This document shows, piece after piece, positions 1-64,000 of a stretch of 64,000 bases of DNA. The notes below the pieces were generated by a model. The model worked only from the letters and a program-made list of their open reading frames with translations. It ran no database searches and was not told the DNA's origin. Location: assembly GCF_002844395.1 (NCBI RefSeq), contig NZ_CP025197.1, forward strand, positions 2,294,001 through 2,358,000, in the 5' to 3' direction. The DNA comes from Acetivibrio saccincola (GTDB lineage Bacteria; Bacillota; Clostridia; Acetivibrionales; Acetivibrionaceae). The stretch's first letter is position 1. Each line of letters starts with the position of its first letter. The position numbers and the translations under genes are program-made.

Positions 1-494
1 ATTTTTAATGGTATACACAAATTGTCTTTTATGAATCTTTCCTGTATCAAATCCCAAAATATTTTTACAATTATACAAACTGTTACCGATGAAAAAAACA
101 TCATAGACCATTTTGAATCAGCAAAAATATAAAATATGCCGTTTTGAATCAGCCCGCCTGTTTTATTAAAGTACAAAAATGCAAAGGCAGCGCCGGCAAA
201 AATAAAAGTCGATATGTAAAATATAGCTAATATTCTCATAAAACTTTTAAATTCAGGAGGATAAAAAGTAACAGCAACAATAAATAAAGAAAGAAGTATT
301 TTTGCTACTGTAGTATAATATATTTTCATCTCCGGAAATAAAAGCAAAAACACAACATAAGATGCTCCCACCAGAGAACCTAACAATAAGCGTAAATTGG
401 ATATTCTAGTTTTAGACAGCTTAGAAGTCATGAACAATATTAAATAGTTCATAACAACATTTTGCAGTATCAATATATCGATGTATATTTCCAT
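1..494 (-). CDS. spoIIGA: SpoIIGA, sigma-E processing peptidase (3' end beyond window)
   Basis: Partial gene, read from the start codon at 494; its C-terminal half, including the protease domain, lies outside the window. The protein starts MEIYIDILILQNVVMNYLIL and continues with about four to five hydrophobic helices, as in the membrane half of SpoIIGA, the aspartic protease that activates pro-sigma-E in the mother cell. A strong Shine-Dalgarno (complement of ccctcctt) sits just upstream of the ATG. Position after ftsZ is the classic clostridial and bacillar arrangement, and sigE would be expected next. Identification rests on the N-terminus and the neighbourhood. Confidence 0.85.
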   Translation of the reverse strand, partial: MEIYIDILILQNVVMNYLILFMTSKLSKTRISNLRLLLGSLVGASYVVFLLLFPEMKIYYTTVAKILLSLFIVAVTFYPPEFKSFMRILAIFYISTFIFAGAAFAFLYFNKTGGLIQNGIFYIFADSKWSMMFFSSVTVCIIVKIFWDLIQERFIKDNLCIPLK

Positions 495-643
495 TTTAAC
501 CCTCCTTAAAGAAAAATATATAAACTCATTTTAAAAGGTTTATCTATATATAAATGTAGACATTAAATATAAACATACAAATTTATGTATATAAAGACGG
601 TACCCTAATAAGTTATATGCAAAAGCATGTTTATTTATTATTA

Positions 644-676
644 ATTATACATTTAAAATGATATTTATTTTGTCAA
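644..676 (-). promoter_or_regulatory. Candidate Spo0A-controlled spoIIGA promoter with 21-bp spacer
   Basis: On the minus strand a perfect TTGACA (671-676) and a perfect TATAAT (644-649) are separated by 21 bp, too far for ordinary sigma-A use. The -35 lies inside TTTGACAAA (669-677), a full match to the 0A-box consensus in reverse orientation. The B. subtilis spoIIG promoter is known for the same combination: near-consensus hexamers with an over-long spacer, activated by Spo0A. The site lies about 150 bp upstream of spoIIGA. Confidence 0.6.
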
Positions 677-766
677 AGGAAGCTGTAGAAAAAAAACTAA
701 ATATATACAAAAATTTCGATGAGATTGTGCTAAAAAAAGTGTGGATGTGTTTTAATAATATAAAAT

Positions 767-811
767 AAAAAGGCACACGTAAAATACCCATGTATTTTCA
801 TGTGCCTTTTT
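767..811 (-). terminator. Rho-independent terminator after ftsZ
   Basis: Long hairpin, arms 767-786 and 793-811, with one bulge and A/T tracts on both sides, so it could work in either direction. It lies between the end of ftsZ (890) and the spoIIGA promoter and separates the two transcription units. The rest of 495-889 shows only the spoIIGA leader and promoter. Confidence 0.75.
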
Positions 812-889
812 AATAATTTTTAAAATACTTACTTTTAATTTAATTTTTTGTAGGTGTTTTGAAACTTCTAAATTTTATTCCCTTTGCTG

Positions 890-1990
890 TTATTTAAATC
901 TGTTTCTCCTTAAGAATGTAGGAATTTCTAATTCATCTGTTTCCACCTGGCTTGCCACCGGCTCTTCCCTGTTAATGCCGGTATATAACTTTTCTTCTTT
1001 AGCTAATGCAGGACTTTCAGGTTTTTTCAGCACAGGTGACTTTTCAAATCCCGTTGCAATTACAGTAATCAATATCTCATCTTGTAAGTTTTCATCAATA
1101 ACAGCACCAAAAATGATATTTGCATCCGGGTCTGCAGATTTTTGCACCAATTCAGCAGCAGTATTAACTTCAAAGAGACCTAAATCAGGTCCTCCTGTAA
1201 TATTTAAGAGAACGCCCCTTGCCCCTTCAATGGAAGTTTCTAAAAGAGGACTTTGAATAGCCTGCTTTGCAGCCTCTTCTGCCCTGTTGTCCCCTGATGC
1301 CCTGCCTATACCCATATGGGCAAGTCCTGTATCCAACATAATAGTCTTAACGTCTGCAAAGTCTAAGTTTACCAATCCCGGTACGGCAATTAAGTCAGAT
1401 ATACCCTGCACACCTTGTCTTAATACATCGTCTGCAATTTTAAATGCTTCTACAATGGAAGTTTTCTTCTCGGCAATTTGCAAAAGTCTGTCATTGGGTA
1501 TTGTAACTAATGTATCAACTGTACTTTTTAAAGCTTCAACCCCTCTTTCTGCCTGCTGCATTCTCTTTCTGCCTTCAAACATAAAAGGCTTAGTTACCAC
1601 TCCTACAGTAAGAATTCCCATTTCCTTTGCAATTTGTGCTACCACCGGAGCCGCTCCCGTTCCGGTTCCCCCACCCATACCTGCTGTCACAAAAACCATG
1701 TCTGCACCTTTTACTGCCTGCGCAATCTCGTCCCTGCTTTCATTAGCAGCCTTTTCACCAATCTCAGGATTAGCTCCTGCCCCAAGGCCTTTTGTAAGCT
1801 TTTCTCCAATTTGAATTTTGGTATTTGCCTTAGATAAAAACAAAGCTTGTTTATCAGTATTTATAGATATAAATTCAACTCCACGAAGCCCAGCTGTAAT
1901 CATTCTGTTAACAGCGTTGTTACCACCGCCACCTACGCCTATAACCCTGATTTGCGCAAATTGTTCCATATCAACATCAAATTCCAGCAA
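890..1990 (-). CDS. ftsZ: Cell division GTPase FtsZ
   Basis: Tubulin homologue that polymerises into the Z ring at mid-cell and at the polar sporulation septum. Visible are the N-terminal nucleotide-binding [12 protein letters not shown] (about residues 19-30), the tubulin signature [10 protein letters not shown] (about 105-114), a variable linker and the conserved C-terminal tail [11 protein letters not shown] that contacts FtsA. Length (366 aa) is normal. The start is TTG at 1988-1990, because AGAAGGGGGAC sits at the right distance and the upstream ATG is out of frame. A 40-codon ORF ends two bases before this TTG, so ftsZ may be translationally coupled to it. Confidence 0.97.
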
Positions 1991-1992
1991 CT

Positions 1993-2115
1993 TTAGTCCC
2001 CCTTCTTCTCATTTGTAATTGCACTACCCATCCATGCTGTTTTATACAACTGTTTTATACAAAATCTCAAGTTATTATTTTCCAAGCTGTTTTTTGCATA
2101 TAATGCCATTTGCAT
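1993..2115 (-). CDS. Candidate 40-aa leader protein coupled to ftsZ
   Basis: Small ORF starting [20 protein letters not shown] and ending ITNEKKGD, basic and slightly hydrophobic in the middle. It has an ATG with GGGAG five bases upstream and stops two bases before the ftsZ start; the ftsZ Shine-Dalgarno is part of its last codons. That arrangement is typical of translational coupling. No family is recognised. It contains a tandem 13-bp duplication (2037-2062). It could equally be a chance ORF within an untranslated leader. Upstream, 2116-2345 is AT-rich and holds only a weak promoter-like pair, TTGCGT and TATTAT with 17-bp spacing, near 2139-2167. Confidence 0.45.
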
Positions 2116-2345
2116 ATATTCTCCCAAATTAAATAATATATTATTATTTAGTGTTACGCAAGGTTGTATTTTAATTTTCGATGCACTTTTTTACACTTTT
2201 ATTACATTAAGGCTTATTTAAAAAACAAACCTGCCAAACTTTTAAACTATATCGTCTTATTTTTCTTTAACATTACAACATTATCAATAATATTTATTAT
2301 AATCTAAAAACAATAATAAGTATATTGAAAAAAACAGTGTCAACG

Positions 2346-3581
2346 CTAAAATAATCCAGTAAAAAATTTGTATATCTTTTTTAAAATTTTAAACTTTTCT
2401 TTTGGCTCTTCTGGCAGTTTGTTTTTATTCTCACTTTCTTTTTTGCTAAGTTTCATTCTCTTAGCTGCATATTTTATTGTACCTGCACAAGTGAGATATT
2501 CAGGTTTTGAAATGCCGGACACTTTATGAGTTGCCACTTTTACAGGGAAACCAAAAACTTCATATGCCAGCTGCATATTGCCGTCAACATATGAAATTCC
2601 CCCGCCTGCTAAAACAACAGTTCCATCAAAACCATTTAATATGCCATTTTTATCCAGTAGTTCTTTGCATAAGTAAAAAATTTCATGAACCCTTGCTTCA
2701 ATTATTTCAATAACCTGGGATACTTTTATTTCTCTTTTTTTATTGTCATTTATGTCATTTACAGTAATTTCATAATCATTTTTAATCAATGAAGTAAGGG
2801 CAAGTTCGTATTCCCTCTTTAGCTTTTCAGCTTCATCCAAAGATATCCGAAGCCCTATTGATATATCATTTGTTATGTGGGCTCCCCCCACAGGAATGGA
2901 ATCATTAAAAACCACCTTTTCATTTTTAAATACTGAAATATTTGTTATGCTTCCACCCACATCAATTAAAACAACCCCCATCTCCTTTTCCTGAGAAGTT
3001 AAGGATAACTCACTTATAGCCAAAGCCTCAACAATAATGCCGTCCACTTCCACATTGGCTTTTTGCATACTTTTTACTATATTTTGAACAGAGGTGATTT
3101 TTCCAGCTATAATGTCAGCTTCAACTTCAAGGCTTAGCCCTGTCATCCCCAGCGGATCAACAATTTCATCGCAGCCGTCAACAATGTATTGTATAGGAAC
3201 AACATCTATAATCTGACGATCCTTAGAAAGCTCCACTCTTTCCACGGCGGACAAAACTCTCAAAATGTCTCTTTTACTAATTTCATGTCCTGCACTTGAA
3301 GTTTCAATTGAGGCTTTGTTTGGGATTATGCTAACTTGATTTCCCATTATATTTACATAGGCGGAGTTTATTTCAATATTTTTAATTGCTTTAATTTCTG
3401 CTATACAGCTTCTTATGACACTAGAGGCTTCATCAATATCAACAATAACACCTTTTTTTACACAGTTGGAAGGTTTCATTGATTTAGCTAAAACTTCAAT
3501 ATTTCCAAACTTATCCACTTTAGCCACTACAGCACATACCTTTGATGTGCCGATATCAATAGCACATATTATATCATACAC
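2346..3581 (-). CDS. ftsA: Cell division protein FtsA
   Basis: Actin-fold ATPase that tethers FtsZ filaments to the membrane. The actin phosphate-1 motif is AIDIGTSKVCA (about residues 7-17), phosphate-2 IDVGGS (about 225) and the adenosine motif VVLAGGG (about 325). The C-terminus FKILKKIYKFFTGLF is an amphipathic membrane-targeting helix, as expected for FtsA rather than PilM or MreB. The start is GTG at 3579-3581 with GGAGG ten bases upstream. It precedes ftsZ in the same orientation, with 230 bp to the small leader ORF. Confidence 0.93.
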   Translation of the reverse strand: MYDIICAIDIGTSKVCAVVAKVDKFGNIEVLAKSMKPSNCVKKGVIVDIDEASSVIRSCIAEIKAIKNIEINSAYVNIMGNQVSIIPNKASIETSSAGHEISKRDILRVLSAVERVELSKDRQIIDVVPIQYIVDGCDEIVDPLGMTGLSLEVEADIIAGKITSVQNIVKSMQKANVEVDGIIVEALAISELSLTSQEKEMGVVLIDVGGSITNISVFKNEKVVFNDSIPVGGAHITNDISIGLRISLDEAEKLKREYELALTSLIKNDYEITVNDINDNKKREIKVSQVIEIIEARVHEIFYLCKELLDKNGILNGFDGTVVLAGGGISYVDGNMQLAYEVFGFPVKVATHKVSGISKPEYLTCAGTIKYAAKRMKLSKKESENKNKLPEEPKEKFKILKKIYKFFTGLF

Positions 3582-3657
3582 TTTATGTAGGCCTCCTAAA
3601 CTATTTCATCTATATTCAAATATAATTGAAAGAAAATTTATATTCCATAAAAAATCT

Positions 3658-4020
3658 TTAAACACTACCACTTTCTATATTATCTTTTTTTCTGTCTTTG
3701 TTCAATAGAAATCTACGGATTCCCGCAAAATTCAAAAACAATCTGTTTCCAAAAGCAAAAACTGCTGCCAAATATAATTGTATGCCTAATTTATCCCCAA
3801 TATAAGCTAAGCCTGCTGCAAGCAAAGCATTTCCAAAAAAACCCGAAAGAAATATTTTCATTTTAAATGTCCCTCTAAGGCTTGAATAAACCCCTCCAAA
3901 AACCGAGTCTAATGCAGCAAGTATAGCTATAGCCACATAGCTTGAATACTGGGGAGGAATATCAAAAGGAATAAAAATCCCCAATATAATTCCAATTATT
4001 AAACCTAGTAGCGGAATCAT
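3658..4020 (-). CDS. sbp: Small basic protein Sbp (DUF1290)
   Basis: 120-aa polytopic membrane protein with about four hydrophobic helices and a basic tail (RRFLLNKDRKKDN). It matches the small basic protein family found beside ftsQ and ftsA in Firmicutes; its exact role is unknown, though a division link is presumed from synteny. The DUF881 genes (ylxW, ylxX) that often flank sbp are missing here: ftsQ lies directly upstream and ftsA directly downstream. Confidence 0.85.
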   Translation of the reverse strand: MIPLLGLIIGIILGIFIPFDIPPQYSSYVAIAILAALDSVFGGVYSSLRGTFKMKIFLSGFFGNALLAAGLAYIGDKLGIQLYLAAVFAFGNRLFLNFAGIRRFLLNKDRKKDNIESGSV

Positions 4021-4065
4021 TATTTTTCCCCTTTTCTATTGTATTTTTTTATTTTTCACCTTAAC

Positions 4066-4899
4066 TTATTCAGGTATAAAAGTAGGGTTTTCTCCTGTTG
4101 TCAAGTCCAAATATCCCTTTTCATTTTCGTCAATATTATTAAAAAATATTTCCTTTAAAAGCATAATTTTATATTCATCCAATTGATTATATGCTCCTAA
4201 ATTAACTTTTACCCTCCAGTCAAGAAGAATTAATACATTATCTAGATCCGAAACATCAACTTCACATATATATTCATCTAATTTATTGGTAAAACTTTCG
4301 CCACTGCTTTTTCTTTGTGTAAAATTTATTACATCAAAAATTTTATTAAAAGCATCTATACCTTTTATATTATCTGCACTAATCATTTTACCCAAGCTAT
4401 ATCCATTTACATCCAAGCCTTCGATAATGGGTAGGTTTTCCCAATGTTTTTCATCTCCTGCATCGACAACAAATCCTTCATTATCAATTACAAGACTTGT
4501 GTTAATATAGGGTACGACAGCAGCCGGCTCCCTCTCTGTAATTGTTATCTTTACCCTGCCTGGATAAAACATACGTACTGCAACATCCTTTACATAGGAA
4601 CATCTGTCCAATATGCTTTCCTCTGATTTTGTTGACCTGAATGTAAACAAACCTTTGATATCAGAGGTTTTCACCAGCTCTCTGAACCAATTGGCCCCAT
4701 ATACTACATTTGATGCATTAATTATTTCAATGCTATTATAATGCTTATTGCCATAAACTTCAATGCTATTTATATAAAATAGTGGCGACAGGGCAACACC
4801 AACCAACAATGCAGCCAGAAGTATAATGATAAAAAGTCTTTTAATAATTCTTCTATTCTTTTGTTTCTTTTTTTTGGTGTAAATCTCTTCTCTTTTCAT
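4066..4899 (-). CDS. ftsQ: Cell division protein FtsQ/DivIB
   Basis: Bitopic division protein that bridges early and late divisome components with FtsL. It has a very basic cytoplasmic N-terminus (residues 1-20), one transmembrane helix (about 21-44), then a POTRA domain beginning INSIEVYGNKHYNSIEI and a beta domain with the FPxR-like FYPGRVKITITEREPAAVV. Length 277 aa is typical. It starts 10 bp after the stop of the murA 3' fragment, so it was cotranscribed with murA before the interruption. It now appears to depend on the promoter at 5877-5905. Confidence 0.9.
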   Translation of the reverse strand: MKREEIYTKKKKQKNRRIIKRLFIIILLAALLVGVALSPLFYINSIEVYGNKHYNSIEIINASNVVYGANWFRELVKTSDIKGLFTFRSTKSEESILDRCSYVKDVAVRMFYPGRVKITITEREPAAVVPYINTSLVIDNEGFVVDAGDEKHWENLPIIEGLDVNGYSLGKMISADNIKGIDAFNKIFDVINFTQRKSSGESFTNKLDEYICEVDVSDLDNVLILLDWRVKVNLGAYNQLDEYKIMLLKEIFFNNIDENEKGYLDLTTGENPTFIPE

Positions 4900-4909
4900 T
4901 TGTATTCCC

Positions 4910-5863
4910 TCAATCTTTTCTTTCTATCAAAGCACCTGCATTAGAAAGCTTCAGTTCTATATCTTCATAGCCTCTGTCTATGTGTTTTATACCACTTATC
5001 ACCGTTGTCCCTTCAGCTGCAAGACCGGCTAAAACCAGTGCAGCTCCTCCCCTCAGGTCCCTGGCACACACATTTGCCCCGGTAAGTTTTTCCACTCCTT
5101 TTATCACCGCAAGCCGACCTTCTAATTTTATATCCGCTCCCATTCTAAGAAGTTCTTCCACATGTTTGTATCTGTTGTCAAAAATAGTTTCCACAACAAT
5201 GCTGGTTCCTTTTGCAATTGATAAAAGGGATACAAACTGGGACTGCATATCTGTAGGAAAACCCGGATAGGGCAGGGTTCTTATCACATCTATGGACCTA
5301 GGTCTTGCTGGTCCATAAATATGTAATGAATCTCTTTTTAAATCAATGCAACAGCCTGCTTCCCTTAAGTAGGATACAATAGAAGATATATGCTCTGCCA
5401 CAATGTTTTTTAAAGTTAAATCCCCTCCTGTAATTCCCGCTGCTACCAAATATGTACCTGCTACAATCCTGTCAGGTATCACACTGTGCTCCACATTATT
5501 AAGTTTCTTTTTACTTCCGGTAATTCTTATTACACTTGTTCCTGCTCCTGAAACTTTAACTCCCATTTTAATTAAAAAGTTTTGAAGGTCAACTATTTCA
5601 GGTTCCTTTGCTGCCTGACGTATCACCGTCTCACCTTCTGAAAATACAGCTGCTAACATTATGTTTTCTGTAGCCCCCACACTGGGGAAATCTAATTGTA
5701 TATCACAGCCTCTGAGTTTATCAGCTTCACAGTACAAAAAACCATGATGCGCATCATGCACTTTAACTCCCATTTGTCTTAAAGCTTTAATATGCATGTC
5801 TATAGGCCTTGGACCTATTTCGCACCCACCTGTATAGGTAAGTTTACCGGCACAAACACTCAA
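4910..5863 (-). pseudogene. murA: murA 3' fragment (MurA residues from the catalytic loop to the C-terminus)
   Basis: UDP-GlcNAc enolpyruvyl transferase, the first committed peptidoglycan step, but lacking its first 114 residues. True MurA sequence begins at GGCEIGPRPID with the catalytic Cys and runs to a normal C-terminus, including PTDMQSQ, DLRGGAAL and HIDRGYED. The first 11 residues of the open frame (5833-5863) are foreign. The only early start is TTG at 5861-5863, with no Shine-Dalgarno and only a few bases after the predicted transcription start; the next ATG is past the Cys. The missing N-terminus is at 17841-18200. Probably inactive unless the segment excises or the two polypeptides complement each other. 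Confidence 0.85.
5811..5853. other. Left junction of the inserted segment (attL-like)
   Basis: murA sequence runs up to CACCTG at 5827-5832; from 5833 rightward the sequence is foreign to murA. The outer 21 bases (5833-5853) match the inverted complement of the right end (17837-17857) at 16 of 21 positions, including GGTA, GTTTA and GGCAC blocks. CACCTG recurs in direct orientation at the right junction. Seen directly; the interpretation as a recombination site is inference. Confidence 0.7.
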
Positions 5864-5876
5864 TATCTATTTTTAT

Positions 5877-5905
5877 ATTTTATCACTTCACAAAATAGGT
5901 ATCAA
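5877..5905 (-). promoter_or_regulatory. Outward-facing sigma-A promoter at left end of the segment
   Basis: TTGATA (5900-5905), a 17-bp spacer and TAAAAT (5877-5882) on the minus strand. Transcription would begin near 5870 and run through the murA fragment into ftsQ, sbp, ftsA and possibly ftsZ. It would replace the transcription that formerly entered from upstream of murA. Confidence 0.65.
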
Positions 5906-5907
5906 AT

Positions 5908-5939
5908 ATTTTTATAGGGAAATACTTCCCTATAAAAAT
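5908..5939. repeat. Perfect 14-bp inverted repeat between divergent promoters
   Basis: Arms 5908-5921 and 5926-5939 are exact complements around the 4-base loop ATAC. With A/T-rich outer halves it could be a bidirectional terminator or an operator, because it lies exactly between the outward promoter (5877-5905) and the murT promoter (5945-5972). Confidence 0.6.
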
Positions 5940-5944
5940 ACTTG

Positions 5945-5972
5945 TTCACAATTAAAATGTTTGTGTTATAAT
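5945..5972 (+). promoter_or_regulatory. murT promoter with extended -10
   Basis: TTCACA (5945-5950), 16-bp spacer, TATAAT (5967-5972) preceded by TGT, forming an extended -10. It lies 38 bp upstream of the murT ATG, which has AGGG as ribosome-binding site. Confidence 0.65.
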
Positions 5973-6010
5973 CTTTAAAGATAAAAATTTTACTAAAAGC
6001 AGGGATGTAA

Positions 6011-7393
6011 ATGAATCTTAGACTTACTTTTGCTATAGCGGTTACCAAATTATTAATTTTTTCACTGCGGATTTTAAACCGGGGTGGTACTACTTTACCT
6101 GGTAAAGTTGCTCAAAAAATTTATCCGGGCATAATTAAACATATTTCAAAATACCTTAAAATAATAATGGTTACAGGAACAAATGGAAAAACCACTACAA
6201 CAGGCATTATTAGTAAAATAATGGATAAAAATAAAATAGACCATATTACAAATAAATCAGGTGCAAACCTTGTAAGCGGGATAATAACCACATTAATTGA
6301 CTCTGTAAATTTAAAAGGAAAAAGTAAATGCAAAACTGCACTAATTGAAGTTGATGAAGCAGCCTTTAATGTAATAACCAATGACATAAAACCGGATATT
6401 TTAGTGGTGACAAACTTTTTTAAAGACCAGTTAGACCGCTTTGGCAAGCTAGATACAATTTTAAATAATGTAAAATCAGGGATAGAAAAATCACCGGAGG
6501 CAAAGCTTATTTTAAACGCCGATGACCCTCTTTGTGTTTCATTGGCTCAAAAGCATAAGGGTGAAATATTTTACTACGGGTTTGATGAAAATGCATATGA
6601 AGGCATAGATAATCCTTTAACTTCTGATGTGGTTTTTTGTATTTATTGTATGGGTAAATATGAGTACAAAAACAGGATCTATGGGCATTTAGGTACATTT
6701 ACATGTACCTCCTGCGGCTACAGCCGTCCCTCTTCCCATGTAACCTGTTTAAAAATTGATGAATTAAACAGTTCATACACAGAAATGGAGTTTTCAATAG
6801 GTGAAGAAAATTACAAGACCAAAATTAACCTGCCTGGTCTTTATAATGTATACAACGCCCTTGCAGCAATCTCCTTAGCACATATCCTGGAGGTTACACC
6901 TGAAAGCATTATAAATTCCCTTAAAAGCTTTGAAAGTACTTTTGGCAGGATGGAAACAATTAAAACTGACGGTAAAGCTATAAAATTAATTCTTGTAAAA
7001 AATCCTGCAGGATTTAACCAGGTAATTAATTTTCTTTTAGCTGAGCCAAAAAAGAACCAGATAGCCTTTTTAGTAAATGACAAACCGGGGGACGGGATAG
7101 ATGTTTCCTGGCTTTGGGATGTGGATTTTGAAGAGTTTTCAAAGATTCAGGATGATATTTCATGCTTTTATGCTTCCGGAAGCAGGGCTGAAGACATGGC
7201 GCTGAGATTAAAATATGCAGGAATTTACAGTGATAAAATAGAAATTATAAAAGACTATGAAGAGCTTATTAATAAGGGGCTTTCAAATACAGAAAAGGGA
7301 AATAGTTTTTACATACTCCCCACTTATACTGCATTATTGGATATAAGGGGTTTTTTAAAGAAAAAATTTAAATTAAAGGAGTTTTGGAAGTAA
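6011..7393 (+). CDS. murT: Lipid II isoglutaminyl synthase subunit MurT
   Basis: Mur-ligase-like subunit that activates the alpha-carboxyl of D-Glu in lipid II with ATP so that GatD can amidate it to D-isoglutamine. It has an N-terminal hydrophobic segment, the P-loop VTGTNGKTTTTG (about residues 54-65), the central Mur-ligase fold with EVDEAAF, a MurT-specific zinc ribbon CIYC...CTSC (about 211-240) and the C-terminal DUF1727 region (KNPAGFNQV onward). Length 460 aa is normal. gatD follows one base after its stop. It is the first gene inside the segment that interrupts murA and points away from the left junction. Confidence 0.93.
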   Translation: MNLRLTFAIAVTKLLIFSLRILNRGGTTLPGKVAQKIYPGIIKHISKYLKIIMVTGTNGKTTTTGIISKIMDKNKIDHITNKSGANLVSGIITTLIDSVNLKGKSKCKTALIEVDEAAFNVITNDIKPDILVVTNFFKDQLDRFGKLDTILNNVKSGIEKSPEAKLILNADDPLCVSLAQKHKGEIFYYGFDENAYEGIDNPLTSDVVFCIYCMGKYEYKNRIYGHLGTFTCTSCGYSRPSSHVTCLKIDELNSSYTEMEFSIGEENYKTKINLPGLYNVYNALAAISLAHILEVTPESIINSLKSFESTFGRMETIKTDGKAIKLILVKNPAGFNQVINFLLAEPKKNQIAFLVNDKPGDGIDVSWLWDVDFEEFSKIQDDISCFYASGSRAEDMALRLKYAGIYSDKIEIIKDYEELINKGLSNTEKGNSFYILPTYTALLDIRGFLKKKFKLKEFWK

Positions 7394-7394
7394 C

Positions 7395-8138
7395 ATGTAT
7401 AATTTAAATATCTGTCACCTTTACCCTGATATTTTAAATCATTATGGCGACCGCGGGAATGTAATAGCTTTAGAAAAGCGCTGTATTTGGAGGGGGATAC
7501 AGGTAAATATCTCAAATGTATCCTTAGGTGATGCATTTGAGTCTTGTGAATATGACATAATATTTTTAGGCGGCGGGGAAAATTATGAGCAAAAAATTGT
7601 ATTGGATGATTTAATAAAGGAAAAGGGAAATGAAATTAAAAACGCAATAAATAATGATAAAGTATTCCTGGCAATTTGCGGGGGGTACCAGTTTTTGGGG
7701 AAATATATTGTTACACAGGACAAAAGAGAAACAGAACTATTAGGGGCATTGGATTTTTGGACAATAGAAGGGGAAGAAAGGCTGGTGGGAAACTATGTTT
7801 TTCAATGTGATTTTTTGATAAATGAAATCTATGATGGAAAAATAGCCGGTTTTGAAAACCATTCAGGAAAAACCTATCTTGGCGAAAATGTAAAGCCTTT
7901 GGGAAAAGTCATAAAAGGACATGGCAACAATGGTGAAGACGGCTTTGAAGGGGCAGTTTATAAAAATGTATACTGCTCATATTCCCATGGAAGTCTGCTA
8001 CCTAAAAACCCTTCACTTACCGACCATTTAATAAGTACTGCACTAAAACAAAAATATAAAGATTTTGTATCCCTCCAGGTTCTAAATGACGGTTTTGAGA
8101 TAAAAGCCCACAACGCAGTACTAAAAAAAATCATTTAA
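7395..8138 (+). CDS. gatD: Lipid II isoglutaminyl synthase subunit GatD (glutaminase)
   Basis: Class I glutamine amidotransferase subunit that supplies ammonia to MurT. The nucleophile Cys is in AICGGYQFLGKY (about residue 94) and the catalytic His in YSHGSLLPKNP (about 198); the N-terminus NICHLYPDILNHYGDRGN is typical of the CobB/CobQ-like GatD family. Length 247 aa is normal. It is directly adjacent to murT, so the two form one operon. Together they amidate lipid II made by the dcw enzymes in this window, which fits a peptidoglycan of the meso-DAP type. Confidence 0.93.
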   Translation: MYNLNICHLYPDILNHYGDRGNVIALEKRCIWRGIQVNISNVSLGDAFESCEYDIIFLGGGENYEQKIVLDDLIKEKGNEIKNAINNDKVFLAICGGYQFLGKYIVTQDKRETELLGALDFWTIEGEERLVGNYVFQCDFLINEIYDGKIAGFENHSGKTYLGENVKPLGKVIKGHGNNGEDGFEGAVYKNVYCSYSHGSLLPKNPSLTDHLISTALKQKYKDFVSLQVLNDGFEIKAHNAVLKKII

Positions 8139-8155
8139 TTTTAAAACTAAAGTAC

Positions 8156-8182
8156 AGGCAGGGAATAAATTGAACCCTGCCT
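8156..8182. terminator. Hairpin between convergent gatD and the P-loop gene
   Basis: Exact 8-bp arms AGGCAGGG (8156-8163) and CCCTGCCT (8175-8182), nested in a weaker outer pairing of 8143-8152 with 8202-8212. It lacks a long T tract next to the inner stem, but its position between convergent genes suits termination in both directions. Confidence 0.5.
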
Positions 8183-8210
8183 ATAATTATGTTAAACTGC
8201 CCTTTTAGTT

Positions 8211-9284
8211 TTATGTAATTTTTGCCATGGTGGATTCCATACACAGTTTAACAGCTTCAAAATCCATATTTGGTGCATAATAAGCTTCTATATCATCATG
8301 TATGCTTTTTGCCCTTACAATATTTTTAATTCCTGTCCCCAACAAAAAACCAAAATTCTGCTTGTTTTCTTCAAGTACCAGTTCATTTATGAAAGACTTA
8401 TTAGTAAATTCATCAAAATCAATACATTCTTCAAATTCAACATCTGCAAAATGGTATTCATTTGATGTTGTAAATGAAATATTTAGCTCCCTTATTATTA
8501 AATGTTCAAGTTTAAAAGGATCCAGTGCGCAGTAAAAAGATTCTACATCAAATCCTCTTTCTGTTGCGGCTGTTTTTATTTTTTCAAGGAATACCTCCGT
8601 CCCTGTACCTGGCTTTCCGCTGACACAATAAATTTTATCTGTATCTAATACTGTAGAAAGATAATTCACAAGTCCCTTTGGAGTGATAGCGCTTGCAAAA
8701 AGTTTTCTTTCTCTCCCCACCCTATCTGATATTTCTATGTCATTAAATATAATGTTTATAAATTCCTGACTTATCTTATTGATTTTAGAAATATCAGTAT
8801 ATTTTCTTACCATTTCACTGCTGTCATCATAAATTAAATATGCAGCTTTTATATACCTGTATGCCCTTTTAAAATTTTCTTTAACTTCCATGTTGCCTTT
8901 TATTATTTTGTCTTTATTTTTCCTTATTCCATCTTCATCCCAAAAGTCACCTAAATGAATAATTTCATCCACTACTCCGGGATTTTTAGGATCCACTACA
9001 TGTGGCACTGTACCATCTAAAAGCGCCGTTTTTTTTGCAGGTATAACAACCCCGTCTATACTGTCACTGTCACTTGAACAGTGCATAAACTCCACGTCAT
9101 ATCCCATATCGAGAAACTGTTCCCCTATTTTTTTCATAAAAGTTGATTTTCCAACTCCTGGTCCGCCTTTAATACAAAATATCCTTTCCGCCTCGTCTTG
9201 AGGTAGTATGTAGTCATAATAGCTAAAAAAACCATAGGATGTATTGCCTCCAGGAAACATACGCCTTATTTTGCCTTTTGCCAT
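8211..9284 (-). CDS. Two-domain P-loop ATPase of unknown function (PRK06851-like)
   Basis: The protein has a clear Walker A motif, IKGGPGVGKSTFMKKIG, near residue 40 and a second, degenerate P-loop, VSGKPGTGTEVF, near 220, suggesting a duplicated NTPase with one active site. It resembles a conserved family seen in spore-forming Firmicutes with no assigned role. The start is the ATG at 9282-9284, because GGAGGGG lies seven bases upstream; a TTG further out falls within that ribosome-binding site. It is convergent with gatD. No membrane helix or signal is visible. Confidence 0.7.
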   Translation of the reverse strand: MAKGKIRRMFPGGNTSYGFFSYYDYILPQDEAERIFCIKGGPGVGKSTFMKKIGEQFLDMGYDVEFMHCSSDSDSIDGVVIPAKKTALLDGTVPHVVDPKNPGVVDEIIHLGDFWDEDGIRKNKDKIIKGNMEVKENFKRAYRYIKAAYLIYDDSSEMVRKYTDISKINKISQEFINIIFNDIEISDRVGRERKLFASAITPKGLVNYLSTVLDTDKIYCVSGKPGTGTEVFLEKIKTAATERGFDVESFYCALDPFKLEHLIIRELNISFTTSNEYHFADVEFEECIDFDEFTNKSFINELVLEENKQNFGFLLGTGIKNIVRAKSIHDDIEAYYAPNMDFEAVKLCMESTMAKIT

Positions 9285-9368
9285 AATAAACCCCTCCAAA
9301 AAACATTAAGTATACTATAAAATATGCATATGCCTGGATTATGTGATTTATAAGAATACTTTTATATA

Positions 9369-9731
9369 TCACTTAATATTAGCACCAAATGGTATAAATC
9401 CCAGTTTAGCAAGTTTAAAATGCTGAATCCCAAAAGGTATTCCTATAATTGTAACGCATAATACTATACCAATAAGAAGATGTATTAATGTAATTTCCCA
9501 GCCAAAAAAAATTATCCAAATAATGTTCAAAAAAAGCCCGCCTATTCCAAAATTACCGGCTTCTATTTCTTTTCCAAAGGGCCATAGCACAAAGGAAGCA
9601 ATTTTAAAGCATTGAATTCCAAAAGGAATACCAATAATTGTTATACACATAATCAGCCCTGCCAGCATCCACACTAATGCCGCTACCAAACCTCCAAATA
9701 TAAGCCATATAATATTACCCAGACATCCCAT
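9369..9731 (-). CDS. yccF: YccF-family membrane protein
   Basis: 120-aa membrane protein made of two similar halves, each ending in a near-identical motif: CITIIGIPFGIQCFKIA and CVTIIGIPFGIQHFKLA. This internal duplication is diagnostic of the YccF (DUF307) family; function unknown, inner membrane. The ATG at 9729-9731 is preferred over the upstream GTG because GAGGTG is correctly spaced from it. It appears monocistronic. Confidence 0.8.
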   Translation of the reverse strand: MGCLGNIIWLIFGGLVAALVWMLAGLIMCITIIGIPFGIQCFKIASFVLWPFGKEIEAGNFGIGGLFLNIIWIIFFGWEITLIHLLIGIVLCVTIIGIPFGIQHFKLAKLGFIPFGANIK

Positions 9732-9957
9732 TTTTTTCACCTCACATTAAAAATATGTAATAAACATTATTATTCATTAAATTTGTTCCAATTACAGTTT
9801 ATGTTGAATGAGTAACAAATAACAAAACAAAAGTTTTTATTATTTAAAAATTTTTTTAAAAAAGACTAAAGTTTTTTTTTATTTTTATCGATATGTATAC
9901 TGACAATGAAAAAACAATTTAATATTTACATATTTACTCCCCTAATTACTCCCCAAA

Positions 9958-10008
9958 ACCGTGCATTCTCCCCTCTCATTTTTTTTGGAATGCCACGGTC
10001 TTTTTTTT
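9958..10008 (+). terminator. Plus-strand terminator in the yccF-cbiO gap
   Basis: ACCGTGCATTC (9958-9968) pairs with GAATGCCACGGT (9988-9999, one bulged C) and is followed on the plus strand by eight T (10001-10008). No plus-strand gene precedes it. It may end an unannotated small transcript, or serve cbiO weakly on the minus strand. The remainder of 9732-10072 is A/T-rich with poly-A and poly-T runs and no convincing gene; the open frame around 9906-10088 is of low complexity. Confidence 0.5.
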
Positions 10009-10072
10009 ATCCTTTCATTACCTTTTTTTACCTTGATATAATGACACCAAAACCGCTATTGCTTTTTATAAT

Positions 10073-10912
10073 CTATACCTTTTTATAATTTATAACACTT
10101 AGCAATTGTTCCTTTGCCTCTTTTATGTTTACAGGTATTTTCACATTTATCCCTTCTTCTCTTAAGCTGTGAAAAAGTTTTGACAAAATAGGGGGCTCAA
10201 GTCCAACATCTTCAAAAATTCCAACATTGCTAAAAAGCTCCCTTGGTCCCTCCCCGCTTATTATTTTGCCGTCACTTATTAAGTAAATTTTATCTGCTAT
10301 TTCCGGTACAATATCTAAATCATGGGTGGTTATAATAAGTGTTATTCCAAACTCCTTATTTATTTTGTTTAAAAGGAACAGAATATCACTTTTTGAACTA
10401 ACATCCAAAGAATTAAAAGGCTCATCCATTACCAGTATTTTAGGTTTGTTTGCAATGGCACCTGCCAGTGCCACTTTTTTCTTCTGCCCGCCGCTTAAAT
10501 AATGGGGAATTTTATTTAAGATATCTTCTATTTTTAATAAAGCAGCTATCTCCCTTACTCTTTTATCAATTTCATTTTTATCCACCTTGTCATTTCTCAT
10601 TGTAAAAGCTATATCATCATATACCGTAGGCCCTATAATCTGCTCATCCACATTTTGAAACACCACACCTATGTACTTTCTAACCTTCTCAAAATTTTTA
10701 TAAGGATCCATTCCTAAAACTTCAACTTCCCCGTCCACCGCCTTTAGTAAGCCAAGAATATGAGAAATAAGAGTAGTTTTCCCTGCCCCGTTAGGACCTA
10801 ATATAACCACTCTCTCCCCCGGGTTTACCAAAAACTCCAAGCCGCATAGATGAACTTCCGTTTTATCCGGATAAAAGTGTTTTAAACAATTTACCTTTAC
10901 AATAGGATTCAA
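10073..10912 (-). CDS. cbiO: Cobalt/nickel ECF transporter ATPase CbiO
   Basis: ABC ATPase energising an energy-coupling-factor importer for Co2+ or Ni2+. It shows Walker A LGPNGAGKTTL (about residue 38), Q-loop VFQNVDEQI, signature HYLSGGQKKKVALAGA (about 137), Walker B ILVMDEPFNSLD and the switch His in TTHDLD. Length 279 aa is normal. It overlaps the end of cbiQ by four bases (ATGA), showing operon structure cbiM-cbiQ-cbiO. Substrate choice between cobalt and nickel cannot be read from this subunit. Confidence 0.9.
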   Translation of the reverse strand: MNPIVKVNCLKHFYPDKTEVHLCGLEFLVNPGERVVILGPNGAGKTTLISHILGLLKAVDGEVEVLGMDPYKNFEKVRKYIGVVFQNVDEQIIGPTVYDDIAFTMRNDKVDKNEIDKRVREIAALLKIEDILNKIPHYLSGGQKKKVALAGAIANKPKILVMDEPFNSLDVSSKSDILFLLNKINKEFGITLIITTHDLDIVPEIADKIYLISDGKIISGEGPRELFSNVGIFEDVGLEPPILSKLFHSLREEGINVKIPVNIKEAKEQLLSVINYKKV

Positions 10913-11616
10913 AAAACAATCACTCCCGCTAGAATAATTATAGATATTAGTACATACAAAAAATCTAAAAGTTTGAATTTTTTATCTTCATGCCAGTTTA
11001 TAATCCCGCCGCTGTATCCCCTTAAGGAAAAAATCTGATACATGCGGTTGCTCATATCTATTGAATGTATAACCATAACACCTATAGCACCTGCTACATT
11101 TTTTAAATTCGCAAAAATATTAAAAGCCCTGTAGCCGCCTCTAAGTCTCATACTTTTAATTAAATTCTCTATTTGATCAATAAATATAAACAAGGCTCTG
11201 TATGTAAAAAGAAATATATCCACTAAAAGTTTGGGTAGAAAAAGAGATAAAACCCTAAATATATCCACATAAGATGTGGTTGTTATAAGCAATATCATAT
11301 TAAGTGCCGCCCCCACTGCCTTAAATATTACAATCAGACCATGCTCAAAGGACTGCTGCATCATTATCAATGCAAAAACCAGACTGAAAAAAGCCGGATA
11401 TAATACTAAAACCCCCACAGTTTTAAGAGGTATTCTCGAAAATACCAATATTCCAATAAGAATAAGCATAATCCCCCCTATGTGGACTATGCTGTCAGAA
11501 ACCACAATAGATATTAAAATAAAAAGAGCAAAAATCATTTTGCTGACAGCTTTTAAATTATGAATCACACTATTTCCTGTAATTGATATATTGTCTATTT
11601 CTGCTAAATGATGCAT
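10909..11616 (-). CDS. cbiQ: Cobalt/nickel ECF transporter transmembrane subunit CbiQ
   Basis: T component of the ECF importer, 235 aa with five to six hydrophobic helices. The two coupling motifs with Ala-Arg-Gly-like cores are visible in the cytoplasmic region as SMRLRGGYR (about 154-162) and SLRGYSGG (about 197-204); they contact the CbiO dimer. The ATG has GAGGTATTTT upstream. It lies between cbiM and cbiO with a 4-bp overlap to the latter. Confidence 0.88.
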   Translation of the reverse strand: MHHLAEIDNISITGNSVIHNLKAVSKMIFALFILISIVVSDSIVHIGGIMLILIGILVFSRIPLKTVGVLVLYPAFFSLVFALIMMQQSFEHGLIVIFKAVGAALNMILLITTTSYVDIFRVLSLFLPKLLVDIFLFTYRALFIFIDQIENLIKSMRLRGGYRAFNIFANLKNVAGAIGVMVIHSIDMSNRMYQIFSLRGYSGGIINWHEDKKFKLLDFLYVLISIIILAGVIVF

Positions 11617-11669
11617 TTTAAAATACCTCTGTAAGTTTATTTATCTTAAACAACCCTTTTTATATATAA

Positions 11670-12455
11670 TTATTTATCAGTCACTGCCGTATTTGATTCA
11701 CCTGTTATATCAGGTCTTATCTTATTAAAGAATTTTACTATTAATCCTGTTCCCATTGATTCTGTAAAAATTCCCAATAATAAAATTATTACAATAGCAG
11801 TCCATCCTGAAAAAAACAAAAATTTCACATCTTTTACATCATGCCCCTCTTCATTATACTCTCCGCCATGTTGCTGCTGCAAGTGGCCGTCCTCATGTTT
11901 TTGGTGCACCCCTTCATTAGAGTGTTCCACTTCATGATGGTGATCTAAAAACTTATGTAAAAAAACCTCATACCCTCCGGTAGTAATGCCTATAAGGCCA
12001 ATCATCATGGTCATAGATACAATTACTCCAATTGCAGTGGCAATACTTGCACTTTTAAAAGGAGTCAATTTTTTGGACAAAAGTCTAAACAGCATACTTC
12101 CCACAAAAGCTTCAGCACCTATTATAATTGTATTAAGACCAACAATTGTCATACCTCCATGCCCAAAAAAAGCAAGTAAAAAGTTTACTACAAATATTGC
12201 AATAAACCCAAGTGCCGGTCCTGCTATAATAGCCGACAAAACAGCTAAGCTCAAATGAACGGGCAGAGGACCAAGGGGTACCGACATTCCTACAATCATT
12301 AAAGCTGCAACCACTCCTGTCATAGGAATTTTTTTCTTTAAATCTGTTTTCTCAACTTTTCGTAAAATAAGAAATATAATAAGTCCAACAATTAAGTAAC
12401 CTCCCAATCCCCAAAAGGCAGAGATTACTCCGTCTGATATGTGAATGTGACTCAT
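11670..12455 (-). CDS. cbiM: Cobalt/nickel ECF substrate-binding subunit CbiM with His-rich loop
   Basis: S component that binds the metal ion. The N-terminus SHIHISDGVISAFW is the family's metal-binding start, though the usual Met-His is here Met-Ser-His. Six to seven membrane helices follow. Between helices near residues 168-205 is a long hydrophilic loop with about 13 His and many Glu/Asp, which may gather metal ions outside the membrane. No cbiN gene is present; this loop may take its place. AAAGGAG precedes the ATG. First gene of the cbiMQO operon. Confidence 0.88.
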   Translation of the reverse strand: MSHIHISDGVISAFWGLGGYLIVGLIIFLILRKVEKTDLKKKIPMTGVVAALMIVGMSVPLGPLPVHLSLAVLSAIIAGPALGFIAIFVVNFLLAFFGHGGMTIVGLNTIIIGAEAFVGSMLFRLLSKKLTPFKSASIATAIGVIVSMTMMIGLIGITTGGYEVFLHKFLDHHHEVEHSNEGVHQKHEDGHLQQQHGGEYNEEGHDVKDVKFLFFSGWTAIVIILLLGIFTESMGTGLIVKFFNKIRPDITGESNTAVTDK

Positions 12456-12575
12456 ATTTTGCTTTCTCCTTTAATTAGTTTATTAAAAACAAGCTAAAAT
12501 AAATATGTTTTATATAGATTCTAACCCTTTTACAAATAATAATAACAATTTCTTCTCAACCTGTAAAGAAAAAAT

Positions 12576-13556
12576 TCAACGGGATAATGCACCTGATATT
12601 TTGTACAGCAGTACATAAATACCGCTTGCTAAAAATACAAACCAGAAAGTTACAAACCTGAAAATAAGGGCAAAAGCCAAAGATTCATAAGCTGCAACAC
12701 CCATAGAAGATAAAAACAAAACCGCAGATGCTTCAAAGCTTCCAAGTCCTCCCGGCAAAAGGGGTACCATCCCTATCATGTATGTTAAATAAGTTATGGC
12801 CAAAATGGGAATATAGCTTATATCAATTGATAAATAAACACAAACCAGATAAGCTTTTAAAGGAAACAAGTTCCATATAATTAATGACAGTACCAATTGA
12901 TAAAAAAGAACCCTCTTTTGCTTAAAAGCCTTTTTTATTGTATTTTTAAAAGTTGTAAGTCCGCCATCCAGCTTATTAATATGTTTTTTTCTTATAAAAG
13001 GTATTTTAGAAGCTATACCAACCATTATCTTTGGATTTATTATTGAAAATACCAACAAAAAAATCAATAGAAAAAGAAAAAGCAAGGATAAAATTAATAT
13101 TTTAAAATGGTTCTCTTTATGGCTTACATAATATAAAAATAAAATAGTTGCCAAAATGTTCATAAACAGAAAAACAATCATACTTATTGTTTTTTGTAAA
13201 ACAATTAAAGCAGAGCCTTTGCTATAAGGTACATTAAATTTATCCTTTAAAATGTACGCTTTTAAAAACTCCCCGCCTGCTTTAACAGACGGGGTTATTG
13301 ATTCTGCTATGGTACCGTACATATTTACATGGAAAATATCTTTAAATTTGATTTTTAATCCTGACGCTTTAGCTAAGTGTATCCACTGTAAATTAATTAA
13401 AAGTATTGTGAAAAGCTGAAGAAAGCAAATAACACTCAGTGCTCTTAAGCTTATTTTGGTAATATTATCAAACATAAGTTTATAATCAGCTGACCAGAGT
13501 ACCGGCAAAATCAGGATTAAAGCTATCAGTATAAGAATTAACCTTTTTACTTTCAC
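12576..13556 (-). CDS. UPF0104 / LPG-synthase-TM family membrane protein
   Basis: Polytopic membrane protein of about eight helices, related to the flippase half of MprF and to AglD. Family motifs: ESITPSVKAGGEFLKAY (about residues 89-105) and MVPLLPGGLGSFEAS near the C-terminus. It lacks the soluble lysyl-transferase domain, so it is more likely a lipid flippase or unknown transporter than an LPG synthase. GTG at 13554-13556 is preferred over GTG at 13562 because AGGAG is then eight bases away. It overlaps the preceding gene by about 70 bases, implying coupled translation. Confidence 0.75.
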   Translation of the reverse strand: MKVKRLILILIALILILPVLWSADYKLMFDNITKISLRALSVICFLQLFTILLINLQWIHLAKASGLKIKFKDIFHVNMYGTIAESITPSVKAGGEFLKAYILKDKFNVPYSKGSALIVLQKTISMIVFLFMNILATILFLYYVSHKENHFKILILSLLFLFLLIFLLVFSIINPKIMVGIASKIPFIRKKHINKLDGGLTTFKNTIKKAFKQKRVLFYQLVLSLIIWNLFPLKAYLVCVYLSIDISYIPILAITYLTYMIGMVPLLPGGLGSFEASAVLFLSSMGVAAYESLAFALIFRFVTFWFVFLASGIYVLLYKISGALSR

Positions 13557-14130
13557 TTTCACTTCTCCTGTCTTTCTTAATGGTAAACATAAAAGTAGAT
13601 TTTAATCCCAAGAATCCCTGTTTAATTTGCTGTATATATATATATTTACAGTTATCAACATGGATTTTTCTCAGCTTTTCAAAGCAAAACAAATTGCTTC
13701 TTAAAAGTATCCTGGTATCATCTGAAAGTTTGTTTGTAATGTTTTCCATTATCTCATCATGGGGCATTGCCTGACGGGCAATATGAATTACCGAAAAATC
13801 ACCGGCATTTATTTTCTGTCCGGATATCAGCCGGGCTTTAACACGATGGGAAAGATTAAGTTTTGAAATAATTTTATTTGCCCCCTCAACTGCAACAGGG
13901 TCCACATCAATTATCATCACCCTTGCCCCTGTCATAGAAGCCATTTGCAAGGCTGTACACGGAATTGACCCCCCACCTATAAAAAGTACTGAATCATTGT
14001 TATCAATCCCTGCCAGCTCCACTTCTTTTTTTACAATTTTTTTATAATAAGCGCTGTATAATTTCATTAATACAGTGCTTTTTGAAAATATCTTTTCCAG
14101 TTCTTTAGTCATAAAGGGTATTAATTTCAT
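13486..14130 (-). CDS. Nicotianamine-synthase-like SAM-dependent enzyme
   Basis: 214-aa protein with a Rossmann-like SAM site, SVLFIGGGSIPCTALQMAS (about 47-65), and an acidic ribose-binding strand, VMIIDVDPVAVEGA. The FIGGGxxPxT pattern and the following ISGQKINAGDFSVIHIA region resemble nicotianamine synthases of archaea and the staphylopine enzyme CntL, which join aminobutyrate units from SAM to make metal chelators. It is shorter than those (about 270-300 aa), lacking the N-terminal helical domain. Its place between feoAB and cbiMQO supports a metal-related role. A plain class I methyltransferase remains possible. Confidence 0.6.
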   Translation of the reverse strand: MKLIPFMTKELEKIFSKSTVLMKLYSAYYKKIVKKEVELAGIDNNDSVLFIGGGSIPCTALQMASMTGARVMIIDVDPVAVEGANKIISKLNLSHRVKARLISGQKINAGDFSVIHIARQAMPHDEIMENITNKLSDDTRILLRSNLFCFEKLRKIHVDNCKYIYIQQIKQGFLGLKSTFMFTIKKDRRSESESKKVNSYTDSFNPDFAGTLVS

Positions 14131-14165
14131 TTTCTACTCCACTCCGTAAATTCATAATAACAAAC

Positions 14166-15932
14166 TTACAATAATAAACTTATTATATTTGAAATCTGAT
14201 TAATCAATCCGCCAACAACAAGGGCTGTAACAAATGTAAAACTGCTTATTATAAGGGCGGTTTTAACACCAAACTCCTTTATTAATACAGCAAAAACAGA
14301 CAGACACGGGAGGTAAAAAAGCGCTACAACTGATGCTACCAAAAGCTGTATGGTAGAAAGATTTAGTTCAAGTAATGGCAAAACTGCAAATTCCCTTCTT
14401 AAAACTCCCAAAATCAGTCCTAAAGTAGCTTCCTTTGGTAAACCCAGCCATCCTCCCACAAATGGTTCAATGAAACCTGCTGCTGCATTTAAAACACCTG
14501 TTTCAACTACCAAAGCCGCAAAAACTATTGCTATCACCATAGGTATTTCAGCTTCAATCATAAAATGTTTTGTCCTGATGGATATTTTCTTTAACAGTGC
14601 CTTAATATCCGGCATTAAAAGGTTTGGTATTTCCAAAAGTATAGGGTCGGATTTTCCCGGAATTAGTTTTTTAGCAATAACCCCGCTTACAAACATGGCA
14701 AAGAATGAAATTAAATACACAGCTATTAAAGCCAAAACAGACTGCTCACCTAAAAGAGATATAAATGCACCTGTCTGTGCAACACATGGGACTGAAAGGG
14801 AAACAATAGAAGCTATTATGATTCTTTCTTTTTTAGTTGTTGCAGCCCTGCTCCCTAAAATAGCCGGCACTGCACATCCATATCCCATAATTATCGGGAT
14901 GATATTTCCACCATTTAGCCCTATTCTTTTTAAAATACCATCCACGAGTACCCCTAACCTTGGCAAGTAGCCGCTGTCCTCTAAGAAAGAAAGAGCAACA
15001 TAAAACAAAAATACGTAAGGAAGTACAAGGGCAAACGGCCACTCTATACCTTTTATCAATACCCCGAATTCACCTACCAGAATATTGTACAATATTCCTT
15101 CAGAGACAAATTTTGAAACTAAAGATTTCACAAAGGGGGCATATAAATTATTTATAATTGGAAGAAGTATCCCGCCTCTTAAGGCTTTTCCCCCTCCAAC
15201 TACTACACCTAACATTAGTGCTATAACCAAAAATGCAATGGGTATTCCCGGAAAAGGCTTTAGCATAAGATCTCCCATTTTTTCTAAAAAAGTAGGGTCA
15301 GACTCTCTTATTTTTTGTACCTTTTTAGCTATATCCTCGGACCTTTTCCACAGCTCATCTTCAGTAAGCTTTTCTCTTTCTTCATCTGTTTTTTTATTGG
15401 AGTAAATAGCTTCTGATACTTTATTTAATATCTCCCTAAGCCCCTTATTTCTTATAGCTATAGTAGGGATAACAGGGGCAGCAAGTTCCTCTTCTAAAGC
15501 CTCAATATCTATTTCTATGCCCTGGTTTGCAGCAACATCACTTAAGTTAACGGCAAAAACCATTGGGATATTTTTCTCCTTTAACTCTAATGCAAGGTAT
15601 AAATTTCTTTCTAAATTTGTTGCATCTATAACACAGATAATTGCATCTGCATTTTCATTTTCAAGGATACTTACCGCCACTTCTTCAGCTTTAGAAGTGG
15701 ATTTTAATGAATAAACCCCAGGAACGTCAATTAAAGTTGCTTTCCTGCCGTTAATATTTATTTCACCTTTTGTAAAACTGACGGTAGTTCCTGTATAGTT
15801 CGATGCTATAACATTCATTCCTGTAAGTTTTGAAAATATAACACTTTTCCCCACATTGGGATTCCCCATAAGCAATACTTTTAACTCATTATCAAAAGCT
15901 GCATTTGATTTTTTTTCTGAATGACAACTCAT
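14166..15932 (-). CDS. feoB: Ferrous iron transport GTPase FeoB
   Basis: Inner-membrane Fe2+ importer with an N-terminal G domain: G1 GNPNVGKSVIF (about residues 23-33), G2 NYTGTTV, G3 DVPG, and G4 NLSD. Two Gate domains follow, carrying conserved Cys in GYGCAVPAILGSR and SVPCVAQTGAF and GVLRREFA. At 588 aa it is on the short side for FeoB but covers all core regions. A Cys/His-containing start (MSCHSEK) is unusual. feoA lies 139 bp upstream in the same orientation, so both probably answer to the Fur site at 16329. Confidence 0.92.
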   Translation of the reverse strand: MSCHSEKKSNAAFDNELKVLLMGNPNVGKSVIFSKLTGMNVIASNYTGTTVSFTKGEININGRKATLIDVPGVYSLKSTSKAEEVAVSILENENADAIICVIDATNLERNLYLALELKEKNIPMVFAVNLSDVAANQGIEIDIEALEEELAAPVIPTIAIRNKGLREILNKVSEAIYSNKKTDEEREKLTEDELWKRSEDIAKKVQKIRESDPTFLEKMGDLMLKPFPGIPIAFLVIALMLGVVVGGGKALRGGILLPIINNLYAPFVKSLVSKFVSEGILYNILVGEFGVLIKGIEWPFALVLPYVFLFYVALSFLEDSGYLPRLGVLVDGILKRIGLNGGNIIPIIMGYGCAVPAILGSRAATTKKERIIIASIVSLSVPCVAQTGAFISLLGEQSVLALIAVYLISFFAMFVSGVIAKKLIPGKSDPILLEIPNLLMPDIKALLKKISIRTKHFMIEAEIPMVIAIVFAALVVETGVLNAAAGFIEPFVGGWLGLPKEATLGLILGVLRREFAVLPLLELNLSTIQLLVASVVALFYLPCLSVFAVLIKEFGVKTALIISSFTFVTALVVGGLINQISNIISLLL

Positions 15933-15971
15933 ATAATTTCACCGCCTCACCTGTTTAAAGCAATAAATTAT

Positions 15972-15998
15972 CCTTTCATATTTTAAAAATACGAAAGG
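15972..15998. repeat. Inverted repeat between feoA and feoB
   Basis: Arms CCTTTCATATTTT (15972-15984) and AAAATACGAAAGG (15986-15998) pair over 13 positions with one mismatch. There is no strong T tract on the minus strand, so an mRNA-stabilising or partially terminating hairpin between the two cistrons is more likely than full termination. Confidence 0.45.
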
Positions 15999-16071
15999 CT
16001 TTTATCTCTTTAAAATATATTAATCCCAAGAATACAAAATAAAGAAAATTAAATATTTTAAATGATATTTC

Positions 16072-16296
16072 TTAGCTTACATATTTAACTTCAATTTTTT
16101 TTGCTATATCCCTTGAAAGGGCAACATTTCTTTTGCCAAGTCTTACCACTACAGGACCTCCAAAAGGCTGTCTTGTCATTGAAGTTATTACCGTCCCTTC
16201 TCTAAAACCCATTGATTTTAATAATCCGATTTCAGGTAGTTTTTTTATAACACATTTAGTTGGCTCTTTAATATCGCATAGCACTACTGTATTCAT
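16072..16296 (-). CDS. feoA: Ferrous iron transport protein FeoA
   Basis: 74-aa SH3-like cytosolic partner of FeoB, recognised by IGLLKSMGFREGTVITSM and RLGKRNVALSRDIAKKIEV, the typical FeoA core. The start is the ATG at 16294-16296, since GGAGAT lies just upstream; an earlier in-frame ATG has no ribosome-binding site and would add 18 unconserved residues. First gene of the feoA-feoB unit, with a near-consensus promoter and a Fur-like operator in its leader. Confidence 0.88.
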   Translation of the reverse strand: MNTVVLCDIKEPTKCVIKKLPEIGLLKSMGFREGTVITSMTRQPFGGPVVVRLGKRNVALSRDIAKKIEVKYVS

Positions 16297-16328
16297 TTCT
16301 CCATCTCCTTTATTCTCTCTTTTCTTAT

Positions 16329-16343
16329 TGAAAACGATTCTCA
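16329..16343 (-). promoter_or_regulatory. Fur box upstream of feoA
   Basis: On the minus strand TGAGAATCGTTTTCA fits the 7-1-7 Fur motif TGATAATnATTATCA at 11 of 14 arm positions. It lies immediately downstream of the predicted feoA start site (promoter 16361-16389), the right place for iron-dependent repression. Confidence 0.65.
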
Positions 16344-16360
16344 ATGTCAACTTTAATTAT

Positions 16361-16389
16361 ATTTTACTCTATAACTTGTAGATTGTCAA
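16361..16389 (-). promoter_or_regulatory. feoA promoter
   Basis: Perfect TTGACA (16384-16389), 17-bp spacer, TAAAAT (16361-16366) on the minus strand. A second TTGACA (16345-16350) downstream has no good -10 partner. Confidence 0.7.
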
Positions 16390-16486
16390 TACATTATCAA
16401 AGTTTTTATATGATTTTTCACTTTGCATATTCTGAATAAAAAACAAAAATAAGTATTGATTTTTAAGTTATTAAATGGTATGGTAT

Positions 16487-16524
16487 TAAATGTATTTATA
16501 GTATTGTTGGTAAATGTATTTATA
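16487..16524. repeat. Direct repeat TAAATGTATTTATA x2
   Basis: Two exact 14-bp copies (16487-16500 and 16511-16524) spaced 24 bp apart, about 70 bp upstream of the 16591 gene. The spacing is roughly two helical turns, as for an operator bound by a repeated or dimeric regulator; the second copy contains TATAAT-like sequence. Confidence 0.45.
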
Positions 16525-16590
16525 ATAAACATTATGTTACTATTTACCTGTTTGACTAAAGAATTTTGTTAAATTGTAAGGGCGGGTCAT

Positions 16591-17190
16591 ATGCAAGTAT
16601 TTAAAAACAAAATTGTTATAATAAGTATTTTTATTTTGATAGCATTAATAATACTGGTTTATACTCAATTTTTATCACCGGTTAGCTTTTCCCTTAATTC
16701 TGCTAATTGGTATGTCGTTGATGATATAGAGTTTAATAGTATAAATTATCATTATTCTGAAGAGTATAAAAATTCCCCCAGTAATGATACACAATATCTT
16801 ACAGATTCAGAAGTACTTCCATCAAATGATAAGAATGATTATGTTAAAGTATTTTATAACGTAAAGGCAAAAAACAAAAGCATATTTGATATTGTACAGG
16901 TTGATTCCATGGTATATGAAATTGATGATAAATATAAAGACAGGTTTTTATACTCTTATTCAGCTTCATGTATTATGGTTCAGTCGGTAAACCGGCTTGG
17001 AAATTCACTTATCCCTTGTGATGTTTATATTTATGTAGGGGGTTTAGAAGAAGAGGAAATCAAAGATCTTATAAAAAGTATTTCTTTAAAGTTAATTTAT
17101 CAAACAGAATTTTTTGGAACACGTACTAAAATTCTTGATACAAGAAATGTAAATGAATTTATAAACAGTCCTTATATTCTGGCAGAATAG
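16591..17190 (+). CDS. Membrane-anchored protein of unknown function
   Basis: 199 aa with one N-terminal transmembrane helix (about residues 8-28, [17 protein letters not shown]) and an extracytoplasmic domain rich in Tyr, Asn and Asp. No known domain is recognised. It sits 16 bases upstream of a broken LolD/FtsX-type ABC transporter gene and shares its direction, so it may have been the accessory or extracellular subunit of that system, in the manner of MacA-like partners. Since the transporter is destroyed, its present use is doubtful. Confidence 0.5.
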
Positions 17191-17206
17191 AAAGAGGGGT
17201 AAGTTA

Positions 17207-17777
17207 ATGAATATTATTAAACTTAAAAACGTAAATTTGAAGTATGGCAGTGGAAGTAACAGTGTTGATGCATTAAAAAATATGAATTTATCAATAGATA
17301 AAGGGCAAGTGGTGGCTATTACCGGAGCATCAGGATCAGGAAAAAGTACACTGCTTAATGTAATGAGTGGTTTAGACAAACCCAATTATATTTGCATTAA
17401 TATTTTTTATAACAGTTTCAGTTACTGCAATTAATTGTGCAACTACCGTGTTTATGAGAATACAATTGAGAGAAAAAGAATATGCCATGTTAAGAGCTAT
17501 AGGTTTAATGCCTTCAAGTTTAAAACATATAATAGTATATGAAATAACCATACTTACAACAGTAGGATTACTGCTGGGATATATTTTGTCCATTGTATCT
17601 ACTAAGATTCTCCATAGCTATTTTAGTGTAATGATTGGTAATTATATGTATCAAATTCCATTTATAATTTTGCTGCCAATAAGTGTTTTCATAGTTTTGG
17701 TTCTTGGCTTATCATGTATACCTTTAATTAAAAGAATTAATAATATACAGGTTATAAGGGTTCTAAACAGTATTTAA
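17207..17777 (+). pseudogene. Fused remnant of an ABC exporter (ATPase head joined to FtsX-type permease tail)
   Basis: The first 57 codons encode the start of a LolD/MacB-type ATPase with Walker [23 protein letters not shown]. Right after that the sequence changes frame into the C-terminal part of an FtsX-domain permease: [17 protein letters not shown], then REKEYAMLRAIGLMPSSLKHIIVYE and the last membrane helices to 17777. Everything between, roughly the rest of the ATPase and most of the permease, has been deleted with the join near 17384. A ribosome-binding site AGAGGGG precedes the ATG. Certainly non-functional. Confidence 0.8.
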
Positions 17778-17836
17778 TTTTTAAAAAAATCATGCTGTTT
17801 CTTTATACGCAAAATAGATAAAGTCATCAGTAAAAA

Positions 17837-17873
17837 GTGCCTATAAACCTACCCATTCACCTGGGTAGGCAAT
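17837..17873. other. Right junction of the inserted segment (attR-like)
   Basis: Bases 17837-17857 are the inverted counterpart of the left end (16/21 with 5833-5853); CACCTG follows at 17858-17863, then murA resumes with GGTAGGCAAT. A perfect 8-bp inverted repeat (17848-17855 with 17862-17869) spans the junction. Together with the left junction it defines a unit of 12,031 bp including one core copy. Confidence 0.7.
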
Positions 17874-18200
17874 AGTCACTTTTTTAAACCTTGATAAAAT
17901 GGGACCTAAAAAAATAATTGAAGACCTCATTTCTACTGCGAGATCTTCGGGAACTTCAGTGCTGTTTATAGTTGAAGAATCAACTGTTACCACACCTTCC
18001 TCAAAGGTGACCTTGCAACCTATCTTCCTTAAAATCTCCAGCATTCTTTCCACATCTCTCAATCTTGGACAATTTTTTATAACGCTTATTCCATCGTTTA
18101 ATACTGTAGCAGCAAGTATAGGCAAGACAGCATTTTTTGATCCGTCAACAGACAATGTTCCCTTTATTTTGCGACCTCCTGTTATCACTAATTTACTCAT
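17841..18200 (-). pseudogene. murA: murA 5' fragment (MurA residues 1-114)
   Basis: Starts MSKLVITGGRKIKGTLSVDG with substrate-binding Lys22-Asn23 in GSKNAVLPILAA and the MRSSIIFLGP segment, then ends VTIAYPG followed by four foreign residues and TAG. It lacks the catalytic Cys, which is in the other fragment at 4910-5863. GGAGGTG precedes the ATG, so a 119-aa peptide is probably still made. Joined through CACCTG the two parts read IAYPG-GCEIGPRPID without a gap and give 419 aa, the usual length of the enzyme. A terminator separates it from murG. Confidence 0.9.
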
Positions 18201-18360
18201 ATAAGCACCTCCACTGCCGGGTGGTTATTCTTTATTATATTTAAATATTATAACTATAAAGTATATTACTATTTTATGCGTGGTTTACAAAAGTGTTACT
18301 TTTATCATTTATGAGGAAAAAGCCAGTATTTACCATATCTTTTATTATACTAAGGCTTTA

Positions 18361-18390
18361 AAAAAGAACTCATTTCTGAGTTCTTTTTTA
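18361..18390. terminator. Terminator after murG
   Basis: Perfect 13-bp arms AAAAAAGAACTCA (18361-18373) and TGAGTTCTTTTTT (18378-18390) around TTTC, with runs of T on either strand. It ends the mraZ-to-murG transcript, so murA must have had its own promoter in 18201-18360; a weak candidate there is TAAAAT with a poor -35. Confidence 0.85.
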
Positions 18391-18403
18391 AGGCTTTTTT
18401 ATA

Positions 18404-19504
18404 CTATTTTTTATTGGTAATCTCACTTACAATTGTATAAATTTTATCTGCCGCATCGGTTATAGCAAGCTTCCCTGCATTAGAAGACATCTTCTTTAAG
18501 GTGTTTTTATCCTGAGCTAAACTCAATATCTGTTTATATAATATATCAGACGTAAGGTCTTTTTCCAATATAACAATTGCCGCCCCTTTTTCTTCTAAAG
18601 CCCTGGCATTATGTTCCTGGTGATTTGCCGTAACATACGGGGACGGGATTAGTATTGAAGGAATTTTAAGTGCAGTAAGTTCACTTAATGTCATTGCCCC
18701 TGCCCTTGCTACAACTAAATCTGAAGCAGCCATAACATTTGCCATATCATAAATATAGGGTACTATATTTATATTTTCTGTCAGGTACTTTTTAAGGCTT
18801 TCGTATATTTTTTCATATTGTCTTTCACCTGTTGCAAATAACAGCTTAAAATCAATTTTTCTTCCATATGCTTTAATAAGTTCTGATACTTCCTGGTTTA
18901 TTTTTTCCGCTCCTCTGCTTCCCCCAAATATCACTACAAAAAATTCATCCTTTTTGATTTTAAGCTTTTGGCGGGATGCAGCTTTATCTACTTCAAGCAT
19001 TTCACTTCTTAAAGGATTTCCTGTAAATACAACCTTTTCTTTTTTTTTGAAGTAGTTTTCCGCCTCCTTAAAACTAATTGCTACCCTGTCAACAAACCTT
19101 GATAAAATTCTGTTTGTCACCCCTGGAAATGCATTTTGCTCATGAATTAACGTAGGGATTTTCATCTTTGCAGCATTAAATACCACAGGACCACATACAT
19201 ACCCACCTGTACCAATGACAATATCAGGTTTATAATCCTTTATTATTTTCCTTGCTTCAACAAGTCCTTGAAACAGTTCCTTTACCGTAACAAGGGTATC
19301 TAAAGAAAGTTTTCTCTTAAATCCCCTCACCTTTATGGTTTCTAAATAAAAATTTTCCCTAGGAACCAGTTTTGCTTCAAGACCTTTTTCCGTTCCCACA
19401 AATAAAATTTCCGCCTGGTTGTTTTTTTTCATTATATGTTTTGCAATGGAAATGGCAGGGTTTATATGCCCTGCAGTTCCTCCCCCGCTTATAAGTACTC
19501 TCAA
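18404..19504 (-). CDS. murG: UDP-GlcNAc:lipid I GlcNAc transferase MurG
   Basis: GT28 glycosyltransferase that makes lipid II at the inner membrane face. The glycine-rich start SGGGTAGHINPAI (about residues 6-18), GTGGYVCGPV (about 96) and HEQNAFPGVTN are donor/acceptor motifs; FGGSRGAEKIN and RAGAMTLSELTALK form the C-terminal UDP-GlcNAc site. 366 aa is normal. The start is TTG at 19502-19504 with GAGGTG upstream. It follows ftsW by 11 bases in the dcw operon. Confidence 0.95.
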   Translation of the reverse strand: MRVLISGGGTAGHINPAISIAKHIMKKNNQAEILFVGTEKGLEAKLVPRENFYLETIKVRGFKRKLSLDTLVTVKELFQGLVEARKIIKDYKPDIVIGTGGYVCGPVVFNAAKMKIPTLIHEQNAFPGVTNRILSRFVDRVAISFKEAENYFKKKEKVVFTGNPLRSEMLEVDKAASRQKLKIKKDEFFVVIFGGSRGAEKINQEVSELIKAYGRKIDFKLLFATGERQYEKIYESLKKYLTENINIVPYIYDMANVMAASDLVVARAGAMTLSELTALKIPSILIPSPYVTANHQEHNARALEEKGAAIVILEKDLTSDILYKQILSLAQDKNTLKKMSSNAGKLAITDAADKIYTIVSEITNKK

Positions 19505-19515
19505 AATCTTTCACC

Positions 19516-20628
19516 TCAAACCCTGTCATAATTTGAATGCTTTGATATGTTTAGCAAAATGCCAATCCCGCTTAGTAAAAATACAAGGGATGTTCCCCCA
19601 TAACTAAAAAAGGGAAGAGGCATTCCTGTTACAGGCATAGAAGATGTAACAACAGCCACATTAATTATAACCTGTACAGCTATTAATGAAGTAATCCCCG
19701 CAGCCAACAAACATCCAAAAACATCCGGAGCATTTATCGAAATCTTTATTCCCCTCCAAATGAATATCAAAAATAAAAGTAAAACGGTAAAAACTCCTAT
19801 AAACCCCAGTTCCTCGGCTAAAACTGCCAAAATAAAGTCATTGTAAGGCTCCGGGATGTATAAAAATTTCTGCAAACTCTTCCCAAGGCCTCTTCCAAAA
19901 AGACCACCTGACCCTATAGCATAAAGGGATTGAACAACCTGCCACCCTCCGCCTTGGGGATCCGACCAAGGGTCTAAAAAGGAAACAAGTCTTTTATATC
20001 TGTACGGGGATGTTATCACCAGTGCAAAAACACCGGCTACGGCAGGAACACCCAATAAAACAAAATGCCTGATTTTAGCACCTGCACAAAAGAGTATTAT
20101 TGCTGCAACTGAACAAATTACAAGGGTAGCACTAAGGTGAGGCTGCTTCATCAACAAAGCGGCAAATATACCAAGTAAAATAAGATATGGAAACAGCCCT
20201 CTGAAAAAATATTTTAATTTTTCCCTTCTTTTAGAAAGGCTATGCGAGAAAAACAGTATAACAGCAAGCTTTGCAAATTCAGAAGGCTGAACAGTCTGCC
20301 CACCGATATTAATCCATCTTCTTGCCCCATTGTATACAGCACCTATCCCCGGAACAAGTACAAGAACAAGAAGACCTATACTTCCAATTAATAAAAGGGG
20401 TGAAAGTTTCCCAAGCTTTCTATAGTCAATATTCATAGTCACAAACATTGCAAAAAGTCCTATGGGAAGATAAACCAGCTGTCTTTTCAAAAAGTGGTAG
20501 GTATCCCCCTGCATATGGTGGTAGGCATGTGGAGCACCTGAGCTAAACACCATTATCGTTCCTAATGACAGAAGCAGTAAAACCGTCATAAATATTAAAA
20601 AATCAAATGGTTTTTTAGAATTCATCAT
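19516..20628 (-). CDS. ftsW: SEDS peptidoglycan glycosyltransferase FtsW/SpoVE
   Basis: Polymerises lipid II at the septum with a class B PBP (spoVD in this cluster). About ten helices; signature GARRWINIGGQTVQPSEFAK (about 100-120 of this frame), catalytic-loop-like LDPWSDPQGGGWQVVQSLYAIGSGGLFGRG, and C-terminal MPVTGMPLPFFSYGGTSL. Two adjacent ATG codons (20626-20628 and 20623-20625) follow AAGGGGG; the upstream ATG at 20655 has no such site. FtsW and SpoVE cannot be told apart by sequence alone. No murD lies between it and mraY, contrary to the common order. Confidence 0.92.
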   Translation of the reverse strand: MMNSKKPFDFLIFMTVLLLLSLGTIMVFSSGAPHAYHHMQGDTYHFLKRQLVYLPIGLFAMFVTMNIDYRKLGKLSPLLLIGSIGLLVLVLVPGIGAVYNGARRWINIGGQTVQPSEFAKLAVILFFSHSLSKRREKLKYFFRGLFPYLILLGIFAALLMKQPHLSATLVICSVAAIILFCAGAKIRHFVLLGVPAVAGVFALVITSPYRYKRLVSFLDPWSDPQGGGWQVVQSLYAIGSGGLFGRGLGKSLQKFLYIPEPYNDFILAVLAEELGFIGVFTVLLLFLIFIWRGIKISINAPDVFGCLLAAGITSLIAVQVIINVAVVTSSMPVTGMPLPFFSYGGTSLVFLLSGIGILLNISKHSNYDRV

Positions 20629-20661
20629 ATACCCCCTTGAACCTGTAGAAGGCATTTTAAT

Positions 20662-21645
20662 TTACAAAGCAAAAAAACCAAGGACACATAAAATAATTGT
20701 AATAATATAAAATACCATAACTACTTTTGTTTCCTTCCAGCCTGAAAGCTCAAAATGATGGTGTATAGGAGCCATCTTTAATATCCTTCTTCCTGTCATT
20801 TTAAAATAGGATACCTGCAACAGCACAGATAATGACTCTACTACATAAATACCTCCGACAATAATTAATATAAGAGGCATATTCATTGCAATTGAAATAG
20901 CACCCACTGCCCCCCCTAATGCCAGCGACCCTGTATCCCCCATAAAGACCCTGGCAGGATGGGCGTTAAATGCTAAAAATCCCAAGCAGCCTCCTGATAC
21001 AATGGAAGAAAATATTTTAACATGCTCCCACTCATTACTTGCTGTAGCAACTATAGTAAAAAATACCGTTATTATCAAAGTCACACCTGCTGCAAGACCG
21101 TCCAAACCATCGGTGATATTTACGGAATTTGTAGCTGATATCAGCACCAGCACTGTAAATGGTATGAAAAACCATCCCAAATTTATGGTTCTGTCAATTC
21201 CTAAAAAGGGTATTATAATTTCAGTACCTATCCCTTTATAGTAAATATAAAAAGAAAAACTAACAGCAACCAATAATAACCCCAGCATTTTTTGTTTCCA
21301 ATAAAGACCGTCTTTTCTCTTTTTTACAACTTTTATAAAATCATCAATAAAACCTACCAATCCAAATCCAATGGTAACGAATGCAAGGGGTAATATTTCA
21401 GTATTTTTTATCCCATAATAAAGTGACATTATCAAAACAGGTATTAAAAAAATCACTCCCCCCATAGTAGGAGTCCCCATTTTTTTGTAGTGGCTTTTAG
21501 GTCCGTCATCCCTTACTGTCTGACCAAATTTTAATTTTGTCAATAAAGGTATAAATACAGGTCCTAAAATAATAGAAAAAATAAAAGTCAGGATAAAAAA
21601 AATCACATGGGTTGACAACCTGGTAAGTATAAAATTCAATTTCAT
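20662..21645 (-). CDS. mraY: Phospho-MurNAc-pentapeptide translocase MraY
   Basis: Transfers phospho-MurNAc-pentapeptide to undecaprenyl phosphate, giving lipid I. Polytopic with catalytic Asp motifs: GFIDDFIKV (about 97-105), SVNITDGLDGLAAG (about 176-189), NAHPARVFMGDTGSLALGG (about 226-244) and APIHHHFELSGW (about 289). The ATG at 21643-21645 is chosen; GGGGGAG lies very close, so a TTG two codons later is an alternative start. Seven residues of leader from an upstream TTG are unlikely. Confidence 0.95.
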   Translation of the reverse strand: MKLNFILTRLSTHVIFFILTFIFSIILGPVFIPLLTKLKFGQTVRDDGPKSHYKKMGTPTMGGVIFLIPVLIMSLYYGIKNTEILPLAFVTIGFGLVGFIDDFIKVVKKRKDGLYWKQKMLGLLLVAVSFSFYIYYKGIGTEIIIPFLGIDRTINLGWFFIPFTVLVLISATNSVNITDGLDGLAAGVTLIITVFFTIVATASNEWEHVKIFSSIVSGGCLGFLAFNAHPARVFMGDTGSLALGGAVGAISIAMNMPLILIIVGGIYVVESLSVLLQVSYFKMTGRRILKMAPIHHHFELSGWKETKVVMVFYIITIILCVLGFFAL

Positions 21646-21709
21646 CTCCCCCAATAATTATGAAAATTTTCTCTTGTATAAAACACTATATTAATTTACA
21701 TTCTTTTAT

Positions 21710-23083
21710 TTAAGATGTCAATTTATTTACTATTTCTTCCATTTTCATTCCCCGTGAACCTTTAACCAAAATTACATCACCTTCTTTAATAAAACTTCCC
21801 AAAAACTTACTTGTCTCTTTATTGTTTTCAAATTTTAAAACCCTTTCCTTATCCACACCCATGGAAAGTGCACCTTTACAAATGCTTTTTGCATTATCCC
21901 CTACTGCTATAATATAATCTATTCCCTGTTCTGCTGCAAATTTCCCAATATGAATATGTGCCTCCTCCGTCATTTCCCCCAATTCATACATATCCCCCAA
22001 AACAGCAATTGACCTTTGTCCTGAGGATACTTCCTTTAAAACAACCAATGCCGCCTCCATTGACTGAGGACTTGCATTATAGGCATCATTAATTACTTTT
22101 ATACCATTACTATTAATTATATCAAGCCTCATTTTAGCAGGACTAAACTCTTCTATTCCCTTTATTATATCTTCCTCAGGTATCATAAGTTCAACCCCCG
22201 CCGCTATGGAAGCCAAGGCATTATAAATATTATGTATCCCGGGTACCGGGACTTTTACTTCATATTCTTTTTTATTAATTTCAATTTCAAATACCGAACC
22301 CTTCTCTCCTAATGACCTGACATTATATGCCTGGTAGTCTAAACCTTCTTCAAATCCATAAAAAACAGTCCTGAAATTTAGAAGACCCTTTAGTCCAAAT
22401 AATAAATTATCATCACCATTAAGTATTACCAATCCTTTTTTATTTAAGCCCTCTAAAATCTCCATCTTTGCCCTTAAAATATTTTTTTTAGAGCCTAAAT
22501 TTTCAATATGGGATACCCCGATATTGGTTATTATGGCAATGTCAGGCTTTACCATTGATGTAAGACGGCTTATTTCTCCTAAATTGTTCATTCCCATTTC
22601 AACTACAGCCGCCTCATGAAAGGGCTCTAATCTAAATATCGTCAAAGGTACACCTATTTCATTATTGAAATTTCCCTGGTTTTTTAATACATTGAATTTT
22701 TTACTAAGTACACTCCACACCATTTCTTTAGTGCTTGTTTTTCCTACACTTCCGGTAATACCTATAAAGGGGATGTTAAACTTTGATCTGTAGAAAGCTG
22801 CTATAAGTCTTAGTGCCTTTAATGTATCGTCAACTTTAATTATAACTTTTTCCCCATCCGGTTCTATATCCTTCTCAGTTAAAGCACCAAATGCACCTTT
22901 AGCTAAAGCCTCTTCTACATAATCATGGCCGTCAAACCTCTCTCCTTTAAGAGGAATAAATAAATCCCCCTCTTTAATATTTCTTGAATCTGTAGAAATT
23001 CCGCTAAAAGTGCTATCATCCCTTCCTGATAACAGTTTTCCTTCTGTAGCATTAAGTATTTCTGCACATTTTAATTGCTGCAT
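21710..23083 (-). CDS. murF: UDP-MurNAc-tripeptide:D-Ala-D-Ala ligase MurF
   Basis: ATP-dependent ligase completing the UDP-MurNAc-pentapeptide. Motifs: N-terminal uridine-binding STDSRNIKEGDLFIPLKGERFDGHDY, P-loop ITGSVGKTSTKEMV (about 109-122), NFNNEIGVPLT, EMGMNNLGEI and DAYNASPQSMEAAL. 457 aa is normal. GGAGG is seven bases before the ATG. It lies between murE and mraY as in other dcw clusters. Confidence 0.95.
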   Translation of the reverse strand: MQQLKCAEILNATEGKLLSGRDDSTFSGISTDSRNIKEGDLFIPLKGERFDGHDYVEEALAKGAFGALTEKDIEPDGEKVIIKVDDTLKALRLIAAFYRSKFNIPFIGITGSVGKTSTKEMVWSVLSKKFNVLKNQGNFNNEIGVPLTIFRLEPFHEAAVVEMGMNNLGEISRLTSMVKPDIAIITNIGVSHIENLGSKKNILRAKMEILEGLNKKGLVILNGDDNLLFGLKGLLNFRTVFYGFEEGLDYQAYNVRSLGEKGSVFEIEINKKEYEVKVPVPGIHNIYNALASIAAGVELMIPEEDIIKGIEEFSPAKMRLDIINSNGIKVINDAYNASPQSMEAALVVLKEVSSGQRSIAVLGDMYELGEMTEEAHIHIGKFAAEQGIDYIIAVGDNAKSICKGALSMGVDKERVLKFENNKETSKFLGSFIKEGDVILVKGSRGMKMEEIVNKLTS

Positions 23084-23103
23084 TTTTGTTCCTCCAGTAT
23101 TAA

Positions 23104-24543
23104 TTACTCTCTAAGTATTTCCTTTACTACTTCCCTCTCATCAAAATGAATGGTTTTATCCTCTAGTATTATGTATGTTTCATGCCCTTTGCCGGCAAGC
23201 AAAATAACATCATCTGCCTTTGCATTTAAAAGGGCATACCTTATCGCCTCACGTCTGTCTATAATTTTTATATATTCAGCATTTGTGTCTTTTATGCCTT
23301 TTTCTATATCTTCAATTATCTTTTCCGGATTCTCTGTCCTCGGGTTGTCAGAAGTAATTATCGTAAAATCTGCAAGTTCACCTGAAATCCTTCCCATATC
23401 AGCTCTTTTGCTCCTGTCCCTGTCCCCTCCGCACCCAAAGACACATACCACCCTGCCTTTGGCATACTCTTTTATGGTTGTAAGGATATTTTCTAAGCTA
23501 TCAGGGGTATGGGCGTAGTCAATGATAACTGTATAATCCTTGTTTATATTTACCACTTCAGCCCGCCCCGGAACTACAACTTTCTTTAAACCTTCCTTTA
23601 TGTATTCAAAGGGAACTCCAATAAGGGCACAGCTTCCTATGGCAGCTAATGCATTATATACGCTGAATTTTCCAGGTATATTTACCTCCACATCCCCTGT
23701 AAACCATGGGGTAATAACTTTAAAACTTACCCTGTCAGGGTGCTTTATAATATCAACAGCCTTTATATCCGCATCATTGTCAATTCCTATGGTATAAACT
23801 TCACACTCTGCCCTTTTTAAAACCTCTTTTCCATATTCATTATCTATATTAACAAGACCTTTTTTACACATTTCAAACAATTTAACTTTTGCATTTAAGT
23901 AATTTTCATAAGTTTCATGAAAATCCAAATGGTCCTTTGAGAGATTTGTAAAAACACCTATATCAAAATCACTTAATGCCACCCTATAAAGCTCTAATGC
24001 ATGGGATGACACTTCCATCACCACACTCTTAACATCCTTTTGAACCATTTCATCAAAAAGCTGCTGTAAATCGCTGCTTTCCGGTGTGGTCCTGTCTGCC
24101 GGGAGAGTCTCTTCCCCTATTTTGTTGGATATCGTCCCAATAAGTCCGGTTTTGTGCCCGTAAACATCAAGAATTGACTTTACCATATATGTGCTGGTTG
24201 TCTTTCCCTTTGTTCCGGTAATTCCAATTAAATTAAACTTCTTTGAAGGGTGATTATAAAAATTTGCCGCTACATGAGCCAGCCCGTATCTTGTGTCCCT
24301 TACCCTTACCACAGTAGTACCTTCCGGCACCTCTATATCCTTTTGAACCAAAAAGGCCTTTGTCCCATTTTCCAGTGCCTGGGGCACAAATTTGTGCCCG
24401 TCGGTTTTAAACCCGTCTATACAGACAAATAAAGAACCTTCCTTAGCCTTCCTGGAATCATAAACAATATCTTTAATTTCAATATCAGTATCCCCTATTA
24501 TCCCTGCAATATCCAATCCTTTAACAATATCTTTCAGTAGCAT
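23104..24543 (-). CDS. murE: UDP-MurNAc-dipeptide:meso-diaminopimelate ligase MurE
   Basis: Adds the third stem-peptide residue. P-loop ITGTKGKTSTTYMV (about 108-121), DRTTPES, MEVSSHAL, and, decisive for substrate, SDNPRTENPE (about 402-411), the DNPR motif of meso-diaminopimelate-specific enzymes. The true start is ATG at 24541-24543 with GGAGG upstream (479 aa); an in-frame TTG four codons earlier overlaps that site. The product is used by MurF, and the stem peptide is later amidated by MurT-GatD. Confidence 0.95.
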   Translation of the reverse strand: MLLKDIVKGLDIAGIIGDTDIEIKDIVYDSRKAKEGSLFVCIDGFKTDGHKFVPQALENGTKAFLVQKDIEVPEGTTVVRVRDTRYGLAHVAANFYNHPSKKFNLIGITGTKGKTTSTYMVKSILDVYGHKTGLIGTISNKIGEETLPADRTTPESSDLQQLFDEMVQKDVKSVVMEVSSHALELYRVALSDFDIGVFTNLSKDHLDFHETYENYLNAKVKLFEMCKKGLVNIDNEYGKEVLKRAECEVYTIGIDNDADIKAVDIIKHPDRVSFKVITPWFTGDVEVNIPGKFSVYNALAAIGSCALIGVPFEYIKEGLKKVVVPGRAEVVNINKDYTVIIDYAHTPDSLENILTTIKEYAKGRVVCVFGCGGDRDRSKRADMGRISGELADFTIITSDNPRTENPEKIIEDIEKGIKDTNAEYIKIIDRREAIRYALLNAKADDVILLAGKGHETYIILEDKTIHFDEREVVKEILRE

Positions 24544-24622
24544 AAAATCCTCCAATACTCATTAGTATAATGTTTATTGTTTTATGTGATATCAATGGTA
24601 AATTTTATACGTTTAAAGCATT

Positions 24623-26794
24623 TTAGTGGGTATCAAGAATTATGAAATCAACTGCTATTATTTCACCTTCCTGTACCTCTTCTCCAGGTTCAACACTCTG
24701 GCTTATGGCAGAACCAATTCCGTTTATTTTTATATTAAGCCCCATATCTCTTAATGTCCTTGTGGCCTCTTCTACAGTTTTGTTGGTCAGGTCAGGCACC
24801 TTCACCATTTTTTTGGTTTCAGGTTTGTAAGTATAAACTATAACCGTTGACTGCTTTGATATAACAGCTCCAGGCTTTGGAGTCTGCTCTTTTACCACAA
24901 TGTCTCCGCTGCTGTTGTCCCCTTCAATCCTGTAATCTAAACCATATTCCCTGAGTATCAGCTTTGCTTCATTTAAAGTTTTATCCCTGATGTCCGGTAC
25001 AAATACTTCCTCTGCCATCATTTGCTCATCTTTTTCTGTATATCTTCTCTCTATATTTAAGTAGTCCAAAGTATCCTCTATAATTCTTCCTGCCACAGGA
25101 GCAGCTATCTGACCTCCATAATAGGAATGACCTGTAGGATGGTTTAGTGCAACCAAAACAGATATAACCGGATTATCTGCCGGTGCAAATGCTGCAAAGG
25201 ACGCTATATAAACCCCTTCTTCAAGAGTTTCTGAAGTTCCTGTTTTCCCGGCAACCCTGTAGCCCCTTACATAGGCGTTTCTTCCGGTACCTTCTGAAAC
25301 AACACCTTCTAAAAGTTCCCTCATTGCACTGGAAGTTTCTTTGGAAATAACCTGTCTTATAACTTCAGGCTCAAATTTTTCCACTATATTCCCTTCACTG
25401 TCCCTCAGCTCTTTAACAAGCCTTGGTCTCATAAGATTTCCCCCATTGGCAATGGCACAATATGCATTAACCAAATGAACAGGTGTTATTGTAAATCTTT
25501 GACCAAAGGTTGTAGTTGCCATATTTATCAAAGTAGGATTTTTATGAATATTACTTTCCCCTTCGTAGGGCAGTGGAACTCCTGTCTTATCATAAAACCC
25601 GAAGCTTCTTACATACTCATAAAAAGTTGAAATACCTAGCTTTTCCCCTATCCTTACAAAGGAGGGGTTGCAGGAGTTATACACAGCTTCCCTTAAAGTC
25701 TGTTCCCCATGGGGGGGAGTTCTCCAGCACCTTATTGTATGTCCCTGCACCTCAATAGGACTATCATTTGTAATATCATCAAGGCTTATAATCCCCTCTT
25801 CAAGACCTGCTGCCACTGTAATTGCTTTAAATGTGGAACCCGGCTCATAAGTGTCAACCAATCCCCTGTTTCTCCAAACAGTCTCCTGAAGTTTTTCAAT
25901 ATCTTCACTGGTGGTTCCGTCCCATGTTTCCGGATCTTCACCTGGCGGGCACGCCCTGGGGTTATTAGGGTTATAGTCCGGCTTTGAAACCATAGCAAGT
26001 ATATCCCCGTTTCTAGGGTCCATTACAATAACTATACCACCCTTTAGCACTTTATTATCATCTATTGCCCTTTCCAATTCCCTTGTGGCAATATACTGTA
26101 TGTCTTTATCTATGGTTAGTACCACATCCAGACCGTCTTGAGGTTCGATGCGCTTCTCCTCGTAAAAAGGTGTCTGCCTTCCCCTGGCATCCACTTCACT
26201 TAGTATCTTTCCCGGTACCCCTTTTAAGTATTTATCCATTACCCTTTCTATACCGTCAAGTCCTTGGTTGTCATATCCTACAAAACCCAATATATGGGAT
26301 GCCAGGTTATTGTGGGGATAAACCCTTTTAGAATCTTCATCTATATAAATACCTTTTATATTATTTTCACTTCTAAACTGCCTAACTTTATTTCCAACCT
26401 CTTTGCTGACATGCCTTTTTATCTCCTGGTATCTGTTGTTTTTATTCATCTTCTCTAAAACATCTTCTTTATCCATTTCCAAAATCAAAGCAAGATTTTC
26501 TGCAATGAATTCCCGCTCTTTTTTATCTTTTGGCAAATCCTGGGGGTTTACAGCTATCCTTTCAGCACTTGAACTAACTGCAAGTTTATTGCCATTTCTA
26601 TCATAAATAGTCCCTCTTTTGGGGGTTATTTCCCTATTGCTGTTTTGCTGCTGGAAAGCCATTTCCTGAAGTTCTTCCCCCCGAACCATTTGAATCCAAC
26701 CCACTCTAAATAAAAGCCCCAATATAAAAAGAGAAAAAGCTACCATTAAAAATAATAGCCTCTTCTTCATCATTAATGTAGCACCATTCACCAA
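24623..26794 (-). CDS. spoVD: Class B penicillin-binding protein SpoVD/FtsI with two PASTA domains
   Basis: Transpeptidase partner of FtsW/SpoVE in septal or spore-cortex peptidoglycan. It has one N-terminal membrane helix (about 12-33), the PBP dimerisation domain (RGTIYDRNGNKLAVS), and transpeptidase motifs SxxK in YEPGSTFKAIT (Ser about 318), SxN in YNSCNPSF and KTG in VAGKTGTSE. Two PASTA domains follow (about 590-655 and 660-720). PASTA domains occur in SpoVD and in some vegetative PBPs, so a single enzyme may serve both roles. GTG start with GGAGGGG upstream. Confidence 0.9.
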   Translation of the reverse strand: MVNGATLMMKKRLLFLMVAFSLFILGLLFRVGWIQMVRGEELQEMAFQQQNSNREITPKRGTIYDRNGNKLAVSSSAERIAVNPQDLPKDKKEREFIAENLALILEMDKEDVLEKMNKNNRYQEIKRHVSKEVGNKVRQFRSENNIKGIYIDEDSKRVYPHNNLASHILGFVGYDNQGLDGIERVMDKYLKGVPGKILSEVDARGRQTPFYEEKRIEPQDGLDVVLTIDKDIQYIATRELERAIDDNKVLKGGIVIVMDPRNGDILAMVSKPDYNPNNPRACPPGEDPETWDGTTSEDIEKLQETVWRNRGLVDTYEPGSTFKAITVAAGLEEGIISLDDITNDSPIEVQGHTIRCWRTPPHGEQTLREAVYNSCNPSFVRIGEKLGISTFYEYVRSFGFYDKTGVPLPYEGESNIHKNPTLINMATTTFGQRFTITPVHLVNAYCAIANGGNLMRPRLVKELRDSEGNIVEKFEPEVIRQVISKETSSAMRELLEGVVSEGTGRNAYVRGYRVAGKTGTSETLEEGVYIASFAAFAPADNPVISVLVALNHPTGHSYYGGQIAAPVAGRIIEDTLDYLNIERRYTEKDEQMMAEEVFVPDIRDKTLNEAKLILREYGLDYRIEGDNSSGDIVVKEQTPKPGAVISKQSTVIVYTYKPETKKMVKVPDLTNKTVEEATRTLRDMGLNIKINGIGSAISQSVEPGEEVQEGEIIAVDFIILDTH

Positions 26795-26827
26795 AGCCCC
26801 TCCTTTAGTAAGTATGCAAAAACAAGC

Positions 26828-27313
26828 TTAGTGTATAAAACTGCTTACACTCTTTATTTTTCCCACCAAGGTGTCCAGCACTCCAGGATTTTCTTTATTT
26901 TGATTTTCATCATCTAAAACCACCGTAGAGTCATCCCTTGGTATACTTATATATGTAATCTGATGCCTGTCAGGCTCCTGCATTCCCAGCTTTGTTTTTG
27001 CAACTTCCCTTATATTGTTTAAATCAATACTGTTTTTTATATCAAGTTCTATGTTCTTGTTTTCTTCCCTAATTTCATTATATTCAACAATTTGCTGATT
27101 TATAATATAATTTAATTCAGTAATTTTAGCATACCTGTAAGCTACAAAACCCGCTAAAGTGGATATAAACAGTAAAACCAATACATACTTAATCTTTACT
27201 TTATTATTGTTCCTCTGTTTTTTCTTGGATTTTAGCACCTTATTTTCTTTGTAAACGTCATATTCAAGCTTTCTTGCTGCTGTTCCGTGTATATACTGTT
27301 TATTATCTAACAT
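26828..27313 (-). CDS. ftsL: Cell division protein FtsL-like
   Basis: 161-aa bitopic protein: a basic cytoplasmic N-terminus (residues 1-42), one membrane helix (about 43-60, YVLVLLFISTLAGFVAY), then a heptad-rich coiled coil (INQQIVEYNEIREENKNIELDIKNSI) followed by the IREVAKTKLGMQEPDRHQITYI segment shared by FtsL and DivIC. Position between rsmH and the class B PBP fixes the identity. The ATG at 27311-27313 is preferred, with AGGAAGGTG upstream; the GTG at 27322 lies inside that site. Confidence 0.85.
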   Translation of the reverse strand: MLDNKQYIHGTAARKLEYDVYKENKVLKSKKKQRNNNKVKIKYVLVLLFISTLAGFVAYRYAKITELNYIINQQIVEYNEIREENKNIELDIKNSIDLNNIREVAKTKLGMQEPDRHQITYISIPRDDSTVVLDDENQNKENPGVLDTLVGKIKSVSSFIH

Positions 27314-27474
27314 TTTATTCACCTTCCTGAAGGTTATAACACTTTAAAGTATAAAATTACCAACAGACAATAAATCCAGGGGTTTGGCTTTTCTTTTTAA
27401 AAAAGCACTTCCCCCGGAACAAAACAACTTAAGCTCTTTTTTAGCTTTACTATCTTCCTTTAATGAAAATTTGT

Positions 27475-27649
27475 CTTTTGTAAAGTGTCTTTTTTCCTTT
27501 TCTTTTGTTTTTTAATACTTCTTCTTTTGTTTTCCTAAAATATTTTTCCTTTGTCTTTTAAAAACTTTCTTCTTTTGTAATTTACCATTTGCTTTTCTTT
27601 TGTAGTTTTATAATTTTTTCTTTTGTTGTTTTTTTAATTTTTCTTTTGT
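27475..27649. repeat. Eight-copy CTTTTGT array with ~24-bp period
   Basis: In the 377-bp gap between ftsL and rsmH, CTTTTGT starts at 27475, 27502, 27524, 27572, 27597, 27620 and 27643, with a variant CCTTTGT at 27548. Intervals are 27, 22, 24, 24, 25, 23 and 23 bases. In the dcw mRNA each unit reads ACAAAAG, usually followed by AA or a purine. When translated locally the copies give TKEK- or TKEE-type peptides, but the intervals are not multiples of three and stops break every frame. No complete gene, promoter or terminator is apparent in the gap. Confidence 0.8.
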
Positions 27650-27690
27650 TTTATTTCCACCCTCAGAAAAAACTTTCTAAGGATTATATA

Positions 27691-28632
27691 CTATATTTTT
27701 TCAACCACTCTCAATTTTGAACTTCTTGCCCTTGGGTTTTTCTCAATCTCCTCCTTTGATGGTATGATGGTCTTTTTCCCTATAATTTTTACCAAAGGCT
27801 TTTTCCCGCATATACATACCGGAAATTCCGGAGGGCATGTACATGGTTTTGCTCTGTTATAAAAAGTGTTTTTAACTATCCTGTCCTCTAGTGAATGGAA
27901 GGATATAATGCAAAATCTTCCCCCCGGCTTTAATAGTTCTATTCCATCACTAACTGCCTTTTCAAGTACTCCTAATTCATCATTTACTGCTATTCTTAAA
28001 GCCTGGAAAGTGCGCTTTGCAGGGTGGGGTCCTTCCCTCCTTGCCCCTTTTGGTATTGCAGCCTTAATAATATCTACCAGCTCGCCTGTACTTTCAATTG
28101 GCTTCTTTTCCCTTGCATCAACAATAAATTCTGCAATTCTTTTAGCCCATCTTTCTTCGCCGTAATTTTGTATTATTTCACTTAGCTGCTCTTTGCTGTA
28201 CTCATTTACCAATATCTTTGCTGTCAGCCTTCCCCTTCTGTCCATCCTCATATCCAAAGGGGCATCTTTTTTATAACTAAATCCCCTTTCCCCCTCATCC
28301 AATTGATGGGAGGAGACCCCAAGGTCTAGAAGTATCCCGTCCACACCTTGAATGTTGTTTTCAAAGCAAACATCTTTTATATTTTTAAAATTTGTATTTA
28401 CAAGTATAATTCCTGCCTGTCCACCTGCACTTTTAAGCCTTATTTCAGAAGTTTTTACAGCAAATTCATCCTGGTCTAACCCAATTAAAATTCCCTTGCT
28501 ATTTAGCCTCTTATATATCTCTAAAGAGTGTCCCGCACCCCCTATAGTCCCATCTATATAAATCCCGTCAGGCTTAATATTAAGTTTTTCTATAACTTCT
28601 TTCAGCAATACAGGGCTGTGATGAAACTCCAT
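27691..28632 (-). CDS. rsmH: 16S rRNA m4C1402 methyltransferase RsmH (MraW)
   Basis: SAM-dependent N4-methyltransferase acting on C1402 of 16S rRNA. Recognised by [14 protein letters not shown] at the N-terminus, the SAM motif [12 protein letters not shown] (about 25-36), [24 protein letters not shown] and [12 protein letters not shown]. 313 aa is normal. The ATG at 28630-28632 is preferred to the TTG directly before it; AAAGGA lies nine bases upstream. It stands in its usual place after mraZ. Confidence 0.95.
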
Positions 28633-28659
28633 CAAACTATTCCTTTCAAAAATTCTTTT

Positions 28660-29091
28660 TTAAATTCCCAGCATAGACATTTTTTCTGCAATGCTTTCAG
28701 GACTAATATTGTCATCTCCACAGTATCTCTCCCATTCAGCCTTGTCCCATATTTCAACCCTGGTGGACACTCCTATTATATATACATCCTTTTCCAATTT
28801 TGCATGCTGCCTTAAATTGTTAGGTATTAGTATTCTACCCTGTTTATCCAATTCACATTCAGTAGCTCCTGCAAAAAAGAATCTTACAAAAGCTCTTACA
28901 TCTTTATCGGTGAAAGGAAGTGATCTTAGTTTTGCTTCAAGTTCTCCCCACTCTTTTGATGAATACGCAAACAAACAGTTATCAAGACCTTTGGTTAGAA
29001 TAAAACTTTCCCCAAGTCCGTCCCTAAACTTAGATGGTATGATAACCCGGCCTTTTGCGTCAACTGAGTGTTGGTATTCACCATAAAACAA
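28660..29091 (-). CDS. mraZ: Transcriptional regulator MraZ
   Basis: AbrB-like DNA-binding protein that controls the dcw operon. Two MraZ half-domains are visible: [20 protein letters not shown] (residues 4-23) and [19 protein letters not shown] (about 76-94), each with the DxxGRxxxP core. 143 aa is normal. The start is TTG at 29089-29091 with GAGGTG upstream. Three GTGG-type repeats for its own binding lie just upstream (29122-29147). Confidence 0.95.
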
Positions 29092-29121
29092 CTATTTCAC
29101 CTCACATCTTGTCACATTCCA

Positions 29122-29147
29122 CCACTTCACTCCACTTCTCACCACTT
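29122..29147 (-). promoter_or_regulatory. MraZ operator (three AAGTGG boxes)
   Basis: AAGTGG occurs three times on the minus strand (29142-29147, 29132-29137, 29122-29127) at an exact 10-bp period, the known architecture of MraZ boxes. It lies directly after the predicted start site of the mraZ promoter, so binding would repress the dcw transcript. Confidence 0.85.
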
Positions 29148-29155
29148 ATAATTTA

Positions 29156-29184
29156 ATTTTAGTCTATAAACGCATAATAATCAA
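29156..29184 (-). promoter_or_regulatory. mraZ/dcw operon promoter
   Basis: TTGATT (29179-29184), 17-bp spacer, TAAAAT (29156-29161) on the minus strand; the start site is expected near 29149, immediately before the three MraZ boxes. Confidence 0.7.
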
Positions 29185-29218
29185 GAGGAAATTTAAAATT
29201 TTTTCTAAAAAAAATAAA

Positions 29219-29240
29219 AGATAGGACTTCTGTCCTACCT
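29219..29240 (-). terminator. Terminator after the Spo0E-like gene
   Basis: Arms AGATAGGAC (29219-29227) and GTCCTACCT (29232-29240) around TTCT, followed on the minus strand by CTTTTATTTTTTTT and on the plus strand by TTTTT. Confidence 0.8.
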
Positions 29241-29265
29241 TTTTTGAAGATGTTTACTAGTATTT

Positions 29266-29448
29266 TTAGTTTTTGTTTTTACAGCCGGCACCTGATATTT
29301 TGTGTCTGCCGCCTAGCTGTTCATCATAATACTTTGCAATGAGTAAATCCAATTGCACACTCATTTCATATATCTTTGCATAATCGTCTTCACAGTCAAT
29401 CATGCTGTTTAACTTATCCTGCAGCAGTCTAATCTCACTTTGGACCAT
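29266..29448 (-). CDS. Spo0E-like aspartyl-phosphate phosphatase
   Basis: 60-aa protein with the Spo0E family helix pair and signature SVQLDLLIAKYYDEQ (about 30-44), matching the SxxLDxLIxxY motif that contacts phosphorylated Spo0A. Such proteins remove phosphate from Spo0A and delay sporulation. The Lys/Gly-rich C-terminal tail is variable in the family. It stands alone between lgt and the dcw promoter, with its own terminator. Confidence 0.85.
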   Translation of the reverse strand: MVQSEIRLLQDKLNSMIDCEDDYAKIYEMSVQLDLLIAKYYDEQLGGRHKISGAGCKNKN

Positions 29449-29626
29449 TTTAACACCACCATTATCTTTTGTAGAAAATATTTAATTCTTAGTATTTCAA
29501 CAAACCCTTAGTTTTTTTGACACAAATAGTGTTTTTTTATTAACTAGTGGCTTGCTTTCCTTTTAATTATAGAAATTTACCAGCAGCATGTCAATATTGA
29601 TAAAAAATTGTAACACTGCTGTAACA

Positions 29627-30460
29627 TTATCTGCTAACAACTCCATATTTTTTACGTCTTATTATAAAAATTACACCAAATACGACAACAAACGATATTG
29701 CAAGTAATTGGGACACTCTGAAAGGCCCTATGTAAAGACTGTCTATTCTCAAACCCTCTATCCAAAATCTCCCTGCTCCATAGAGAATCATATACAGGAA
29801 AAACAATTCTCCTTTTACTTTGTATTTCTTTCTATACCACATAAGAAACAAAAAAGCTGCAAAACTCCACAAAGATTCATATAAAAAAGTTGGATGGACA
29901 GGCAAATCAGGATCCATACCAGGAATGCCTGACAGCTCTATCCTTCTTTTTATAATTTCACTTGTCATTCCCCAGGGTAAATTTGTATTAGTACCAAAAG
30001 CCTCATTGTTAGTAAAATTTCCCCATCTCCCAATCGCCTGAGCCAGCAGGAAATACGGACCTCCCAGATCTAAAAGATTTAAAAAATCCACTTTTTTTAT
30101 CTTACAGTATATGTATGAAGACAATACTGCACCAATCAGCCCTCCGTATATAGCCAACCCGCCTGTCCTGATATTTATTATTTTTAGTATATCCCCTCCA
30201 AATTCATCCCAGTTAAATATAACATAAAAAAGCCTTGCCCCTATTATTCCTGAGGGTGCCCCCAAAAGCACAATATCTAAAATCTGCTCTTCCTTTATTC
30301 CAAACCTTTCCCGGTTTCTCATTCCCAAAAAAACAGCTGTAACAAATGCTATAGAAATAATTATTCCATACCACAAAACTTCTATACCAAATATTTCAAA
30401 GGCCACCCTGTTAACCGGTATTTTTAAATCCCATAAATTAGGAAATCTTACATAATTCAT
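29627..30460 (-). CDS. lgt: Prolipoprotein diacylglyceryl transferase Lgt
   Basis: Membrane enzyme that attaches diacylglycerol to the lipobox Cys of prolipoproteins. About seven helices; the Lgt signature is AQAIGRWGNFTNNEAFG (about 139-155), with HPTFLYESLW (about 187) and GAGRFWIEGLRIDSL (about 229) near the C-terminus. 277 aa is normal. AGGAGG precedes the ATG. Its substrates here would include the two lipoproteins at 56397-57741. Confidence 0.95.
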   Translation of the reverse strand: MNYVRFPNLWDLKIPVNRVAFEIFGIEVLWYGIIISIAFVTAVFLGMRNRERFGIKEEQILDIVLLGAPSGIIGARLFYVIFNWDEFGGDILKIINIRTGGLAIYGGLIGAVLSSYIYCKIKKVDFLNLLDLGGPYFLLAQAIGRWGNFTNNEAFGTNTNLPWGMTSEIIKRRIELSGIPGMDPDLPVHPTFLYESLWSFAAFLFLMWYRKKYKVKGELFFLYMILYGAGRFWIEGLRIDSLYIGPFRVSQLLAISFVVVFGVIFIIRRKKYGVVSR

Positions 30461-30520
30461 TTTTGTCCTCCTGTTAACTCTATTTCTACTCTTTTGTATC
30501 TATTGGTAGCATTTTTTAAT

Positions 30521-31801
30521 TTATGAAATAGGTTTTATTACAGAAACAGCTAATCTCTCTTTATTAAAATGTTCTCTAAATACCTTTTCCACATAGTCAA
30601 AAGTTATTTGGTCATATACATTCAAATAATCAAAAATATTTACTTCTTTAAAATACACAGACATAAACATATGTGCTATCCTGTCAACAGAGTTCAGCTG
30701 CCTTATAAATCTTCCCCTCATTGCCTTTTTAATGCGCTGATAATCTTTTTCATCAATACCTTTTTTGCATAAATCTTCTATCTTAGAAATAACTTTTTCT
30801 TTAACCAAAAGAGGATCTTTTGATTCCCCTCCAAAAGATGAAAAAGCATAATTTTCTTCAATGCTGTAGTCAAAATCAAATGTGTTGTTAATAAGACCTT
30901 CATTATAAAGCTCTGTGTATAAATCCGAACTTCTTCCTAAAATAATTTCAAGAAGAATTTTTACTGCAATTTCCCTGTTTAAGCAGTTAATTCCCTTAGA
31001 TTCAAAATTAACATCTTTAAAACCCATTAGAAAGAGAGGCATTGCAACGGCAAGTTTTTGTTCTTTGTAATGTTTATTAATTTCATCAGGCTCTTTGGGA
31101 AAAATCCTTTCAATCTCAATATCCTTTTCACTTTTAAATATATTTTCTTCCACCATCTGAAAAACCTTTTCAACTTCTACGTCCCCAACTACAACAATTA
31201 CCATGTTTGACGGGTGATAGAAGGTATTATAGCACTTATATAAAATTTCCCTGTCTATTTTGGATATGCTTTCAATGGTTCCTGCTATATCAATTTTTAC
31301 AGGATTTTCTTTATAAAATGCATCTAAAAGATTAAAAAACACCCTCCAGTCAGGATTATCTTCATACATTCTTATTTCCTGGCCAATAATGGCTTTTTCT
31401 TTTTCCACACTTTCTTCGGTAATATACGGGTTTTGCACATAGTCCAATAAAAGATTGAAATTTTCAAAAAACTTATCTATGCATGAAAAAAGATAAACCG
31501 TCTGGGAAAAGCTGGTGTATGCATTGGGATTAGAGCCAAGCTTTGAAAATTTATCCATAACACTTCCGTCCTTTTGTTCGAAAAGCTTGTGTTCTAAAAA
31601 ATGAGCTATCCCGTCAGGTACTTTTACTCTTTCCCCGTTTACCACAAACTCACTGTTAATGGAACCGTAATGAGTACCAAAAGCGGCAAATTTTTTAGAA
31701 TATCCCTTTTTAGGTATTACAAAGACTTTAAGCCCGCTTTTATGCTGATAAAGATACATTGTTTCATCTATTTTATCATAATTTATTGTCTTTATTTCCA
31801 C
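30521..31801 (-). CDS. M16 family metallopeptidase, active subunit (YmfH-like)
   Basis: Zinc peptidase with the inverted HxxEH motif in GIAHFLEHKLFEQ (about residues 65-77) and the distal Glu in VEKEKAIIGQEIRMYEDN (about 131-148). 426 aa, two M16 lobes, the size of the YmfH/AlbF group. It pairs with the adjacent 31838-33127 protein, which lacks the zinc motif; such pairs form heterodimers. GTG start at 31799-31801 with AAGGAGG. Substrate unknown. Confidence 0.85.
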   Translation of the reverse strand: MEIKTINYDKIDETMYLYQHKSGLKVFVIPKKGYSKKFAAFGTHYGSINSEFVVNGERVKVPDGIAHFLEHKLFEQKDGSVMDKFSKLGSNPNAYTSFSQTVYLFSCIDKFFENFNLLLDYVQNPYITEESVEKEKAIIGQEIRMYEDNPDWRVFFNLLDAFYKENPVKIDIAGTIESISKIDREILYKCYNTFYHPSNMVIVVVGDVEVEKVFQMVEENIFKSEKDIEIERIFPKEPDEINKHYKEQKLAVAMPLFLMGFKDVNFESKGINCLNREIAVKILLEIILGRSSDLYTELYNEGLINNTFDFDYSIEENYAFSSFGGESKDPLLVKEKVISKIEDLCKKGIDEKDYQRIKKAMRGRFIRQLNSVDRIAHMFMSVYFKEVNIFDYLNVYDQITFDYVEKVFREHFNKERLAVSVIKPIS

Positions 31802-31837
31802 GGATAAATCCTCCTTTTAATTTAAAATTTTTTGTGT

Positions 31838-33127
31838 TTAAATTTCCTTCTCATTGTTTGTAATAAAATAAATTGTATCAAGTTTTACCTTTAATGCAAT
31901 ATCAGCCACCTCTTTTATTGATGCATTTTTTACCTTCTCAATAACCATATCCGGAGTATCTTCTGATTTTGTAATATACTGACTTAAGTAAAAATCAACT
32001 AATTGAAGCTGGCTGTCTTTAATGGATTTTATACCTGTTTCAATGCTTTTTTGTGCCGCTTCATATTCATATTCTGTAATATTCCCTTTTGCTATATCTT
32101 CTAACTGTTTATTTATTATTTCAATTGTCTTATCTTTATTTTCAATTTCAATACCGCTGCTTATAACCATAAGCCCTTTAAATTTTTCAAGGCGAGAAAA
32201 AACATAATAAGCAAGACCTTCTTTCTCCCTTACATTTTGAAATAGTTTTGAGTGCACTCCCCCGCCTAATATGCTGTTATATAAAATTAATTTATAATAC
32301 TCTTCATCATTTGGGTAAGTATTTGTTCTAAACCCTAGTGAGAGTTTTCCTTGATTTACATCAAAAGTTTCTGTTACATTTTTTACCTTGTCCACTGCAA
32401 TTTCTATTTCTGCTTCCTTTATGTCTATTACTTCTTCCCTGTCTATTTTAAACAAGTTATCTTTAATATAGTCTATATCTTCAGGTTTTAAATCCCCTGA
32501 TACAAAAACATACATAGGAAGGGTTTTTATAAATTTTAAATAGTGTTCATATAAGTCTTTGCAATTTATTGATTCTAAATTTTCCAAGCTTCCATAGTCA
32601 TATATTCCAAAGGGCTCACCTTTACAAACCTCTTCTAAGCACCTTTCTACAGCATAGTGCATTTTATTGTTTACCCGACCTTTAATTAACTCTTTCATTT
32701 TCTCTGTTTCCTGGGCAACATATTCATTTTTAAAACATCCGTCTTCTAAAACAGGTTCTGTTATAATTTCCATCAAAAAGTCAAAAGCCTTTTTAGTTAT
32801 ATCAATATTCTCACTGATGTATTTATCTGAAATATACTCTATATAAAACTGAATTATCTGATTCTCCCCTTTTTTTGTCACTCCGCAGTCAAATGAAGTC
32901 CCGTATAGCTCATCTAAATAAAGGGAAATATCCCGGATGGAAGGATATTTAGTACATCCTCTTCTTAAAACTGCAGGAATCAACGCATTTTTTGATGCAT
33001 TTGCATTTGTTAAATTATCGTGGAAAAAAATATTTATTGAATTGGTTTTAAACTTATTTGTTGGTATCCAAAATAGGGTTATTCCATTAAAAGATGCTAT
33101 CTTTTTAGCCTGGCTGTCTTTAAACAT
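31838..33127 (-). CDS. M16 family protein, inactive subunit (YmfF-like)
   Basis: 429 aa with the M16 fold: LIPAVLRRGCTKYPSIRDISLYLDELYGTSFD near the N-terminus and GGGVHSKLFQNVREKEGLAYYVFS (about 281-304) in the second lobe. The HxxEH zinc site is replaced (residues near 46-60 have no His-Glu-His), so it is the non-catalytic partner of the downstream gene. Only 36 bp separate the two genes. Confidence 0.83.
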   Translation of the reverse strand: MFKDSQAKKIASFNGITLFWIPTNKFKTNSINIFFHDNLTNANASKNALIPAVLRRGCTKYPSIRDISLYLDELYGTSFDCGVTKKGENQIIQFYIEYISDKYISENIDITKKAFDFLMEIITEPVLEDGCFKNEYVAQETEKMKELIKGRVNNKMHYAVERCLEEVCKGEPFGIYDYGSLENLESINCKDLYEHYLKFIKTLPMYVFVSGDLKPEDIDYIKDNLFKIDREEVIDIKEAEIEIAVDKVKNVTETFDVNQGKLSLGFRTNTYPNDEEYYKLILYNSILGGGVHSKLFQNVREKEGLAYYVFSRLEKFKGLMVISSGIEIENKDKTIEIINKQLEDIAKGNITEYEYEAAQKSIETGIKSIKDSQLQLVDFYLSQYITKSEDTPDMVIEKVKNASIKEVADIALKVKLDTIYFITNNEKEI

Positions 33128-33321
33128 TAAATTAATCCTCCCTTTTATTCTATGTATTTTTCTTGCATTTATAATAAATTCCCTTATTATCTATTCTCCC
33201 AAAAACACTGTAATATAACAATATTTTTTTTGAAAAAATATCTTTTTAAAATTTTTTTAAAATTATTTATCATAAATAAAAAAGTTTTATATTGAAATAA
33301 TAGTAGTAATGGAGGGATTTT

Positions 33322-33492
33322 ATGAATCAGATAAGGTATTATAGAAAATACCCGCGGACACATGAAAAATCAAGTGCAGAAGATAATAGCCATGAATTTA
33401 ACTTAAATCTTCCAAGCGTATTGGGAATTCTTGCATTTACGCTGATCCAAGGTATGTTTTTAGGATACATGCTAAAAAAAAGTTTTGATTAA
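33322..33492 (+). CDS. Small single-span membrane protein (56 aa)
   Basis: Unrecognised small protein, starts MNQIRYYRKYPRTHEKSS. It has a charged, basic then acidic N-terminal half, and one membrane helix near residues 32-51 (SVLGILAFTLIQGMFLGYML) ending KKSFD. A strong GGAGGG lies six bases before the ATG and a strong terminator follows 10 bases after the stop, which argue for real expression. It is the only plus-strand gene between 17.8 and 64 kb and is divergent from the M16 pair. In 33128-33321 nothing else but A/T-rich leader is seen. Confidence 0.65.
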   Translation: MNQIRYYRKYPRTHEKSSAEDNSHEFNLNLPSVLGILAFTLIQGMFLGYMLKKSFD

Positions 33493-33501
33493 TTTTAAAT
33501 T

Positions 33502-33532
33502 AGTTGGGGCAATCTCCCCAACTAAGCTTTTA
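33502..33532. terminator. Bidirectional terminator
   Basis: Perfect 8-bp arms AGTTGGGG (33502-33509) and CCCCAACT (33516-33523), followed by AAGCTTTTAT. Lies between the convergent small membrane gene and the gene at 33544. Confidence 0.8.
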
Positions 33533-33543
33533 TAGGGTGTTTT

Positions 33544-34458
33544 TTAAGACTCTTTAAAACGTACTATTCTTGGCATAATTCCTAATTTATCTATCATTAA
33601 GTTATAATCACTTTCCTTTAAATCATCCCATTTCTTTTTAAGATTACTTAATATTATTGCCTCTACCACATTAGTACCAAAAGACCTTCCACCCCAGTTA
33701 GGTGTGGTTGTAACAAGGGTATCAACACCTAAACTTTTAAGAAGGCTTACATCTTTAGATGTCACTGTGTTTGTAATAATTATTTTCCCCTCTAAGGATT
33801 TTGGCATATATTTTTTTATATAGTGAAAATCCCCTGCTATTATATCTGCATTTTCATAATACTTTTTAAATTTTTCATGGTTATTTTCACTTTGCTTGCT
33901 TCCTGTAGGATACAGTATTTTAAAAGGCAGTTTTGATATAAGAGGTATAAAAATTTTAAGGAGTACCTTAAAAACCTCTATTTTTTTTATAGTCATAGGT
34001 ATACCTAATGCAAAAATCAAATCCCCTATTAAAACATTACAATCATTTTCTATAAAAGCTTCTGTCATCCTGAACCTGTCTGTAGCACATGTTACCAATA
34101 CTTTTTTGTCTTTAAGGGGGATTATATTATTATCCCTCAGGTAATTTATAACCCTGTATTCAAGCGTATTTTTAACCCCGCTTCCATCGCATATAGGCGT
34201 AATTTTGGGTGCATTAATTATTGGAATAGCCTCTTTTATTACATGTTTTTTGTTGGTAACCCCGGTAAGATATAAATCTATTCCTCCTACACCAAATGCA
34301 TCAACTTTTCCATCTAATTCCTTTATTATGGAAATTGCTTTTTCTATATCCCCGTCCGTTCCAATTCTTTGGATGTGATGCTTCTCCCCTAAAATGTCAA
34401 TCTCTACACTCTCATCACGAAGTGAAGAACCGATACTTACACTTACAATTCTCTTCAT
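33544..34458 (-). CDS. Conserved protein, possibly the family named quinate 5-dehydrogenase
   Basis: 304 aa, starting MKRIVSVSIGSSLRDESVEI with GTDGDIEKAISIIKELDGKVDAFGVGGIDLYL and later CDGSGVKNTLEYRVINYL. It resembles a conserved clostridial family that databases label quinate 5-dehydrogenase by similarity to shikimate dehydrogenase-like proteins; the activity has, to my knowledge, little direct support. A Rossmann-type strand, KKVLVTCATDRFRMTEAF, is visible near 119-136. The ATG at 34456-34458 overlaps the ribF stop (ATGA), so it is translationally coupled to ribF. Confidence 0.55.
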   Translation of the reverse strand: MKRIVSVSIGSSLRDESVEIDILGEKHHIQRIGTDGDIEKAISIIKELDGKVDAFGVGGIDLYLTGVTNKKHVIKEAIPIINAPKITPICDGSGVKNTLEYRVINYLRDNNIIPLKDKKVLVTCATDRFRMTEAFIENDCNVLIGDLIFALGIPMTIKKIEVFKVLLKIFIPLISKLPFKILYPTGSKQSENNHEKFKKYYENADIIAGDFHYIKKYMPKSLEGKIIITNTVTSKDVSLLKSLGVDTLVTTTPNWGGRSFGTNVVEAIILSNLKKKWDDLKESDYNLMIDKLGIMPRIVRFKES

Positions 34459-35396
34459 GTACAATATTCACTCCTAAAATATTTCCTGGCCTTTAATAAA
34501 TCTTTTTTCATTTCTATAATAAGCTCTTCTATAGTGCTAAACTTTTTCTCATTTCTGATTTTTTCAATAAAAAAGACCTCTATTTCTTTGCCATAAATAT
34601 CCTTATTAAAATCCATTATAAAAGTTTCTACACTTATATAGCTATTTCCTCCAAAAGTAGGATTATTCCCCACGTTAGTTACACTAGGATAAATACAGTC
34701 TTCAATTTTTACTTTAGTTATGTACACTCCCTTTTTAGGAAAAACCAGATAGCTCTTAGGACTTATATTTGCTGTGGGAAAACCTAAAGTCCTTCCTATT
34801 CCCTTTCCTCTTTCCACCTGCCCTTTTATGGAATAATGTCTTCCTAAATGCAAGAAAGCCTTATGCATATCCCCTTTTTTTATGTACTTTCTTATATTGG
34901 TGCTGCTTACTATTTCATCCTCTAGTTTGACAGGTGGTATAACTATTACTTTAAAACCATGTCTTTTTCCAAGTTCCTTTAAAAGATTTATATCCCCCTC
35001 ACCCTTATAGCCAAACCTGTAGTCGTAGCCTGCCACCGCAAGCTTCATTTTTAGCTTTTTTACAAGAATACCTTCTACAAAATCCTCAGGCTTGATTCTT
35101 GAATATTTCTCGTCAAATTTTTCAAAATATACATAATCAAGTCCTCTTTTGCTTAAAATCTCTATCTTTTTTTCCAATGTGGTTATTAAGGGTGTAAAAA
35201 GCTTTTTCCTGATTATATTCTCCGGATGCTTCACAAATGTATACACCACAGATTCTAAGGAATGCAAATCTGATTCATTTATCAATGTATCTATAAGTGC
35301 CATATGTCCTAAATGTAAACCGTCAAAGTTCCCCAAACCTACTCCTGTGGGTTTTTTAAAACTGTAATCTGAAGTTGAAGCATATATTGTTTTCAT
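34455..35396 (-). CDS. ribF: Bifunctional riboflavin kinase / FAD synthetase
   Basis: Makes FMN then FAD. The N-terminal nucleotidyltransferase domain has GLGNFDGLHLGHMALI (about 19-34) and SSTNIRKYIKKGD (about 163); the C-terminal kinase domain has GRTLGFPTANI (about 203-213) and NVGNNPTFGG. 313 aa is normal. It sits downstream of truB as in many Firmicutes and overlaps the next gene by four bases. Confidence 0.95.
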   Translation of the reverse strand: MKTIYASTSDYSFKKPTGVGLGNFDGLHLGHMALIDTLINESDLHSLESVVYTFVKHPENIIRKKLFTPLITTLEKKIEILSKRGLDYVYFEKFDEKYSRIKPEDFVEGILVKKLKMKLAVAGYDYRFGYKGEGDINLLKELGKRHGFKVIVIPPVKLEDEIVSSTNIRKYIKKGDMHKAFLHLGRHYSIKGQVERGKGIGRTLGFPTANISPKSYLVFPKKGVYITKVKIEDCIYPSVTNVGNNPTFGGNSYISVETFIMDFNKDIYGKEIEVFFIEKIRNEKKFSTIEELIIEMKKDLLKARKYFRSEYCT

Positions 35397-35416
35397 ACTT
35401 TCATCCCTAACTTATA

Positions 35417-36301
35417 TCATATAAACATTTTTCTTGACTTTAGTAAAATATCTTCGTTAAATTTAATCACTTGGCCAAATGCCAAAAATTTGCCATCCCA
35501 TCCATAAACCCTTAGGTTTTTCTTTTTTTTGAATTCATCACTTATTTTTATCTTTGCACCGTTTGTAAATTTCTTTGTATCCTTTAAATTCAGCACTATT
35601 TTATCATAATCCTTAAATATTTCATCCACCGGGATTATTTTTTCCTGCAGGGTGCCTTGGGCAGCCAGCTCCCTTATTTCTTCCAAAGTCAGTGTAGTGG
35701 AAAGGTCAAAAACCCCGGCTTTCTTTCTAAGCAGGAAGGACATATGCCCTCCGCAGCCTAATTTGTTCCCTATATCATCGCAAAGAGTCCTGATATAAGT
35801 CCCCTTTGAACACTCTACATCAAAAATAACTGAATCTTTTTTTATTTGTATAATGTCAATAGAATAAATTTCCACTTCTCTGGGCTTTCTGTCTATAACC
35901 TTTCCTTCCCTTGCAATGTCGTATAGTTTTTTCCCATTAACCTTTATGGCAGAATACATAGGAGGTACCTGGCTGTATTTTCCAACAAAAGACATTATAG
36001 CCCTTTCTATTTCATCTTTTGAAACATCAACAGGGCTTTCTTTTATTATTTTACCTGTTGCATCCTGGGTATCAGTGGAAATACCCAATTTAAGCCCAGC
36101 CCTGTAAATTTTGTCCTTATCTATTAAAAATTCAACAGCCTTAGTAGCCTTGCCCAAACAAACAGGAAGAACCCCTGCAGCACAAGGATCCAGTGTCCCG
36201 GTGTGCCCTACCTTTTTTATTTTAAGTATTCTTCTTAAATATGCAACCACATCAAAGGAAGTCATGCCAGTTGGCTTTAGTACATTAATTACACCGTTCA
36301 T
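35417..36301 (-). CDS. truB: tRNA pseudouridine-55 synthase TruB
   Basis: Converts U55 in the tRNA T-loop to pseudouridine. Catalytic Asp in VGHTGTLDPCAAGVLPVCLG (Asp about residue 39 of this start), plus YSAIKVNGKKLYDIAREG and CSKGTYIRTLCDDIG. The ATG at 36299-36301 overlaps the nrnA stop as TAATG and gives NGVINVLKPTGMTSFDV at the N-terminus, the normal family start; a longer frame upstream runs into nrnA. 294 aa. Confidence 0.95.
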   Translation of the reverse strand: MNGVINVLKPTGMTSFDVVAYLRRILKIKKVGHTGTLDPCAAGVLPVCLGKATKAVEFLIDKDKIYRAGLKLGISTDTQDATGKIIKESPVDVSKDEIERAIMSFVGKYSQVPPMYSAIKVNGKKLYDIAREGKVIDRKPREVEIYSIDIIQIKKDSVIFDVECSKGTYIRTLCDDIGNKLGCGGHMSFLLRKKAGVFDLSTTLTLEEIRELAAQGTLQEKIIPVDEIFKDYDKIVLNLKDTKKFTNGAKIKISDEFKKKKNLRVYGWDGKFLAFGQVIKFNEDILLKSRKMFI

Positions 36302-37260
36302 TATAAAACTTCCCTTATCTCCTTTAAAAGTATTTGTTTTATATCTTCCATATTTCCCTCTATTGTACACCCGGCAGCATTTTTATGCCCGCCTCCACCA
36401 AGTTTATTTGCTATTATGGATACATCAACATACTTTTTAGACCTTAAGTTTATTTTATAACTTTCATTTTCCTTCTCTCTAACAAGAACTGCAACTTCCA
36501 CACCTTTTATATTTCTTCCAATATTTACAATGCCGTCGCAGTCCTCTTCCTTTGCATCTGCATCTTTTATCATACTTTCCGTAACCGTTATAAAAGCTAC
36601 TTTTCCATTTTCTAATATTTCCAAAGTTTGTACAGCCATTCCTGTAAGTTTTGTCTTAGATAAAGACACCGTTTCAAATAAAAGCTGTGAAACTTCCGCC
36701 ACATCAACACCATTATTTATTAAATCTGATATTATCTGGTGAGTAATTGATGTGGTATTGCTGTATCTGAATCCACCTGTATCTGTTGCTATAGCAACAT
36801 AAATACAGGTAGATATTTCTTTAGTTAATGGAATTCCCATCATTTTTATAAACTGGTATATTATTTCCCCTGTAGCCGACGAACTGGTTTGAACATAATT
36901 CAAATCGGCAAACTCGGTATTTGTCATATGATGGTCTATATTAATGGTATAAGATGCAGCATTAAAAATGTCAATTCGCTTTCCAAGGCGGCCGGTATCC
37001 CCTGTATCCAATGCCAGTACAAGGTCGTAGTTTTCTTTTTCACCTTGGTAAACTTTTGTAAATTCTATGCCAGGCAAAAACCCATAGCTTGAAGGAATTT
37101 CCTCTTCAATGTAAATTACCGGTTCAATTCCCAGCTCCTTTACTGCATATGCAAGGGCAATACTTGAACCAAGTGCATCCCCGTCTATAGACACATGGGG
37201 CAGGATGGCAAGGGTTTTTACTTCTTTTATCTTTGAAATAATGATATTTTTAGTCATCAT
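36301..37260 (-). CDS. nrnA: DHH-family phosphoesterase NrnA
   Basis: Degrades nanoRNA and may also hydrolyse pAp or linear cyclic-dinucleotide products. Metal-binding motifs: HVSIDGDALGSS (about 22-33), LALDTGDTGRLG (about 82-93), NIDHHMTN (about 108-115) and the DHHA1 domain GGGHKNAAGCTIEG near the C-terminus. 319 aa is normal. It stands between rbfA and truB, its usual place. Confidence 0.92.
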   Translation of the reverse strand: MMTKNIIISKIKEVKTLAILPHVSIDGDALGSSIALAYAVKELGIEPVIYIEEEIPSSYGFLPGIEFTKVYQGEKENYDLVLALDTGDTGRLGKRIDIFNAASYTINIDHHMTNTEFADLNYVQTSSSATGEIIYQFIKMMGIPLTKEISTCIYVAIATDTGGFRYSNTTSITHQIISDLINNGVDVAEVSQLLFETVSLSKTKLTGMAVQTLEILENGKVAFITVTESMIKDADAKEEDCDGIVNIGRNIKGVEVAVLVREKENESYKINLRSKKYVDVSIIANKLGGGGHKNAAGCTIEGNMEDIKQILLKEIREVL

Positions 37261-37304
37261 TACAACTCCCCAATCCTTTCAAATTACTAACAAAGTTAAA
37301 TATC

Positions 37305-37658
37305 TTAATCACTTTCTTTTTTTTCTTTTATATCTTCTATCAATTTAGAAATCCTGGCACCATATTCAATGGAATCATCAATTTCAAAAATAATTTCCGG
37401 TGAATAACGTATTTGAAGCCTGCTTCCTATCTCCCGTCTTATAAAACCTGCTGCACTTTCTAAACCCTTAAACACTTCTTTTTTTTCTTCTTCATCTGCC
37501 ATAATGCTGACAAACACCTTTGCATAGCGCAAATCTTTTGTTACCTTTACATGGGTGACACTAATAAGCTTTGAAAGCCTTGGGTCTTTAAGTTCAGTGT
37601 GTATAATATTGCTAATTTCCCTCTTTATCCCTTCTGAAATCCGCATAGTTCTGTCCAT
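37305..37658 (-). CDS. rbfA: 30S ribosome-binding factor RbfA
   Basis: KH-like 16S rRNA maturation factor, with MRISEGIKREISNII, DPRLSKLISVTHVKVTKDLRYAKVFVS and the C-terminal LQIRYSPEIIFEIDDSIEYGARI. 117 aa from the ATG at 37656-37658, which has AGGAGTG upstream; a GTG three codons earlier overlaps that site. It follows infB. Confidence 0.95.
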   Translation of the reverse strand: MDRTMRISEGIKREISNIIHTELKDPRLSKLISVTHVKVTKDLRYAKVFVSIMADEEEKKEVFKGLESAAGFIRREIGSRLQIRYSPEIIFEIDDSIEYGARISKLIEDIKEKKESD

Positions 37659-37688
37659 TACAAACACTCCTAAAAGTAATTTTCTTTT

Positions 37689-40682
37689 TTATTCTCTGAC
37701 TTCTTCCATAACGTAGGCTTCAATAACGTCCCCTACCTTTATATCATTGTATTTTTCTAAAGACAGTCCGCATTCATAGCCCTGGACAACTTCCTTTACA
37801 TCATCTTTAAACCTTTTTAAGGAAGCAAGTTTTCCTTCATGGACAACAATGCCGTTTCTTAGTACCCTTACACCGCTATTTCTAATGATTTTCCCGTCAA
37901 GTACATATCCACCGCCAATGGTACCAACACCGGAAGCTTTAAACAGCTGTCTTATTTCAACATGACCGGTAATAACTTCTCTGTAAGTAGGGTCAAGCAA
38001 TCCCTTCATAGCTGCCTCAACATCTTCTATTGCATCGTAAATAACTGTATAAAGCCTTATATCCACTCCGGCATCTTTTGCAATTTCTGTTACATTCCCT
38101 GCAGTTCCCACATTAAAACCAATTATAATTGCATTTGATACTTGTGCTAATGTTACGTCTGACTCAGTGACCGCTCCTACTCCTCCATGGATTATCTTAA
38201 TTCCTACTTCCTCATTTGAAAGTTTTTCTAAGGACTGTTTAATAGCTTCAACAGAGCCCTGCACATCTGCTTTTACAATTATATTCAGTTCTTTTACTTC
38301 ACCTGCTTTAATCCTCTCAAATAAATCATCCAGTGAAACTTTAACAGTAGGATTTAACATTTGTTCCCTAAGCTTTTGTTTTCTCTTTTCAACAAGCTGC
38401 TTTGCAATTTTTTCATCAGTTATTGCATAAAAGGTTTCTCCTGCCTCCGGTACTTCCGGAAGTCCGAGTATTTCTACAGGTGTTGACGGACCGGCTTCCA
38501 TTATTCTCTGACCCTTATCATCTGTCATTGCCCTTATCCTGCCAACCAATGTCCCTGTAACAATTGAATCCCCATGATGCAGCGTTCCCCTTTGAACTAA
38601 CATGGTGGCTATAGGTCCCCTGTCCTTATCAAGTTTTGCCTCAATTACAGTTCCTTTTGCCTGTCTATTTGGGTTTGCCTTTAGTTCAAGCATATCTGCA
38701 ACTAAAAGTACCATTTCAAGTAAATAGTCTATATTTATTCTCTTTTTAGCTGAAACCTCTACACAAATGGTGTCTCCACCCCATTCTTCAATAAGCAGTC
38801 CATGTTCAGCCAATTCCTGTTTCACCCTGTCAGGATTAGCCTCAGGTCTGTCTATCTTGTTGATTGCTACAATTATTGAAACATTTGCCGCCTTAGCATG
38901 GTTAATTGCTTCTATGGTCTGAGGCATAACACCATCGTCAGCTGCAACCACAAGTATTGCTACGTCAGTTACCTGGGCACCCCTTGCTCTCATAGCTGTA
39001 AAAGCTTCGTGCCCTGGTGTATCAAGAAAAGTTATATTTCTATTATTAATATTAACTGTATATGCACCAATATGCTGAGTGATTCCACCTGCTTCTTTCT
39101 CGGTAACATTTGTCTCTTTAATTGCATCCAATAATGAAGTTTTACCATGGTCAACATGCCCCATCACAACAACAACAGGAGGTCTTGGTACCAATTCATC
39201 TTCATTATCGTCTTCAGAATCATCAAACAGTATATCTTCTTCAGTTATAACAACTTCTTTTTCAGCAGTAATGCCATATTCATCTGCTATTATTGCAGCA
39301 GTATCAAAATCTATTTCCTGATTCACCGTTGCCATTACACCTAATTTCATCAAGCGCTTAATTACATCGGCAGATGTTTTTTTGATGGCTTCTGCAAACT
39401 CTTTAACTGTCATTGTCTCGCCCAGCTTCACAGATGTAAGAACAGCTTTTGGCGGAACCTGGTTTTCTTTCTTGTCTTTTTTATTGTCTTTCTTTGCTTT
39501 TTTAGGTTTCTTTACCTTTTCGTCATAAAACTCGTCTAAAATTTCATCATCAGACAAAACTCCTGCCACCTCTTTTTTGGCAGCAAAAATATTTTTATTT
39601 GGCTTGTTTTTGGTTTTATAGGCTTTTTTGGTCTTGCTAATATCCCTTCTGCCTTCCCTGCCTTCTTTAAAATCCCGTCTTTCCCCACGTTGACGGGTGT
39701 CTGATTGTTCTTTTTGTATAGATTTCAAATCAGCTTTTGACATCTCTTGAGCCTTCTTTGCCTCCTTACTGGAAGTTTTGTCTTTTACAATTGTCTCTTT
39801 GGTTTCTTTACCTTTATCTTCTTTTGCCACTTTTGCAGCGGGCTTTGTATCTTTTGCATCTTTTTTGCTTTCATCTTTAATTTTAGAGTCAGCCTTATGA
39901 CTTTCGCTTTCCTTACTGCCCTTTTGCTCTTTAACTTTCTCTGTCTTTTTGCTGCTTTTTTTGCTTTCTTTGGATTTTTTATCAGCAGCCTCCTGTTTTT
40001 TATCTTCACTTTCTTCTGCTTTTTTTGACTTATTCTTTTGTTTTTCTTCATTAGGGGCTTCAACGGGTTTAACAGTATCCAATTGCTTTTCCCTGCTCTG
40101 TTCCCCTTGTTTTAAATCTTTGTCAGAAACAGCAGTATCGTTCTTCTTTTCACTTACCACAGCGTCTTTAACCTCATTTTCAGTCTTTTTCTTTTCAGCT
40201 TCCTTTTCCTTCTCAGAAGTTTTTGTAACAGGTCTTTTGGGCTCAAGTTTTGTCTCCCTTACAAGTCCTGGTCTTAAACCTGATGTAGATGTAGCCACTT
40301 TAACATATGGAGCTTTTTTATGCTTATCTTTTCCATCTTTTTTCTGTCCCTTGTCTCCGGACTTATTCAAATCTTCTTCAGAATCTAAATTTATCTCTAC
40401 TTTTCGTATTATTCTAGGCGCTTTTTTGGCTTCCTTTTTCAGCTCTTCCTTTAACTCCTCATCAATTATAGGTATTGGCTTCTTATTGGTGGCTTGAGCT
40501 TCTTCTTTTTCCTCATCATGTCTTATAACCCCGATATAGTCATATAGAGAATCTATTTCATCACTTTCTAGAAGACTCATATGGTTTTTAACAACTATGT
40601 TTATTTCAGATAGTTTTTCAATCAGCCTTTTACTGGTGGTATTCAGCTCTTTGGCAATTTCATAAACTCTTTTTCTTGTCAA
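37689..40682 (-). CDS. infB: Translation initiation factor IF-2
   Basis: GTPase that places fMet-tRNA on the 30S subunit. N-terminal IF2-N module ([22 protein letters not shown]), a long Lys/Glu-rich disordered region of about 300 residues, a second IF2-N module ([21 protein letters not shown]), then the G domain: [19 protein letters not shown] and NKIDR. 997 aa from TTG at 40680-40682, which has GGGGGTG at proper distance and gives the usual family start; earlier ATG codons lie inside ylxQ, whose end overlaps by about 23 bases. Confidence 0.95.
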
Positions 40683-41010
40683 TATCTTCACCCCCGCAAG
40701 CATTATTTTCATCGTCTATCATTTTCAAAAGATTATTGGAAAACCCTTTGTCCAATATGGCCACCACCGAAGTTATTCCTTTGCCAATAAATTTTCCCAA
40801 TAATTCTTTTGTCCCAAATATTCTCATTTCCACTCTCCTGTGAAAACAAGCATTTTCATACTTCTTTTTTGTGTTAAATGAAGCATCTTCTGCCACGACA
40901 ATTAATTTAACTTTGCCGCTCTTTAAAAGTCTTTCGCATGTTTCATCACCTGAAACCAATTTGTTAGCTTTCCTTGCAAGCCCCATAAAAGAATATATCC
41001 TATTTGTCAT
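40660..41010 (-). CDS. ylxQ: L7Ae-family ribosomal protein YlxQ
   Basis: 116-aa RNA-binding protein of the L7Ae/L30e type (kink-turn binder), with [37 protein letters not shown] and [23 protein letters not shown]. The start overlaps the end of ylxR by 11 bases and its 3' end overlaps the infB start, the standard nusA-ylxR-ylxQ-infB arrangement. Confidence 0.9.
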
Positions 41011-41275
41011 TTTCCGTCCCCAATTCTTTTTTTAATGCTTCATATATTTCACTTTCAATAGAAGTTTCAAATGCTCTTTCAAATCCTTTACTCTTCCTTG
41101 CCTTTTCAAAACACTCAATGTCTTTACAAATATAGGCTCCTCTGCCAGGCTTCTTGCCAACAAAGTCAATGGATATTTCATTTTCTTTGTTCTTTACCAC
41201 CCTGATTAACTCTTTTTTAGGTTTCATTTCCTGACATCCTATACACATTCTCATTGGAATCCTTTTTTTCTTCAT
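41000..41275 (-). CDS. ylxR: YlxR RNA-binding protein
   Basis: 91-aa DUF448 protein with the diagnostic RMCIGCQEMKPKKELIRVVK (residues 9-28) and GRGAYICKDIECFEKARK (about 44-61). The family binds RNA, and reported roles include control of gene expression and RNase P activity. AGGAAGTGAT lies upstream of the ATG. Third gene of the rimP operon. Confidence 0.92.
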   Translation of the reverse strand: MKKKRIPMRMCIGCQEMKPKKELIRVVKNKENEISIDFVGKKPGRGAYICKDIECFEKARKSKGFERAFETSIESEIYEALKKELGTENDK

Positions 41276-41350
41276 AGAGTATCACTTCCTAAACTTACAT
41301 GTTCATTTTCACCAGTAAAAGGTCAGAAAATTCAAACCTTTTTTATACAC

Positions 41351-42625
41351 TTAAACAATGTTCTCATCTAAATCCCTCTCTGAAGTCCCTTCTTCAGAAA
41401 TTTCATCACCGGCTTCTACATCTTCTTTAGGAATTTCTTCCCCGATGTCTCCTTCTAAACCTTCTTCAGGAACCTCTTCCCCGGCGCCCCCTTTTAAATT
41501 TTCTTCTAGAACTTCTTCCCCGCCGTCCCTTTCTGAATATTCATCTCCTGCACTTTCACTGTTAATATTAAAGAGCTTTTGCTCAATATCTGCCCTAAGC
41601 TGGGATTCACTCTTAATATCAATTTTCCAGCCGGTTAGTTTGGCAGCAAGCCTTGCATTTTGACCTTCTTTTCCTATTGCTAAGGACAGCTGAAAGTCCG
41701 GTACCGTTACTTTTGCACTTTTCTCCTCTTCATTCACATCCACCCTTATGACCTTTGCAGGACTTAAGCTGCTTGAAATATATTCCTTCGGGTCACTGCT
41801 CCAGTTTATTATGTCTATCTTCTCCCCCCTAAGCTCATCAACAATAGCCTGGACCCTTGTGCCTTTTTGCCCTACACAAGCCCCTACAGGGTCAACATTA
41901 TCGTCCCTTGAATACACTGCTACTTTTGTCCTGGAGCCTGGTTCCCTTGAAATGCTTTTAAGTTCAACTATTCCTTCGTATATTTCAGGCACTTCAAGTT
42001 CAAACAATCTTTTTACAAGCCCCGGGTGGGTTCTGGATACCATAATCTGAGGACCTTTGGTTGTCTTTTTAACTTCTATTATATACGTTTTTATCCTGTC
42101 ATTAAACTTATACTCCTCACCAGGTACCTGCTCTGACGGCGCTAATATTGCTTCGGCTCTTCCTAAATCTATAATTACATTTCTTCTCTCTGTCCTTTGG
42201 ACAATTCCTGTAACTATTTCCCCTTCCTTATTGGCAAATTCGTCGAAAATAATTCCCCTTTCAGCCTCTCTTATACGTTGCACAACAACCTGCTTGGCTG
42301 TCTGGGCTGCTATCCTTCCAAATTTCCTTGGAGTTACTTCTATCTCTACAACATCATCTTCTTCAAAGTCAGGATTTATTTTTTTAGCTTCCTCAATTGA
42401 GATATCAAAATTAATATTCTTTGGACTTTGGGTTACTTTTTTTAATGCAAATACTTTAAATTCCCCACTGTCCCGGTCAATTAAAACCCTGACGTTCTGG
42501 GAAGAACCAAAATTTCTTTTATATGCTGATATAAGAGCTGCTTCTATAGCTTCAATTAATGTTTCTTTATCAATTCCTTTTTCTTTCTCTAATTGTTCTA
42601 ATGCATGAATTAAATCCGCACTCAT
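41351..42625 (-). CDS. nusA: Transcription elongation/termination factor NusA with repetitive acidic tail
   Basis: Binds RNA polymerase and nascent RNA to control pausing and termination. N-terminal domain MSADLIHALEQLEKEKGIDK, S1 domain (EGEIVTGIVQRTERRNVIIDLG), then two KH domains (DPVGACVGQKGTRVQAIVDEL and LSLAIGKEGQNARLAAKLTGW). After about residue 355 comes a Glu/Gly-rich tail of three to four near-repeats of about 13 residues (GEEVPEEGLEGDI-like). 424 aa from ATG at 42623-42625 with GAGGAGG; the frame extends further upstream without support. Confidence 0.95.
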   Translation of the reverse strand: MSADLIHALEQLEKEKGIDKETLIEAIEAALISAYKRNFGSSQNVRVLIDRDSGEFKVFALKKVTQSPKNINFDISIEEAKKINPDFEEDDVVEIEVTPRKFGRIAAQTAKQVVVQRIREAERGIIFDEFANKEGEIVTGIVQRTERRNVIIDLGRAEAILAPSEQVPGEEYKFNDRIKTYIIEVKKTTKGPQIMVSRTHPGLVKRLFELEVPEIYEGIVELKSISREPGSRTKVAVYSRDDNVDPVGACVGQKGTRVQAIVDELRGEKIDIINWSSDPKEYISSSLSPAKVIRVDVNEEEKSAKVTVPDFQLSLAIGKEGQNARLAAKLTGWKIDIKSESQLRADIEQKLFNINSESAGDEYSERDGGEEVLEENLKGGAGEEVPEEGLEGDIGEEIPKEDVEAGDEISEEGTSERDLDENIV

Positions 42626-42658
42626 TTTAGAACCTCCTCGCCTTATTTCATATGACAA

Positions 42659-43123
42659 CTAAAATATTATCGTTCTCTTTACCAATGAAACTTCTTCTCT
42701 TTCAAATTCCATTGTTTCCCCGCTGTCTAGATTTATAACTATTTTATTATCTATCAAACCAATTAGTTCACCTACATATTTCTTTTTGCCATTAATTGCC
42801 TTGAACAGCTTTACCTCAACTAACTCCCCTTTAAATCTTTCAAAATCAGAGTCTTTTTTTAACGGCCTTTCAAGCCCTGGTGAAGAAACCTCTAAAAAAT
42901 AACTTTGAGGTATCGGGTCCTCTTTGTCAAGTAAATCGCTTACTTCTTCACTCACCACTTTACAATCATCAATGGTTATCCCACCTGGTTTATCTATGTA
43001 AATTCTCAAGTACCAATTGGGTCCTTCCTTTACATATTCAACGTCTACCAATTCAAATAAGTGCTTTTTTACCACAGGCTCCGCTAAATTAGTGGCAATT
43101 TCTACTATTTTCCTTTTAGACAT
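42659..43123 (-). CDS. rimP: Ribosome maturation factor RimP
   Basis: 30S assembly factor, 154 aa, with LVDVEYVKEGPNWYLRIYIDKPGGITIDDC and SYFLEVSSPGLERPLKKDSDFERF, both strongly conserved. The ATG at 43121-43123 is chosen because GGAGG is five to seven bases upstream. First gene of the rimP-nusA-ylxR-ylxQ-infB-rbfA-nrnA-truB-ribF run. Confidence 0.93.
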   Translation of the reverse strand: MSKRKIVEIATNLAEPVVKKHLFELVDVEYVKEGPNWYLRIYIDKPGGITIDDCKVVSEEVSDLLDKEDPIPQSYFLEVSSPGLERPLKKDSDFERFKGELVEVKLFKAINGKKKYVGELIGLIDNKIVINLDSGETMEFEREEVSLVKRTIIF

Positions 43124-43181
43124 ATCTACCTCCATATAAAGCTCATTTAAAATCAAACACCCAAGGGTTCAAAATAATACG

Positions 43182-43207
43182 AAAGAGTGGGTTCTTCCCC
43201 ACTCTTT
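43182..43207 (-). terminator. Terminator after polC
   Basis: Perfect 10-bp arms AAAGAGTGGG (43182-43191) and CCCACTCTTT (43198-43207). The U tract on the minus strand is weak (CGTATTATTTT). It separates polC from rimP. Confidence 0.7.
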
Positions 43208-43310
43208 GCCCTTGTGCTACTACCTATTATGCTTTAGCTCAAATGTATTATACCATTATTATTTGTATTTATCAATAATTTTATTATATTTATTTTTTTA
43301 TTCCCTTTAT

Positions 43311-46300
43311 TTAGGAGAATAAGCTTATTTGGTTACTTTCAGGTAAACCTTTTAAACATCCGTTTTTTTGCAGTATTTCTATAACAGCTTTACTTACTTT
43401 AGCCCTTATTCTCAAATCATCAATGGAAATAAACTCCCCTTCTTCTCTTGCCTCAACGATATTTTGTGCAGCTGCATTGCCAAGACACTGTAGGGAATTT
43501 AAAGGCGGTCTTATCCCGTCACCAGCTATTTTAAATTTTGTTGCATCAGATTTATATAAATCCACCGGCAAAAATTTAATACCCCTTGCATACATTTCAT
43601 TTACAACCTCTAAAATTGTCAACACATTTTTTTCCTTCTGGGTAAGGGTATTCCCCATTTGTTCAAGCTCTTTTATTTTGTTCCGCACCTTATCCTGGCC
43701 GTTACACATAAGCTCTGCATCAAAATCATCTGCCTTTACCGTAAAATAAGTTACATAAAATTCCTTAGGGTAGTTTACTTTAAACCAGGCAATTCTAAAA
43801 GCCATCATTACATAAGCAGCTGCATGGGCTTTGGGGAACATATACTTTATCTTTTTACATGAATCTATGTACCATGCGGGTACATTTTTTTCCCTCATTT
43901 CTTTTTCATACTCTTCCTTTAAGCCTTTTCCCTTTCTTACATCTTCCATAATTTTAAAAGCTGTTTTAGGCTCTAATCCTGCCTGAATAAGATACAGCAT
44001 TATGTCATCCCTTGTACTTATAACATTAGACAGGGTGGTAATATTGTTTCTAATAAGATCCTGGGCATTATTCAGCCACACATCAGTACCGTGGGACAAT
44101 CCGGATATTCTTATAAGCTCCGCAAATGTAGTTGGTTTGGTATCCACAAGCATCTGCCTTACAAATTTTGTTCCAAACTCAGGAATTGCAAAAGTCCCCA
44201 CCTGGCTGTTTATATCCTCAGGTTTTATTCCTAAAGGCTCTGTACTGCTAAAAATACCCATTGTATTTTTTTCACCAATGGTAATATCTCTGGCATCTAC
44301 TCCCGTTAAATCTTCCAGCATTCTTATAACTGTAGGGTCATCGTGACCTAATATATCAAGTTTTAAAAGACATCCACTTATTGAATGATAATCAAAATGG
44401 GTTGTTATAACCTCTGATGAAGTATCATCTGCCGGTCTTTGAATAGGGCAAAAATCATGTATATCTTTATCATCCGGCACAATCATAATCCCCCCCGGAT
44501 GCTGCCCAGTGGTTCTTTTTACTCCGGTACATCCTTTTACAAGCCTGTTTATCTCCGCATTTGTAGCCACAATCTCCCTGTCATCAAGATAGTTTTTTAC
44601 AAACCCAAAGGCTGTTTTTTCAGCTATAGTTCCAATGGTACCTGCCCTGAAAACATGTCCTTCACCAAAAAGCTCCTCTGTGTATTTATGAGCTACAGGC
44701 TGGTACTCCCCTGAAAAGTTTAAATCTATATCCGGCTCCTTATCCCCGTCAAATCCCAAAAAAGTTTCAAATGGAATATCATACCCGTCTTTCTTTAAGG
44801 ACTTACCACAATTTGGACAATTTTTGTCCGGAAGGTCAAAACCGCACCCGTAGCTGCCATCCTGAATAAACTCAGAATACTTACAATCCCCGCAAATATA
44901 GTGGGGAGGCAGTGAATTAACTTCAGTAATCCCAATTAAGTATGCAACAAAAGATGACCCCACCGATCCCCTTGAACCCACAAGATATCCGTCTTCCAAT
45001 GATTTTGCCACTAGTTTTTGGGATATAATGTACATTACTGAAAAACCATTTTTTATAATTGAATTCAACTCTTTTTCCATACGCTTTTTCACTATATCCG
45101 GAAGGTTTTCACCATAAATCTCCTTTGCTTTAGATTCAGAAAGAACTCTTATCTCTTCCTCTGCCCCTTCAATTTTGGGCGGAAATGTTCCTTCCGGTAC
45201 AGGAATAATATCTTCACACATATCAGCTATTTTATTGGTGTTTTTTATAACCACTTCATAGCATTTTTCCTCTCCGAGATAGCTGAATTCTTCAAGCATT
45301 TCATCAGTTGTCCTGAAATAAAGGGGAGCTTGGTTGTCTGCATCAGCAAAGCCCTGGCCTGCCATAAGTATTCTTCTGAAAACCTCATCTTTAGGATCTA
45401 AGAAGTGAACATCACAGGTGGCAACCACAGGCTTGTTATACTTTTCCCCAAGTTCAACGATTTTTTTGTTTATATTTTTTAGTTCTTCCTGGCTCCCTAC
45501 GCTGCCATTGTTAATGAGAAACTGGTTATTTCCCAAAGGCTGGATTTCTAAATAATCATAAAACTTTACAATTTGTGAAATTTCCCTTTCGCTTTTTCCT
45601 TCCAAAATAGCCCTGTAAAGTTCCCCTGCTTCACATGCACTTCCCAGTATAAGACCTTCTCTATGCTCTATTAGAAGGCTTTTAGGCACTCTGGGTCTTT
45701 TATGAAAATATTCAAGATGGGACTTAGATACAATTTTGTATAAATTTTTAAGTCCTATTTGGTTTTTTGCAAGTATTATTGCATGGTACGTCTTTGCTTT
45801 TTTATAATCTACACTGCTTCCTAATGCTTCTTCTATATCATCGGTTTTTTCTGCTCCCTTTTCTTTTAATATTTCAATACATTTTATAAGAATGCCGGCA
45901 CATGCCTTTGCATCATCTAAAGCCCTGTGATGATTTTCAAGGCTCACTCCCAGGTACTCTGCAACATTATTCAGTCTGTGCCTTTTCAGCTCCGGGAACA
46001 ACTGTCTTGAAAGCTCTAATGTATCAATTACAGAAAAATCTAAATTATATCCAAGTACCCTGCAATTATGTCTTATAAAGCCCATATCAAAAGAGGCATT
46101 GTGGGCTACAACCACAGAATCTTTTATAAATTCCAAAAATTCAGGAAGCACTTTATCAATCTTAGGTGCATCTTTTACCATCTCATCTGTAATCCCGGTT
46201 AATTCAACAATTTTTTTAGGTATAGGTTTTTCAGGATTTACAAAAGAACTGTATTCTTCAATAATCTTGCCATTTCTTACTTTGACTGCACCTATTTCTG

Positions 46301-47591
46301 TAATTTTTTCAGTGTAGGCATTAAGCCCTGTGGTTTCTATATCAAAGACAACAAAATCCCCGTCCAAAGGCTGTCCCTTAACGTTGTAGGCAACGGGTAC
46401 ATTATCACCAAGTATATATGCCTCCATACCATATAATACTTTTATATTGTTTTTCTTCCCGGCATAATATGCATCAGGATATGCCTGAACCACCCCGTGG
46501 TCGGTAATGGCTATAGCCTTATGCCCCCATTTTGCTGCCCTTTCTATAACATCCTTAACTGAAGTTACTGCATCTAAAGCACTCATCTGGGTGTGAAGAT
46601 GAAGCTCAACTCTTTTTTCCTCTGCGCTATCATGTTTTTCTTCTTTTGGAAGGCTTAAAATATCCGTTGCAAGTACTGTAAGCTCTTTTGAAAATTTATC
46701 GTACTGGGCATCCCCCCGTACTTTTAAATTCGCTCCTTCTTTTATTGCCCCCTTTATATCCGCCAGCTTGTCCTTTTGTAAGAAAATTTTTACAGTAATT
46801 GAAGATGTATAATCCGTTAAATCAAATATGTAAAGAATCTTGCCGCTTTTTAGCTCCCTCTCCTCTGTCCGGAAAACCTCCCCGGATATAACAACCCTTC
46901 CGGAATCCTGGGTTATCTCTGACATGGCAATGGAAGCTTCCTTAAATACCTTCCCATAAACTGCACCACCGGAAAGTTTGACGTTTTCATCCTTGGTTTT
47001 ATAATTACTTTTATTATTTGCAGCAGGTCTTTCAGAAACAGCAATACTTACAACCCTGCTCTCCTCCTTCTCCTTAAGCTCCATATATTCTTTTTTTTCT
47101 TCCTCGTCCATTTTAAAATCTTTAAACTCCACCTTTACATCTACACCAAAGGATTCTTCTATTATTTTTTCTAAAATTTCATCACATTTCCTGTGTTTAA
47201 GTATCTTTGTCCCCTTTGTTTTAAGATATACCTCCAATACTTTACCGTCTAACTTCCACTCGCAGTCTTTTAAAATCCCTTTACACATGGCTGCATGTTT
47301 ATTTAAAAAATGCAAAATATCATCCCAATAGCATTCTAAAACTTCTTCTAAAGCTAAATCTAAACTAAACACAGGTCTAATATAAATTTCTTCTAATGAA
47401 AAACAGTTTTTTAAACCCTGCTCTAATTTATCAATACAAAAAGCAGGAATGTATTTATCTGAAGTAATAAAAATTTCTAGTTTCCTGGATTTTTTATATG
47501 CATTTATTTTTTCTATTTTAACATCTTTAAAAGAAATATCTATTTCCCTGTCATTAAAAACTTCAGGAAACAGCGTCTTTAGTTTTTGCAT
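43311..47591 (-). CDS. polC: DNA polymerase III alpha subunit, PolC type
   Basis: Replicative polymerase of low-GC Gram-positives. Domains in order: N-terminal region, OB fold (about 230-320), PHP domain (ELHLHTQMSALDAV, AITDHG), an inserted DnaQ-like proofreading exonuclease starting VVFDIETTGL with HNASFDMGF and HRALDDAKA, then the polymerase core with a four-Cys zinc site (CGDC...CPNC), PDIDLNFSGEYQ and the C-terminal HhH region. 1426 aa from ATG at 47589-47591; the TTG at 47624 lacks a ribosome-binding site. Upstream lies the gerA ruin, so it has its own promoter. Confidence 0.97.
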   Translation of the reverse strand: MQKLKTLFPEVFNDREIDISFKDVKIEKINAYKKSRKLEIFITSDKYIPAFCIDKLEQGLKNCFSLEEIYIRPVFSLDLALEEVLECYWDDILHFLNKHAAMCKGILKDCEWKLDGKVLEVYLKTKGTKILKHRKCDEILEKIIEESFGVDVKVEFKDFKMDEEEKKEYMELKEKEESRVVSIAVSERPAANNKSNYKTKDENVKLSGGAVYGKVFKEASIAMSEITQDSGRVVISGEVFRTEERELKSGKILYIFDLTDYTSSITVKIFLQKDKLADIKGAIKEGANLKVRGDAQYDKFSKELTVLATDILSLPKEEKHDSAEEKRVELHLHTQMSALDAVTSVKDVIERAAKWGHKAIAITDHGVVQAYPDAYYAGKKNNIKVLYGMEAYILGDNVPVAYNVKGQPLDGDFVVFDIETTGLNAYTEKITEIGAVKVRNGKIIEEYSSFVNPEKPIPKKIVELTGITDEMVKDAPKIDKVLPEFLEFIKDSVVVAHNASFDMGFIRHNCRVLGYNLDFSVIDTLELSRQLFPELKRHRLNNVAEYLGVSLENHHRALDDAKACAGILIKCIEILKEKGAEKTDDIEEALGSSVDYKKAKTYHAIILAKNQIGLKNLYKIVSKSHLEYFHKRPRVPKSLLIEHREGLILGSACEAGELYRAILEGKSEREISQIVKFYDYLEIQPLGNNQFLINNGSVGSQEELKNINKKIVELGEKYNKPVVATCDVHFLDPKDEVFRRILMAGQGFADADNQAPLYFRTTDEMLEEFSYLGEEKCYEVVIKNTNKIADMCEDIIPVPEGTFPPKIEGAEEEIRVLSESKAKEIYGENLPDIVKKRMEKELNSIIKNGFSVMYIISQKLVAKSLEDGYLVGSRGSVGSSFVAYLIGITEVNSLPPHYICGDCKYSEFIQDGSYGCGFDLPDKNCPNCGKSLKKDGYDIPFETFLGFDGDKEPDIDLNFSGEYQPVAHKYTEELFGEGHVFRAGTIGTIAEKTAFGFVKNYLDDREIVATNAEINRLVKGCTGVKRTTGQHPGGIMIVPDDKDIHDFCPIQRPADDTSSEVITTHFDYHSISGCLLKLDILGHDDPTVIRMLEDLTGVDARDITIGEKNTMGIFSSTEPLGIKPEDINSQVGTFAIPEFGTKFVRQMLVDTKPTTFAELIRISGLSHGTDVWLNNAQDLIRNNITTLSNVISTRDDIMLYLIQAGLEPKTAFKIMEDVRKGKGLKEEYEKEMREKNVPAWYIDSCKKIKYMFPKAHAAAYVMMAFRIAWFKVNYPKEFYVTYFTVKADDFDAELMCNGQDKVRNKIKELEQMGNTLTQKEKNVLTILEVVNEMYARGIKFLPVDLYKSDATKFKIAGDGIRPPLNSLQCLGNAAAQNIVEAREEGEFISIDDLRIRAKVSKAVIEILQKNGCLKGLPESNQISLFS

Positions 47592-47695
47592 TGTATTTTC
47601 TACCCCTCTTTTTAAATTAAGCAAGGAAAATATAAACTAAAATTATTCTAGCATAAATCCTTGATAAATTACATTGGGAAAAATCACTTCCGTCA

Positions 47696-48151
47696 TTATA
47701 AATATAATAAAAGATATGTGGGATACTGGGTGGACGCTGCTATAGCATAGCCTAGCACTAATATTGTCATAAGTAATGTTATAAATATAAAAAAAGCTGA
47801 TAATAAATAACCTTTTATAATGGCTTTTTTAGCTGTCTTTACATTATATACATTTTTAGGATATACCATTAAAATATTGACAAGGGGCAAAGTAATAAAG
47901 CTGGACAAAAATATAGAACCTTCAAATACAGGTATAATGCCATATTCTAATACAGGCTGTATATTTTCTATTTTTACATTAGGCAGTAAAAGTAAAACAA
48001 CAATTATAATAAATCCGCTTACAAAATACAGTATTAATTCTGAAACACGACCAATGGTTTCAATACCATACAAAACAGCTATAACAACTGCAATAATTAA
48101 AAGAGCGTTTATGGCATAGGGGGGTACCTCTGTCATTGCATGGGTGGTAAG
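47696..48151 (-). pseudogene. gerAB remnant (central part of a germinant receptor permease)
   Basis: About 150 codons of a GerAB-type spore membrane transporter: VPPYAINALLIIAVVIAVLYGIETIGRVSEL and helices up to YAIAASTQYPTYLLLYL. The N-terminal two helices and roughly the last 100 residues are missing. It is joined out of frame to the gerAC remnant just upstream (overlap about 48133-48151), showing that a deletion fused the two genes. Confidence 0.75.
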
Positions 48152-48450
48152 AAAATTGCTTCCATACCGCGGTATTCATTATTCCTAAGAAAATACTCTA
48201 CTACATTTTTGATGCCCCGTCTTGCCACTTCCTCACTTATTACAAGCATTCTTAAATGCAAATTAAATAGCTTTCTGGAGGATTTAGATGTCATTTTCAG
48301 CATTGCCTCATCAATATCCACCCCTTCCTTTTCAAATAAAATAACAGGAGATTCGTTGGCATTTTCACCAACTGCAATAGCACGCAGGTTTATAATCTGG
48401 CTGGAAACTTTGCATTTATCCCCGGCTTTTTCAAAAATTTTATTTTTTCG
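48133..48450 (-). pseudogene. gerAC remnant (N-terminally and C-terminally truncated)
   Basis: About 105 codons of a Ger(x)C lipoprotein: INLRAIAVGENANESP, DIDEAMLKMTSKSSRKLFNLHLRMLVISEEVARRGIKNVVEYFLRNNEYRG. The signal peptide, lipobox and the first 40 or so residues are gone, as is the entire C-terminal domain. It begins directly after the gerAA stop. Non-functional. Confidence 0.75.
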
Positions 48451-48455
48451 TTAAT

Positions 48456-49965
48456 TTAGGCTTTCCAATTCCAACTGTCTTGTTTTTTGTTTTCCATAAG
48501 GGGAAATCTTATTAAAGTGTCTTTGTTTTCTCTGGGAATAAAGGGCGTTAAAGGTGTTACATACGGTACTGTAACAGACTTAATTTTGCAAAGATGCAGC
48601 CACAATATAATTATCCCCATAAAAAGCCCATATAAGCCTAATGCCCCTGCTAAAATCATAAAAACAAACCTTACCGCCCTTAAAGCGCTGGACATCTCAT
48701 AGTTTGGTATGGAAAAACTTGATATTGCAGTAAATGAAACAACTATAACAACAGCTGCTGACATTATCCCTGCTTCCACAGCAACCTGTCCTATTACCAC
48801 TCCCCCCACCACTGAAATTGCAGCTCCTATTGCCCTTGGTATTCTTATACCTGCCTCACAGAGAATTTCAAATGTAAACTCCATTAAAAATGTTTCAAAC
48901 AGCACCGGGAAAGGAACATCCTCCCTTTGTGCCGCAATATTTATAAGTAAGGCGGTAGGCAGTATTTCCTGATGATATGTGGTTATCGCCACATATGCAG
49001 ACGGCACCAAAAGAACAAAATAAAAAGTTATAAACCTTATAATACGCATCATGGAAGCCACTATATAGTGGTGGTAGTAGTCTTCACTACTTTGCAAAAA
49101 ATCAAAAAAAACCGCAGGAACAGTTAGTACAAAGGGTGTCCCATCCACTAATATTGCTACCTTTCCCTGCAGTAATGCAGCTGAAACCGAATCAGATTTT
49201 TCCAAGCTTAAATAAGTGGGAAACACTGAATAGGGGTCATCTTTGGTAAGCTCTTCTATGTAGCTGCTGTCATGTACTGCATCAACTTTAATTTTTTCAA
49301 TTCTCTTTTTTACCTCATTGACAATGTCTTTTTTTGCAATTCCCTCTATGTACATTATGGCTACTTTTGTTTTGCATACTCTTCCCACATTTAAATTTAT
49401 CATCCTTAAAGAATTATTGTTAATTCTTTTTTTGATAATTAATATGTTTTTTGCTATATCCTCAGAAAAACCCTCCCTTGGTCCCCTTACCACCGACTGG
49501 GTGGTAGGCTCTTCAATACCCCTTCTTTCTATACGGCTTGTAAAAACAGAGTAAAATTTATTCTCCCCTTCAGCTAAAAAACACAATTTCCCGATAACAA
49601 TTCTGAATATAAATCGTCAAAACTTCTCCCCTCTTTTGCCCAGCTAAAACCCACAATTAGTTCTTTAATAGCCGCGCCCTCTACTTTAATTCTCTTTTTA
49701 GAAACTTCATCTTTTAAATTTGTAATTTTTAAAGATATGTCATTTATAACTTTTTGTCTACCAAATCTTTAAAATATATACTTGCACAAGAAAGATCACT
49801 TTCTCCCTTTATTTTAAAATATGTTATCTCTATATCATCATTGCATCCATAACATCTTTTTAAAATATCTATATTTTTTTTGATAGACTCATATATAAAC
49901 TTTTCAGTCCCCATTTTTCCTTTTCCGCCTATGTACATACTTAGTTTATTTAATATTATTGCCAC
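48456..49965 (-). pseudogene. gerAA-like germinant receptor subunit with two frameshifts
   Basis: Homologue of the GerA/SpoVAF family: N-terminal soluble domain then membrane helices (GIRIPRAIGAAISVVGGVVIGQVAVEAG is characteristic) and a C-terminal PYVTPLTPF segment. The frame is broken twice, after DLVDKK near 49748 and after NCVF near 49587. Each break would be repaired by one extra base in a run, five A and six T respectively, so either sequencing error or genuine decay is possible. Since the following gerAC and gerAB are clearly truncated, decay of the whole operon is more likely. Confidence 0.8.
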
Positions 49966-49980
49966 AAAATCACAAAAAAA

Positions 49981-50031
49981 TACCGGGTAAGGCTATATAT
50001 TTTACTTAAAACCACATAGCATTACCCGGTA
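49981..50031 (-). terminator. Strong terminator after the DUF362 gene
   Basis: Exact 10-bp arms TACCGGGTAA (49981-49990) and TTACCCGGTA (50022-50031) with an inner GCTAT/ATAGC pair, followed on the minus strand by TTTTTTTG. Confidence 0.85.
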
Positions 50032-50045
50032 CTAAATTTTAACAT

Positions 50046-50795
50046 TTATCTTAAATGCTTTATATCTCTCCAATCAAATCCAAGAAGTTCAGCAGCTTTC
50101 CTGTCCACTTCTTTAGCATCAAACCCGACCACTATTTTATTTACCGGTGGGCTGCACTTAGCTCCACCTAAATGATACTCTGCCATCCCCACCGTTGCAT
50201 CTAATATGGTAAGATGTGGACTTACATATTTATTTAAATCAACAATGGACTCATGAATTCTGTTGTGAAAAATTGCTTTATTCCAAATACCGTATCTTCC
50301 TTTGTAATGCTTTGGTGGAAGAAGTCCCATCATATTTTTCATAGACCCTGTTATCTGAGCTAAAGAGTGGGCTTTTAAAACAGGGACGGAAATAATAAAA
50401 TGGGTTTCTATCAACCTTGGAAGATACATTTCTTTGTGGACTGTGCAATTTGGGTTGGTGTATTTTTTTAAAGGGACATTGTTTAAATCCACCAGCTTAA
50501 CATCATATTTATCTGAGATTTCTTTGTACCCTAAGTGATTAAAGGCATCTAATGTGGTATAATCCGGCTCTCCACAGCCGTCACAGATTATTATGGCAGC
50601 ACTGCTGTGTTTTCTTATATATTTAATAATTTCACCGCATATTTCAGGTGAAGTTGTTATTGGAAAAGGAGACATATTTACAATATTAGGTTTTATTAGT
50701 ATATTTTCTTGTTTTTCTAAAATTTCATATGCTTTAATTTTATCTAAAATTTCAGGAATTGTTTTTTCATAAGATTCAAATTCTAAAACAACCAT
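50046..50795 (-). CDS. DUF362 domain protein
   Basis: 249 aa starting MVVLEFESYEKTIPEIL. Family features: ILIKPNIVNMSPFPITTSPEI (about 32-52), ICDGCGEPDYTT, SVPVLKAHSLAQITGSMKNMMGLLP (about 136-160) and LDATVGMAEYHLGGAK. In many DUF362 proteins a ferredoxin domain follows; this one has none. Function unknown, perhaps redox-related. It is the lone gene between the SLH protein and the ger ruin, with its own terminator. Confidence 0.8.
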   Translation of the reverse strand: MVVLEFESYEKTIPEILDKIKAYEILEKQENILIKPNIVNMSPFPITTSPEICGEIIKYIRKHSSAAIIICDGCGEPDYTTLDAFNHLGYKEISDKYDVKLVDLNNVPLKKYTNPNCTVHKEMYLPRLIETHFIISVPVLKAHSLAQITGSMKNMMGLLPPKHYKGRYGIWNKAIFHNRIHESIVDLNKYVSPHLTILDATVGMAEYHLGGAKCSPPVNKIVVGFDAKEVDRKAAELLGFDWRDIKHLR

Positions 50796-50826
50796 AAAAA
50801 ACCTCCCGATTATAATAAATTAAACA

Positions 50827-50877
50827 CCCCTTCATGAACATAAAATAACATTTGCCACGAAGGGGTTTTCTTTTTTT
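50827..50877 (-). terminator. Terminator after the SLH gene
   Basis: Arms CCCCTTC (50827-50833) and GAAGGGG (50859-50865) with a 25-base loop; the plus-strand side has TTTTCTTTTTTT and the minus-strand side GTTTAATTT. Direction is ambiguous, but the position fits the SLH gene. Confidence 0.6.
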
Positions 50878-50910
50878 ATAAACCCTTTATAAAAGCTTTT
50901 TCACTCATTA

Positions 50911-52644
50911 CTACTTGGTTTTAAGAATATTATAAAGCACTGTAAATGTCTCTGCCCTGGTCACATTTCTCTTAGGCTTAAATGTATTGTCCAAATAACC
51001 TGAAACAATATTTAAATCAACGGATTTTGCTACAAAATTTAATGCCCATGAGCCTATTTCATCTGTGTCTTTGAATTTTGGAGGCTGTAAACCTTCCTCA
51101 ACTGCAATATCAAATGCTTTAATAATTAATACAACCATTTCTTCCCTGGTTAAATTTTTAGAAGGCTTAAATGTGTTATCTTCATATCCCGTTATTATTC
51201 CATTATCAACGGCTGTTTGAATGTATCCTGCAGCCCAGTTGGGAATTTCGTCCTTATCCTTGAAGCTTAAATTTATCTCATCAGCAGGCTCTAGGGAAGC
51301 TGCCTTTACAACAATTACCGCCATTTCCGCCCTTGTTATATTGTTATTGGGCTTTATGCTGCCGTCGGTATAACCGGTTACTATACCTAATTTGGCAAGT
51401 CCTATTATATTTTCCTCTGCCCAGTGATTTTCAATATCGGTGAATGTAACAGTACCGGGCAATTTGTCATCTGATTCTTCCACCTCTTCAGGCTTTGGAG
51501 TGACATTTGGCGATTTATCGTCATTTTTATCACCCTTGTCATCACCGGTCGTACCTTCATCTTCATTTTCATCAGAAGGATCTTTTGAAGGTAACGGATC
51601 TTTTGGGTCACTGCCGGGGTCACCTGTTTCAGGAACCGGCAAATTACCTCTATACACCATTTTAAATTCTTCTTTTAAAAGTTTCTTAAAATTATAAATC
51701 TCAGTATTGTCATGTTTATTTATTAGCTCTTCTATTTCTATGAGCAAATCATCAAGGGTTTTTATGTCTTTTCCCAATATAGCAGTTGTCCTAAGTTCCC
51801 TGTCTATGGCATTTCTTATATTTGAAGGTATGTCCAGGCTTAGTTTAACTTTGTAGACATCCCCATCTTTATCATGCACCACAGATGTTGCACCAATATT
51901 TGAAAAATACTCCAACATCTTTAAAAGCATCTTTGTACCAAGGCTGTCATATTCACAATTCATTATCATTTTGTTCATATCATGTGCAATGGACTGAAAT
52001 CCACTTAAGTCTACATCAAAATCTTCCTGGTTTAAAATCATTATAATGGTGGGAACCCCTTCCCTTTGAGACTCTTCAAGGTCGGAAAACTCCAAAAAAG
52101 CACTTTTTAGCTCATCTTCGCTCATGCCCAAAAAAAGGTTTTTTACATTTTCAACATATTCTAAATATGTATCCTCATTTACTTTTATAAGGTCATTTAC
52201 AATAAACCTTATTACATCTCTGCTTTTTTCCTCTACAGATGTCAGAAAGACAGCTTCTTTGGCAAACTTTTCAAGGTCGCTTTTTACCCTGTTTTCCAGT
52301 TTATAAATAACGTCTTCTAAAACCAACTGTATTTCTTCATCTGCAAGTAATATATTTCTCATAAGTACATCAAAATCATCATTTCTGTTTAGTTTTTGTA
52401 AAAGTGAGTTTTTTTGACCTTTTGTAAATTTTTTCACTTCACTTCTTAGTACATCCAATTCACTTTGTGTTAAACCATATACAAATTCATCTCTCTCTTC
52501 TAAAGAAGAATTTTGTGCTTTATTTATAATGCTTTCAATCCCGTCTTTAGCAGATAAAGCAAAGATCCCGGTTGTTAAAAAAGTCATTAAAATGGCAAGT
52601 ACAACTGCAAGGGAAAGGATACCTTTAAATAATTTTCTCTCCAT
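50911..52644 (-). CDS. Secreted protein with three C-terminal SLH domains
   Basis: 577-aa cell-surface protein. N-terminal signal peptide (about 1-30, ending near FALSA), a helical charged region of unknown function (30-335), an acidic Pro/Asp/Lys linker (335-395), then three S-layer homology repeats (about 398-445, 460-510, 522-575) with FTDIENHWAEENI, GIVTGYTDGSIKPNNNITRAE and two similar copies. SLH domains bind secondary cell-wall polymers. AGGAGG precedes the ATG. The N-terminal region has no recognised homology. Confidence 0.85.
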   Translation of the reverse strand: MERKLFKGILSLAVVLAILMTFLTTGIFALSAKDGIESIINKAQNSSLEERDEFVYGLTQSELDVLRSEVKKFTKGQKNSLLQKLNRNDDFDVLMRNILLADEEIQLVLEDVIYKLENRVKSDLEKFAKEAVFLTSVEEKSRDVIRFIVNDLIKVNEDTYLEYVENVKNLFLGMSEDELKSAFLEFSDLEESQREGVPTIIMILNQEDFDVDLSGFQSIAHDMNKMIMNCEYDSLGTKMLLKMLEYFSNIGATSVVHDKDGDVYKVKLSLDIPSNIRNAIDRELRTTAILGKDIKTLDDLLIEIEELINKHDNTEIYNFKKLLKEEFKMVYRGNLPVPETGDPGSDPKDPLPSKDPSDENEDEGTTGDDKGDKNDDKSPNVTPKPEEVEESDDKLPGTVTFTDIENHWAEENIIGLAKLGIVTGYTDGSIKPNNNITRAEMAVIVVKAASLEPADEINLSFKDKDEIPNWAAGYIQTAVDNGIITGYEDNTFKPSKNLTREEMVVLIIKAFDIAVEEGLQPPKFKDTDEIGSWALNFVAKSVDLNIVSGYLDNTFKPKRNVTRAETFTVLYNILKTK

Positions 52645-52775
52645 TGTTATCCTCCTGTTTTTTTAATCTGAAATGCCAGATATTACTAAGAAGTTTTTAG
52701 AAAACTGCTTAATAAAATAGTATCACAATTGGCATTATGTTGCAATAGACAGTATTATTCTTGAATATTTTTCCT

Positions 52776-53285
52776 TCATAGGTGCATTTGTTCTTTGTCT
52801 TGCCTTTCATACTCTGTATAATAAAACCCAACACCGTCAAAGGTATATAAATCACTTTTATATACCAGTTTCCAACTGTCATTTTCATCTAAATTTTCAA
52901 AGTACCTATCTGCAGTATATGTGTTTTGTATCTTTGTCACATAAGCTTTTGTACAATAGGGAAGGAGTTGTTTGTACACCGACTCCCCCCCTATTACAAA
53001 TACATCATCTGTGTTATATTTTAAAAGCTCATTAAATAACTGTTCAAGGCTGCTGCACACAACAACCCCTTCATCATTAACTAAACCTCTTTTAGTCAGT
53101 ACAATATTTACCCTGTCTTTTAAAGGCTGTTTTTTAGGCAAGGATTCAAATGTTTCCCGCCCCATAACCACCACTTTGTTTATTGTAAGGTCTTTAAAAC
53201 GCTTTAGATCAGGTTTAATAGGCTTTAAAAGATTTCCCTTATAACCAATCCCCCAATTTAAATCAACTGCAACTATTGCTTTCAT
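52776..53285 (-). CDS. folA: Dihydrofolate reductase
   Basis: Reduces dihydrofolate to tetrahydrofolate, regenerating the cofactor consumed by ThyA. Motifs: VAVDLNWGIGYKGNLL (about 4-19), VVMGRETFESLP (about 39-50) and VFVIGGESVYKQLLPYCTKAYVT (about 96-118). 169 aa is normal. It follows thyA by 27 bp and ends the thrS-thyA-folA unit. Confidence 0.93.
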   Translation of the reverse strand: MKAIVAVDLNWGIGYKGNLLKPIKPDLKRFKDLTINKVVVMGRETFESLPKKQPLKDRVNIVLTKRGLVNDEGVVVCSSLEQLFNELLKYNTDDVFVIGGESVYKQLLPYCTKAYVTKIQNTYTADRYFENLDENDSWKLVYKSDLYTFDGVGFYYTEYERQDKEQMHL

Positions 53286-53312
53286 GTTTAAACCTCCATT
53301 ATACCTGCTTCT

Positions 53313-54143
53313 TTATATTGCCACAGGAATATTCTTTATTTGGGGTCCTGCCTTATATCCTTCCAAAACAAAATCCTCTACTTTAAAATCATAAAAATCC
53401 TTTACATCGGGATTAATTATCAGTTTTGGTGCATCATAGGTTTTCCTGCTTATTAACTCCTCAATTAAAGGTATGTGCCTGTCGTATATATGGGCATCGG
53501 CTATAACATGGACAAGTTCCCCCACCTTCAAACCGCATACCTTTGCAAACATATGCACCAAAATAGCATATTGGGATACATTCCAGTTGTTTGCAACCAA
53601 AACATCCTGAGACCTCTGGTTTAAAACGGCGTTGAGCTTGTTACCTGTAACATTAAAAGTTATGCTGTAGGCACAGGGGTATAAATTCATTTCATTTAAA
53701 TCCGCATGATTGTACATATTAACTATAATCCTTCTGCTGTAGGGATTGTTTTTTAAATCATATATCACCCTGTCAACCTGGTCAAACTCCCCTTCAGGGT
53801 ATTTATGCTTTATCTTTAGCTGATAACCGTAGGCCTTTCCTATAGAGCCGTTTTCATCCGCCCAGCTGTCCCATATTTTACTGTTTAAGTCCTTTATATT
53901 GTTGGACTTTCTCTGCCATATCCACAAAAGTTCATCAATGGCCGCCCTATAATTTGTCGGTCTTAGTGTTAAAATGGGAAATTCCTTTTCTAAATCATAT
54001 CTGTTTACAACACCAAATTTTTTAATTGTGTGGGCCGGCGTTCCGTCAGCCCACTTAGCTCTTACTTTTTGTCCTTCAGAAGAAAACCCGTTTTGAAGGA
54101 TGTCCCTGCACATGGAAATAAAAATCTCGTCAGCCCTGCTCAT
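53313..54143 (-). CDS. thyA: Thymidylate synthase ThyA
   Basis: Converts dUMP to dTMP with methylene-THF. The catalytic Cys is in MNLYPCAYSITFNV (Cys about 155), followed by NQRSQDVLVANNWNVSQYAIL and HVIADAHIYDRHI, all typical. 276 aa. It overlaps the thrS stop by four bases (ATGA), so it is translationally coupled to thrS and subject to the same T-box. Confidence 0.95.
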   Translation of the reverse strand: MSRADEIFISMCRDILQNGFSSEGQKVRAKWADGTPAHTIKKFGVVNRYDLEKEFPILTLRPTNYRAAIDELLWIWQRKSNNIKDLNSKIWDSWADENGSIGKAYGYQLKIKHKYPEGEFDQVDRVIYDLKNNPYSRRIIVNMYNHADLNEMNLYPCAYSITFNVTGNKLNAVLNQRSQDVLVANNWNVSQYAILVHMFAKVCGLKVGELVHVIADAHIYDRHIPLIEELISRKTYDAPKLIINPDVKDFYDFKVEDFVLEGYKAGPQIKNIPVAI

Positions 54144-56044
54144 ATCAATCCCTCAACTTCCTCTAATATTTTTTCAATAAACTCAGAAACCGGCATAGTT
54201 CCAATATCCCCGTCTTTCCTGGACCTTACTGCCACAGCGTTGTTTTCAAGTTCTTTATCACCTATTACAAGCATGTAGGGCACTCTTTCAAGACGGGCTT
54301 CCCTTATCTTATATCCTATTTTTTCATTCCTTGCATCCACTTCAACTCTTATTCCCTTATCTTCAAGTTCTTTTTGAACCTTTAAAGCATATTCAACGTG
54401 CTTGTCAATTAAAGGAAGTATCTTTACCTGAACAGGGGACAGCCAGGTTGGAAAAGCCCCAGCATAATGCTCTGTCAAAATGGCAATAAATCTTTCTATG
54501 CTTCCAAAAACAACCCTGTGTATCATAACAGGCCTGTGCCTTTCTCCGTCCGGTCCCACATAAGTTAAATCAAATCTTTCCGGCATCTGGAAATCAAGCT
54601 GTATTGTACCGCACTGCCATGTACGCCCGATGGAATCTTCCAAATGAAAATCTATCTTAGGACCGTAGAATGCCCCGTCACCTTCATTGATTTTATATTC
54701 CATTCCTTTTGTCTCCAGTGCGTCCTTCAATGAATTTATAGCTAAATCCCATTGCTCATCAGTGCCCATTGAGTCTTCAGGTCTTGTTGAAAGTTCTACA
54801 TGATATTTAAATCCAAAAACTTTATAAAAACTGTCTATCATGTTTATTACTCCTAAAACCTCATCTTTTACCTGGTCAGGAGTCATGAAAATATGTGCAT
54901 CGTCCTGGGTAAAGCATCTTACACGCATTAATCCATGAAGTGCCCCTGACAATTCATGCCTGTGAACCAAACCAAGCTCTGCAATTCTTTGGGGCAAGTC
55001 CCTGTATGAATGAAGTTTTCTCTTATAAACAAGCATTCCTCCGGGACAGTTCATGGGCTTTATGGCAAAATCCCCTTCATCAATCTTTGTAAAGTACATA
55101 TTTTCTTTATAGTGGTCCCAATGCCCTGAACGGTGCCATAAATCTTCATTTAAAATGATAGGGGTTTTTATTTCCTGATAATTATTCTTTTTATGTTCTT
55201 TTCTCCAGTAGTCTTCAAGTATATTTCTTAATACCATTCCCTTTGGAAGGAAAAACGGAAATCCAGGTCCTTCTTCGTATATATCAAATAAATCCAGTTC
55301 CCTTCCAAGCCTTCTGTGGTCTCTCTTCTTTGCTTCTTCCAACCTGTGGAGATATTCATCCAACTCACTCTTTTTGGTAAAGGAAGTACCGTAAATTCTT
55401 TGAAGCATTTTATTTTTTTCGCTTCCTCTCCAATAAGCCCCTGCAACAGACAATAATTTATAAGCCTTAACTTTTCCGGTGGACTCAACATGAGGTCCTG
55501 CACAAAGGTCAACAAATTCCCCTTGTTTATAAAAAGAAATGGTCTCTCCTTCAGGCAAATCATTAATTAATTCTACTTTATATTTTTCCCCTTTCTCCTC
55601 CATGAGTTTTATTGCCTCATCCCTTGGAAGGGTAAATCTTTCAAGCTTTAAATCCTCTTTAATTATTTTTTGCATTTCATTTTCTATTTTTTCAAGGTCT
55701 TCAGTTGTAAAAGGTTTATCCACGTCAAAATCATAATAAAAACCATTATCTATTGCCGGACCTATTGCAAGTTTTGCATCAGGATAAAGTCTTTTTACTG
55801 CTTGTGCTAGAATATGGGAAGATGTATGCCTGTACGCTTCTCTTCCTCCTTCACTGTCAAATGTAAGTATGTTTAAGCTGCAGTCTTCATTTATTTGGTA
55901 GCCCAAATCCTTTACTTCCCCATTAATTTCAGCTGCAAGGGCAACTCTTGCAAGTCCTGCACTTATGCTCTCAGCCACTTCCTTTGCTGTAATACCTTTT
56001 TTATACTCTATAACACTGCCGTCTTTAAGTGTAACTTTAACCAT
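54140..56044 (-). CDS. thrS: Threonyl-tRNA synthetase
   Basis: Class II synthetase charging tRNA-Thr. TGS domain (1-60), editing domain with HTSSHILAQAVK (about 73) and the CAGPHVESTGK segment, catalytic core with MNCPGGMLVYKRKLHSYRDLP, class II motif 2 RHELSGALHGLMRVRCFTQDDAHIF, and motif 3 VHRVVFGSIERFIAILTEHY, then an anticodon-binding domain. 634 aa is normal. Controlled by the upstream T-box leader (56110-56330). Confidence 0.97.
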   Translation of the reverse strand: MVKVTLKDGSVIEYKKGITAKEVAESISAGLARVALAAEINGEVKDLGYQINEDCSLNILTFDSEGGREAYRHTSSHILAQAVKRLYPDAKLAIGPAIDNGFYYDFDVDKPFTTEDLEKIENEMQKIIKEDLKLERFTLPRDEAIKLMEEKGEKYKVELINDLPEGETISFYKQGEFVDLCAGPHVESTGKVKAYKLLSVAGAYWRGSEKNKMLQRIYGTSFTKKSELDEYLHRLEEAKKRDHRRLGRELDLFDIYEEGPGFPFFLPKGMVLRNILEDYWRKEHKKNNYQEIKTPIILNEDLWHRSGHWDHYKENMYFTKIDEGDFAIKPMNCPGGMLVYKRKLHSYRDLPQRIAELGLVHRHELSGALHGLMRVRCFTQDDAHIFMTPDQVKDEVLGVINMIDSFYKVFGFKYHVELSTRPEDSMGTDEQWDLAINSLKDALETKGMEYKINEGDGAFYGPKIDFHLEDSIGRTWQCGTIQLDFQMPERFDLTYVGPDGERHRPVMIHRVVFGSIERFIAILTEHYAGAFPTWLSPVQVKILPLIDKHVEYALKVQKELEDKGIRVEVDARNEKIGYKIREARLERVPYMLVIGDKELENNAVAVRSRKDGDIGTMPVSEFIEKILEEVEGLI

Positions 56045-56109
56045 AAACCATACCTCCTATATAAATACTTATGACATTTAATTTTTTATTCTCCGTAAAA
56101 CAACTAAAG

Positions 56110-56330
56110 ATACAAAAATAAAAAGCCGCATCCCAAAAGCAAGGGACGAGACTTTAGCCCGTGGTTCCACCCTAATTGTTACTCATTGTGATTATAACGT
56201 AATCAACGCTTCAGCTCTGAGGTGGTCTTCAATTGCACTTCTTACAAAAGCACTTCCAGCCCATGGTGCTTTCTCTCTTGGTAAGAATCCCTGCAATCTA
56301 CTCTTCTCATCATTGCCGAATAAAACATAT
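56110..56330 (-). promoter_or_regulatory. Threonine T-box leader of thrS
   Basis: The T-box sequence AGGGTGGAACCACGG (complement of 56158-56172) is exact to consensus. It is followed by a GC-rich terminator hairpin and TTTTTATTTTTG (about 56107-56150). Stem I lies upstream; ACC within GAAGACCACC (about 56228-56237) is a plausible Thr specifier codon. Uncharged tRNA-Thr would stabilise the antiterminator. Open frames seen across this leader are not genes. Confidence 0.9.
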
Positions 56331-56336
56331 ATTAAA

Positions 56337-56365
56337 ATTATATATCTATACACAATCCATGTCAA
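56337..56365 (-). promoter_or_regulatory. thrS promoter
   Basis: Perfect TTGACA (56360-56365), 17-bp spacer, perfect TATAAT (56337-56342) on the minus strand, directly before the T-box leader. Confidence 0.9.
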
Positions 56366-56396
56366 CGGTAAGAAGGATGTCATCTTCTTTTTAATT

Positions 56397-56858
56397 CTAC
56401 TTATAAAACTTTTCATATACAGAATTAGCAGCATCTATATTTTCAGTTATCAGCATAGAAACTGTATTCCCGTCACAACGCACTATAGCAGCGTCAATAA
56501 TAGGTAAATTTTCTGTAAGATATGACTCGGCAGACTTACGTTTATGTTCTACACGCTCTTTTAATTTTGCCTCAATATCGTGGGCCTTTGAACTGTCTAC
56601 AGCTTGAATAATAATTATCTCGTCTGCTGAAGTACCCCAGCCCGCTTGATATGCCGCAAATTCAACGTAGTCTTCCGGATCTATCCCCACTAGATTTTGC
56701 AATTCCTCAGAGGTAAGTTCTATCATTTCAGAAAGCATTGCTGCTTCTGCTACATCTGAATATAATATATCAGGTGCCGGAAGTTCAACAGTTGTTTTGG
56801 TACAACCTGATAAAATTAAAAAACATAAAACACTAAAATATAAAATTCTTCTAAACAT
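56397..56858 (-). CDS. DUF4358 lipoprotein
   Basis: 153-aa lipoprotein with lipobox LILSGC (Cys near residue 19 of this start). The mature part has AAYQAGWGTSADEIIIIQAVDSSKAHDIEAKLKERVEHK, characteristic of DUF4358, a family that accompanies MBOAT/SGNH clusters in Clostridia. Role unknown. ATG at 56856-56858; its GGAGGG is inside the last codons of the SGNH gene, with only one base between genes. Confidence 0.8.
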   Translation of the reverse strand: MFRRILYFSVLCFLILSGCTKTTVELPAPDILYSDVAEAAMLSEMIELTSEELQNLVGIDPEDYVEFAAYQAGWGTSADEIIIIQAVDSSKAHDIEAKLKERVEHKRKSAESYLTENLPIIDAAIVRCDGNTVSMLITENIDAANSVYEKFYK

Positions 56859-56859
56859 T

Positions 56860-57741
56860 TTATCCCTCCATTTGTATCTTAGCAAATTCCCTCAAAAAAT
56901 CAAGTATCACAGCTGAACACTCATTGTTGATGTGTACAAAATTATCTCTGCTATATTCATCCGGCAAGTGTCCATCCGGTCCTCTAACTGCAGCATTAAC
57001 ATCTACCACTTTTATTCCGTTTTCTTCGCACATTGCTTTAAGCATATCTGCAAGTTCATTAAGTAACGGACTGCCAAAATTTCTATTAGTAGTGTAATCC
57101 GGTAACCACTTTGAAGCTGTTTTGGGAGTCGGGGTTAGTACAACGATATCCAAATCCGGGTTTGTATTCTTAATTAAATCAATCATTTTACGATAATTAT
57201 TAGTGGTATCAACGGTGGAAAATCCATTTGCAATATCATTCATACCCAGCATTATAAATACACGGCTCACACCCATTTCTTGTAATATAGTTTCCAGAGG
57301 TTGTTCCTTACCCCTATACGTAAAGTAGCATTTGGCGCCTGTCGTGTAGTTTACTACATCGTATACTGTTATTCCCATAAGCGATGTAAGAAATTGGGCG
57401 TTAGAAAGCATATCTACGCCTGAATTGCGCTGTGCACGAACATATTGTGCAAAACCTTCCATTACGGAATCCCCTACAAATACACTGTTAGTAAAATATT
57501 CGTCATAATTAACTCTATCATCGGATACAGAAGGGGTTGATGTTGGTGTTTCTTCTATTTGCAAGGAATCATTGTCCTCCGTTATCCACTCCGGTTCTTT
57601 TTCAATTGTTGGCTCAAAGGACTCCTCCCTTTTAGGACTCTGGCTTGCTTCCGGCTGAGGTGGGGTTTGTGTTGTACATGCTGTACTTGCAACAAACAAA
57701 ATTACCACCAAAAATGAAAAATAAATTAATCTTCTAATCAT
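56860..57741 (-). CDS. SGNH/GDSL-hydrolase lipoprotein
   Basis: 293 aa. Lipobox FVASTAC near residue 21, a Ser/Thr/Pro/Glu-rich linker (22-75), then an SGNH esterase domain: block I SVFVGDSVMEGFAQ (Ser about 93), block III IMLGMNDIANG, and a C-terminal DNFVHINNEC with the catalytic Asp-His pair region. It may add or remove acyl groups on a cell-surface glycan as partner of the MBOAT protein. Confidence 0.82.
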   Translation of the reverse strand: MIRRLIYFSFLVVILFVASTACTTQTPPQPEASQSPKREESFEPTIEKEPEWITEDNDSLQIEETPTSTPSVSDDRVNYDEYFTNSVFVGDSVMEGFAQYVRAQRNSGVDMLSNAQFLTSLMGITVYDVVNYTTGAKCYFTYRGKEQPLETILQEMGVSRVFIMLGMNDIANGFSTVDTTNNYRKMIDLIKNTNPDLDIVVLTPTPKTASKWLPDYTTNRNFGSPLLNELADMLKAMCEENGIKVVDVNAAVRGPDGHLPDEYSRDNFVHINNECSAVILDFLREFAKIQMEG

Positions 57742-57803
57742 AGTTTACCTCCCTCCTTTTATATGTCCTTTAGTAAAATATATATTTATACCTATACGCA
57801 AAT

Positions 57804-58919
57804 TTACCTAATACGCAAATCCCACGGATTATTTAATATTAGCGAACTATATAAAAACATTATATCTGATCCTTCCTTAAAAGAAATATAATCTAATAAA
57901 TATGAAAAATCAATATACCGCAAATCAATCAGTGTTATTTTCCGATATGCCGAAGTCAATAACGGGGCAAGGCTAGATGAAAATGAATCCCGAAATAAAT
58001 ATAGCTCACGGGACGTTGCAGAATTAGGGTTTTCTAAAACAATAAGAGGTTGAACTCCCCGTAGGAAAATATCATATGGATCCTGCCCGTTAAATGCTTT
58101 TATGTCATAAATATCACCCTGTTGGAATTTAAGAGATTTCTCATCCAGATAATATATAGACACAGGGTCATTAGGTACTAAGTATATCATTTCATCATTA
58201 TAGAATGGTAATGCCAGTTGACCGGAATATACACCCTGAAACTCTCCTGCTTTAACAGGGTTAAATGAACTGATATCAATATTAAACCCCATAATTTCAC
58301 CCATCTTAAATACAACGTTTTCTAACTTCACTTGGTTCCAATGAAAATCCGTTTTATAAAAGTCTTTGGCCGAGAGAGTATCTGTTAGGTCAATTAAAGT
58401 CATTTCTTGCAGTTCATTTGACAGTATTGTCAGAGCCATGTTGACATCAAAACCAGGGTAATTTTTTTCGGCATAAATATCCTTGTCCGGAATAAAAGAA
58501 TAATAAATATTCATCCCTTTAAGTCCAGTAGAAATTTTTTTTATTTTGGCTGCAACTTCACGAAGTGACTTTTCGTTTAATTGCTCGAACTTCCCCAGAC
58601 CAACTAAATCGTCATAATATAACCCAGACTTATCTGTCTGTTGGAACAAGTAAAATACAGCAGCTGCTTTTACAGTTCGAAATTTATCACGAAATACAAA
58701 ATTGTCAGCAGCAAAGTTTTCAAATTCATCCATATACTTTGCAGATAAAATATTTTGCAAAGTTAAATTAGGCAGTGATGAAGGTGTACGACGTTCACTT
58801 TTTAAAACTTCAGGGGGCTTATTAATTAAATTTAATATGTATAAACCACCAATAATTACCACAATTAGCAGGAGAGTTAAAAAAGATTTAATTGTTATAT
58901 TTTTCTCATAATAACTCAA
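57804..58919 (-). CDS. DHHW-family (AlgX/AlgJ-like) membrane-anchored protein
   Basis: 371 aa with one N-terminal membrane helix (about 12-30) and an extracytoplasmic SGNH-like domain. The family motif DxHW appears as KTDFHWNQVK (about 188-197), and LYLFRDSFSSSLAPLL (about 313) resembles the catalytic Ser segment of AlgX/AlgJ acetyltransferases. It follows the MBOAT gene by 14 bases. Probably passes an acyl group from the MBOAT protein to a polysaccharide outside the cell. Confidence 0.75.
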   Translation of the reverse strand: MSYYEKNITIKSFLTLLLIVVIIGGLYILNLINKPPEVLKSERRTPSSLPNLTLQNILSAKYMDEFENFAADNFVFRDKFRTVKAAAVFYLFQQTDKSGLYYDDLVGLGKFEQLNEKSLREVAAKIKKISTGLKGMNIYYSFIPDKDIYAEKNYPGFDVNMALTILSNELQEMTLIDLTDTLSAKDFYKTDFHWNQVKLENVVFKMGEIMGFNIDISSFNPVKAGEFQGVYSGQLALPFYNDEMIYLVPNDPVSIYYLDEKSLKFQQGDIYDIKAFNGQDPYDIFLRGVQPLIVLENPNSATSRELYLFRDSFSSSLAPLLTSAYRKITLIDLRYIDFSYLLDYISFKEGSDIMFLYSSLILNNPWDLRIR

Positions 58920-58933
58920 ATACTCACACCTCC

Positions 58934-60343
58934 CTAAAATCTAAAATAAATAAAAGGATTAAATGAACCGTCTACAAGAAAAGCAGTAGAAATAATCAAT
59001 AATGCAGCGATATATAAAGGTTCAATTATTACCATTGCTTTCATACTTTCAAATTTAGCAGCAATTCGTTTGGGAAATGGTGTAGAGCCAATTATGGCAA
59101 TGATGAAAAGAACCAGATAGCTGCGCAGGTAATACAGGGATTCTTCACCTGCAATCATATCTGCACCAAAACCAAACATTTTTGCAAGTGTATTTTTAGC
59201 CATTAGTAGGTTTGGGGTGTCAAAAAATACCCAACCCACCATTACTATAAGCATAACATAGATGTGCTTTAGCCATTTAGATGCTTTGTTGAGTAGCTTC
59301 TCTAAGAAAAACTTTTCTATAAGAAGAAGCATCCCGTAGTACAGTCCCCAAAAAATAAAATTCCAGCCCGCTCCATGCCAAAAACCTGTCAAAAACCATA
59401 CAAAAAGTATATTAAATATAAACCTTGACCTACTCGTGCGATTACCGCCAAGTGGTATATATACATAATCACGGAACCATGATGAGAGGGATATATGCCA
59501 TTTACGCCAAAATTCCGTTATGCTTTTTGCAGTGTAAGGATAGTTAAAATTTTCCAAAAAGTTAAATCCAAACATACGGCCCATACCTATGGCCATATCT
59601 GAATATGCAGAAAAGTCAAAATAAATATGTAAAGTATATGCTATAATATACATCCATGCACCCAACATACTGGACTCTTGGCTTTGATACATTATTTGAG
59701 CCAATTCCCCCATCAGGTTGGATATGAGAACTTTTTTTGCAAGACCGACAATAAAACGTCTTGAACCGGATGAGAAACGCTCAAGAGTATGTTCTCTGGT
59801 TTTCAGTTTAGCCGCTACATCGACGTAACGCACAATTGGACCGGCTATTAGTTGAGGAAATAGCATCACATAGGTTGCAAAATCCAAAGGATTTTTTTGT
59901 ACTTTAGTTTTACCCCAATATAAATCAATTGAATAGGATAATGTTTGAAATGTATAAAAACTAATTCCAATAGGAAGAGCAAGTCTTAATAATGGAATAT
60001 TTATATGAGTGAATCTATTAACATTATATAAGAAAAAATCCGCATACTTAAAAAATCCTAGAATTCCTAACCCTACAACCAGTGAAAGAATTAAAAATAA
60101 CTTGGATTTAAATTTTCCTCTATATTTATCAATTTTAAGCCCAAAGAACCATAAAATAAAAATTTCTGCTACCATAAGCAGAAGGTATATTGGTTCTCCC
60201 CATCCATAAAACACAATGCTTGCCACAAGTAAAGTAATATTTCGTAATTTTGGAGAACCATTTGGCATGGGTGTAATAAAATATAGTACTACCACTATAG
60301 GTAGGAAATAGTACAGGAATGTAATTGATGAAAATACCAACAC
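58934..60343 (-). CDS. MBOAT O-acyltransferase (AlgI/DltB-like)
   Basis: 469-aa polytopic protein, about ten helices. Family motifs: FPQLIAGPIVRY (about 170-181), FDFSAYSDMAIGMGRMFGFNFLENFNYPY, WRKWHISLSSWFRDYVYIPLGGN, and the catalytic His in TGFWHGAGWNFIFWG (about 312-326). MBOAT proteins carry acyl groups across the membrane for glycan O-acylation. First gene of the four-gene cassette running down to 56397. Alginate is unlikely in this organism; a cell-wall polymer is a more likely acceptor. Confidence 0.9.
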   Translation of the reverse strand: MLVFSSITFLYYFLPIVVVLYFITPMPNGSPKLRNITLLVASIVFYGWGEPIYLLLMVAEIFILWFFGLKIDKYRGKFKSKLFLILSLVVGLGILGFFKYADFFLYNVNRFTHINIPLLRLALPIGISFYTFQTLSYSIDLYWGKTKVQKNPLDFATYVMLFPQLIAGPIVRYVDVAAKLKTREHTLERFSSGSRRFIVGLAKKVLISNLMGELAQIMYQSQESSMLGAWMYIIAYTLHIYFDFSAYSDMAIGMGRMFGFNFLENFNYPYTAKSITEFWRKWHISLSSWFRDYVYIPLGGNRTSRSRFIFNILFVWFLTGFWHGAGWNFIFWGLYYGMLLLIEKFFLEKLLNKASKWLKHIYVMLIVMVGWVFFDTPNLLMAKNTLAKMFGFGADMIAGEESLYYLRSYLVLFIIAIIGSTPFPKRIAAKFESMKAMVIIEPLYIAALLIISTAFLVDGSFNPFIYFRF

Positions 60344-60659
60344 TTCACCCCTCTTGCATATAATTTAGACTGATTATACCATGGGGTTTAATTTTTGTAA
60401 AGTAAGCTCCATATAGTATATATAACAACAGACAAGGATCAGCCCAGAGTACGAGGAATGCTTTTTTATAAGGCTGATGAATAAGGTATTATATTTGTTG
60501 TATTCAGACTTAAAAACGGAATTGCCGTAAAATGGACCATGGAAGATAATTTTGCTCCAAAAAAGGAAATTCAGCTTTAAAAAAAGATTTTCTTAAAAAG
60601 CTCTAGGTCATCGTCCTTAAAGCTTTTTTAAATAAAAATAAAATGCAAATAATATTATA
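60344..60659. other. Intergenic region with possible gene debris
   Basis: 316 bp between two minus-strand genes. A short plus-strand reading near 60491-60580 encodes GIIFVVFRLKNGIAVKWTMED and ends at a TAA, with no start or complete domain. It looks like the tail of a lost gene, but no family can be named. A hairpin with arms AAAAAGCT (60596-60603) and AGCTTTTT lies near 60596-60628 and may end ytvI on the minus strand. Nothing else is seen. Confidence 0.35.
60596..60629. terminator. Terminator-like hairpin after ytvI
   Basis: AAAAAGCT and AGCTTTTTT pair, with an inner AGG/CCT and a 7-base loop. Runs of A and T outside the stem allow action in both directions. Confidence 0.6.
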
Positions 60660-61736
60660 CTATAATTTCGACTGAGATATAAATTCTTTAATACTTTTCT
60701 TTTTCAAAACTACATTTTTAAAAAGCAAAACCACAACAGGACCTGCTATCAAGCCAATATATCCAAATACCAAAAAACCAATATACAAAGACATTAAAGC
60801 AACCAACGGATGTAAACCTATCTCCTTTGAAAGAATTTTAGGTTCAATTAACTGCCTGACAGTTAAAGCTATGCCGTATAACACCAGTATAGCAACGGAT
60901 CTTTTTAAATTCCCGGCAAAAAATTCATATATTGCCCAGGGAATCATTACACTGCCGGGACCTAAAACCGGCAGTACATCTAATAGCGACAGGATTAATG
61001 CCAATAAAATAAAGTGTTTTATTCCCATTATATAAAACCCGGTAAAAAGCTGCAGAAAAGTTATTGCCGCCATAATTATCTGGGCTCTTACATATCCCCA
61101 AAGTGTCATGAATATATCTTTTTTAATTCTCAATAAAACATCTATCCAGTTTTCAGGAAGATTTTCCCTTACAAAATTTAATATACCGGTTCTGTCACTT
61201 GAAAAAAAATATGTAGATAAAATTGTCGCTGATAAAAATATAAAGACCTGTGGCAGGAGAACAGCAATGCTTAAAATATTTTTTGCTACAGAATTTAGAA
61301 ATAGCATGAAAGCTTGTATAAAATTTTTAAACATGTTTTCTATGGATATACTTATTTCTTCCGGAAGGGTGGTGTAAAATTTTAAAAACTTCCCGGCAAA
61401 TTCATTTATATTCCTGTATAAAGTATTTGCATACTCCGGCAACATTTGAGAAAGGCTCACCGCTTCTTTATAAAGTCTTATTGTAAGTAAAACCAAAACC
61501 GCCCCTATTACCGTAACAACAGAAAAAACCGTTATAATTGCAGCTGCCTTTCTGGATATTTTGGCTTTTTTCATTAAAAATCTTATTACCGGCTCAATGG
61601 AAGTTGATATAACAAAGGCTATAATAAACGGCGCTAAATAAATTGAAATTTTAAAAAATAAAAAAGTACCCGGCACCGCCACTAAAAAAAATAAAGCAGT
61701 TGTAAAAGCAAATTTTATATTTTTGGTAATTTGCAT
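60660..61736 (-). CDS. ytvI: YtvI/AI-2E-exporter family membrane protein
   Basis: 358-aa protein with about eight helices. FFKISIYLAPFIIAFVISTSIEPVIRFLMKK near the N-terminus and LPVLGPGSVMIPWAIYEFFAGN plus EPKILSKEIGLHPLVALMSLYIGFLVFG near the C-terminus are typical of the AI-2E transporter family; the sporulation member YtvI has the same size. Substrate unknown. It is monocistronic, downstream of mutS2 in the same orientation. Confidence 0.78.
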   Translation of the reverse strand: MQITKNIKFAFTTALFFLVAVPGTFLFFKISIYLAPFIIAFVISTSIEPVIRFLMKKAKISRKAAAIITVFSVVTVIGAVLVLLTIRLYKEAVSLSQMLPEYANTLYRNINEFAGKFLKFYTTLPEEISISIENMFKNFIQAFMLFLNSVAKNILSIAVLLPQVFIFLSATILSTYFFSSDRTGILNFVRENLPENWIDVLLRIKKDIFMTLWGYVRAQIIMAAITFLQLFTGFYIMGIKHFILLALILSLLDVLPVLGPGSVMIPWAIYEFFAGNLKRSVAILVLYGIALTVRQLIEPKILSKEIGLHPLVALMSLYIGFLVFGYIGLIAGPVVVLLFKNVVLKKKSIKEFISQSKL

Positions 61737-61840
61737 AAAATTGCACCTTTTTTAAAATTGTGCCCTTTGCTTCCCTGAAAATGCAACAAAGCAGTAAAGC
61801 ATCTATACCTCTATATATGCATGGGAAGGAAAATTTATCA

Positions 61841-64000
61841 CTAATCCTTTATTTCAACAATTGTAACACCTGACTCCCCTTCCCCGTATTTTCCAAGCCT
61901 GAAGGATTTTATACGGGGGTTGGATTTTAAGTACTTTTGTATACCGCTTCTTAAAACCCCGGTCCCTTTACCATGTATTATTGATACTTCCTTTAGACCT
62001 GCAATAATTGCATCATCCAAATATTTATCAACTTTATCCAAAGCTTCATCTAAGGTTAAACCTCTTATATCTATTTCCGTAGAAATATTTTTAGCCTTTG
62101 ATGTACCTATTTCACCTAGCCCTGATTTTTCTATAACATCCTTTTGTTCATCTATAAGCTCTAAAGTTGATATATGAACATTTACCTTCATTATCCCCGC
62201 CTGTACCAACACTTCCCCTTCCTTGTCAGGAGGTGCAATTACAGTTGCCTTTTGGTTAAGGTCAGCAATTAAAACTGTATCGCCGGGTTTTAAATTTTTA
62301 GGAACCTTATATGATTTATTTCTTTTTATTAATTCACTTGAAAGCTTCCCTTCTATGTCATCAATTTTATTTTTAAGCTTCAGTCTCATTTCTTCTGCCT
62401 TTTTTTGCCTTAATTCAATCTGACTTTCCTTCTGGAGTTTCTTTATCTCAGAAATTATTTCTTCTGATTCCCTCTTAGCTTCAAGAAGAATCTTTCTTGC
62501 TTCTTCTCGGGCCTCCTTTATTAACCTATCCCTGCTTTTATTCAGCTTTTCTTTTTTTTCTTCAATTTCCCTTTTTAGTTTTTCTGCTTCAAGCCTGTAC
62601 TTTTCCGCCATCTGTTTTTCGCTTTCCGTCTGGCTTAAATTTTTCTCAATGGACTGGAGCATATCTTCAAATTTAATATCTTCCCTTGTTAAAAATTCCT
62701 TTGCCCTTTCAATAACATCTTCCCTAAGACCTAATCTTTTAGATATGGCAAATGCATTACTCTTTCCGGGCACTCCTATAAGCAGCTTGTATGTAGGCTG
62801 CAGTGTTTCAACATTAAATTCACAACAGGCATTTTCCACATGCTTTGTAGTTAAAGCATATACTTTAAGCTGGCTGTAGTGGGTGGTGGCAACTGTAACA
62901 GCACCCCTTTGTCTTACATTTTCAAGTATTGATATTGCTAAGGCCGCCCCTTCTGTAGGATCAGTCCCTGCACCTAATTCGTCAAACAAAACAAGTGTAT
63001 TGTCATCTACATTATTTAGTATATTTACAATGTTTTTCATATGGGATGAGAAAGTACTGAGACTTTGCTCAATGCTCTGTTCATCTCCAATATCTGCATA
63101 AACTTTATTAAAAACATTAAGGCTGGTTCCCTCATTTGCCGGAACATGAAGCCCTGCCTGCATCATAAGGGTAAAAAGTCCCACCGTCTTTAATGTAACG
63201 GTTTTTCCTCCTGTATTAGGTCCCGTTATAACTAAGGTATCAAAATCCTCCCCAATCCAAAAATCTATAGGCACCACGGTTTTAACATCTAGAAGGGGAT
63301 GGCGTCCCTTTTTTATGACAATTTTACCCTCACTATTAATTTTAGGGCATGTGCATTTATAATTTAAACTAAGTTTTGACTTTGCAAAAATAAAGTCCAG
63401 CTTTGCCAAAAGAGAGACATTGGATTTTAACCCTTCTCCCATTCCCGCCACTTCTTCTGTTATTTCCTTTAGTATTCTTTCAATTTCAGCCTGTTCTTTG
63501 ATTTTAAGTTCTTTTATCTTATTATTTGCCTCAACAACCGCCATCGGCTCTATAAAAATGGTAGCACCGCTGGCAGAAGAGTCATGCACAAGACCCGGGA
63601 TTTCCCCCCTGTACTCCTGCTTTACAGGAATAACATATCTGTCCCCCCTCATTGTAACAATTGATTCCTGCATATATTTTTGATATTTAGGGGATTTTAT
63701 AATATCGTTTAATTTGTCCTTTATAGACTCCTGGGCATTTCTTATCTGTCTTCTTATATTGTTTAATGTGCTGCTTGCCGTATCTGCAATTTCTTCCTCA
63801 CTAATAATTGAGTTGCTTATTCTTTCCTCTAAGGGCCTGTTTGTCTCTAAAAGACTTATAAGCTCCTTTACTACGTTGTCTTGTTCTGCTTCAATCCTGT
63901 CTTTTGAAGCATAATTTTTCATGTTTCTCACAGCCCGGAGGACACCGGATATTTTTAACAGCTCTCCCGGGGTTAACATAGAACCTAACTCTGCCCTTTT
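61841..64000 (-). CDS. mutS2: Endonuclease MutS2 (N-terminus beyond window)
   Basis: The coding frame continues without a stop to the window edge (KRAELGSMLTPGELL at the visible start), so roughly the first 70-80 residues are outside. Walker A VITGPNTGGKTVTLKTVGL, Walker B VLFDELGAGTDPTEGAALA and VATTHYSQLKVYALTTK define the MutS ATPase. A long coiled coil follows, then a KOW-like region and the C-terminal Smr nuclease domain with LDIRGLTLDEALDKVDKYLDD-like sequence, IIHGKGTGVLRSGIQ and the terminal EGESGVTIVEIKD. Known roles: ribosome rescue on collided ribosomes and suppression of recombination. Confidence 0.95.
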   Translation of the reverse strand, partial: KRAELGSMLTPGELLKISGVLRAVRNMKNYASKDRIEAEQDNVVKELISLLETNRPLEERISNSIISEEEIADTASSTLNNIRRQIRNAQESIKDKLNDIIKSPKYQKYMQESIVTMRGDRYVIPVKQEYRGEIPGLVHDSSASGATIFIEPMAVVEANNKIKELKIKEQAEIERILKEITEEVAGMGEGLKSNVSLLAKLDFIFAKSKLSLNYKCTCPKINSEGKIVIKKGRHPLLDVKTVVPIDFWIGEDFDTLVITGPNTGGKTVTLKTVGLFTLMMQAGLHVPANEGTSLNVFNKVYADIGDEQSIEQSLSTFSSHMKNIVNILNNVDDNTLVLFDELGAGTDPTEGAALAISILENVRQRGAVTVATTHYSQLKVYALTTKHVENACCEFNVETLQPTYKLLIGVPGKSNAFAISKRLGLREDVIERAKEFLTREDIKFEDMLQSIEKNLSQTESEKQMAEKYRLEAEKLKREIEEKKEKLNKSRDRLIKEAREEARKILLEAKRESEEIISEIKKLQKESQIELRQKKAEEMRLKLKNKIDDIEGKLSSELIKRNKSYKVPKNLKPGDTVLIADLNQKATVIAPPDKEGEVLVQAGIMKVNVHISTLELIDEQKDVIEKSGLGEIGTSKAKNISTEIDIRGLTLDEALDKVDKYLDDAIIAGLKEVSIIHGKGTGVLRSGIQKYLKSNPRIKSFRLGKYGEGESGVTIVEIKD

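Follow-up and report, generated by a model that had tools for sequence, protein, structure and literature searches.

A murA gene divided at its catalytic loop in most of an order of mainly spore-forming bacteria: a probable case of DNA joining in the sporulation mother cell

Introduction

In Bacillus subtilis and Clostridioides difficile, sigK is cut in frame by the skin element and is rejoined in the mother cell by a large serine recombinase; the C. difficile recombinase is described as constitutive, with a directionality factor that is specific to the mother cell (PMC5025042). Other sporulation genes are reported to be cut and rebuilt by site-specific excision: spsM by SPbeta, spoVFB by vfbin, gerE by gin and yabG by yin (PMC10747680, PMC4191935, PMC5595907). 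Of these elements, yin is described from one strain (PMC10747680), and gin is called non-prophage in the title of its report (PMC5595907). Large serine integrases, which carry the domains PF00239, PF07508 and PF13408, are described as acting on a pseudo-palindromic attP with a 25-bp half-site and as needing a further factor for attL × attR recombination (PMC3783163).

Firmicutes hold several MurA copies (MurAA, MurAB and MurAC), and MurAB is reported to aid engulfment in B. subtilis (PMC9600426); the portion of that article available to us does not mention a split murA. Searches of open-licence papers in PMC, judged by the titles and the opening parts of the abstracts listed, showed no report of a rearranged murA. 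For C. thermocellum DSM 1313, asporogenous spo0A strains are mentioned and sporulation is described as inefficient (PMC5887222). Here we describe a murA that is divided at one codon in most of the genomes examined from an order, and we argue that its halves are probably joined during sporulation.

Results

The DNA analysed (the window) is a 64-kb stretch of genome G000, which is assembled as one 3.6-Mb contig and is 99.7% complete. An earlier note had placed two halves of murA on one strand, 12 kb apart and cut at the catalytic loop, and the analysis bears this out. The 5′ half (17841..18200, minus strand) encodes MurA residues 1-114, followed by five codons from past the junction and a stop, and matches PF00275 positions 2-112 (Pfam). 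In the 3′ half (4910..5863, minus strand), which matches positions 108-417, the MurA residues start at GGC (5827) and the catalytic Cys is retained. As expected if joining restores the order murG–murA–ftsQ, both neighbours lie outside the halves: murG upstream (18404..19504, minus strand; Glyco_transf_28 and Glyco_tran_28_C) and ftsQ downstream (4066..4899, minus strand; POTRA_1, FtsQ-type). The hexamer CACCTG occurs once at each breakpoint, at 5827-5832 and 17858-17863, and joining the halves there in silico gives the predicted 114 + 305 = 419 residues with the canonical loop (...TIAYPG/GCEIGPRPID...). The joined junction is of the same kind as in uninterrupted relatives, for example G014 (TISYPGGCEIGPRPID), and PF00275 is then covered full-length with its catalytic Cys loop.

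A 6-bp repeat by itself would carry little weight. What lifts the split above chance is the conservation of the cut among relatives, together with conserved DNA past the coding part at both junctions. Of 58 genomes from the order that were searched, 54 carry this murA; 46 of them share the cut at one and the same codon, and eight have an unbroken gene. The halves lie on one contig in direct orientation, 10-254 kb apart, in 15 genomes, the largest distance being that in G007; they are opposed, 528 and 606 kb apart, in two others (G010 and G015). Misassembly is ruled out by the identical cut in 46 genomes, nine of which are assembled as one contig that contains both halves (G000, G007, G010, G015, G016, G039, G043, G045 and G048), and the relatives likewise do not show two ancient separate paralogues, the other possibility against which the locus had to be checked. 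Pattern parsing recovered 38 of the 46 N-junctions and 41 of the 46 C-halves, the intact G049 having been taken out of the C set; GC[ED]IGPRP is present in all 41, the pattern itself having been used to find them. One genome (G023) has the N-half and lacks the C-half.

The intervening segment (5833..17857) holds 13 main ORFs. Pfam matches identify murT, gatD, an ATPase-like protein, YccF, cbiOQM, an LPG-synthase-TM protein, feoB and feoA; there are also a weakly nicotianamine-synthase-like protein, an ORF without a Pfam match and an FtsX fragment. Pfam recognised no recombinase among these ORFs, and PF07508 has no match within the whole window. A recent transposon or prophage insertion was rejected, as no such gene was found by Pfam in the 13 ORFs. 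Prophage-like content is absent from the segment by Pfam and, by eye, from that of G039, the genes being ordinary or unknown. The size, content and even orientation of the segment vary from species to species. As regards exact reversibility and the comparison with skin, the reading of the earlier note stands up well, but the 12-kb segment does not resemble a mobile element.

At both junctions, we found conserved DNA resembling the attL and attR sites of a large serine recombinase. The putative N-side site (about 17834..17883, minus strand) would consist of a B half within murA codons and a P′ arm, with a central GG at 17860-17861; the putative C-side site (about 5805..5855, minus strand) would consist of a P arm and a B′ half within murA codons, with a central GG at 5829-5830. 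On the N side, identity between genera is 0.44-0.58 at +5 to +24 past the PG codons and then falls to 0.26-0.31; on the C side, it is 0.55-0.60 at -25 to -6, as compared with 0.28-0.34 further out. The C-side P arm and the N-side P′ arm are reverse-complementary to each other, with complementarity of 0.63 at one of 13 offsets as against 0.19-0.32. Pseudo-palindromic arms of ∼26 bp thus flank a central dinucleotide, as in the attP of serine integrases. Synonymous-site conservation is 0.735 at the junction, and there only, as compared with 0.2875; in relation to a serine-integrase attB, which is ∼10 bp shorter than attP, the frozen sites extend to ∼17 bp on one side of the centre, the other side being confounded by coding constraint. 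The central GG is invariant between genera in 38 N-sites, whose search pattern itself demands the PG codon pair, and in 41 C-sites, whose pattern does not demand it. Many genomes have degenerate P arms: TTGGCAC, with at most one mismatch, is found in 17 of 37 N-side arms, and GTGCCAA in 13 of 40 C-side arms. No assembly examined contains a joined murA or an attP.

A candidate enzyme, MurA-LSR, has the PF00239, PF07508 and PF13408 domains of large serine integrases. Its gene in G000 (C1:2436639-2438162) is ∼124 kb outside the segment and unlinked to murA; in G007 the segment spans 254 kb and includes the gene, at ∼152 kb from the N-half. An orthologue is present in 44 of 46 split genomes and in none of the eight intact ones (Fisher p 4e-8, without phylogenetic correction), and from this co-occurrence we infer that MurA-LSR is dedicated to the murA site. 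Of the split genomes, G023 is without MurA-LSR and G055 has only a different recombinase, while in five (G011, G012, G019, G032 and G035) MurA-LSR is the sole PF07508 protein. When prediction was tried on nine genomes chosen by recombinase similarity, murA was cut in the MAG SIG427, which is outside the 58 and has a recombinase of 47% identity, and intact in four genomes with a recombinase of 33-41% identity. Across 29 genomes, recombinase distances are correlated with MurA distances (r 0.75), and MurA-LSR appears domesticated and inherited with its host. A phage source was rejected, identity being at most 33.9% among the matches listed (12 of 196 phage records); one exact attP pattern gave no match in viral contigs. 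In G030 and G040, the N-part of MurA-LSR contains stop codons, and in G013 the gene is broken into three pieces; in these genomes the system may be in decay.

We also considered whether a sigK recombinase strikes murA by accident, and rejected this idea. sigK is whole in G000 and in the five split genomes in which MurA-LSR is the sole PF07508 protein; moreover, G028 has a split sigK, an intact murA and no MurA-LSR.

A sigma-K-type promoter motif (ACACTTTTGTAAACCACGCATAAAATA) lies upstream of the 5′ half at 18270..18296 (minus strand), one of seven matches in the window where 2.8 are expected. It precedes murA in 50 of 52 parsed loci, and within 260 bp in 40 of 45 loci, as compared with a shuffle mean of 1.4; parsing left out eight loci in one run and seven of 53 in another, partly overlapping, and G033 is outside the count. 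The motif is absent before murA of SIG427 and of G017. Among 40 relatives, sigK is present, whole or in part, in all 33 split genomes and is whole in four of six genomes with an intact murA, indicating that splitting is not needed for sporulation. Upstream of the recombinase, a sigma-K-like promoter was found in none of 31 cases and a sigma-E-like promoter in eight, as against 3.2 in shuffles; this signal is weak, and a sigma-E promoter was not accepted. Beside the recombinase, no directionality-factor candidate could be separated, as comparison of neighbours gave only pieces of the recombinase itself.

The genome search for a second MurA, which the earlier note had raised as a way for the cell to cope, found two other full-length MurA-like genes in G000 (frames of 429 and 424 aa), so that this copy need not serve growth. 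Given these genes and the conserved sigma-K-type motif, the split murA is probably not the vegetative copy, contrary to the view that a vegetative essential gene is the host.

Discussion

The halves, the sites, the constraint at the DNA level, the co-occurring recombinase and the promoter motif are read directly from sequence, and with good confidence we favour, as the best reading of them, a programmed joining of the halves in the mother cell during sporulation. The murA of the division-and-cell-wall cluster would be kept in two halves that end in an attL- and an attR-type site. MurA-LSR, triggered by a directionality factor, would recombine these sites at the central GG, which belongs to the Gly codon that immediately precedes the catalytic Cys. 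Halves in direct orientation would be brought together by excision and opposed halves by inversion, in each case restoring an uninterrupted murA; the by-product would be the attP palindrome. We infer that joining is confined to the mother cell late in development (the sigma-K stage), the dying cell that builds the spore, where the joined MurA would supply precursor for the spore cortex. Several findings weigh against this reading: the absence of a joined murA or attP from the assemblies examined, the need of serine integrases for a further factor in attL × attR recombination (PMC3783163), for which no candidate emerged, the degenerate P arms, the weak promoter signals of the recombinase, the exceptions G023, G055, SIG427 and G017, and the damaged recombinase genes.

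Recombination could instead be real but serve a subpopulation of vegetative cells as a phase or stress switch, which we regard as unlikely. Invertible loci are described in C. thermocellum DSM 1313 and other Clostridia (PMC5903667), the inverted arrangements in G010 and G015 would lose no DNA, and no clear sporulation promoter precedes the recombinase gene. However, the constitutive skin recombinase described in C. difficile, with its mother-cell-specific directionality factor (PMC5025042), means that a recombinase promoter says little, and the sigma-K-type motif before murA speaks for sporulation. Furthermore, in genus g6 (Ruminiclostridium-type) the genome's single coaE lies inside the segment in all nine genomes searched, and excision would remove it; in G007, 254 kb would be lost. 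Cells joined in this way could hardly grow.

Separate translation of the halves, which would then assemble into one enzyme, is very improbable, although the earlier note had allowed for it. Both halves are under purifying selection, and some usual start precedes the catalytic Cys in 13 of 41 parsed C-halves; in G000 the sole one is a TTG, 12 codons before GGC. Against this, 28 of the 41 have no ATG, GTG or TTG between the upstream stop and GGC, which makes a split protein unlikely. Nor would it account for synonymous sites frozen at the junction only, for DNA conserved for ∼25 bp past the coding parts and not beyond, or for the co-occurring recombinase.

The locus might also be a relic, broken once in an ancestor and now decaying, as the two other MurAs and, in a few genomes, the damaged recombinase and degenerate P arms could suggest. 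We give this very little credence: dN/dS is 0.04-0.11 for the N-half (seven pairs), 0.04-0.115 for the C-half (nine pairs) and 0.08-0.13 for MurA-LSR (eight pairs), indicating purifying selection on halves and recombinase, and the attachment sites and promoter motif are conserved. RNA trans-splicing guided by the complementary flanks is extremely unlikely, since the flank after the N-half, though the reverse complement of that before the C-half, forms a palindrome with ∼26-bp arms that fits a serine-integrase attP as described (PMC3783163), the recombinase tracks the split, and no Rfam family reaches its gathering score in 4000-19600, a result on which a self-splicing intron was also rejected.

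A bolder form of programmed joining seems to us evenly poised between right and wrong. Here, a domesticated, unlinked recombinase would carry out mother-cell chromosome surgery in most of the order, by excisions of up to 254 kb that include essential genes or by inversions of more than 500 kb, switching on a spore-specific MurA. In Ruminiclostridium this would be a two-step cascade, in which the MurA recombinase gene is in turn interrupted, at a conserved codon, by an element whose own recombinase must act first.

If programmed joining is correct, the whole gene for a peptidoglycan enzyme of cellulose-degrading model bacteria arises only after DNA joining, so that late spore-wall synthesis would be under a tight genetic lock and one of several MurA copies would be accounted for. 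It would show a route from phage-type integrase to host development factor and make available a natural recombinase whose sites have evolved into many variants. Annotations that call both partial MurA genes pseudogenes or errors would need correction.

The distances and orientations of joining would be unlike those of skin-type elements in the published accounts available to us. Like sigK, murA is cut in frame, but its halves are separated by ordinary chromosome, 10 to 606 kb long, and two cases would need inversion. The recombinase gene in G000 lies outside the segment, rather than inside an element beside the 5′ fragment as in skin. The interruptions of spsM, spoVFB, gerE and yabG are discrete elements, whereas 46 of the 54 genomes of an order that have this murA share a cut at one codon, and none of those genes encodes a cytoplasmic peptidoglycan-precursor enzyme. 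In contrast to phage serine integrases, with which MurA-LSR shares its domains, no phage cargo lies beside the murA sites in G000; and, as with the MurAA, MurAB and MurAC of other Firmicutes, the split murA is one of several copies in its genome.

Distribution of the murA cut

Both murA halves lie on the minus strand of the window where the earlier note had placed them (N-half 17841–18200, C-half 4910–5863), with murG and ftsQ outside. The search it proposed for a second murA found two further MurA-like genes, both whole (429- and 424-aa frames), in the source genome, G000 (a single contig of 3,604,547 bases, 99.7% complete). On this contig the window spans C1:2294001–2358000. An FtsX-type permease C-terminal fragment, apparently left over from a lost gene, adjoins the N-side junction (17448–17777). 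Between murG and murA a terminator-like inverted repeat with a T run was seen by eye (18355–18400); it would set murA apart from the upstream cluster, which fits murA having its own promoter.

The proposed comparison with relatives bore out the cut. With the N-half as query over 58 genomes of the order (G000–G057), matches were obtained in 54; the open frame stops soon past the PG codons in 46 of these and continues to 421–438 aa in eight, where murA is intact (G014, G021, G025, G028, G034, G036, G049, G057). The C-half was also matched in 54 genomes, as a separate frame of 310–353 aa in 46. This search found the C-half alone in G001 and G004, the N-half alone in G023 and G031, and neither, at the limits used, in G052 and G026. 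Both halves share a contig in 17 genomes, and in 15 of these the two point the same way, the N-half lying upstream of the C-half, separated by 12.0 kb in G000, 90.7 in G003, 253.5 in G007, 12.4 in G016, 23.2 in G017, 48.6 in G020, 11.5 in G030, 10.1 in G039, 12.1 in G041, 10.6 in G042, 10.5 in G043, 10.6 in G044, 10.5 in G045, 11.1 in G047 and 92 in G048; the pairs in G010 (606 kb) and G015 (528 kb) are opposed. Cut N-halves are present in Acetivibrio mesophilus, Anaerobacterium chartisolvens and Ruminiclostridium cellobioparum (G006, G038, G047), and from these name matches genus g6 is labelled Ruminiclostridium-type here. By sequence comparison, the cut is ancient and common to many genomes of the order.

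A serine recombinase that accompanies the cut

G000 encodes six large serine recombinases and one fragment, none of them in the window. The candidate for joining the halves, MurA-LSR, lies at C1:2436639–2438162 (829–2352 of stretch L009). Of the 58 genomes, 47 have its orthologue, whole or in pieces; these are 44 split genomes out of 46, together with G001, G004 and G052, in which the N-half search gave no match. No orthologue was detected in the eight intact genomes (P = 4e-8, a statistic that ignores the relatedness of the genomes). One intact genome without an orthologue, G049, shares family f5 with four split genomes. The orthologue is the sole protein of the PF07508 recombinase domain family in G011, G012, G019, G032 and G035. 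For G031 and G048, just the N-terminal part, 73–74% identical, was among the matches listed, and G023, which has the N-half, yielded no orthologue. The sole recombinase match in G055 is 35% identical and lies ∼1 kb past its murA N-half (L215:5645–8637, a stretch of that genome); the non-coding P' arm there departs from consensus, and the same target has possibly been taken over by another integrase.

The association was also examined in nine genomes chosen by recombinase similarity. Three with recombinases 52–64% identical are split, but were already in the set (G006, G038, G047). SIG427, a MAG outside the 58 but possibly of the same order, with the record label Oscillospiraceae, has a recombinase 47% identical and a cut murA; four genomes at 33–41% have intact murA, and one partial MAG gave no murA match. 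Recombinase and MurA C-half distances are correlated (r = 0.75, 29 genomes; none of 2000 permutations reached this value), as joint inheritance would predict.

In the reading frame from the upstream stop as far as the catalytic motif, six of 31 parsed orthologues (G000, G004, G005, G008, G010, G011) have no ATG, GTG or TTG; a Shine–Dalgarno-like stretch precedes an ATA or ATT, which hints at a non-standard, throttled start. Elsewhere in G000 (C1:3022249–3024582) are three consecutive serine recombinase matches, two of which recur, with ∼2.0 kb spacing, in G007, G015, G016 and G039.

Seven g6 genomes (G030, G039, G040, G042, G043, G044, G045) have a MurA-LSR gene that is itself split in two, near residue 136, and the N-parts of G030 and G040 contain stop codons. 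In G039 (L208, C1:2508800–2526000) a 14-kb insert carries another serine recombinase (L208:2030–3544), 82–87% identical over the stretch compared to same-place counterparts in G042, G043 and G045, and 53% identical to one in G048; in G039, G042, G043 and G045 this second gene adjoins the C-part. Its junction has its own repeated core with inverted arms. If the second element is active, one recombination has to come before the other.

Junction DNA and constraint on the joined gene

Junctions were compared between genera, using 38 of 46 on the N side (17 genera) and 41 of 46 on the C side (21 genera). Past the coding sequence, raised identity extends to about +24 at the N-side junction (0.58 dropping to 0.44) and starts at about −28 at the C-side junction (0.55–0.60); it is 0.26–0.34 beyond both flanks. 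When reverse-complemented, the N-side P' arm matches the C-side P arm, with identity of 0.63 at one offset and 0.19–0.32 at the other 12 (33 genomes); the match is slightly better within a genome than between genomes (0.65 versus 0.57, 32 genomes). The by-product of joining predicted by majority rule is approximately TATGTGCCAATAAANTAACACACCCGGGTGGGTGTGTAACTTTATNGGCACATT, a palindrome around GG. Single arms often deviate: TTGGCAC, with at most one mismatch, is in 17 of 37 N-side arms and GTGCCAA in 13 of 40 C-side arms. One serine-integrase attP is described in PMC3783163 as pseudo-palindromic, with a 25-bp half-site.

Between-genus agreement at four-fold synonymous sites (41 genomes) is 0.735 in the last nine N-half codons (4 sites) and 0.2875 in the rest (16 sites; SD 0.045, maximum 0.38). 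Selection at the junction codons acts on DNA and not on protein alone. None of the five intact genes compared keeps the ACT codon, and just one keeps GGT. The junction DNA has the behaviour of recombination sites.

There seems to be a need for the joined gene. Within family f1, dN/dS is 0.04–0.11 for the N-half (7 pairs), 0.04–0.115 for the C-half (9 pairs) and 0.08–0.13 for the recombinase (8 pairs). Of the 41 split genomes parsed, 13, G000 included, have a usual start codon (ATG, GTG or TTG) in the stretch from the upstream stop to the codon of the catalytic Cys, and the other 28 have none there.

Probable link to sporulation

Joining is proposed to occur in the sporulation mother cell. The sigma-K-type motif AC-N15–17-CATAnnnT[AG], whose exact −10 form is general background, is within 260 bp upstream of murA in 40 of 45 parsed loci (200 shuffled rounds: mean 1.4, maximum 6), and in 46 of 46 with longer windows; it is further away, roughly 190–350 nt, in g6. 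All parsed loci combined give 50 of 52, the misses being G017 and SIG427, with G033 outside the count. Tiled control windows from N-half loci contain it in 41 of 418, real sites included. It was not found within 260 bp upstream of either whole murA paralogue of G000. Since intact genomes of the order also have the motif, murA may already have been a late mother-cell gene when it was cut; among the four intact genomes of the nine chosen by recombinase similarity, SUG1222 and Clostridiales 43-6 have it, and it was not found in BRH_c8a or Pelotomaculum.

Among 40 relatives, sigK is present, whole or partial, in all 33 split genomes (for G031, one half among the matches listed). It is whole in four of six intact genomes and in halves in G028; G014, also intact, gave no strong match to sigK or sigE, nor did G026, which lacks this murA. 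Halved or partial sigK, a skin-type interruption, occurs in eight of the 40 (G017, G022, G023, G028, G030, G031, G038, G039); sigK is whole in G000 and other listed members of its family.

In each of the nine genomes searched out of the 11 in g6, the single coaE lies in the segment between the halves, which in G039 also contains genes judged by eye to be polA, aroF and murT/gatD; the single coaE of G000 is elsewhere, outside the segment. A cell losing its sole coaE by excision would have little prospect of descendants, in keeping with a terminal mother cell. No clear sporulation promoter was found before MurA-LSR. This is not strong counter-evidence, because the skin recombinase of C. difficile is expressed constitutively, with direction determined by a factor of the mother cell (PMC5025042).

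In conclusion, the site-specific, DNA-level nature of the predicted murA joining is well supported by the sequences compared, and we strongly infer its mother-cell timing. The murA system would work in the same way as skin. Nevertheless, skin-type elements usually hold their recombinase inside, together with prophage content, whereas the murA segment of G000 shows neither, and we therefore do not class it as a skin-type element.
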